Source: an uncultured Ruminococcus sp.
Lineage (GTDB): Bacteria; Bacillota; Clostridia; Oscillospirales; Acutalibacteraceae
Assembly: GCA_902774325.1 (NCBI GenBank)
Contig: CACYIC010000033.1
Coordinates: forward strand, 1-32,559
DNA: 32,559 nucleotides
Direction of reading: 5' to 3'
Below the pieces are notes generated by a model. The model was not told where the DNA came from. It saw nothing but the letters and a program-made list of their open reading frames with translations, and ran no database searches. Below, in pieces: positions 1 to 32,559 of the stretch. The position numbers were made by a program, and so were the translations under genes. The number at the start of each line of letters is the position of its first letter. Position 1 is the stretch's first letter.

Positions 1-5
1 CAGCA

Positions 6-1760
6 TTATGTCCTCCCTATCGTAATCAGCATATTGTTCAGCCCCAGGGCGCGGGTATAATTAACGTTGTCCGCCAGGGTGTTTATCATTTTCAGATTTG
101 TCAGCTCCTCCTCGTCGTCGTGTACGATCGCGGGGTCGAAGGCTTCGCCGTTATCCCTGACCGAGAGAATGATGCTCTTGTCGGTGATACGGCAGATAAG
201 ATCGATTTGCGGCTGCTTTTTGTCGCTGTTGAAGCGCCTGATGTGCTCAACGGTTTCCTCGGAGAGCACGCCCGCATAGTAGGCGTTTTTGCCGGTCACT
301 CCGTTTTCGGCGCAGAAGCCGATGACCTGATCGGAGATCTCAGCCGCCTGCTCCGCCTTGGGACGGAGGCTTGCGTCAAACATAGCGTTGCAGTCGGTCT
401 GCCGCTCATGCAGCAGTATCCCGCTGTATTTGTCCTTATTGACACGGTAAACGATAAAGCAGATCAAAAATGTGATCGCCGCCGTTAATGCTTCCGAAAG
501 CACGAACGCCCAGCTTGTACCCGTAAGCCCGAACCCGTAGGAAAGGAAGTACGCGAGCGGCACGGTGATAACAAGCCCGCGCAGGAAAGTGGTTATGACA
601 GATATCACCTTTTGCTTTGTCGCCTGCAGATAGTTCATTGTGACGTAGCAAATACCCATTCCGAAGAGGCTGAGCGAGAATATCCTCACGACGGGAATAC
701 CGATCGCAACGCGCTCGGGACTTTTGACAGAAAACATAGACAGCAGGAGATTTGGAAAAATCAGTATGAAGGCGATTATCACCGCGCAGGACGCGCCGAC
801 AAAAATGAAGGTTTTGCGCAGTACCATATCGATACCCTTATAGTCGCGTTCACCGTACAGCAGACTTACGATCGGAGTCATGGTGTCGCTGCCGCCGGAT
901 ACGAACATCGAAATAAATGTCACGGTGAAATTGCAGACCGAAAACACCGCCATGCCGTCGGGTCCGGTGGCTCCGAGCACGATTCGGTTAAGCAACAGCG
1001 CCTTGACAAAAAGCAGGACGGTATTTACAACAGAGGCAATGCCGCTGGTGCACAGCTCGCCGAGGTGTCTGAGATCCTCTTTTTTGAGAACGATAAACCT
1101 AAGCGTGCGCTTCTTGAATATAAGAAGGTAATACAGCTCCATCAAAAAGCCGACCGCGTAGCCCGTGACCGTGGCGAGCGCCGCTCCCGCGGTGTCCATT
1201 TTGAATATTCCCATGTAAACAAAATCCATAAGAAGATTCACGACGTTGGACACCAGCAGGATATTGGCGGAAAACTTCGGCATTCCGTCAACACGAATTA
1301 TAAACACAAGGTACGGCACCATGATCATGAACAGCGAGCCGTAGATATTAAACTGCGCGTAATGCTTTACATATTCTATCAGCGTCGCGTCACTGCACAT
1401 CGCGGCGGTGATCACGTCGATCAGCAGCGTTCCGACTATTGTCACGATAACCGATACCAGCGCCGCTCCCCAGAAGGAAAGCGTGAACAAAGCGTTTGCC
1501 TTGCGGGCTTCGCGCTGACCCTTCGCGATCGAAATGCTGATCGCTCCGCCGATACCGAAAAGGAAGAACATCGCCTGCATAAAGAGCACGACAGGCTCGG
1601 AGAGGTTTATGGCGGAAAGGGCATCGTCGTTGACCAAAGCGGAAACAATGATCCCGTCTACAAATGAGGCGAGAAGAATCGACATGGAGCTGATGATCGT
1701 CGGGAAAAGGTATTCATTAAACTTTCTGCCGAGCAAAGCAGAGTTTCGATGCAGCGCCAT
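6..1760 (-). CDS. MATE-family efflux transporter with C-terminal HATPase domain
   Basis: A 584-residue multidrug/oligosaccharide/MATE antiporter. About twelve hydrophobic helices fill residues 1-450, matching the normal length of the family; this family exports small molecules across the membrane using Na+ or H+ gradients. Residues about 465-584 are extra: an N-box-like EETVEHIRRF and a G1-box-like DNGEAFDP identify a GHKL/HATPase_c_2 fold, as in anti-sigma kinases of the SpoIIAB/RsbW type. No kinase acceptor-His or receptor domain is seen. The start ATG shares one base with the NRPS stop (TAATG), and AGGAGG lies inside the last NRPS codons, so translation is coupled. Exporting the NRPS product is the natural inference. 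The ATPase extension may sense or regulate, and its role is unknown. The stop codon lies six bases from the window edge. Confidence 0.9.
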   Translation of the reverse strand: MALHRNSALLGRKFNEYLFPTIISSMSILLASFVDGIIVSALVNDDALSAINLSEPVVLFMQAMFFLFGIGGAISISIAKGQREARKANALFTLSFWGAALVSVIVTIVGTLLIDVITAAMCSDATLIEYVKHYAQFNIYGSLFMIMVPYLVFIIRVDGMPKFSANILLVSNVVNLLMDFVYMGIFKMDTAGAALATVTGYAVGFLMELYYLLIFKKRTLRFIVLKKEDLRHLGELCTSGIASVVNTVLLFVKALLLNRIVLGATGPDGMAVFSVCNFTVTFISMFVSGGSDTMTPIVSLLYGERDYKGIDMVLRKTFIFVGASCAVIIAFILIFPNLLLSMFSVKSPERVAIGIPVVRIFSLSLFGMGICYVTMNYLQATKQKVISVITTFLRGLVITVPLAYFLSYGFGLTGTSWAFVLSEALTAAITFLICFIVYRVNKDKYSGILLHERQTDCNAMFDASLRPKAEQAAEISDQVIGFCAENGVTGKNAYYAGVLSEETVEHIRRFNSDKKQPQIDLICRITDKSIILSVRDNGEAFDPAIVHDDEEELTNLKMINTLADNVNYTRALGLNNMLITIGRT

Positions 1761-4700
1761 TATTCATCCTCCTCCGATTCAAAGAAGCCCAAGCCGTCGA
1801 GCGCGGTAATAAAGCTGCTCATATAATCGCGCGAGGTCATCGACCAGCTGAAGCCGAGTCTGTAAAGCGCCTGGGTGGTATATTCATTATCGGTGGAGAT
1901 CATCTCCACAGTCTTAGAGCTGTCCTTGTTGTCATAAGCGAGCAGGGTCGTAAGCTTCTTAGCCTTTACAGGGTCGCTCTGAGCTTTTGCGAGCATCTCC
2001 AAAAACTCGTCATCCTCAACGAGCTTTATATTCATTCCCATGTCACGCATTTGAAGAATGATGTCGCCCAAGGGCACAAAATGGTTGTTGAAGGGATGGA
2101 ATACGCAGCACTTGTCGGAGGTCGAGCAAAGTCTGACGATCGCCTCGGCGGTTTCGTCGATCGGAGCCATCTCTACCGGGTAATTCATCATACTGTAGGG
2201 ATAAGCGCCGATGACAAGATAAGCTCTGAGTCTGCCCATGAATCCGTTGGTAACAAAATTGATCTGGAACTCGCCGTCGCTGTCGCGCGCCGAGAGGTTG
2301 CCCACGCGCATGATCTTACCTCTCAAGCCGTCCCTGACTGCCTCGAGAACATAGCGCTCCGCGAGGAACTTGCTGTGAACGTACTGATTGTCGATCACCT
2401 GTCCGAAGTAGAGCTTCTGCTCTGTGAGCCTGACGTCGGCGGACGGATAGCCGTTGACCCTGTCGCCCGCTACGCTTCCCGTTGAGACCTGAACGATCAT
2501 GCTCTTATGCTCCTTGCAAAAAGCGATCAGGTTTTTAACGCCCTCGGCATTAACCATCTCGATGTCGTTTGTCTCGGAAAAATGCTTTACCAGCGCGGCG
2601 CAGTTGATAACGGTGTCAATACGCGCATCCTTGAGCTGACAGAACCATTTTGTATCGGTCACGCTGCCCTCTACGACGGTGACGCGGTTTTCAAAGCAGC
2701 CCTCAAAATCATCCTCAAAGTAGTAATAGAGCTGACCTCTGAGGCGCTGCTCGGCGCTGAGGCGCTTTGACGAGCGCAGCAGGCAATAGACGTGACCGCT
2801 GTAGTTATCAAGGAAGAACTTGAGGATGTGGACTCCGAGGAAGCCCGTAGCGCCGGTGAGGAGAAGATTGCCGACGCGGTTTTTATTTTCTTTCAGAGAA
2901 TCAAGATTGTTAGCGGTGAGGATATCGTCAAATACCGAATAGTCGTAATCGGCTAGACCGTCGGAAAACTCTGACTTGTCCGAGCATTTAGCGGCGATAG
3001 CCTTCGGGGTCTTGAGCGCGAAGATATCGCCGTATGAGACCTCTAACCCCTGCTCGTTCGCTTCGACAAGCACGCTTGTGACCGTCAGCGAGGTTCCGCC
3101 GAGGTCAAAGAAGCTGCTGTCGGCGCTGACCTTTTCAAGAGAAAGTACGTTTTTGAAGATCTCGCAGAGGATTTTTTCCTCTCTGGTGACAGGCTCAGTA
3201 TAAGCCGCCTCAAAGCTGATCCTCGGCTGAGGCAAAGCCCTGACGTCCGTTTTTCCGTTCGGCGTCTGCGGCATTTCATCCAGACGAATGATGGCGGCGG
3301 GGATCATGTAGGCTGTCAGGCGCTTTGAAATATGCTCCCGAACCAGCTCCTCGGTGACCGAAGGAGCTGCGCTGTACCACGCGCAAAGGTTGTCGACGCC
3401 GTTGATGGGACGGATGAGCACGACAGCCTGATTGACTCCGTCGCAGGAGAGTATCGCGCGCTCGACCTCGCCGAGCTCGATCCTCAGACCTCTGAGCTTG
3501 ACCTGATTGTCGCATCTTCCGAGGATCACCACGTCGCCGTTCTCCGTCCAGCGCGCGTAATCTCCCGTTTTATAAACTCGCCCGCCGTTGTAGTCCGTAA
3601 AGCTTTTTTCGGTGAGCTCGGGATTGTTGAGATAACCCTCCGCTACTCCAGCTCCGCCGACATACAGCTCGCCGACAATGCCCGCGGGAAGCGGATTGCC
3701 GTCGGCGTCAACGATATACTCGGTAACGTTGAGCAATGGTCTGCCGACGCATACCGTATCGGAGTCGGTCAGCTCCTTGGCGTTGCAGGAAACGGTGATC
3801 TCGGTGGGGCCGTAGGTATTGAATATCCTCGCTCGGGTGATTATTTTGAGGTTTTCAAGCAGCTTTGGAGAGTATTTCTCGCCGCCGCACATGATGATCC
3901 TGCAATCCGCGAGAACTGCCTTGAAAGCGTCGAGCATCATATACTGCTCGATCCTGGAGGGCGTCGCGTTTATCACGTCGCCTCCGGTGCGCCTGAACAG
4001 CGCGCAGAGCTTGAGGGGATCCTTCGTTTCGTCCTCGTCGGCAAGCACGAGCGTCAAGCCGTTGCAGAGCGAGGCGGCGGTCTCCTTGAGCGACATATCG
4101 AACGAAACGGTGGTCACCGAGACATAAACGCCGCCCTCGTTTTTCAGCGCGTAAATATGGGTATTCTCGGGATAAGGAGTGAGGTAGTTCGCGATTCCCT
4201 CATGCTTTATGATGACGCCCTTAGGTCTGCCGGTCGAGCCGGAGGTATAGATGAGATAAGCGGTGTCGCCCGGCTTAACGTCTACCGCCGGGTCGGAGGC
4301 GTTTCCGTTTTGGATAAGCGACTCGATATCAAGCTCGTTGTCAAAGCCGCGCGGTCTGTCGGTAACGATATATTTCGCCCCGCTGTTTTCGAGGATGTAT
4401 TTGATCCTTTCGTCGGGGTATTCGGGATCGCAGGGGATATAAGCCGCGCCTGTTTTGAGAATTGAATAGATCGCGATGATCTGGCGGCTCGTGCGAGGAA
4501 GAAGGAAGGCGATCCTGTCTCCCCTGCCGACGCCCTTTTCGATCAGGGCATTGGCAACGCGGTTGCATTCTTTATTGAGCTCGTCGTAGGTGTAGGCTCT
4601 GTCGCAGGCGATAAGCGCGGTCTTGTCGGGATTTTCGGCAGCGCGCGCCTCAAACAGCTTGTGATACAGCTTTGTTTCGATCTCGCGGCTCTGAACGCCG

Positions 4701-7700
4701 GAGAAGGCTTCAAGCTTCTTTTTGTCGTCATCCGTGAGCATACTTATTTTGCAGAGCTTTTGAGAGCCGTCCGCGATGATCGACTCGGCGCTCTGAGCGA
4801 TCGAGGCTGAGATCAGCCCTGCGAGCTTTTCGCTGTAAAGAGCGGAATTGTACTGAACGTTGACCGCGATCTTTCCCTCAGCGCCGTCCTCGATGTGGAT
4901 CGAGAGATTGAACTTTGGCAGCGGATTGGTGATGACGCTTTCGACGATCTCGGCGCCCTCGAGCACGGCGGTCTCATCGACGCCGAGCTGGCAGGCGTAG
5001 TTGATCTTTGAGGCAAAGCCATATTTTTCAAACAGCTTGATGAACGGATAGGCGCTGTTTTTCTGAGCCGCGCGGATGGAGGCGGCTGCGTCGGAAACAA
5101 ACTCGAGCGCTGTCCTTTCCCGGTCGATGCAGGCGTGCAGCGGCAGGCTCTTGACAAACATTCCGAGCGAATCCATGAAGCGGATATCCTCTCTGCCGCC
5201 GGAGATCATCGAGATATAGACATGACGGTCGGCGGTGCAGCGGCTGACCGCGTACTCAGTCGCGGCAAGGAAAAGCGCGGCGGGAGTAAGCGAATTATCG
5301 CGGCAGAAAGCGTCGGCATCGGCTCTGTCGATATATGTGACAGCCTCCCTCAGCTCGCCCTCCTCGGCGCTGCCGTTCAGATCGGCTGAAATATCCGAGG
5401 CGTTCTCGTAATCTGCGAACAGCTCGCGGTAATAGCCGAGCGCCTTTTCGCCCTGCTCACTGCGCTCAAGCTCAGCCTCCTCGGCGATATAGACGTAATA
5501 GGATGTATCGGTCTCGGGTCTGGAGTCGTTGGTGTAAATATCGGCGAGCCTTCTGATGAACGCGGAAAGCGACAGCCCGTCGAAAATGATATGGTGGGCG
5601 TCAAAAAGCAGCACGATGTTTTTCTCGGTGCTTATGATCTCGCAGCGGAAAAGCGGACCGCGAGAGAGATTGAAGGGCTTTACAAACTCCGCTTCCTCGG
5701 CGGCAACTGCGGCGGAATTCATCGTGAGCACGGGAATATCATATTCAAGGCTGTCCGGCTGCTTTTGAACAATGTCTTTGCCGTCGAGCACAACGACCGA
5801 GGTGAGCACGGGATTCGCGGCAATGAGCAGCTCAAGCGACCTTTTCAGTTTGTCGACATCCGTGCGCTTCGAGAGCGTGTACTTCATCGGGATATTGTAA
5901 ACCAGCGCGTCCGGACGCTTCATGCTGTCGTAGTAAACTCCGAGCTGTTCGGCGCAGAGCGGGACCCTTTCTGTCTCGGCTTCAACTCTTTTATCGGAGT
6001 CCGCCGATCTGCCGCTGAGAAGATTTTCAATAATAAGGTTTTCTACCGTGAGCAGAGAGCATTCTTCATCCATCAGCTCCGCCGCTCCGGTTTTAAGTCC
6101 AAAGCTCTCAAATAGCTTCGCGGAAAACATGATAGTCGTCAGCGAGGTGAGTCCGAGCGACACAAGGCTGTCGGTCACGTTATTGCTCTCAAAGCCCGTG
6201 ATCTCGCTGACCATGGCGCAGAGACGTTCCTCCAGCTTATTGAGCGCTCTTGCGCCCTGAGCCTCGTCATTGCTCTGCACCGAGGGCTCGGGCAGCTTGC
6301 GCTTGTCGACCTTACCGTTAGGATTGATCGGGATCTTCTCGATCTGTATGATGACCGAGGGAACCATATATTTGGGCAGCTCCTCGGAGATAAAGCTGTT
6401 CAGAGTCGGAACATCTATCGGGGAATCCGCTACGACATAAGCGATCACCGCCTTTCCCCCGCTCGGGAGATCCTTGGCGATAACAGCGGCGTCCTTCACC
6501 TGCTCAAACTCGCGGATACGGCGCTCGATCTCGGTCAGCTCAATGCGGAAGCCGCGGATCTTTACCTGCTCGTCGCGTCTGCCGACGAACTGCACGTTGC
6601 CGTCGGGGAGATAGCGGCACACGTCGCCTGTGAGATACATTCTCTCATAGCCCTCGAAGTCAAAGAACGGATTGGGGATGAACTTTTCCTCTGTAAGGTC
6701 GGGACGATTCAGATATCCGCGCGTAACGGGATATCCCGAGATCACGAGCTCACCAACCGCGCCCGCGGGCAGCAGACGGTTCTGCTTGTCGACGATATAA
6801 ATATCGCAGTTGCCGAAGGATTTTCCGATCGGAACAGAGGCGTATTCCTTGTCTATAAGATAATCGGTAACATAGATGGTACATTCCGTGGGTCCGTAGG
6901 TGTTGACAAAATCAAAACGGGGCGGAGCGCAGGGCACCAGCTTTTCGCCGCCGACAGTGAACGTCCTCATATAGGGGCTTTCCGGATACGCCGTGATATA
7001 CTGCCTGCCGAGCTGGGTGGTGCAGTCCATCATGGTGATCTTATTGCCGATGACGAACTCGTGAAGCCCTACCAAATCGAGTCTGGTTTCCTCGGGAACG
7101 ATATAAACAGAAGCTCCGGCGGTCAGCGCGGGATAAAGATCCTGCATCGAGGCGTCAAACCCGAAGGCTCCATAGGCGGAGAAGCGGTCGTTTTCGGTGA
7201 CGCCGAATTTTCCGCAGAAGGCAAGGCAGAAATTCACAAGATTGCGGTGCTCAAGCATACAGCCCTTTGGCTTTCCTGTGGAGCCGGAGGTGTAGATCAG
7301 AGCGAACAGCGAATCAGCAAGAGGCGGTGTAAGCTCCGCTTCTGTGTTCTCGGGCAGCTCGTATATCTTATTTGCCGAGAGGATGATCCCGCCGTAGCCC
7401 TCGATGATCGGGGCGAGCTCGTCGTCGGCTATGACGACCGGAGCCTTGGAATCCTCCAGCATATACATCAGCCTGTCGGGCGGATAATTGCTGTCGAGCG
7501 GCTGGCATCCGCCGCCCGCCTTGAGCACCGCGAGGGTGCAGACCGGGAACAGCTCGCTGCGCTTGACCATGATTCCTACCGGCACCTCGCGGGTCACGCC
7601 GTTTGCGGCGAGGAGCTTCGCGAGATTTTCGGAATAATGATCGAGCTGCGAATATGTGAGGCTCTTATCCTTAAAGCTTACGGCGATATTGTCGGGGTGT

Positions 7701-10700
7701 AGCCTTGCCTGTCTGCGGAAAAGCTCAACCATGGTGAGCGAACGATCAAATTCAAGTCGGTTGTCGTTCGCGGCGCGGTAAAACTCCTTTTCCCTCTCGG
7801 TACAGAAGGTAAGCTCCGAAAGCTTTTGACATTCAAGCAGACCCTTGACGATATTTATATAAAGATTGGCAAAGTTGTCAATCGTTTCCTCAAGATAAAG
7901 ATCGGCGCGGTACTCAAAGGAAAGCGTATAATCGTCCTCTCTTTTGAGCACGTCCAGCGAAAGCTTTGACATGGCGTCGCCGGATTTATGGATACGATAC
8001 GGCACAAAGCTGCCGTTGAACTCAACGCCGTTGAGCATTTCGCCCTGATAAACAAAGATTATATCGGAATTGACCTCGTAAGAATTAGCAAGCTGAACTA
8101 TGGAAACGAGGTCATGGCTCAAGCTGTCGAAAAGCAGCTCCTGAACGTCCGAAAGATAGGAGGCGGTCTGAGCGTTTTCATCAATATTAACGCAGACAGG
8201 AAGCGTATGGACCAACATTCCGTAAGTGTTTCTCAGCTCCGGAATATGCCTGCCGTTCTCAACGGTGCAGAAAAGCGACTGCTCCTGACCTCCCTGCTTG
8301 GCAAGTGCGTAGGCAAAGGCGCCGAGGAAAAGCGAGTTTTCGGTGATCCCGAGCTTTTTGCAGACTTCGGCGACGAGGGGAACGCTCAAATAATCCCTCA
8401 GAGCGAAGGCTTTGTGCGCGCCCGTGATCTGCGGCGGGTCGTCGATTTGATCGGGAATAATATTTGAATCGGTCTCGACACCGGCGAGCATTTTGTCATA
8501 GAATTCCATGCACTCGTTGTAACGACGGCTCTGCTTCAGCTTTTGCTCGTAAGAGCTTAGCATAAAGCCGCTGACGTCCTCGCGCTCGGGAGCCTCTCCC
8601 ATATAGATTTTAGCCAGGTTACGGATGAACACCGAGGTCGAGGTTCCGTCGGTAATCAGGTGATGGACATCGTTGAAGAAGTAAAGTCCCTCGGGAGTGA
8701 CAAATATCTTGAAGCGGAACAGCGGCCCGTTCTCAAAGTCAAACGGCTTGACAAAGTCCGCGCACAGCTTATCCGCGTCGGTTTCGTCGGTGGTTTCCAT
8801 ATCGACGACGATCTTCATATCCCTGACGGGAACAACGCAGGGCGTACCGTCGATCACCCTCGCGCAAACCCTCATAAATGGATACAGCTTCGCGGTCTCC
8901 CTGACTGCCCGAGCGAGCTTTTCGGGATCAACGCCCATATCCCTCGGGAAGAACATCGAGGCGGGGTTATTGTATTCAAGGCTCTGCGGCTGCTGGATAT
9001 TCGCGAGATAGATACCGAGCTGAGCGTCGGTCATGGGATAAGCGGACTTTTCCTCATACTCAAAGGAAACTGTTTCGCCGTCGCCCGAGCCCGCGGCGAT
9101 AGCCTTTGGTGTCCTAAGCGAGAATATCTGAGCGGAAGAAAGGCAAAAGTCCGAAAGCTCCTCCTGGAGCATGACCGCCTTGATCGAGTCGCCGCCGAGC
9201 GAGAAGAAGTCGTCGTTCACGCCTACCCTCTCGACCCTAAGCAGCTTTTCAAACGCCGCGCACACCTGCCTTTCCGCCTCGGTTTCGGGAGCGGCGTACT
9301 CTGCCTGGAAGTCGGAGGCGCTCGGCTCCCTGAGAGCCTTGCGGTCGAGCTTGCCGTTCGGTGTGAGCGGGAACTCATCTATCTTAACCAGAAAACGAGG
9401 AATCATATACGGCGGGAATTTCTTTGAGAGCGTCCAGCGGATCTGAGCGTCGCTGAGCTCTCTGTCCGAGGTATAATAGCCGCAGATATAAGTCTGCCCG
9501 TTATCGTCGGTGAACGCCTTGACAACGGCGGTCACGATCCCCTTGATCTTGCCGAGCTGAACCTCAACCTCTCCCATCTCGACTCGCTGACCGTTGACCT
9601 TTACCATCCAGTCCTTGCGGTTAACATAAACGATACTGCCGTCGGGCAGCTTTTTACAGATATCCTTGGTATGCAGCAATCGCCTGTCCGATTCATCTAC
9701 AGAGTAGGGATTCTCGGTGAAAACCTCTGCGGTCAGCTCCGGGAGATTGATATATCCCCTCGCCATCGTTCCTGCAATGCAGAGCTCTCCCTCCTCGCCG
9801 TCCGAAACCTGTTTTCCGTTTTCATCGAGCAAATACGCCTTGAAGCCTGAAAGCGGTCTGCCGATCGGCGTGTTGTCATAAGCCTTATCGAGCTCGAAGG
9901 TCATGGCGATGCTGAGCACCTCGCTCAAGCCGTAGGCGTTTTTGATATGAGCGTACGGGCTGTAAATGCCGCTGATGCGCTCGCCGCCGCTGTTGATGAG
10001 CCTGAGGCTGCTTTCTCTGACGGGGAGCTGCTTTAAAAGCTGCGGACTGATGACCGCCGCGGTGATGTTATGGCGGTCTATATATTCATCTATAAAAAGG
10101 ATATCCTTGCGCTGGGCTTCGGTAAGGATATGTATCTCCGCGCCCGCCCAAAGCGAGGTAAGGATATCGTGAGCGGAGATAGCGAAATTGAAGGGCGTGA
10201 CGCTGAGCTCAACGTCGTCAAAGCCCGCGCCGATCTCAAGCTGCCTTATGATCGCGTTTGTGTACGACCAATGATCGTGCAGGATGCCTTTGGGATTTCC
10301 GGTCGAGCCGGAGGTGTAGATCGCGATAGCGGCGTCCTCCATACGTATTTCGGGAAACTCGGAGAGTATCCTTTCGCTCCCGATATTCTTGAGGAACTCT
10401 TCATCAACCGCGAAATCGGCTCCGCTGTCCCTGATGATAAAGTCCACCCTGTCCTTCGGGTACTCGGTGGAAAGCGGAGAATAAGCCGCGCCGGATCGCA
10501 GGATACCGATAATCGAGGCTATATATAAAAAGCCGCGCTCAAGAACGATCGGGTACACCTTTTCTCTTTCGGCTCCCCTGCGGAGCAGACGCGAGGCGAT
10601 TTTCGCGCTGAGCCTTTCGAGCTGCGCGTAGGTCATTTTTTCTTCCATGCACACCAGCGCGGTCTTGTCGGGATGCGCCGCCGCTATGCTGAGGAAGCGT

Positions 10701-10717
10701 TCTATAAAGTTTTGCAT
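1760..10717 (-). CDS. Nonribosomal peptide synthetase, A-T-C-A-T-C-A-T-R (peptide aldehyde type)
   Basis: A 2985-residue assembly line. Domains: A1 1-490, T1 (Ser511 in LGGDS), C1 (HHLITDG 685-691), A2 about 1010-1490, T2 (Ser1525, in an unusual LGLTS), C2 (HHIIFDG 1708-1714), A3 about 2015-2490, T3 (Ser2543 in LGGTS), R 2615-2985. R has TGATGFLG (Gly2622) and the SDR pair Tyr2779/Lys2783; such domains release the chain as an aldehyde by NAD(P)H reduction. Both C domains look catalytically intact; there is no epimerase, starter C or thioesterase. By-eye ten-residue codes: A1 AIHVISASIK, A2 DAQDFVTIYK, A3 DMKNICTVSK. A1 has Ala179 where alpha-amino-acid domains have Asp, and GLSE for GPTE, suggesting a fatty or other non-amino acid. 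A3 Lys could suit an acidic side chain. Start chosen at ATG 10717 (AGGGGG upstream); the ATG at 10777 falls in the -35 box. No phosphopantetheinyl transferase is in the window. Confidence 0.93.
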   Translation of the reverse strand: MQNFIERFLSIAAAHPDKTALVCMEEKMTYAQLERLSAKIASRLLRRGAEREKVYPIVLERGFLYIASIIGILRSGAAYSPLSTEYPKDRVDFIIRDSGADFAVDEEFLKNIGSERILSEFPEIRMEDAAIAIYTSGSTGNPKGILHDHWSYTNAIIRQLEIGAGFDDVELSVTPFNFAISAHDILTSLWAGAEIHILTEAQRKDILFIDEYIDRHNITAAVISPQLLKQLPVRESSLRLINSGGERISGIYSPYAHIKNAYGLSEVLSIAMTFELDKAYDNTPIGRPLSGFKAYLLDENGKQVSDGEEGELCIAGTMARGYINLPELTAEVFTENPYSVDESDRRLLHTKDICKKLPDGSIVYVNRKDWMVKVNGQRVEMGEVEVQLGKIKGIVTAVVKAFTDDNGQTYICGYYTSDRELSDAQIRWTLSKKFPPYMIPRFLVKIDEFPLTPNGKLDRKALREPSASDFQAEYAAPETEAERQVCAAFEKLLRVERVGVNDDFFSLGGDSIKAVMLQEELSDFCLSSAQIFSLRTPKAIAAGSGDGETVSFEYEEKSAYPMTDAQLGIYLANIQQPQSLEYNNPASMFFPRDMGVDPEKLARAVRETAKLYPFMRVCARVIDGTPCVVPVRDMKIVVDMETTDETDADKLCADFVKPFDFENGPLFRFKIFVTPEGLYFFNDVHHLITDGTSTSVFIRNLAKIYMGEAPEREDVSGFMLSSYEQKLKQSRRYNECMEFYDKMLAGVETDSNIIPDQIDDPPQITGAHKAFALRDYLSVPLVAEVCKKLGITENSLFLGAFAYALAKQGGQEQSLFCTVENGRHIPELRNTYGMLVHTLPVCVNIDENAQTASYLSDVQELLFDSLSHDLVSIVQLANSYEVNSDIIFVYQGEMLNGVEFNGSFVPYRIHKSGDAMSKLSLDVLKREDDYTLSFEYRADLYLEETIDNFANLYINIVKGLLECQKLSELTFCTEREKEFYRAANDNRLEFDRSLTMVELFRRQARLHPDNIAVSFKDKSLTYSQLDHYSENLAKLLAANGVTREVPVGIMVKRSELFPVCTLAVLKAGGGCQPLDSNYPPDRLMYMLEDSKAPVVIADDELAPIIEGYGGIILSANKIYELPENTEAELTPPLADSLFALIYTSGSTGKPKGCMLEHRNLVNFCLAFCGKFGVTENDRFSAYGAFGFDASMQDLYPALTAGASVYIVPEETRLDLVGLHEFVIGNKITMMDCTTQLGRQYITAYPESPYMRTFTVGGEKLVPCAPPRFDFVNTYGPTECTIYVTDYLIDKEYASVPIGKSFGNCDIYIVDKQNRLLPAGAVGELVISGYPVTRGYLNRPDLTEEKFIPNPFFDFEGYERMYLTGDVCRYLPDGNVQFVGRRDEQVKIRGFRIELTEIERRIREFEQVKDAAVIAKDLPSGGKAVIAYVVADSPIDVPTLNSFISEELPKYMVPSVIIQIEKIPINPNGKVDKRKLPEPSVQSNDEAQGARALNKLEERLCAMVSEITGFESNNVTDSLVSLGLTSLTTIMFSAKLFESFGLKTGAAELMDEECSLLTVENLIIENLLSGRSADSDKRVEAETERVPLCAEQLGVYYDSMKRPDALVYNIPMKYTLSKRTDVDKLKRSLELLIAANPVLTSVVVLDGKDIVQKQPDSLEYDIPVLTMNSAAVAAEEAEFVKPFNLSRGPLFRCEIISTEKNIVLLFDAHHIIFDGLSLSAFIRRLADIYTNDSRPETDTSYYVYIAEEAELERSEQGEKALGYYRELFADYENASDISADLNGSAEEGELREAVTYIDRADADAFCRDNSLTPAALFLAATEYAVSRCTADRHVYISMISGGREDIRFMDSLGMFVKSLPLHACIDRERTALEFVSDAAASIRAAQKNSAYPFIKLFEKYGFASKINYACQLGVDETAVLEGAEIVESVITNPLPKFNLSIHIEDGAEGKIAVNVQYNSALYSEKLAGLISASIAQSAESIIADGSQKLCKISMLTDDDKKKLEAFSGVQSREIETKLYHKLFEARAAENPDKTALIACDRAYTYDELNKECNRVANALIEKGVGRGDRIAFLLPRTSRQIIAIYSILKTGAAYIPCDPEYPDERIKYILENSGAKYIVTDRPRGFDNELDIESLIQNGNASDPAVDVKPGDTAYLIYTSGSTGRPKGVIIKHEGIANYLTPYPENTHIYALKNEGGVYVSVTTVSFDMSLKETAASLCNGLTLVLADEDETKDPLKLCALFRRTGGDVINATPSRIEQYMMLDAFKAVLADCRIIMCGGEKYSPKLLENLKIITRARIFNTYGPTEITVSCNAKELTDSDTVCVGRPLLNVTEYIVDADGNPLPAGIVGELYVGGAGVAEGYLNNPELTEKSFTDYNGGRVYKTGDYARWTENGDVVILGRCDNQVKLRGLRIELGEVERAILSCDGVNQAVVLIRPINGVDNLCAWYSAAPSVTEELVREHISKRLTAYMIPAAIIRLDEMPQTPNGKTDVRALPQPRISFEAAYTEPVTREEKILCEIFKNVLSLEKVSADSSFFDLGGTSLTVTSVLVEANEQGLEVSYGDIFALKTPKAIAAKCSDKSEFSDGLADYDYSVFDDILTANNLDSLKENKNRVGNLLLTGATGFLGVHILKFFLDNYSGHVYCLLRSSKRLSAEQRLRGQLYYYFEDDFEGCFENRVTVVEGSVTDTKWFCQLKDARIDTVINCAALVKHFSETNDIEMVNAEGVKNLIAFCKEHKSMIVQVSTGSVAGDRVNGYPSADVRLTEQKLYFGQVIDNQYVHSKFLAERYVLEAVRDGLRGKIMRVGNLSARDSDGEFQINFVTNGFMGRLRAYLVIGAYPYSMMNYPVEMAPIDETAEAIVRLCSTSDKCCVFHPFNNHFVPLGDIILQMRDMGMNIKLVEDDEFLEMLAKAQSDPVKAKKLTTLLAYDNKDSSKTVEMISTDNEYTTQALYRLGFSWSMTSRDYMSSFITALDGLGFFESEEDE

Positions 10718-10748
10718 AATATCCCCCTTTTTAACTATCTTAGTTTTT

Positions 10749-10777
10749 ATTATACTGTTTTTTTGATTGAAAATCAA
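10749..10777 (-). promoter_or_regulatory. Promoter of the NRPS-MATE operon
   Basis: TATAAT (10749-10754) lies 17 bases from TTGATT (10772-10777). The predicted transcript starts near 10742, giving a leader of about 25 bases before ATG 10717. The -35 box is one arm of a perfect inverted repeat, TTGATT-gaa-AATCAA (10763-10777), which could be a repressor or activator site. The same extended -35 sequence recurs at 28061-28074 and 29049-29058. Confidence 0.7.
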
Positions 10778-10879
10778 TATAATTGTACATATTTGTTATA
10801 ATAATAAAGCTCGCGATTTTTTTCGCTTTACCTTTACCGAACGGGAAAAGCTATTATCGAAACAGCAGAGAGAACAAAC

Positions 10880-10921
10880 AAAATGCCGTACTCAACCATT
10901 GGCGTTAAGTACAGCATTTTT
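10880..10921 (-). terminator. Intrinsic terminator of the C11 protease/beta-helix operon
   Basis: AAAATGC and GTACT (10880-10892) pair with AGTAC and GCATTTT (10908-10920) around one mismatch. Read on the minus strand the stem runs into a T-rich tail (TTTTGTTTGTT). It closes the operon that starts at 18656, upstream of the NRPS promoter. Confidence 0.65.
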
Positions 10922-11075
10922 GAAATTATAATATCGCACTGATCTTATAGCTTTCGTCTGTTTCTTCGGAACTGATTATTACGAAAAGCTCGCCTCGGGG
11001 GACTTTTGAAGCCGTGAAGCACAACATTTTCCGTGATCGGTTTCAATATCAGAGGCGGCAGCCGAAAAGCTTTTT

Positions 11076-11189
11076 TTACTTTAGAATATTATCCTCGTAT
11101 TCGTCTAAGCCGGAGGTTGTAATGACGTCTTCCGTTTTGAATCGGAGAATGTCCAATTCGGTACTTTCATATTTTTCTTTAATCATCAT
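11076..11189 (-). CDS. 37-residue micropeptide at the end of the surface-protein operon
   Basis: A short frame beginning ATGATGATT with a strong GGAGG six bases upstream, only eight bases after the stop of the beta-helix gene, so very likely co-translated. The peptide is charged, with no signal sequence: a Lys/Glu-rich start, a central FKTEDVITTSG block and an acidic Asp/Glu tail ending NILK. I have an impression of similar small clostridial peptides with an EDVITTSG-like centre, but cannot check this here. No Cys and no double-Gly leader, so it is not an obvious bacteriocin or lanthipeptide precursor. It may be a signal, a substrate of the operon's protease, or a small regulator; function unknown. 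It is followed directly by TAA and an A-rich run. Confidence 0.65.
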   Translation of the reverse strand: MMIKEKYESTELDILRFKTEDVITTSGLDEYEDNILK

Positions 11190-11197
11190 AGCCTCCA

Positions 11198-14100
11198 TCA
11201 ATCCCCGAAGAAAACATTGGCAGCCTGATTGTAACGGTAAACCGAAGCCGCGAGCTGCTTTGTGATGCTCTCGCTATAGGGCTTATCATCCGAGCTGTAT
11301 TCCATCGCGGAATAATCGAGCGCCGAATAATGATATTCGTGTCCGTTGATTTTCAGCATATATTCCGTGTCCATCTGCGAAGCGGCTATATCCTTCTTGT
11401 CAAAATAGATCATTCCGTTTTTCTCACCGTAATTCACTGATTCTCCATTAAGGGTTATACCGTTCTTGATCTCATTGGTGAACTTATTCGGTTCGACGAT
11501 CCTGTAATAGTGCCTCAGCGTTGTCTGAGAAAGATAAATAACAGAGGTGCCGACATATTCCAAGCCGCAGGAGAGGAGATTTTCTTCCATATCGCTCGCG
11601 CCGCTTGTAAGCGTCACTTCTCCGGTGAAATAATCTGTACCGCCGTTGGCGAGGTTCTCGATATTGCGGTCAAAGCGAACCTGCGCCTTTGAGCCGTAGT
11701 CGAGCATGGCTTGAACGAGCGTGACAAGCTGATCGTACTTTGTTACGGAGTTCTTTTCGATATATTTTGCCCTAAAGCTTTGATCGGTCATAATCTTATT
11801 CGCGTAGGTCACAGCGGAATAGGTGCTCGTTTCATCCTGAACGACCTTGTCTATCGTTGCAACAGCCGTAATGCCGCAAGTCATTTCCGCTGCTGCGATC
11901 GGACAGGAAACCATGTAATAACCGGAACCGCACGGATCAAGTTCAGGCGTATCATCTGTAAATGTTTTGTCAAGCCAGGAGAAGCTGACAGATGTTTTTG
12001 CCGCCTGCTCCGCTGTAATATTCAGATAGAAGTTCACGCCGATACTGCCGTTGAGCGAAAGACTGTGGCCGGCAAAGAGCTTGCGTTCCCAAACCGCCAC
12101 GGCGGTAATATCGTTTAACAGGCTGTTATTCACGGAGGCTCCGGCGGCATACTCAGTACCGTTTATGCTCCAGCATTTGAATTTGAAGCCATCCGGAGCG
12201 GTAAAATCGCAGGTCGGCAATACATAATCGGGTTCGGCTGAACGGATATCAGCCATATCGCCCGAGCCGCCGCTTGCTTCAAAGGAAACGGTATAATACT
12301 TGGAAAGCTTAGCCTCGCCGTTTCTGACGATCACGCCGTAATCCGCGTTGTCGCTGACAAAGTTTTCCGCAACGGCTTTATCGCTCAGCCCTCTGGTGAT
12401 AAACTGTCCTCCCTGAGGATAGTTTGAGGTGACGCCTATGCGCGAGTCGTCATTCAAATAGCCGACGATATTGATCCTGTCCTCCATAGAATTACTGAAA
12501 TCATTCAGAAAAACATTGTTTTCTGTGTCGGTTCGGGCGCTTTTGTTACCGGTGATATTCACCAAGCCCGATACGGCGAAGTATTTTTGATAGGTGACAA
12601 TCGCGCCGCCGCCGTAATAGCCGTCTACCTGATTTCCCGTGATGGTACCGCCTTTGACGGTCAGACTTCCGTTGTTTACGATACCGCCGCCCGCGACGGT
12701 ATTAAATCCGCCTGTGATCGTGCCGCTGTGCGTAAAGCCGGAGTCTTGGATCGTCAGCGTGCCGTTGTTGGTGATAACGTTGCCGTTTTCCGCCGCGCTG
12801 CTCAGATTACGGTCGATCGTGTGGTCATTGAGGTCGATAACAATGGATTTGCCCTCCGGAATAACGAGCGCAGTATCATTCTCTCCGGCGGTATAATTCC
12901 TCTGGAACATTATGATAACTCCGTCAGGCAAGGTATCGATCTGCGTTTGCAGATAGCTCCATGCTGATAATTTGTTATAGACAGCGGTGAAGGTGACGTC
13001 TCCGGTGACGGAATAGCTGTCGTTCGGCTGATAGATCCTGTCGCTGTCTTCAGCTTTCCATCCCGCGAAAACCTTGTCGGTGCCCGGAGTAAAGCCGCAC
13101 TGCGGCAGGCGGTAGGACGTTCCCTTGATCCACTCGACCGGATCCATGCTGCCCTGAGCCTCGCTGTCACCCTTTTCAAAGGAGATGGTAACCTCCTCGC
13201 CGAGCGCCGCCTCGCCTTCATCATTGAGCAAAACATCATATAAGTTATTATCGCTTGTGAAATTGCCCGCGCCGCCATTGCCGCTTAAACCGTCGGTAAA
13301 GACAACAGGATTGGCGGAGGGATCCTCAACAGCGGAGGAGACACCTATAGAAGCGTCAGCGCCCAACTCCCCCGTGATAAAAATTGTATAGAGCCCCAAA
13401 GTATCGGCGAGCCAAATGTTTGAGGGATCCGATTGCACGGTGTTATTTGTAACAGATACGTCGCCCGAGATGCTGATCTCGGAATCATCGGAGGCGTACA
13501 CACCGCCGCCGACGGTATCGGCTTCGTTGTCGATAATGCTGCCGCCGTTCATGATAAACACCGCATTGTCGTCGAGGTAAACACCGCCGCCGTTGTCAGC
13601 AGCGTTGCCGCTGATCTCACCGTCGTTCATGATGAAAGTGCCGTTTTCAAAAACATATACTCCACCGCCGAAATCGCCGGTATAGGTATTTTGATTATCG
13701 CTGATCCTGCCGCCGTTCATGGAAAAGTAAGCGCCGTTTCCGACAAAAACTCCGCCGCCCATATAGCCGAAGTAATTATCGGAAATGCTGCCGCCGTTCA
13801 TTGTGACGGTTGCCTGCTGCGATATATAAACAGCCGCGCTGGTTTGCTCGTCAAGAGGACTGTTGTTTCCCGTAATGCTGCCGCCGTATATGTTGAGACT
13901 CGCCATTTTGTCAACAAAAATTCCAGAGCCCTCGCCGTCATCCGAGCTGCCGCCCGTGATCTTGCCGCCTTCGCCGCAGTCATACAGACTGAGCGTTCTT
14001 CCTGTGCCGATAAAAACGACTCTCTCCCCTGTGCCGGTCTGCTTGACAATATGTCCGTTCAGACACAGGTTTGTTTCGCCGCTCGGAACGGTCCACTGTT

Positions 14101-14308
14101 CGTTCAAGGTGACGTCTGTCATCAGGCAGTAGCTTCCCTCTTGGGGAGGGAGACTGTCGGAAGCCGTCCATTCGGTAAAGCTGACGCCGTCATGAGTATG
14201 CGTGTGCTCGTTTCCCTCTGCGCTCACGGAAAAGGGAGCCGCAGCGATGACGCCAAGCGTCATCGCAGACGAAAGCAGTATGCTGATGAACCTTTTGATC
14301 CTGTTCAT
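11198..14308 (-). CDS. Secreted beta-helix / InlB-repeat surface protein
   Basis: A 1036-residue exported protein with a Sec signal peptide (1-30, ending VSAEG). Residues about 90-300 are repeated turns of a right-handed parallel beta-helix, with the recurring pattern MNGG-x-I-S-x-N followed by GGGVY; a second, shorter run covers about 460-610. Each block is followed by an InlB B-repeat/Flg_new-like module (about 375-445 and 660-730; the 'FAGWK' and 'FKCWS' strands). The C-terminal 300 residues begin GHSLSLNGSIGVNFYL, a domain I associate loosely with Ruminococcus surface proteins but cannot name. No LPxTG, dockerin or transmembrane anchor is seen, so it is probably released or held by its partners. 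Start ATG has GGAGGG six bases upstream; the gap to the lipoprotein gene is 31 bases. Likely adhesion or glycan binding; unproven. Confidence 0.85.
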   Translation of the reverse strand: MNRIKRFISILLSSAMTLGVIAAAPFSVSAEGNEHTHTHDGVSFTEWTASDSLPPQEGSYCLMTDVTLNEQWTVPSGETNLCLNGHIVKQTGTGERVVFIGTGRTLSLYDCGEGGKITGGSSDDGEGSGIFVDKMASLNIYGGSITGNNSPLDEQTSAAVYISQQATVTMNGGSISDNYFGYMGGGVFVGNGAYFSMNGGRISDNQNTYTGDFGGGVYVFENGTFIMNDGEISGNAADNGGGVYLDDNAVFIMNGGSIIDNEADTVGGGVYASDDSEISISGDVSVTNNTVQSDPSNIWLADTLGLYTIFITGELGADASIGVSSAVEDPSANPVVFTDGLSGNGGAGNFTSDNNLYDVLLNDEGEAALGEEVTISFEKGDSEAQGSMDPVEWIKGTSYRLPQCGFTPGTDKVFAGWKAEDSDRIYQPNDSYSVTGDVTFTAVYNKLSAWSYLQTQIDTLPDGVIIMFQRNYTAGENDTALVIPEGKSIVIDLNDHTIDRNLSSAAENGNVITNNGTLTIQDSGFTHSGTITGGFNTVAGGGIVNNGSLTVKGGTITGNQVDGYYGGGAIVTYQKYFAVSGLVNITGNKSARTDTENNVFLNDFSNSMEDRINIVGYLNDDSRIGVTSNYPQGGQFITRGLSDKAVAENFVSDNADYGVIVRNGEAKLSKYYTVSFEASGGSGDMADIRSAEPDYVLPTCDFTAPDGFKFKCWSINGTEYAAGASVNNSLLNDITAVAVWERKLFAGHSLSLNGSIGVNFYLNITAEQAAKTSVSFSWLDKTFTDDTPELDPCGSGYYMVSCPIAAAEMTCGITAVATIDKVVQDETSTYSAVTYANKIMTDQSFRAKYIEKNSVTKYDQLVTLVQAMLDYGSKAQVRFDRNIENLANGGTDYFTGEVTLTSGASDMEENLLSCGLEYVGTSVIYLSQTTLRHYYRIVEPNKFTNEIKNGITLNGESVNYGEKNGMIYFDKKDIAASQMDTEYMLKINGHEYHYSALDYSAMEYSSDDKPYSESITKQLAASVYRYNQAANVFFGD

Positions 14309-14339
14309 ATTATCCCTCCAAAAGCCTCAGTCGGCATTG

Positions 14340-16577
14340 TCAGGACGCTTTTGCGAGCGTCAGCGTCGGATAGCAGACGTACCAACCCTGTCCGCCTGCC
14401 TCCCAATCGTGCTTACTGAGGAAAACACCCTCGGTGCCGAGCCCTCCGTTCAGCTTCGTGTCGTCCCAGAGCATCGGCAGGCTGATGACAGCGAACGCGC
14501 CGCCGTCCTTTGAGTAGGAGGGTACCGATTGGAAATTATTCGACGAAGGATAGCCTGCCTTTTTGGTCAGAGTATTGGGGATACGATAATATTCGTCCGT
14601 TTTATTGAATTTGTCAGCGCCCATTTTTTCATAGTAGAAGCCTAAGCCGCCGACCTTGCGGTTTTCCGTTCCGGATTTATTCGGATTCACCAGAGGATCC
14701 AGCTTAGTCGTTTCGTTCATCTTCTCCTCTGAAAAGCCCGCGAACATCATCTCTTCCTTTAAGGTCCTGCCGTGCATCCTCGCAGCGAAGCGCTCCGCGT
14801 CCGTCTTGCCCAGGAAAATGTATTGAGAAAGCCGATTGTTTTTCATCGGGTTGTAGATAAAGCTTGTGACCTCGCCCGTCATATAGACATAGGAGCCTGA
14901 CAGATAGCAGTAGGGGTTGCCGTTTTTATCGGTAGTAACAGACTCAAAATCAGGGTAATACACCGAATCGGCAAGCTTGATGTTAGCGTCGTTGGCGTCA
15001 TAGCCCTTGAAGAAGCTCAGAAGTCCGAGCGCTTTCCTGAGATGTACCTCGATATCGAGCGAATAGAGCTGCTTTTCGATCAGAGAGGTGGTGGTAAAGT
15101 TATCGTTGATCGCGCAAAGCTGCAAAAAGCGGTTGATGGGATTGGACGGCTTGTTCTGCATGGCTGTCGCCACCTCGCGGTAGCTGGATTCGAGCAGCTT
15201 GACCTTATCGGCGATCGTGTCGATATTGCTCGCGGGAAGCTTGCTGATCTTGACCGCCATCTTATTCAGCGCGTCCAGCGCTTCCTCTTTGCTGTTGACC
15301 TCGACTCCGTCAAAGGATTTGAGCAGGGTGTTGATCTTCTTGGCGTTTTTCTTGTTCAGCGCGTATTCGATATCGGAAATACAGGAAATCATCGCGCTGA
15401 AGGACGTATCAAAATTCGCAAGCGCAGTTTCCTTTTGATCGCGCTCTATCGCGTAGAGCATATCGGTCTGACGCTCAAGAGTGCTGTCGATCTCATCCAA
15501 ACGGCTGTTCAATTCCCTGAGCTGCTGCTGGATCTCATTGAGCTTATCCATTTCATCCTGATGGCGCGAGCTCTCGGTGGGGACAACGCCGAACCAGCCC
15601 AATACCTGATAGCCAAAGGAAGCTGCGCTGCCGATGCCCTTAACAACGCCGAAAATAGTGCCGAAGGTGGTGTTGCCGAAGCCGCCTACGATCCCCTTGA
15701 TGACCTTGACGTCGGAAGCATCCAGAGCCTTGCCCATCGACTCCACCGAATAGGAGCGGGACATAGTCACAGCCTCTGGGTTGGTCTTGCCGTTTTTATC
15801 GGTCAGGCTGTCCTTTTCAAGCGTGATGCTGCCGATGTAGAAATAGCCGTTTTCATCCTCCGGCTGCTTGGCGACCTTTAATACAAGGTTGCGATAATTT
15901 TCATTGTCGGGATCTTTTTCCAAACTTAAAATATCCGCTCCCTCAAAATCGTTGCCGAGGGTGATGCTGTTCTTTCCGAAATTCTCGGAGAACACCGCGC
16001 ACCGCGGCTGCAGCGTGACGGTCAGCTCATAGAAGCCGTCATTTTCCAATGCCGATTCAAAGAAAGGATAGAAATATCCGCCCTCGGGCGCTTCTTCCGA
16101 ACCGAGACTCGCGAGCATGACGCGCTTGGTGATCGCATCCTCCGAGCCGAAGGGCTTGCCGCTGAATTCCATTGTTCCGTAGCAGCCGGTCGCCGCGCTG
16201 TCGTCAGCGATCACAGGCGAGCCGCTGACTGTCAGAGTGATGCTGTTATTATCGTTTGAGAGCTTTGACACCTTCATTCCCTCAAAGGCGTCCTTTAGGG
16301 TGATGTCATCCGCGGTCAAGCTGCCGCTGATCTCGGTGCCGTCCACGGTGAGCTTCAACTCCTGCGCGAGCTCGGATTTATCGTCGGGAACAGAAATATA
16401 ATCCACATCCGCGCACAGCGCTACGCTCGTTTCCGTTATGGCCGCCTCATCGGGAGAAGCGGAATCAGAGGTCGGCTGATCGCCGCCCGGTTCGCTGCCG
16501 CAGGCTGTCATGACGCCCGTCACCATTATCGCCGCGAGGGCAAGGCTAAGGATTCTGGTAAGTATGGAGTTTTTCAT
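14340..16577 (-). CDS. Lipoprotein with central hydrophobic segment and coiled coil
   Basis: A 745-residue lipoprotein: a lysine-led hydrophobic signal ends in VMTAC-GSE, a usable lipobox with lipidated Cys26. Residues about 45-290 look like beta-rich domains. About residues 295-345 are Gly-rich and hydrophobic (KGIVGGFGNTTFGTIFG onward). Directly after comes a heptad-rich coiled coil (LNEIQQQLRELNSRLDEIDS) and further helices to about 500. The C-terminal third is soluble and Trp/Tyr-rich. The hydrophobic-patch-plus-long-helix layout recalls helical membrane-active toxins and delta-endotoxin N-termini, but that is a resemblance of shape only. I do not recognise the family. Ribosome site AGAGGA precedes ATG 16577. 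It sits 40 bases after the C11 protease and 31 before the beta-helix gene, so all are probably one operon. Confidence 0.8.
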   Translation of the reverse strand: MKNSILTRILSLALAAIMVTGVMTACGSEPGGDQPTSDSASPDEAAITETSVALCADVDYISVPDDKSELAQELKLTVDGTEISGSLTADDITLKDAFEGMKVSKLSNDNNSITLTVSGSPVIADDSAATGCYGTMEFSGKPFGSEDAITKRVMLASLGSEEAPEGGYFYPFFESALENDGFYELTVTLQPRCAVFSENFGKNSITLGNDFEGADILSLEKDPDNENYRNLVLKVAKQPEDENGYFYIGSITLEKDSLTDKNGKTNPEAVTMSRSYSVESMGKALDASDVKVIKGIVGGFGNTTFGTIFGVVKGIGSAASFGYQVLGWFGVVPTESSRHQDEMDKLNEIQQQLRELNSRLDEIDSTLERQTDMLYAIERDQKETALANFDTSFSAMISCISDIEYALNKKNAKKINTLLKSFDGVEVNSKEEALDALNKMAVKISKLPASNIDTIADKVKLLESSYREVATAMQNKPSNPINRFLQLCAINDNFTTTSLIEKQLYSLDIEVHLRKALGLLSFFKGYDANDANIKLADSVYYPDFESVTTDKNGNPYCYLSGSYVYMTGEVTSFIYNPMKNNRLSQYIFLGKTDAERFAARMHGRTLKEEMMFAGFSEEKMNETTKLDPLVNPNKSGTENRKVGGLGFYYEKMGADKFNKTDEYYRIPNTLTKKAGYPSSNNFQSVPSYSKDGGAFAVISLPMLWDDTKLNGGLGTEGVFLSKHDWEAGGQGWYVCYPTLTLAKAS

Positions 16578-16617
16578 AATGATTCCTCTTTTCTATATTT
16601 GAATGAAATCATCAGGA

Positions 16618-18615
16618 TTAAGCCTTGATGATTTTTGTTGCTTTAACGCTTCTTTCGCCGCCGCTTTCCGTGATCTCATAGATCACATAATCGGAAGGAA
16701 CAAAGTTATCGTTATTGTCTATAGCGATAAACTGACAGCGGTACCTGCCGGGCTCCAGCATATTAAGCTCCGCCGTGATATCGTCGGAAGGGACGGTAAA
16801 AACAGAGTCATTACTGTCCGTCATGCCGCTTTCCGAAAAGGTATTGACGACATCTCCTGCCTTTAGCTCGGTAAAATCTCTGTTGACAAGACCGTTTTCA
16901 TCGTATTCCGCTCCGACGATCCCCTTTGAAATGATGGGTTTGTTATCGGCGTCTCTCTTCACAGAAAACCTGTATTTTGTCAGTTCGCCGTTACAGAGAA
17001 TATCCGCCGTGAAATTAAAGATTTTTTCCTTCAAGACGCCGCTGCCGGTCAGTCTGTTTCCGCAAAGAAAGTACCATTCGCCGTTAAAATCATGGGTAAA
17101 TGTCAGTTTATCACCGCTCTTGACCTCGTGAGTGTCCATTGAGAGGAGGAAAGGCTCCTTCCCTTCCCCGTAATACTCCCACAGCTTACAGCCGATTTCT
17201 TTCAAGCCTTGTCTGCTTTCCTCGGTCAGCGTGACCTCAAACTCGCCCTTATCATTTATGCTTCCCTTATCCGCAAACTCGATCGGTGTTTCGGGCATTT
17301 GCAGGAAGAGCAGTTTCAGAAGCTCCGCGTATTGCCTGACAGGGCAATTTGCGATATAGGCTTTGAGATCGTCCTTTTTGTAATTCACGGGATAGTACAT
17401 CGAAATGCCGGTGCATAACGCCCTTGAGTATTCGGGGTCATCATTTGGAAACGGATATGTCAAGACGTCGCCGATATGATAAGCGATCAGTCCGCCGAGC
17501 GCCGTCTTTATTTTCGAGATCTCCTCCGGCTCCGTCGTAACGCCGCTGGTGAAATTCAAAGCGTCCACCACATTGTATTCGTTGTCTGCCTCTATCGGTG
17601 AGCTCAATCCGGCAAGAAAGGAGTAGAACCACGCGGCTCCGTGCTCACTTTTCTCCATTGCGCTCTGCCCGGAATCATTACGGATAAAATCAATCTCGCG
17701 GTCAAAGAACGCGTCAAGCTGATTAGTCGCCGCGTCTGTCTGAGAAAGATCAAAAAGCGATATAGACGCCTTTGCGTCCTGTTTTTTTACGCGACACTGC
17801 TCCATAAAGGAATCGCAGATCAACCTGCCGCAGGCTTCGTCATCATTGTCACCGAAGCTTTTGGCAATCACACTGTAATCGAATATTCCGCCGGGAATGA
17901 TCGTCTGGGATGCGATCATGTAATGAAAATAATCGCTCATTTGGGAGACGGCTTCAATGCTGCCCATAAAACAGGTATCGAACATCGCGATATCAAGCTT
18001 TTTCCGATCCTCAGCTCTGCCGAACATAGCGTCGGCATCGGACAGCTTCAAGCCCTTGAAGCCGAAATTTTCATCAAAGCAAAAGCCGTTTGTCGCGTCT
18101 CCCCCGTGATCCCATATAATCAGCATATCGCGCTCGGCGGGATAGGTTTTAAGCCCCCAATCCAAAAACGACTTGAAGGTCGCCGCATCGCCCATGCTTT
18201 GGTTAGGCAATTCATCAATTAGCGACAGCTCATGATTTTTGACGGTATAGCGCTGCAAACGATCGTTCGCGATGTTATGGGAATGCCATTTTTTCGCTCC
18301 GCCGGTCTCGAGCACAACGTTCACGTTCTCCGGGATATCCGCCTTTAGAAGCTCGTCGATATCCTTTCCCGCCATGCCCTGCTTGCTTTCAAGATTTGAC
18401 CCGCAAAAGTAAATAAAGACGGAACAGCTCGCGCCGGGACGGTATACCGGTTTATCCTCGTCGGTACTATTCTTGCCGGGAACATTCGCAAAGCGATTGC
18501 AGACACCGAAAACAACCAAACCGATAACCGCAACGCAAAGCAGCGCCGCCACAATCGGCAGGAGCAGCTTCGGCTTCTTTTTGCGATTTTCGGATAATGC
18601 TGTTTTTTCACCCAT
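16618..18615 (-). CDS. Clostripain-like cysteine peptidase (family C11), membrane anchored
   Basis: A 665-residue ectoenzyme. A single N-terminal helix (about residues 15-38, KLLLPIVAALLCVAVIG) anchors it with the catalytic part outside. The C11 dyad is visible: His170 in IIWDHGGD and Cys215 in MFDTCFMGS, 45 residues apart as expected for the family. C11 enzymes usually cleave after Arg or Lys, often after self-processing. The C-terminal half (about 430-665) is beta-rich with no recognised domain. It is first in a probable operon with the lipoprotein, beta-helix protein and micropeptide, so it may process or release them. Start ATG is supported by GGAGG nine bases upstream. Assignment to C11 is firm; substrate is unknown. 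Confidence 0.92.
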   Translation of the reverse strand: MGEKTALSENRKKKPKLLLPIVAALLCVAVIGLVVFGVCNRFANVPGKNSTDEDKPVYRPGASCSVFIYFCGSNLESKQGMAGKDIDELLKADIPENVNVVLETGGAKKWHSHNIANDRLQRYTVKNHELSLIDELPNQSMGDAATFKSFLDWGLKTYPAERDMLIIWDHGGDATNGFCFDENFGFKGLKLSDADAMFGRAEDRKKLDIAMFDTCFMGSIEAVSQMSDYFHYMIASQTIIPGGIFDYSVIAKSFGDNDDEACGRLICDSFMEQCRVKKQDAKASISLFDLSQTDAATNQLDAFFDREIDFIRNDSGQSAMEKSEHGAAWFYSFLAGLSSPIEADNEYNVVDALNFTSGVTTEPEEISKIKTALGGLIAYHIGDVLTYPFPNDDPEYSRALCTGISMYYPVNYKKDDLKAYIANCPVRQYAELLKLLFLQMPETPIEFADKGSINDKGEFEVTLTEESRQGLKEIGCKLWEYYGEGKEPFLLSMDTHEVKSGDKLTFTHDFNGEWYFLCGNRLTGSGVLKEKIFNFTADILCNGELTKYRFSVKRDADNKPIISKGIVGAEYDENGLVNRDFTELKAGDVVNTFSESGMTDSNDSVFTVPSDDITAELNMLEPGRYRCQFIAIDNNDNFVPSDYVIYEITESGGERSVKATKIIKA

Positions 18616-18647
18616 AAGGTTTTCCTCCGCAAGTATTTATCTTTTTG

Positions 18648-18656
18648 ATTATAGCA
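18648..18656 (-). promoter_or_regulatory. Extended -10 promoter of the C11 operon
   Basis: TGCTATAAT reads as an extended -10 on the minus strand, 33 bases before the C11 start codon. No good -35 lies at 17 bases; a TTGATT sits only 14 bases away and overlaps the acetolactate decarboxylase stop. This suggests the operon starts here, independent of the upstream gene. Confidence 0.55.
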
Positions 18657-18669
18657 CAAAAAATCGGAA

Positions 18670-19398
18670 TCAATTGCCGCCCTGTTCGACCTCTTTGATT
18701 TCGTCATTTGACGCTTGTTTAAGAGCGTATGTATCGAACGCCGCGTCCCTCGGCAATTGGATATCTATTCTGTCTATTTTCTGTATCAGACATTCTCCCG
18801 AGCTCATTACAGCCTCGAACACGTGTCCTCCGAGCTTTTTGTCCCTTGAGATAAAGTGCATGTGCCATCCCGAAGCGTTAATGCCGTCCATATAATCGGG
18901 GAAATACACACATACCAACGTTCCGTACAATCCTTCAAAGCAAAAATCCTTCTGTGTTTTTGAAAGAATGGTTTTCAAGGTAACGTGCTGAGAGCGATAA
19001 GGAGCACCGGCGCGCGCGCGTATTGAATCAAACCATCCGTCTATCCGCGCGACATGTATACTGTTCAAGCCAAAATCATCGTCTATTATCATTGTAAGAG
19101 CTAGTTTTATGGCTTCAATATCCTTCATTTCTCCAATTTCGATTCTTCTGCCGTCTTTTAAAGTACCCGCAACAGCAAAAGGTACTCCGTCAGAGTTTTC
19201 CGAGCGCACTATACTGCCGTCTTGCTTAGCTTGATAGCAGACGCCGTCAATAATGATCATCTCGCCGTCAACATTTTCAAAAGTGCCGAGCCCTGTATCT
19301 CCGTGTTCCAGCAGCTCCTCCACCGTTACAACAGGTTTCGTGTATCCCAGCGCTAACGCCTGCAGAGTAGATACCTGATATATTTTATTCAATTTCAT
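18670..19398 (-). CDS. alsD: Alpha-acetolactate decarboxylase
   Basis: A 242-residue cytoplasmic enzyme converting (S)-2-acetolactate to (R)-acetoin plus CO2 (EC 4.1.1.5), the second step of acetoin/butanediol formation, which drains pyruvate and can tune branched-chain amino acid supply. The metal-binding motif is intact: His179 and His181 in GWHMHF and His192 in GGHVFE, with the conserved EIGEMKDIEAIKLA stretch upstream. Length matches the family. The start is ATG 19398 because AGGGAGG lies ten bases upstream; a longer frame to 19479 lacks a ribosome site. No acetolactate synthase or butanediol dehydrogenase is adjacent, so it stands alone as far as this window shows. Confidence 0.93.
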   Translation of the reverse strand: MKLNKIYQVSTLQALALGYTKPVVTVEELLEHGDTGLGTFENVDGEMIIIDGVCYQAKQDGSIVRSENSDGVPFAVAGTLKDGRRIEIGEMKDIEAIKLALTMIIDDDFGLNSIHVARIDGWFDSIRARAGAPYRSQHVTLKTILSKTQKDFCFEGLYGTLVCVYFPDYMDGINASGWHMHFISRDKKLGGHVFEAVMSSGECLIQKIDRIDIQLPRDAAFDTYALKQASNDEIKEVEQGGN

Positions 19399-19434
19399 TT
19401 GGATGTCCTCCCTAAATCTTTTTATGTTTTGTTT

Positions 19435-19440
19435 ATTATA
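19435..19440 (-). promoter_or_regulatory. Possible -10 box for acetolactate decarboxylase
   Basis: TATAAT lies 36 bases before the start codon on the minus strand. There is no convincing -35 element, so this is tentative. Confidence 0.35.
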
Positions 19441-19497
19441 ATCAGGACGATCTCTCGTTGAGTTCATCTTCCTCTCCAAGAAGATCGCTTGTCATAA

Positions 19498-21468
19498 TTA
19501 AGGCTCTTGTTTGTAACCTGATGATATCAGATAAGCTGCGGCGCACAGAGCCAAAACGGAAGCAAGAACGATCCACGTTATGACGGCTTGTCCCGTCTGT
19601 ACCGCGCCGTTGTTTGAGACTGAGGCTCCTGTATTCGACGCCGAATCGGGAGTTGCCGCAGAGCCTGTCGCGGGTTGAACGGTTGACGGAACACTGCCGC
19701 TTTCCGTCGGCTGTTCTGTGGTCTCCGCTGTCGCGGATGTCGCAGGCTCCGTCGTCGGCTTCACTGACGGAGAAGCGCTGCCGTCGGTAATGGTGATCCT
19801 TCCCTGCCCGCGGGGATCGCTGTACTCAGCCGGGATCTCACCGTCTAAGAAGTCTCTGATATAATTCGCGAACAAGATGTAATAATATTCTTCGCTCACC
19901 TTCAGCTCGCTGCAGTTCTTGCTGAAGATCCCGGCATCGCCGCCGTTACAGAGCAGATAGTCCGTTGCGGCGATCGTATAGCTTTTATCGGGCGCGAGCG
20001 GCGTACCGTCGGACAGGCGAACATTCCGCACGCGGTAAGCTCCCTCAACGCCCTCAAAAACGCCGAATTCACTTTTTTTGACTGAGCTTTGAACGCTCGT
20101 GTCGATCTCATAGCTGAGTCCCGACACCTGCGCGAAGGCTCCGTTTTCATCGGGACAGTTTGACGCGCCGAGCTCCAGGAAATCAATGATCTGCTGTCCC
20201 GTTACCTTTGCCGAAGCGGAATAGTTGAAAAACGGGAACACCCCGTAAATGGTTTCGTAGGTAATATCTCCGGCGGGAATGGTGACGCGGATGCTGCCGC
20301 CGTTAAGGATGCATAAATCGGCGTTCATCTCTTTCTTGTAAAAGTCCGCGCAAAGATCGCCGAGATTTGTCTCCGCTCTGCGGATCGCTCTTTTTCCGGT
20401 CTCAGGATCGCTGATGGTCAGATCGAAATCGGTGTGACCGACCTTGACCGCCAGATCATTGGAAACTTCCTGCTTCAAAGAATAGATCATATCGTACAAC
20501 CTGCGGTCGATGTTCCTTCCGTTTCGCGCTTCATCCGACATCCATTCGTTATCCGGAATATTCATATCCGCAGTGGGAGCGGGCACCTCGGAGATCAGCT
20601 CCGTGGAGATGCGGTTATCACCGGAGATCGTCATTTTGCCGATATTGTTCAGCTTGGTTCCCGTCTGGGTGATCGTCACGTCCTCGCCGTCCTTGCTCTT
20701 CACGATCAGACTTTCGGTAACGGAATGGGAATGACCGTCGATCACGGCGTCGATATGATTGGTATTTGCCGCGACCTCCTGCGCCGACCAGCCCTTTGCG
20801 ACTTCATCCTCACCGAGATGTCCGAGCAGGATGACGACGTCCGCTCCCTCGGCTCTTGCCGAATCAACGCTTTGCTGGATCACGCTGTAGAACGCGCCCT
20901 CGCCCTGCGCGAAGCTGTAGATGTACTCACCTTTGTCATCTTGGAAATATGTGGGCGTTGAGCCGGTAAAGGTCTCCGGCGTGACCGCTCCGACAAAGGC
21001 GATCTTCTTCTCCCCTGCGCTGAGGATCCGGTAGGGCTCAAATACCGCGTTACCGAACCGGTCGAGGAAGTTACAACAGGTGTAGCCGCAGTTAAGCTTC
21101 GGCGCCAGCTCCAAAAGGCGGTTCACGCTGTAGTCAAACTCATGGTTTCCCAAGGTCGCCACATCGTAATCCAGCTCGTTGAGCAGCGAGATAATGCCCT
21201 CGCCCTGCGTCATGCCGCCTACGGTGTCGCCCTGGATCGCGTCGCCGGCGTCAACCAAAAGCACATGATCGTGCAGGCTTTCCATTTCCCTTTTGTAAAG
21301 CTCGAGGCCGTCGTAGCCGATAACGTCATTCACCCCGCAATGCACGTCATTGGTGTAGAGTATGACGATATCCTCACGCGCGTCCGCTGCTGTCGACGAA
21401 ATCGCTCCGGCTGAGAGCAATTGTGTGCCGAGAAGGATCCCGGACATCAGAAACGTTATTTTTTTCAT
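19498..21468 (-). CDS. Secreted 5'-nucleotidase / metallophosphatase, surface anchored
   Basis: A 656-residue UshA/5'-nucleotidase family protein that hydrolyses extracellular nucleotides to nucleosides and phosphate. A signal peptide (1-28) is followed by the calcineurin-like metal motifs: Asp41 and His43 in YTNDVH, Asp73 and Asp76 in VDAGDAIQGD, Asn108-His109 in LGNHEFD, then LLGHLG and GHSHS. The C-terminal nucleotidase domain spans about 330-540. A Thr/Ser/Pro-rich linker (about 560-610) leads to a hydrophobic helix and short Lys-containing tail. The sequence just before the helix is AVQTGQ, which resembles a degenerate sortase signal rather than a standard LPxTG. Ribosome site AGAGGTGA precedes ATG. 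Family is firm, exact substrate is not. Confidence 0.92.
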   Translation of the reverse strand: MKKITFLMSGILLGTQLLSAGAISSTAADAREDIVILYTNDVHCGVNDVIGYDGLELYKREMESLHDHVLLVDAGDAIQGDTVGGMTQGEGIISLLNELDYDVATLGNHEFDYSVNRLLELAPKLNCGYTCCNFLDRFGNAVFEPYRILSAGEKKIAFVGAVTPETFTGSTPTYFQDDKGEYIYSFAQGEGAFYSVIQQSVDSARAEGADVVILLGHLGEDEVAKGWSAQEVAANTNHIDAVIDGHSHSVTESLIVKSKDGEDVTITQTGTKLNNIGKMTISGDNRISTELISEVPAPTADMNIPDNEWMSDEARNGRNIDRRLYDMIYSLKQEVSNDLAVKVGHTDFDLTISDPETGKRAIRRAETNLGDLCADFYKKEMNADLCILNGGSIRVTIPAGDITYETIYGVFPFFNYSASAKVTGQQIIDFLELGASNCPDENGAFAQVSGLSYEIDTSVQSSVKKSEFGVFEGVEGAYRVRNVRLSDGTPLAPDKSYTIAATDYLLCNGGDAGIFSKNCSELKVSEEYYYILFANYIRDFLDGEIPAEYSDPRGQGRITITDGSASPSVKPTTEPATSATAETTEQPTESGSVPSTVQPATGSAATPDSASNTGASVSNNGAVQTGQAVITWIVLASVLALCAAAYLISSGYKQEP

Positions 21469-21500
21469 TGTGAATCACCTCTCATGCATAATCTTTTATT

Positions 21501-21529
21501 ATTTTATCATAAAAAGCCGGAAAAGTCAC
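21501..21529 (-). promoter_or_regulatory. Probable promoter of the 5'-nucleotidase gene
   Basis: TAAAAT (21501-21506) is 17 bases from GTGACT (21524-21529) on the minus strand. It lies about 33 bases before the start codon. Match to consensus is moderate. Confidence 0.4.
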
Positions 21530-21617
21530 CAGAAAATTGAATAAAATTACAAAAGCACTTTCCTTGCTGATTTCGCAGTCAAAAGAAAACGTCGGAGTTG
21601 GTTATTGTTTATCGACA

Positions 21618-21663
21618 AAAGGAGCCGACTCAAATCTCTATAGAGTTAAGTGTCAGCTCCTTT
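21618..21663 (-). terminator. Hairpin terminator
   Basis: AAAGGAGC (21618-21625) pairs with GCTCCTTT (21656-21663), with further GAC/GTC pairing and an inner CTCTATAGAG palindrome. T runs follow on the minus strand (CCTTTTGT), with a shorter one on the plus strand. Confidence 0.6.
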
Positions 21664-21852
21664 GCTTATGTTAGATTATCTCAAAAACCGCTTTACTATA
21701 CTTACTCGTCGCTAATATTCCCTGCCGATTCTGATTTCCGATAAAATCAACTGTATGAGCTTATTCTTCTCTTCCCTTCGCAAATACCTCCGCTCAATTA
21801 AAAAAATTGTTCGTAGATAATATAGCAGACCATGTATAACAAATGTACAACA

Positions 21853-21886
21853 AAAAGCGCTGCTTTCAAAAAAAGAAGGCGCTTTT
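21853..21886. terminator. Hairpin, probable intrinsic terminator
   Basis: AAAAGCGC (21853-21860) pairs with GCGCTTTT (21879-21886); the inner CTTTC and GAAG extend the stem around an A-rich loop. It could act in either direction; on the minus strand it ends in TTTTTGTTG. Confidence 0.55.
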
Positions 21887-21932
21887 GAGACGTTGTCTAT
21901 CTATCGGCATTCATAAAAATTCATTACGCTTA

Positions 21933-21959
21933 AAGGGCAGTCCAAAACGGGCTGCCCTT
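21933..21959 (-). terminator. Hairpin downstream of the peroxiredoxin gene
   Basis: AAGGGCAG (21933-21940) pairs perfectly with CTGCCCTT (21952-21959). It lies 56 bases after the peroxiredoxin stop. The following T run is short, so termination would be weak; the hairpin at 21853 may back it up. Confidence 0.5.
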
Positions 21960-22014
21960 ATCATAACCATTCCTGCTTGATTGCATGATCTTTTTCCTGT
22001 AACGATGATGTTTT

Positions 22015-22470
22015 TTATTCAAGCGCGCCAAGCATTTGCGTCGGATTGTCAGCCGCCTTGACCTTGTCGAACGCTTTGACGATAACGCCGTTTTCATCGA
22101 TCAAATAAGTCGTGCGCACTACGCCCATGCTTACCTTGCCGTAGTTTTTCTTTTCCTTCCAAACATCGTAAGCCCGAATGACCTCTTTTTCAACGTCGGA
22201 GAGAAGCGTGAAAGGCAAGCCGTATTTCTCCTCAAACTTCTTATGAGAAGCAACGGAATCCTTGCTCACGCCGAGCACGACCGCGCCTTTTTCGCGGAAC
22301 TGCGGATAAAGCTCGCCAAACGCGCACGCCTGCTTAGAACAGCCCGGGGTATTGTCACGCGGATAAAAGTATAAGATGACCTTTTCTCCCCGATAATCGG
22401 AAAGTGAATGAGGCTCGCCATTTTGGTCGGGCAGCGTGAACTCAGGCGCCTTTGTGCCGATTTCTAACAT
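22015..22470 (-). CDS. bcp: Thiol peroxidase, PrxQ/BCP-type peroxiredoxin
   Basis: A 151-residue thioredoxin-dependent peroxiredoxin that reduces hydrogen peroxide and alkyl hydroperoxides in the cytoplasm, useful in an oxygen-sensitive anaerobe. The peroxidatic Cys44 sits in DNTPGCSKQAC and the resolving Cys49 is five residues on, the PrxQ pattern. The usual APEFTLPDQNG start and VVLGVSKDS strand are present, and length is typical. Start is ATG 22470, with AGGAGG eight bases upstream; the open frame runs on to 22596 but without a ribosome site. It appears monocistronic. Confidence 0.94.
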   Translation of the reverse strand: MLEIGTKAPEFTLPDQNGEPHSLSDYRGEKVILYFYPRDNTPGCSKQACAFGELYPQFREKGAVVLGVSKDSVASHKKFEEKYGLPFTLLSDVEKEVIRAYDVWKEKKNYGKVSMGVVRTTYLIDENGVIVKAFDKVKAADNPTQMLGALE

Positions 22471-22646
22471 TTTGATTACCTCCTGACAATTATCTGTCTT
22501 TATATTTTTAATGAACAGCGGTCGCAGGATACAGCCCGACTCTTTCCCGTTGCCGTAAAGCGCCTCAGCTGCACCGCAGTCCCTTGATACGAACATTATA
22601 CAACATCATTTCGTTTTTGTCATTATAAAATCAAACTTCATAGACG

Positions 22647-22850
22647 TAATACTAATCTCAGATAAAAAGTGGACAAAGATTTGCGAGGATATTTTTCGCA
22701 AGACGAGGCGAAGGACGCCGCAAGGCTGGCGCCATAACCGGGGACCCTTGACCGTTGTCAGCAAGCACAGCGCGCGACGACGAGACGACAACGAAGTATT
22801 GCGGAAAATAGACCGCAAAGATTGTCTTTTTTTATTTGAGTTTAGTATAA
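22647..22850. repeat. MITE-like element with terminal inverted repeats
   Basis: The two ends are long imperfect inverted repeats. Left: TAATACTAATCTCAGATAAA and on through about 22680. Right, reverse-complemented: TTATACTAAACTCAAATAAA and on through about 22817. Pairing continues into TTTGCG on both sides. The interior is GC-richer than its flanks and has no credible gene. Size, structure and lack of coding are those of a miniature inverted-repeat element or dispersed intergenic repeat. The right end also supplies a TATAAT on the plus strand. No second copy is seen in the window. Confidence 0.6.
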
Positions 22851-22879
22851 TGCGCGGTATTTCCGAACCGATTACTTTT

Positions 22880-22926
22880 TTTCAAAAAGGCTGCGAAGAA
22901 TGAAGTCGACTTCGATCTTCGCAGCC
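22880..22926 (-). terminator. Strong intrinsic terminator of the subtilase gene
   Basis: GGCTGCGAAGA (22889-22899) pairs perfectly with TCTTCGCAGCC (22916-22926), and the loop holds a further GAAGTCGACTTC palindrome. On the minus strand it is followed by TTTTTGAAAAAAAG. It lies about 70 bases after the subtilase stop. Confidence 0.85.
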
Positions 22927-22994
22927 CTCTGCTTATTTTGCGGAGAATAATGGCAAAAGGAAAACAGTGTCAATTATCTCCTGCCTTAAACGGA

Positions 22995-25900
22995 TCATTT
23001 CTTTGTAACGCCGTCGCCGTAGATGGTCGTCCAGTCGTTCTTCATCGAAACAGCCGTCCAGCCGTTCTTCTCACAGCTCGCGCGCATGGAGTCAGCCTTC
23101 GCGAGGTTTCCGTTCTCGCGCTCGAGGTCGTCGCAGCAAAGCAGGAAAGCGCCGCTTCTGTACTTGTTATTGGTGATGGTATAATTCGCCATCGCCGCGT
23201 CGCCGGAGCTGTTGCCAAAGCAGAGCACAGGCTGCAAGCCTATCTCCTGTTCGATAACGCTGACCTTGTTCATTTTGAGGTTCTTGATGATAAATTCGCC
23301 GCCGGTTACAAGCTCGTCGTCCTGAGTAAAGGTGTAGTCGAGTCCGTCGGCGCCGCCCTGACCTGTCGCTACCAGGCTTTCATCCGAGCCGATCATCTGC
23401 GCGAGCGGGATATTTATCATGCCCTCGGCAAGACCTCTCGTAATAAGACGGTCGGTGCCGCTGACGATGTAAACCTTGAAGTCATTCGCCTGCAGGAAAT
23501 CAACCACCTGGAGCATGGGCTTGTAGAACGCCTGACCGTTCGTCATGTTGGTGTAGCTGTTCATCGGGGTATCTCTGTAAGCCTTAACATAAGCGTCGAA
23601 CTGCGCGGGAGTCATGCCCTTGAAGGCGGTGGCTACAGCGGTGCCGTGTCTTACGTCCATTCCCTTGGGATAAACGCCCGTATCAAAATATGTCTTGATG
23701 TCGGCGCAGACCTCTTTTTCATAATCGCTTGCCTTATCCTTGTAGTCGGGATCCTCCATGACTCTGTGATAAAACAGCTTGTGGTCGAAATAGCCTGGGT
23801 CTGTCTCGCAGCAGAGCGTGCCGTCCATATCGAATACCGCGATACGGTTCTCAACGGGGATATAATCCTTGGAGTTTTTGTCCGTGATCGCCTTCATGTA
23901 TTTTGTGAGCTCGGATTTGAGAGGAGCGGTATTTGTCCAGAGCGAGAGAGCGTCCTCCGCGATCGGCTCGCCGATACCCTCGGAAGCCTCAAGTCCCGCG
24001 ATAAAGCGCTGGATATCGGTCACGTCGTCGATCGAAACCTTGCCGTCGCCGTTTGTGTCGCAAGCTTCCAAAACAAAGCTTGAGGGCATTTCATAATGAG
24101 CGACGTATTTCTGGATCATCGTAGCGTCGTCGATCGTCACCTTGCCGTCGCCGTTTGCGTCGCCGAGAAGCGTTCCGACGAAGGGACTCTCATAAACGCC
24201 GCTGCTCTCGGGCAGAAGGCTGAGCGCCCAGCCGCTCTTGTAATCATCCCTTATGTGGCGGATATAGTAGATGCCGTCGCGGGTTGCGACGCAGGAGGAG
24301 CCTTCGCCGTAGTTATCGCTCAGAGAGTCAGAGGTTGTATAGTAAAGCGGCTCTATCCTGTCGGTCGAGGTGTTGTAGAGGAACACGTTGCCGCCGCCAT
24401 CAGCGGAAGCGCCGACAAAGACCATGCCGTTTTTCACGCTTGTCACCGCCTCGCGGCAAGTGATGTTGCCGTGATCGTTGTAAACTCTGCCTATAAGGTT
24501 CTTATCTTCCTTTTTCTCCCACTTTTCACCGTCAAAGCAGTAAATCGAACCGCTCAGTCTTTCATCTGTGGAAAGAGAGGTATCCGGGAGATAGCCGAAC
24601 ATCGCGTATAGCTTTCCGCCGGAAGAAACGAAATCAAAGCCTACGGTGTTGCTCGGAAGTCCGGGTTCCTCGCTCCATTTCTTTGTCTTGAGATCAAGGC
24701 TGTACATGAGAAGCGCGTTCGACTCGTTCTCGGAGGGAGTCATGGACTTGCTCAAATAATAAAGCTTGCCGCCGCAGACGCAGACAGAAAGCGACTCGGA
24801 ATACTCGGTATATTCAATATCGCTCGGCATTGCCTCGATCTCGCTGACGCTCCAGTGAGGATCGTCGCTGTTCAGGTCAAAGGAGCAAAGATACCATGAG
24901 TCATCCACATATACCGGCTCAGGCTCGTCTTCGCCGTCCTCATTGTCATCCTCGTCGTTTAACGCTCTGTAGTTGAAGCCTCCGTCATCATCAGGATCGT
25001 CGAAGTTTCCTTCTCCGTCCTCCCAATCCTCACCGCTTTCATCCGAATCATCATCATCCGGCGGATTTATCTGCACCATAATATAGACTACGCCGTTTTC
25101 GTTCGCGGGGACGTCTGTATTCACAAAATAGATTTGATAGCCGTTGTAAACCGTATAGCGGGATTCACCCTGCTGTACAAGATAATTGCAAAGTGAGTCG
25201 GAAAGGGCGGAATCCTTGATCGTAACGAACTGCTTACCGTCGAATTTGTATATCTCGCCCGTTTTACCGTTATAGCCGTAGAGGTTTTCGCCGTTCCTGT
25301 CAGTCAGCAGAGAAGGCGGAAGGAGCTCATACTGAACGCGCGATAAATCGGAGCCGTTCATTTCATAATACGTCTTGGTATCCTTGAGCTCGGAGCTGAC
25401 TGAGGTAAGCTTGGGTTGACCCTTGACAAGGAAGAACTTACCTGAGCCGCTGACTCCGTCCGCGGACGTTACGGTAAATTCCGTGTAAGTCGAAAACAGA
25501 CTCTTGGCATTACGGATCGCAAGCTGTTTGCCGTCGGCGGAGCTTTCGACCTTCATATTCTCGGGGAGAGAAGTCGCCTGCGAGTCCTGAGCGCAAAGGC
25601 TCCTGTAGGTGACGGTGCAGCCCTCGAAAAGGTTTTCGCCGATGAGGGTTATGGTTTCCTTATCAACATCGCAGACCGCGTCCGAAATACTCGGGACGGA
25701 CGCGTCGAGCTTTGAGAGATCGAGATAGCCGCCTGTGGAACAGAGCTCCCTGAGCTCATCTGTCCGAGTTACGCAGGAGAGCACCTTCGCGCGGATGCGC
25801 TTGGCGTAATCGGCGCCGGATTCTCCCTCCTGACGGGGATTGAGCGCGGAGATGAGCGCGCCGCCGCCGCAGACAGCGGGACATGCCATCGAGGTACCGG

Positions 25901-28001
25901 ACATCACGTCGTAGGAGCTTTCCTTGGAAACATCCGCATTGGGCTCGCTTATCGCGAGGCTGTCAAGATACAGACTGAGGTCATGGCTGCCTTCCGACCA
26001 AGTCGACGCGACGTACAGACCGAGGCCTACCTCCTTGTCGCCCGCCTGCTCCGCGCTGAGAAGCATGGCGGTATTATTGCTGTAAGCCTTGGCGCTGTCC
26101 TCGACATTATTTGTGGAGTGACGCTGAATGCCGTCGTTGGATTTAGAGGTGGAGCAAAGCTTTACTCCGCCCGGGATACTGCTTGACTGTCTGCCGGTCA
26201 GAGCATATCTGCCGCTGTCGTCCGCGCTTACTTCTCCGCAGTAAAAGGCCGCTTCTGCGCCCGTCGGACAGGAAACTGACTCAGCGGAGAAAGAGAATAA
26301 GGTGTTGCTGTCGCCCGAGCACAGAGGGTTCTTTTCATACGGGAAATAAATAAAATATTCCTCGTTAGGCTGAGCGTCCTTTACGGTGAGCTTCAGTCTG
26401 TAGGGGTTGCCGGAAACAAAATGTTTGCCCTGCTCAACGGAGAGCTCAAGCTTTGCATTATCGGTGAGCTCGGTTTCGTTCTCTTCGTCGAGCTTTTGCC
26501 TGACAAATTTGATCTCGCCGAACGACTTGACGAGATCGCCCGCCTTTGAGCCTTTCGAGGGGGTGATCCTGCCGTCCGTAACAACTGTATCGGCGTTGAA
26601 TTCGCCGTAGTATTCGGTGGTGTAGTTAAACTTATCCGCGGTGTAAATATCGGGATAATAGCTCTTGTAGGCAACGGTCGATAAAATGTTCATGCCTGCC
26701 CCGAAAATATCGACGCTTGTTTTGCCGTAATTGGTAAAAGCGGTAGGCTTGCCCGCGATATCCGCCGCGCCGATATTGATAGCGAACTCGCTGTCCGTGT
26801 TGGAGGGATCGAACATAACGCGGTCGCAGTTCTCTCCGCTGTTGCCGGAGGCGATGTAAGAAACCACGCCGTCCTCGCCTATAAGATTGATCACTTCGTC
26901 GTAAATATCGGAGTAAAGGTTACCGCCCCATGAATTATTGACAGCGACGACGTTGACGCCGTACTGAACCGCCTTGTGGATGTAGTCAAAAGCTCCGTAG
27001 GCAGCGTACGCGGTCGAGGTTCCGAATATGCCGGAGATCGTTTTTAGCGCCATGATTTTTACTTCTGCCGCCGAAGCGATACCGGCTACGCCCTTGAGGT
27101 TGTTAGCCTGCGCCGCGATAACGCCCGCGCAGTGGGTGCCGTGACCGGACTCATCCTGAAAGGATTTGGTGTTGTTGTCGGCAAAATTGTAGCCGTGCTT
27201 GCCTTTGAGCTCGGTACAGTTATTATCCCACATAACATCCTTAAGATCCTCATGAGTATCAAGCACGCCGCTGTCGATGACCGCAACAACGATCTCGTCC
27301 TCGTCGCCGGTGAGCTTTTTCCAGCCGGAAGCGGCGTTTATCGATAACGCCGTTTCGGGATCGGTTCCGCGGTCGTCCACGCTCTCTCCGTCGGTATTCT
27401 TTGCTGCGGGTGAGTTGACGTGATAAAGATAGCTGTTGTATATGTCATTGAGCGAATAGTCGTCGAGCGCGGTGTGATGAATGATATAGTTTGGCTCGAC
27501 CTTAGCGACGTTCCTGTTGCCGCTGAGCTTTTCGATAAGCTCCGCAGTGCTGTACTTTTCGGACGACACCAGAGCGATCGTGAGTCCCTCGAACGTATGA
27601 CCCGAAGCGCCTACGGCACCGCCAGCCTTGCCTGTTTCGTCTTTTGGCTCGTCAAATACAAGCGTATCCTCGAGCACAAAGTCATCCCCGAGGCTCTTTG
27701 AAAGGATGTCTACCTCCTCGTCGGCAGCCGAAAGAGCTTCACCGGCTGAGGAAGAAGCCTCCATCATTTCACCGAAATCAGCGCCGATCGGCTCCAAGGC
27801 AGCCTTTTTGGGCTTTGTTTCGAAGTCGATCGCGCTGTCCTTGAACAACACGACGACCTGATTTTGAACATACGTGCCCTCCTCAAGCGAAACGTCCGGA
27901 GTTTTTTCCGCCGCGCCCGCTCCGAAAGGAACGATGGTAAGCATACTTAATATCATAACAATCGATAACAGTACGCTTACAGGCTTATGGATTTTTTTCA
28001 T
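22995..28001 (-). CDS. Secreted subtilase with dockerin and C-terminal HAD phosphatase domain
   Basis: A 1668-residue exported protein. Order: signal peptide 1-30; inhibitor I9-like propeptide about 45-175; subtilisin (S8) domain with the triad Asp243 (VIDSG), His287 (GHGTHCAG) and Ser704 (GTSMACP), split by a roughly 200-residue insertion before the Ser; an IPT/Ig-like part; an Asp/Glu-rich linker near 990-1030; a Kelch-like propeller region about 1040-1270; a type I dockerin at 1280-1338 with two Ca-binding repeats (GDANGDGKVTIDD and DTNGDGKVSIDD); and a HAD-superfamily domain 1350-1668 with nucleophile Asp1391/Asp1393 in FDMDGTL, motif II IVSGTD and motif IV GNSSGDAAM. It would hydrolyse proteins outside the cell and dock to a cohesin. 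A HAD domain after a dockerin is odd and its substrate is unknown. ATG has AGGAGG upstream; a strong promoter and terminator flank it. Confidence 0.92.
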   Translation of the reverse strand: MKKIHKPVSVLLSIVMILSMLTIVPFGAGAAEKTPDVSLEEGTYVQNQVVVLFKDSAIDFETKPKKAALEPIGADFGEMMEASSSAGEALSAADEEVDILSKSLGDDFVLEDTLVFDEPKDETGKAGGAVGASGHTFEGLTIALVSSEKYSTAELIEKLSGNRNVAKVEPNYIIHHTALDDYSLNDIYNSYLYHVNSPAAKNTDGESVDDRGTDPETALSINAASGWKKLTGDEDEIVVAVIDSGVLDTHEDLKDVMWDNNCTELKGKHGYNFADNNTKSFQDESGHGTHCAGVIAAQANNLKGVAGIASAAEVKIMALKTISGIFGTSTAYAAYGAFDYIHKAVQYGVNVVAVNNSWGGNLYSDIYDEVINLIGEDGVVSYIASGNSGENCDRVMFDPSNTDSEFAINIGAADIAGKPTAFTNYGKTSVDIFGAGMNILSTVAYKSYYPDIYTADKFNYTTEYYGEFNADTVVTDGRITPSKGSKAGDLVKSFGEIKFVRQKLDEENETELTDNAKLELSVEQGKHFVSGNPYRLKLTVKDAQPNEEYFIYFPYEKNPLCSGDSNTLFSFSAESVSCPTGAEAAFYCGEVSADDSGRYALTGRQSSSIPGGVKLCSTSKSNDGIQRHSTNNVEDSAKAYSNNTAMLLSAEQAGDKEVGLGLYVASTWSEGSHDLSLYLDSLAISEPNADVSKESSYDVMSGTSMACPAVCGGGALISALNPRQEGESGADYAKRIRAKVLSCVTRTDELRELCSTGGYLDLSKLDASVPSISDAVCDVDKETITLIGENLFEGCTVTYRSLCAQDSQATSLPENMKVESSADGKQLAIRNAKSLFSTYTEFTVTSADGVSGSGKFFLVKGQPKLTSVSSELKDTKTYYEMNGSDLSRVQYELLPPSLLTDRNGENLYGYNGKTGEIYKFDGKQFVTIKDSALSDSLCNYLVQQGESRYTVYNGYQIYFVNTDVPANENGVVYIMVQINPPDDDDSDESGEDWEDGEGNFDDPDDDGGFNYRALNDEDDNEDGEDEPEPVYVDDSWYLCSFDLNSDDPHWSVSEIEAMPSDIEYTEYSESLSVCVCGGKLYYLSKSMTPSENESNALLMYSLDLKTKKWSEEPGLPSNTVGFDFVSSGGKLYAMFGYLPDTSLSTDERLSGSIYCFDGEKWEKKEDKNLIGRVYNDHGNITCREAVTSVKNGMVFVGASADGGGNVFLYNTSTDRIEPLYYTTSDSLSDNYGEGSSCVATRDGIYYIRHIRDDYKSGWALSLLPESSGVYESPFVGTLLGDANGDGKVTIDDATMIQKYVAHYEMPSSFVLEACDTNGDGKVSIDDVTDIQRFIAGLEASEGIGEPIAEDALSLWTNTAPLKSELTKYMKAITDKNSKDYIPVENRIAVFDMDGTLCCETDPGYFDHKLFYHRVMEDPDYKDKASDYEKEVCADIKTYFDTGVYPKGMDVRHGTAVATAFKGMTPAQFDAYVKAYRDTPMNSYTNMTNGQAFYKPMLQVVDFLQANDFKVYIVSGTDRLITRGLAEGMINIPLAQMIGSDESLVATGQGGADGLDYTFTQDDELVTGGEFIIKNLKMNKVSVIEQEIGLQPVLCFGNSSGDAAMANYTITNNKYRSGAFLLCCDDLERENGNLAKADSMRASCEKNGWTAVSMKNDWTTIYGDGVTKK

Positions 28002-28040
28002 ACAGGATCCTCCTTATATGTTTTTTTGTTTGTAAAAACA

Positions 28041-28069
28041 ATTATACAAGAATAAATTCGGAAAATCAA
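28041..28069 (-). promoter_or_regulatory. Promoter of the subtilase gene
   Basis: TATAAT (28041-28046) is 17 bases from TTGATT (28064-28069). The bases around the -35 (28061-28074) are identical over 14 positions to those at the NRPS promoter. Confidence 0.7.
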
Positions 28070-28160
28070 TATAAAATTCAATGCCGATTTGTAGTCAAAG
28101 TTAGAAATCAGCAGTTATTTTTCTAAAGAGGCAGGCGATCAGCCTCGCGTGACCGCAGCG

Positions 28161-28190
28161 AAAAAAAGCCCCTTCGCAACACAGAGGGGC
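28161..28190 (-). terminator. Intrinsic terminator of the six-helix membrane protein gene
   Basis: GCCCCT (28168-28173) pairs with AGGGGC (28185-28190); seven T residues follow on the minus strand. It lies about 60 bases after the stop codon at 28251. Confidence 0.75.
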
Positions 28191-28250
28191 GCTGTATTTG
28201 CCTATGGAAACTATGTTTGTTCAACAAAACACAATTTACGACTTAGTGAT

Positions 28251-28892
28251 TTAGCTTTCCTTTAACAGTTTATTTGCCTTTCCAATATACGACAGGAAGA
28301 GAATATACTCGACAACTTTCAATATATCCGCTGCTATCCCAAACGGCATAGAAAGCTGTTCTCCGACCTCCTTGCCGAAAATCATTTCAAAAATACGCAC
28401 GATTATCTCAAAGCCGATAGCGATATAAATGACCGTGAAAATATTCTTTCCCTTTTTGGAAATATCAGATCTTCCGAGGTGCTCGGAAATATGCATGATA
28501 CCGTGGATTATGTAATGCACCAAAAAGAATTCCGTGACGTCCGCCGCGATCTCCAGAATAAACGTGACTAATTGGTTGCCTTCAAAGAAGCACAACTCAA
28601 GGACGGTTATCACCAAAGCGGCGATTATCGCGATCATGGATACCCTGAACGCGGGTTCGTCCTTTGTCGCGCGGACGATCCCTATGATATTAAGGATATA
28701 GGAAAAGACAAATACAGCCAAGGCGGCAAGCATCGCTATGCTCGTTATTTCCACCGCAACAATAAGCTCGGGAGCCTCATAGCACGCCATAAAGATAACG
28801 GAACAAATGACCGTGATTACCGACGCAATTAGAGCGATGATCTCGGATATAAATATTCTTCTTATGCCGACCGAGGCATTAGGATATTTCAT
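28251..28892 (-). CDS. Six-helix integral membrane protein, unknown function
   Basis: A 213-residue protein with about six hydrophobic helices (near residues 14-36, 48-72, 82-102, 108-135, 150-172 and 182-205). Short polar loops carry Lys/Arg mainly after helices 2 and 4 (RATKDE; GRSDISKKGK), which puts those loops inside. There is no recognisable transporter, protease or enzyme motif; several intramembrane Glu residues in helices 3-5 are notable. Ribosome site GGAGGAG precedes ATG by eight bases. It is monocistronic, with its own promoter and terminator and a leader of about 130 bases. I do not recognise the family. Confidence 0.75.
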   Translation of the reverse strand: MKYPNASVGIRRIFISEIIALIASVITVICSVIFMACYEAPELIVAVEITSIAMLAALAVFVFSYILNIIGIVRATKDEPAFRVSMIAIIAALVITVLELCFFEGNQLVTFILEIAADVTEFFLVHYIIHGIMHISEHLGRSDISKKGKNIFTVIYIAIGFEIIVRIFEMIFGKEVGEQLSMPFGIAADILKVVEYILFLSYIGKANKLLKES

Positions 28893-28947
28893 TTTTTTCT
28901 CCTCCGTAAAACTCCGCTAAAATTCAAACTGATTGTTCCAAGACTAT

Positions 28948-28979
28948 TATCGCGGTTCCGCTTGATCGCGGGACCGATA
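28948..28979 (-). promoter_or_regulatory. Hairpin in the membrane protein leader
   Basis: TATC plus GGTTCCGC (28948-28961) pairs with GCGGGACCGATA (28968-28979), with a two-base bulge and one G-T pair. It lies within the predicted 5' leader, not at its end, and no T run follows. It could stabilise the mRNA or be regulatory; no known riboswitch is recognised. Confidence 0.4.
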
Positions 28980-29027
28980 TACCGGGAGCGGTTCATTGTT
29001 CATCTCGGAATATGACTGATTTGTTTT

Positions 29028-29056
29028 ATTATATCATAACGCTTGAGCAAAATCAA
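29028..29056 (-). promoter_or_regulatory. Promoter of the six-helix membrane protein
   Basis: Extended -10 TGATATAAT (TATAAT at 29028-29033) with TTGATT (29051-29056) at exactly 17 bases. The -35 surroundings share ten bases with the NRPS and subtilase promoters. Confidence 0.7.
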
Positions 29057-29090
29057 TAATTTACGATTTTATATTCTTCCTGATAAAAAA

Positions 29091-29136
29091 CAAAAAAGTG
29101 CGATAAAACCTGAATAGATCACGGTTTTATCGCACT
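29091..29136 (-). terminator. Strong intrinsic terminator at the element border
   Basis: A perfect 14-bp stem, AGTGCGATAAAACC (29097-29110) with GGTTTTATCGCACT (29123-29136), followed on the minus strand by TTTTTTGTTTTTT. It would stop transcription leaving the integrative-element remnant before it reaches the membrane protein gene. Confidence 0.85.
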
Positions 29137-29207
29137 GATTAGCCGAAGATGATATTATTTTACCATAAATGTGAAGTGGCTCGCATTTTGGCTTATTTAC
29201 TGGGTTT

Positions 29208-29236
29208 ATTATAACATATTAAATCCATTTACGCAA
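29208..29236 (-). promoter_or_regulatory. Possible promoter within the att-like region
   Basis: TATAAT (29208-29213) is 17 bases from TTGCGT (29231-29236), the latter being part of a TACGCAA repeat. A transcript from here would be only about 110 bases before the terminator at 29091-29136 and has no credible coding frame. Confidence 0.35.
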
Positions 29237-29307
29237 TTTTTACGCAAAAAATTCTTTTATCAAAATTTAAAAATTGTAAAGTGTACGCAACTTTTAATCT
29301 TACGCAA
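29230..29307. repeat. Four TACGCAA direct repeats, possible integrase arm sites
   Basis: TACGCAA occurs at 29230-29236, 29241-29247, 29284-29290 and 29301-29307, all in the same orientation, in an AT-rich tract next to an integrase fragment. Many integrative elements carry short repeats bound by the integrase arm domain beside att. The core att site itself is not identified, and the opposite end is outside the window. Confidence 0.4.
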
Positions 29308-29389
29308 ATCACAAATATTAAACTAACTTATAACACGATACAATAACAAATATTGACATATAACAAAACCAATACTTTAATCAAGAAAA

Positions 29390-29740
29390 TCAACTGTTTG
29401 TTGTAGTAAAGACAAGATTGCCAAACTCTTTATTCACTTGCCATGTATCACCGGCTGCTCGCTTTAACTCAAGCTGAATTTTCGCCCAACTTTGCAAGGA
29501 CTCTTCTACGCCATGAAAAAACGGAATCGTCCTAAATCCTGTCAATGTTTTCGGCGATTTAATTACCTGGTACTTCTTTTTATTGACATAATAGATCTTC
29601 ATAGATTTTGAAATGTTGATCTCTTTTCTTTGAAAATCCACATCTCCCCAAGTTAAAGCAGATAATTCACCTATTCTGATTCCGGTTAAAAGCATAAACT
29701 TATATAAATCATAATAGATCACGTTTCTCCTTTGGTGCAA
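29390..29740 (-). pseudogene. Tyrosine recombinase (integrase) fragment
   Basis: Only about 116 residues remain of a phage/ICE-type integrase of usual length near 380-400. The piece holds the first catalytic Arg (Arg22 in LLTGIRIGELSALTW) and the beta-hairpin Lys region (IKSPKTLTGFRTIPF). The N-terminal arm and core-binding domains are gone at the junction near 29740, and the frame stops (LVFTTTNS then TGA) before the HxxR and Tyr. It cannot be a working recombinase. The nominal start is a TTG without its own ribosome site. It abuts the broken RecD-like gene, marking a deletion or recombination scar. Confidence 0.8.
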
Positions 29741-29742
29741 TA

Positions 29743-30687
29743 TCAGAAGGGCAGATACACAAAACCGTTATCGCCCTTCAATTCATAGCCCAGCGCCATT
29801 GTCTTGAATTGCTCTATTACCGGTGTCATAGGCACCATGACAGTCGGCACATACTGCCGCAGACATAACGGATTGTTGGTACTGATGAACTCGTTTACAG
29901 CTTTAACAATATGAGCGGACTTGTAGTCAACGTCATTTAAAAGCAGATACGCATAGCAAATACACTCTAATTGTCGATAATACAAGTGACCATCTGTTGC
30001 CGCCGCTTGCAGCACATAACGGATCGCGCCGCTGATACGCATAGAATCGGTCAGCGAGAACGTCGTCTTTCGCGCGATCTGATCGACGATCAGGAAGCCA
30101 AAACCCTCGATCTCACACAGGCGGAAGGGTTCATTGAGCAAAACATTCATCGCTTCCCCACCAAACGCCTTGGCGATCTTCGCGCACTTGTTGGCGGTCA
30201 CGCCGAGCGGCGCCAAATAGGAAACAAGCTCCTGAATCGCCCGTGAATCCTTATAGCTGTCGATGATCTTCTGCAGCCGCTGTCTGCCGATGCCCTTGAC
30301 GGTCAAGAGCTGTTCGGGCGTTTTCTCAAACACCTCCAGCGTTTGCAGTCCAAACTGATTGACGATCTTCTTTGCCATCGACTCCTTGATGCCGTACACG
30401 GTCGCGGAAAGATAAGCGACGATGCCGTCCTTTGTCGGCGGAATGATCACCTCGAAATCGTTGACCACCAGCGCGTAGCCGTATTTGGATTTTTCCCACG
30501 AGCCCTTCACGAGCAGATTGACGATCTTATTGACAGGGAAAAAGCCCTTGATCACCAGCGTGTCCAATGAATCGTGAAGCTGCTTGGGCACCATATCCTC
30601 ATGTGTTGTTTACAGCACCGTTGCCTTGCAGATATGAAAGCCCGTATCGGGGCTGTCATACAGCACTCTTTCGACCTGGACTCTCAA
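29743..30687 (-). pseudogene. RecD-like ATP-dependent helicase, broken and truncated
   Basis: The frame starts at TTG 30687, eight bases after GGGGTGG and directly after an upstream stop, giving a RecD2-like N-terminus (VQVERVLYDSPDTGFHI). An in-frame TAA at 30610-30612 interrupts it after residue 25; the frame resumes with TTHEDMVPKQL and runs 283 residues. The OB-like part (YGYALVVNDFEVIIPP) and the tandem helix-hairpin-helix region (LLTVKGIGRQRLQKI; IEGFGFLIVDQIARKT) are clear. It ends at VYLPF, just where the RecA-like helicase domains with Walker A should follow. Intact relatives run to roughly 730 residues or more. This is a dead gene of a clostridial integrative element. ATG 30594 could still give a 283-residue product of unknown use. 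Confidence 0.8.
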
Positions 30688-30831
30688 TCAAGCCACCCCT
30701 TTCTTTGAGACCTTCAGCGACGGATCGGTCACTGTTGTTTCCACTACCGCGTCGTAAGCGTCGGGATAGGCGTTGCGAAGGACGGTGAGTTTTTTCTTCG
30801 GAATACCGACGCGCTCACCGCTTGCATCCTG
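30688..30831 (-). pseudogene. 3'-end fragment of a mobile-element gene
   Basis: A 47-residue open tail (centre KLTVLRNAYPDAYDAVVE, end KVSKKGVA) with no start codon or ribosome site; an in-frame TAG lies directly upstream at 30832-30834. The stop touches the TTG start of the RecD-like gene (TGATTG), as in an operon, so it is most likely the C-terminus of the gene that once preceded it. Phage-type recombination proteins have similar tails, but I cannot assign a family. Confidence 0.5.
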
Positions 30832-30840
30832 CTATAAAAA

Positions 30841-30868
30841 ATGCCCTCAGTTAATACACTGAAGGCAT
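30841..30868 (-). terminator. Second terminator behind the candidate ncRNA
   Basis: ATGCC and CAGT (30841-30851) pair with ACTG and GGCAT (30858-30868) with one mismatch; six T residues follow on the minus strand. It sits 25 bases after the ncRNA's own terminator and would back it up. Confidence 0.6.
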
Positions 30869-30892
30869 AAAAACAGAGCCCCGCTTTTTCAG

Positions 30893-30927
30893 AACAAAAA
30901 AGGCATAAGGATACAACCATCCCTATG
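30893..30927 (-). terminator. Intrinsic terminator of the candidate ncRNA
   Basis: On the minus strand CATAGGGAT (30919-30927) pairs with ATCCTTATG (30904-30912), nine pairs including one G-T, followed by CC and six T residues (30896-30901). Confidence 0.75.
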
Positions 30928-31184
30928 TCGTACATTCTGAGCGAAAGACCTTATTCAATTGTCGTTCGGACGCACTTCTCCTGTCCGAACCATTCTGTTC
31001 TAAGCATCTCAGTGAGAGGAACATCACCCGACAAATCCAAATAACAAGTCGGATTTCTAACGTCGCAGCACTTTGTCTGCGCGTCATTACCTGTCCGCGT
31101 TCACCATAGGCGGACGCGACCGATACTTTTACCGGCGCCAAACCGAACTAATCAGAATGATTAGAAAATATATATTTTGACTAC
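30893..31184 (-). ncRNA. Candidate structured noncoding RNA, about 290 bases
   Basis: A self-contained minus-strand unit with a perfect consensus promoter and an intrinsic terminator but no credible gene. Stems, in plus coordinates: CTAATCA/TGATTAG at 31148-31164; GTCCGC/GCGGAC at 31093-31115; CGCAG/CTGCG at 31064-31081; an AAATCC/GGATTT stem near 31035-31056 that competes or forms a pseudoknot with CGAC/GTCG; TGTTC/GAACA near 30995-31025; an 8-bp GTTCGGAC/GTCCGAAC at 30964-30990; and the terminator stem 30904-30927. It does not read as tRNA, tmRNA, SRP RNA, 6S RNA or RNase P RNA. The raiA motif is a candidate from vague memory only; mobile-element RNAs such as omega RNA are an alternative. 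It sits between vapBC and the element remnants. Confidence 0.6.
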
Positions 31185-31190
31185 ATATTT

Positions 31191-31219
31191 ATTATAATTC
31201 TTTATTATGGATTTGTCAA
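31191..31219 (-). promoter_or_regulatory. Perfect consensus promoter of the candidate ncRNA
   Basis: TTGACA (31214-31219) and TATAAT (31191-31196) are separated by exactly 17 bases on the minus strand. It is the best promoter in the window, and no protein frame with a ribosome site follows it. Confidence 0.8.
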
Positions 31220-31266
31220 GGTATAAAACGATATCAAATGGTTTTATCAAGCGGTTTTCAATCGTC

Positions 31267-31293
31267 AAAAAGGCACCACATTTCTGTGATGCC
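31267..31293 (-). terminator. Intrinsic terminator of vapBC
   Basis: GGCA and CACA (31272-31280) pair with TGTG and TGCC (31285-31293) around a single mismatch; five T residues follow on the minus strand. It lies 15 bases after the vapC stop. Confidence 0.7.
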
Positions 31294-31307
31294 AAAACAA
31301 AAGCTTT

Positions 31308-31712
31308 TTATTTGTTCTCAACCCAGTTTTCCAACGAAAGTTCAGGTATCCTTTCAAATTCCCGTGTATTGTTCGTAACGAGAGTCATCCCTACAGAAAG
31401 CGCAGATGCAGCAATCAGCATATCCATTGTACCGATCGGTGTACCCTGTTTTTGAAGATAAGCGCATATTTTACCGTATTCAACTGCTGCTAAATCGTCA
31501 AATGGGATAACGGTCAACGCCGCCAAAAGCTGCGCAAGAGCAAGCTCGTTCCTTTCCGGTTTTACGCTTTTCTCAATTCCGTGCTTTAATTCTGCAAGCG
31601 TGATAGCTGAAATACAAAGTCCATCAGGAATCTCCTGCTTGAATCTGTTCAATACCTCAAGGGGCTTTTGCTTTATCGTATAAATACAGATATTCGTATC
31701 CAACATTTTCAT
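31308..31712 (-). CDS. vapC: VapC toxin, PIN-domain ribonuclease
   Basis: A 134-residue PIN-domain endoribonuclease of the type II toxin VapC family; members cleave tRNA-fMet or other structured RNA in a Mg2+-dependent way, stopping growth when antitoxin falls. Acidic active-site positions are visible: Asp5 (MLDTN), Glu41 (TLAELKHG) and Asp97 (GTMDMLIAA), with the final VTNNTREF strand present. Length is normal and the frame is intact. Its ATG overlaps the vapB stop (ATGA), the standard antitoxin-first coupling. It lies inside an otherwise decayed mobile element, consistent with a selfish or stabilising module. Confidence 0.93.
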   Translation of the reverse strand: MKMLDTNICIYTIKQKPLEVLNRFKQEIPDGLCISAITLAELKHGIEKSVKPERNELALAQLLAALTVIPFDDLAAVEYGKICAYLQKQGTPIGTMDMLIAASALSVGMTLVTNNTREFERIPELSLENWVENK

Positions 31713-31936
31713 AAGGTATCCCTCTCAACCGGCGTTTCACTTCTTCCATCGGACATAAAATCCTCAGTAAAGCTGTTTATGCCGTTAAGAAAACTTTCCC
31801 ATAACTTATCCTTTGGCGTCAAAACCAAAGAAGATCCTAAACGCTGTACAACAACTTCATCCGTAGTAAATCTAAATTTTTTTGGCAGTCTCACCGCCTG
31901 ACTTCTTCCGTTTTCAAATACTTTTGCAGTTTCCAT
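31709..31936 (-). CDS. vapB: VapB antitoxin, AbrB/MazE-like DNA-binding fold
   Basis: A 75-residue antitoxin. The N-terminal half (AKVFENGRSQAVRLPKKFRF) is the swapped-hairpin AbrB/MazE DNA-binding domain; the acidic C-terminal tail would wrap and inhibit VapC. Start is ATG 31936 because AAGGAGAG sits eight bases upstream; an in-frame ATG at 31942 would be too close to it. It should repress its own promoter, which carries a cluster of repeated AGTATATATCA sites. Confidence 0.92.
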   Translation of the reverse strand: METAKVFENGRSQAVRLPKKFRFTTDEVVVQRLGSSLVLTPKDKLWESFLNGINSFTEDFMSDGRSETPVERDTL

Positions 31937-31958
31937 TATCATCTCTCCTTGCAAACAT

Positions 31959-32045
31959 AGTATATATCAAAGTATATATCAAGATAAAGTATATATCAAG
32001 ATATTTATCTATAATCAGTATATATCATGATATATATTATGTCAA
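31959..32045 (-). promoter_or_regulatory. vapBC promoter with iterated operator
   Basis: Promoter TTGACA (32040-32045), 17 bases, TATACT (32017-32022). Four copies of AGTATATATCA (plus strand) occur at 31959-31969, 31971-31981, 31988-31998 and 32017-32027; the last merges with an inverted copy into the palindrome TATATATCATGATATATA centred near 32028. One copy contains the -10 box. This is a plausible VapB or VapBC binding array for autoregulation. Confidence 0.7.
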
Positions 32046-32085
32046 CACTTATTTCATATATTCTTAAAACAATCTCATGGATTTT

Positions 32086-32130
32086 TTCAAAAAAAGCAGC
32101 GAACAGAACCGTTTGGTTCCATCCGCTGCT
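32086..32130 (-). terminator. Intrinsic terminator of the right-edge gene
   Basis: AGCAGCG (32095-32101) pairs with CGCTGCT (32124-32130), with an inner AACC/GGTT pairing; seven T residues follow on the minus strand. It lies 40 bases after the stop at 32170. Confidence 0.75.
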
Positions 32131-32169
32131 GTAAAAGAAATTGATTGGTTTAAGTTTTTCTTCGATGAA

Positions 32170-32559
32170 TTATGACGCTCTCTGTTCCTGTCTTACCTCT
32201 TTCGGCGCTCTTGCATAACCATTGGTGGCGTAACGCGCGGCGAAATATGCCTCGATATGCGCTTTTAATGACAGCGCCAAGCCTTTCAGGTTATCTGCTG
32301 AACAGGCGACGCGGATGATCACCTCCGGCTTTCCTTCCGGCGTGATGATACCGTTCAGCTGCGATTTGCCGGCTCCCTGCGTAACGGTCAAAACGAAATC
32401 CACCTTTGAGCCCGGCGCTATATTGAAGCATCGCGAAATAGCTTTGCCGTCCGAGCGCAGCTTGTTAAGGTTGTCTCTATGTAAAATCTTCTCCAACAGC
32501 CCTGCCGTCTGCAAGTCTGTGATGATGTCGGTGCTTTCCGCAATCCTTCGACAAGCGGA
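32170..32559 (-). CDS. C-terminal part of a mobile-element protein, cut by the window edge
   Basis: The frame is open to the right edge, giving at least 129 residues; an apparent TTG start at 32514 is not needed. The visible part has a mixed alpha/beta region (PGSKVDFVLTVTQGAGKSQ), the segment EVIIRVACSADNLKGLALS, an amphipathic helix and a basic tail (ARAPKEVRQEQRAS). GAGKSQ is too isolated to claim a P-loop. I do not recognise the family; phage or conjugative-element proteins are the likely source given the neighbours. Confidence 0.6.
   Translation of the reverse strand, partial: SACRRIAESTDIITDLQTAGLLEKILHRDNLNKLRSDGKAISRCFNIAPGSKVDFVLTVTQGAGKSQLNGIITPEGKPEVIIRVACSADNLKGLALSLKAHIEAYFAARYATNGYARAPKEVRQEQRAS

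Follow-up and report, generated by a model that had tools for sequence, protein, structure and literature searches.

What does a nonribosomal peptide synthetase (NRPS) make when its first A domain lacks the Asp that binds the alpha-amino group of an amino acid? This question is raised by the 32,559-nucleotide stretch of Ruminococcus DNA analysed here (hereafter the window). Judging from its sequence, we consider that it probably encodes a synthetase of three modules whose product is a capped dipeptide aldehyde, cap-aa-Glu-aldehyde, which would be exported by a MATE protein.

Organization of the synthetase gene

The NRPS is encoded by a single intact gene on the minus strand, for which the preliminary description named no strand; it starts with an ATG at 10717, preceded by a good ribosome-binding site, and has its stop codon at 1762-1760 (Table 1). 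Pfam searches of the protein found three AMP-binding, three AMP-binding_C, three PP-binding, two Condensation and one NAD_binding_4 domains, all well over the cut-off. Both C1 and C2 retain the HHxxxDG motif, and the attachment Ser is present in all three T domains, with GLTSL in T2 vs the usual GGxSL. The preliminary description, which had listed three A, three T and two intact C domains plus a terminal reductase with Tyr2779/Lys2783, is thus borne out by Pfam and by the motifs, and the motif FNFAIS confirms its reading of A1, with Ala179 at the position of GrsA Asp235. Relatives of the NRPS, whose best-matching segments are 63-94% identical, occur in 20 fetched loci, which rules out a chance pattern. 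In addition, a PPTase-family gene is present in the genome from which the window derives.

Table 1. Coordinates and characteristics of the genes and NRPS domains in the window
Feature	Position	Strand	Characteristics
TPI-paralog gene, first two codons (ATG CTG)	1..6	-	Overlaps MATE stop; continues on contig G000:C68 (L131:21-773)
MATE-family exporter	6..1760	-	584 aa; RsbW/SpoIIAB-like HATPase_c_2 tail
NRPS gene	1760..10717	-	A-T-C-A-T-C-A-T-R, 2985 aa
A1 loading domain	9308..10717	-	Residues about 1-470; code AIHQNGASIK; Ala179 for Asp235, Leu264 for YGPTE Pro
T1 carrier domain	9053..9280	-	Residues about 480-555; GGDSI at 508
C1	7808..9040	-	Residues about 560-970; HHLITDG at 685; clusters with starter C of R. 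bromii-type NRPSs
A2	6263..7765	-	Residues about 985-1485; code DAQQTGTIYK
T2	6023..6250	-	Residues about 1490-1565; GLTSL at 1522
C2	4718..5995	-	Residues about 1575-2000; HHIIFDG
A3	3218..4690	-	Residues about 2010-2500; code DMKSMGTVSK, acid-type, Lys at 239
T3	2948..3205	-	Residues about 2505-2590; GGTSL at 2540
R domain	1763..2890	-	Residues about 2610-2985; TGATGFLG at 2621, Tyr2779, Lys2783

No C domain lies upstream of A1, so that an earlier statement that the protein has no starter C domain holds by position; in an in-genus tree, however, C1 groups with the starter C domains of R. bromii-type NRPSs (UFB/SH-aLRT 99/95). Because the closest solved relatives of C1 are elongation C domains (TycC, LgrA), with no starter C recognised in that list, the term starter type is drawn solely from the in-genus tree, and solved C domains were dropped as proof of it. 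By its sequence, the window NRPS is a ruminopeptin-like assembly line that carries its own loading module (A1-T1).

Substrate of the loading domain

The acid activated by A1 very probably bears no alpha-amino group, as two amino-acid markers are lost from this domain, Asp235 and the Pro of YGPTE. We found that this Pro was absent from 32/32 Asp-less A domains and present in 105/105 other A domains. Within the window family (the window plus the 20 loci), A1 could be scored in 16 members, and both Asp235 and the YGPTE Pro were absent from the same 16. According to the available part of a review (PMC11253843), the alpha-keto-acid domain StsA carries the same two changes, and restoring the Pro abolished activity; the LgrA P483 of that review corresponds, as counted on our A-domain alignment, to the YGPTE Pro. 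A1 thus has both features of the StsA type, an aliphatic residue for Asp235 and a residue other than Pro at the A5 Pro. A point against this type is that the StsA module is arranged A-KR-T, alpha-keto modules of this kind being given a ketoreductase in a table of the review (PMC11253843), whereas Pfam found no ketoreductase between A1 and T1.

Loss of the Asp alone proves nothing, because L-Phe is the substrate of McyG even though position 235 is Val in that enzyme (PMC11253843, in the part available). This precedent lends some weight to the view that A1 takes an ordinary amino acid despite the missing Asp, in which case the product would be a tripeptide aldehyde whose amine is free and could close to a ring, as in aureusimine. 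In agreement with it, the best alignments of A1 are to amino-acid A domains, and the first NCBIfam match of the whole protein is the aureusimine synthetase AusA (NF047350). However, that match scored 1696.7 bits, below the 2500-bit cut-off; Asp and A5 Pro are both gone from A1, a combination in which none of the 32 Asp-less domains departs from it by keeping the Pro; the Asp-less A domains separate from the amino-acid types in an unrooted tree (99); and C1 clusters with a C domain that no A domain precedes. We therefore regard an amino-acid starter as improbable. A beta-amino acid was rejected, since A1 lacks Asp235, which the review, in the part available, equates with the Asp of VinN.

The clustering of C1 has a further bearing: with no A domain ahead of it, the R. 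bromii-type starter C must be supplied with an acyl group from another source, and this relationship, together with the Asp-less nature of A1, would suit a medium- or long-chain fatty acid loaded by A1, giving a lipopeptide aldehyde like the published ruminopeptin by a different route. Against this, A1 belongs to the usual NRPS type of A domain, its pocket is polar (His239, Gln278, Asn299 and Ser330), although it names no substrate, and among the best 50 of 1694 structural matches of A1, which comprise NRPS-type A domains or modules, DltA, NpsA and one benzoate-CoA ligase, there was no fatty acyl-AMP ligase (FAAL). With a fatty-acid pocket unsupported by code or fold, such a cap seems unlikely, and of the earlier proposal that A1 loads a "fatty or other acid" we retain the non-amino-acid starter but find no support for a fatty acid in particular. 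On the reading we prefer, A1 would activate an alpha-keto, alpha-hydroxy or other small polar acid and load it onto T1. Four relatives show a replacement of the A1 core or of its substrate-binding part alone.

Predicted assembly and release of the product

C1 would couple the cap to the amino acid on A2, and C2 would add an acidic residue picked by A3, with Glu likelier than Asp. The A3 code was the same in 16/16 members of the window family that had three A domains read, and it differs at one position from that of the R. bromii-type last A domain (DMKSMGTVSK vs DMKSLGTVSK), supporting the earlier suggestion, made from the Lys in its pocket, of an acidic second residue. For A2, compared with a Leu-type P2 residue in view, 6/10 positions are common to the codes DAQQTGTIYK and DASQLGGVYK, the latter of the R. 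bromii type.

Reductive release, as previously proposed, is supported by the R-domain motifs; in an NAD(P)H-dependent step the R domain would set the chain free as cap-aa-Glu-aldehyde, and this would leave the cell through the MATE exporter. Because its N-terminus would be capped, this aldehyde could not close to a pyrazinone. The solved chain closest to the R domain is 6vtj, which we take to be an archaeal PCP-R didomain from Methanobrevibacter ruminantium, followed by the R domain of AusA. R domains of this fold can yield an aldehyde or an alcohol, and no sequence feature tested decides between the two, so that a four-electron reduction to a capped dipeptide alcohol would be conceivable; AusA, however, releases an aldehyde, and the available parts of the sources on ruminopeptin and on the gut dipeptide aldehydes give an aldehyde for both, making the alcohol very improbable. 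The predicted product, a capped two-residue peptide aldehyde, would be a small protease inhibitor; the ruminopeptin type of synthetase is defined by an N-acyl dipeptide aldehyde as product and by inhibition of GluC.

Downstream genes and comparison with known systems

The start codon of the MATE gene and the stop codon of the NRPS gene overlap by one base (TAATG), and MATE lies directly downstream of the NRPS in 17/17 loci that reach past the NRPS (of the 20). Its HATPase_c_2 tail is weak in the window (21.0 bits; cut-off 27.4). The gene behind NRPS and MATE encodes a triosephosphate-isomerase (TPI) paralog without catalytic residues, with an invariant Arg for the catalytic Glu, and it was found with this NRPS in the same 11 of 161 genomes in the genus (raw genome counts). 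STAS/SpoIIE genes do not follow the TPI paralog on contig C68 of the window's own genome. Partner-switch genes were set aside as a new association, being already known beside mru0068 (PMC2812497, part available).

We tentatively suggest, at somewhat less than even probability, that the ruminopeptin-type line of rumen Ruminococci has turned into an exchangeable-cap platform: a starter-type C domain is preceded by a loading module, species differ by swaps in the substrate-binding part of that module, the Glu-aldehyde warhead is fixed, and an active-site-stripped TPI has been recruited into the operon as a dedicated product-binding, immunity or tailoring protein. If true, a known gut protease-inhibitor class would extend to the rumen, and the locus would show how such lines vary the cap with the warhead unchanged, the A1 swaps offering those who engineer A domains ready-made examples from nature. 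It would be unusual for an NRPS to have as its accessory protein a TPI stripped of catalysis, and this raises the question of the ligand of that TPI; because the operon is linked, product, exporter and accessory function could be approached within one construct.

A match of the layout to the ruminopeptin pathway of R. bromii, as claimed in the preliminary description, is rejected. In each of two R. bromii-type genomes (G005 and G002) a single NRPS was found, which we infer to be the ruminopeptin (rup) NRPS, RupA; R. bromii was identified through Amy16 homologs, which gave a near-identical chain. This NRPS is arranged C-A-T-C-A-T-R, lacks A1-T1 and has as its first domain a C domain with no A domain ahead of it, whereas the window NRPS starts with A1. 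With this presumed rup NRPS, the window NRPS shares 42% identity over residues 551-2980, the C-A-T-C-A-T-R core, the acid-type last A domain, the C1 clade and an adjacent MATE with a HATPase tail. It differs in the additional N-terminal A1-T1 and the A2 code; moreover, MATE lies behind the NRPS in the window but before it in the R. bromii type, and the TPI paralog of the window operon is a further difference. The window NRPS is thus predicted to resemble the R. bromii line but to have gained an N-terminal unit by which the cap is selected.

AusA likewise begins with an A domain, continues with a C domain and ends with a reductase, but has one module fewer than the window NRPS and an amino-acid starter. 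In the open-licence literature, we found no paper on an R. bromii or rumen NRPS, and no account of this operon among the matches listed for gut dipeptide aldehydes, partner switching with MATE, TPI with NRPS/MATE, or archaeal NRPS (titles and abstract starts); because only open-licence papers were covered, this is weak evidence of novelty. The two-module NRPS mru0068 of M. ruminantium M1 has a MatE exporter, serine phosphatases and an anti-sigma antagonist as neighbours, and the paper names its terminal domain a thioesterase in the main text and a thioester reductase in the legend to one figure (PMC2812497, 2010, part available). Compared by description, mru0068 is archaeal and, unlike the window NRPS, has no A-T loading module reported in that part of the paper (PMC2812497). 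The gut clostridial N-acyl dipeptide aldehydes (BGC0001686, N-octanoyl-Met-Phe-H; PMC8518294, part available) share with the predicted product an NRPS-made capped dipeptide aldehyde; likened by description, the window differs from this type in its predicted acidic P1 and A-domain-loaded cap.

The NRPS operon and its TPI-like gene

Every residue named in the preliminary description was found in its place when the NRPS sequence was re-read, and the Pfam domain order, A-T-C-A-T-C-A-T-R, bears out the domain layout proposed there. The window is one entire contig (C33) of a 2.11-Mb genome estimated to be 91% complete. Among its nearest named relatives, uncultured Ruminococcus genomes bearing RUG names predominate (83-94%, best segment), and a single isolate-type record is that of Lachnoclostridium sp. 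MSJ-17 (83%, best segment). Window-type NRPSs, 78-100% identical, were present in 11 of 161 genus genomes, some containing only fragments of the gene; many of these genomes are incomplete.

Positions of the operon genes, the A-domain codes and other genes of the same genome
Feature	Position	Strand	Remarks
NRPS	10717..1760	minus	2985 aa; ATG with strong ribosome-binding site upstream
MATE-family gene	ends at base 6		start on last base of NRPS stop codon (TAATG)
TPI paralog	window 1-6 + L131:21-773 (G000:C68)		ATG overlaps MATE stop
A1 code	window		AIHQNGASIK
A2 code	window		DAQQTGTIYK
A3 code	window		DMKSMGTVSK
Clostripain-family (C11) peptidase	16618-18615	minus	near NRPS in window
Alpha-acetolactate decarboxylase	18670-19404	minus	
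Subtilase, dockerin type I and HAD-type phosphatase in a single protein	22995-28001	minus	
Stand-alone A-T-C protein	L002 / L068:5221-8208 (G000:C8)		995 aa; Asp-less code VAISFGIFAK

The least expected part of the operon is the triosephosphate isomerase (TPI)-like gene, which continues at the start of another contig of the same genome, C68. Once reverse-complemented, the first 26 bases of that contig match the first 26 of the window exactly; two relatives span this junction continuously (87-90%). The paralog comes next after MATE in 13 of the 15 loci extending far enough, and was not found in the other two (L018 and L022). The 14 copies, 13 from these loci and one from the window's genome, all have the catalytic Lys replaced by Thr or Ser, Glu97 by Asp and Glu165 by Arg; His95 is replaced by Leu, or by Phe in the copy of the window's genome (residue names follow conventional TPI numbering). 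The predicted structure (pLDDT 85) has the TPI fold, with TM scores of 0.80-0.89 to the TPIs listed, and a canonical tpiA is located elsewhere in the genome in all six genomes checked. Of the 161 genus genomes, 11 carry the paralog (7 of the 81 of good quality), and these coincide exactly with the 11 carrying the window-type NRPS, by raw counts that ignore kinship. A draw of 300 genomes from the family, which missed the known carriers outside the genus-level set (e.g. L017), found it only in the window's own genome, and supports no more than that it is rare.

Of the 20 related loci, three (L016, L020 and L025) stop within the NRPS; the other 17 extend past it, and in every one of them the MATE gene lies directly behind it. 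The tail of the MATE protein resembles HATPase_c_2, with 38.1 bits for the R. bromii type but a sub-threshold 21.0 bits (cut-off 27.4) for the window copy. In eight relatives (L008-L013, L021 and L024) the genes that come next are STAS and a SpoIIE-type phosphatase; their order is reversed, beside a second MATE, in L017, they lie upstream in L023, and in L018 a SpoIIE gene is situated about 5 kb further on. Neither was found in the locus DNA covered for L015, L019 and L022, nor on C68, where similarity to the relative ends after the TPI paralog. A 2010 paper on Methanobrevibacter ruminantium reports genes of this kind next to an NRPS and MATE (PMC2812497). The HATPase-tailed MATE suggests a direct coupling of the partner-switch genes to the exporter. 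STAS, SpoIIE-type phosphatase and/or HATPase genes adjoin NRPSs in L008-L013, L021, L024, L057-L060, L063 and L064.

Starter specificity of A1 and the other A-domain codes

We gathered 141 A domains and scored 137, omitting three L047 rows that duplicate L065 and one gapped row (L051 A2, with Asp). The Pro of the YGPTE motif was kept in 105 of 105 A domains having Asp235, the alpha-amino-binding residue, and in none of the 32 lacking it, being replaced by Gln (13), Leu (12), Ala (5), Thr (1) or Ser (1). These 32, which are interrelated and do not represent 32 independent events, comprise 16 window-family A1 domains and two from more distant three-module NRPSs (L037 and L061), while A-T-C-A-T-R NRPSs contribute nine and stand-alone A-T-C proteins five. 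A quick, unrooted tree built from 140 rows sets them apart from the other 108 (SH-aLRT 99; long-branch warnings apply). The review PMC11253843 describes Met at this position in the alpha-keto-acid domain of StsA, abolition of activity by M415P, and LgrA P483 as the equivalent of StsA M415; counting in an alignment with 9be3 numbering, we found residue 483 to be the Pro of YGPTE. A counter-example in the same review is McyG, which has Val at 235 yet takes L-Phe (PMC11253843). A1 is probably not an amino-acid domain, and the proposal of a non-amino-acid starter is strengthened by the loss of the Pro together with Asp235 in all 32. The loading of a fatty acid was not upheld, since no FAAL was among the 50 structural matches listed for the predicted A1 model (pLDDT 78.6), the best being NRPS initiation and Phe-type A domains.

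The A3 code was identical in 16 of 16 window-family NRPSs with three A domains read. Its Lys, noted previously, is at position 239, and the code appears acid-type, with Glu more likely than Asp. The A2 code shares D, A and Q at positions 1-3 with DAQDLGVVDK, given for Glu and Gln in PMC12283262, a likeness that is suggestive only; among relatives, both L018 and L027 have DVSQTGAIGK as their A2 code, and L022 has DAQQTGTIMK. In other three-module NRPSs (L047/L065, L051, L105 and L106), the acid-type DMKSMGTVSK is also present in the first A domain.

Exchange within A1 and probable gain or loss of the front module

The A1 cores of L019 and L023 are only 33% and 32% identical to that of the window, versus 57-58% in the A1 C-terminal part plus T1, 80-81% in the A2 core and 68-70% in R; in L015 and L022 the low stretch spans about residues 120-260 (22-40%), and its flanks reach 50-73% on the upstream side and 50-75% on the downstream side. 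No such dip was seen on comparing L017 and L018 with the window. The four swapped A1 domains have VAQK- or VVQK-type codes and cluster with A1 of the A-T-C-A-T-R NRPSs (A-domain tree, 98). A domains of other systems also show subdomain exchange; here, judging from the sequences, it strikes the loading domain, in its cap-selecting part. Because a Lys occupies position 278 both in VAQK-type pockets and in the literature Asp/Asn code DLTKVGHVGK, a dicarboxylic cap might be guessed for these relatives.

The A-T-C-A-T-R NRPSs of L062, L067 and L094-L100 (about 1980 aa) have an Asp-less A1 and an acid-type A2 code, and their predicted products are capped Glu-aldehydes. The neighbours of the L062 NRPS include a PGA_cap (CapA-type) gene and another whose AMP-binding match is weak and falls below the cut-off. 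Proteins similar to the stand-alone A-T-C protein of the window's genome are found in many genus genomes.

In a tree of 96 of 110 C domains (14 near-duplicates or short ones excluded; long-branch warnings), window-family C1 clusters with C1 of the R. bromii type and of genome G160 (99/95), and a second clade (100/99) unites C1 of A-T-C-A-T-R NRPSs and first C domains not preceded by an A domain. Because C1 domains with and without a preceding A domain are mixed, the front A-T module was probably gained or lost more than once ahead of starter-type C domains, which fits delivery of the acyl group by A1. However, the nearest PDB structures to window C1 are elongation C domains, which counts against a starter-type reading.

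Comparison with Ruminococcus bromii

Candidate R. bromii genomes were picked through R. bromii proteins in the PDB (Amy16, 9qf9). G005 encodes a near-identical copy of 9qf9, and G002 a close homolog 94% identical to the G005 copy; on this one protein, the two genomes are taken for R. bromii and the sister closest to it. In each, a single NRPS holds both Condensation domains found; it has 2449 aa, and Pfam orders its domains as C-A-T-C-A-T-R, residues 22-439 forming the first C domain. Its neighbours in L058 include MATE, STAS, HATPase, LytTR regulator, GHKL kinase, DNA methyltransferase, AzlC and SbcD-type genes, with no acyl ligase seen among those scanned. The last A code is DMKSLGTVSK (L038-L041), whereas that of the window is DMKSMGTVSK. 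Since the R. bromii type lacks the A1-T1 present in the window NRPS, the layout match previously suggested with the R. bromii pathway fails; since the two are 42% identical over residues 551-2980, the core of the window NRPS is, by this alignment, related to the R. bromii-type enzyme.
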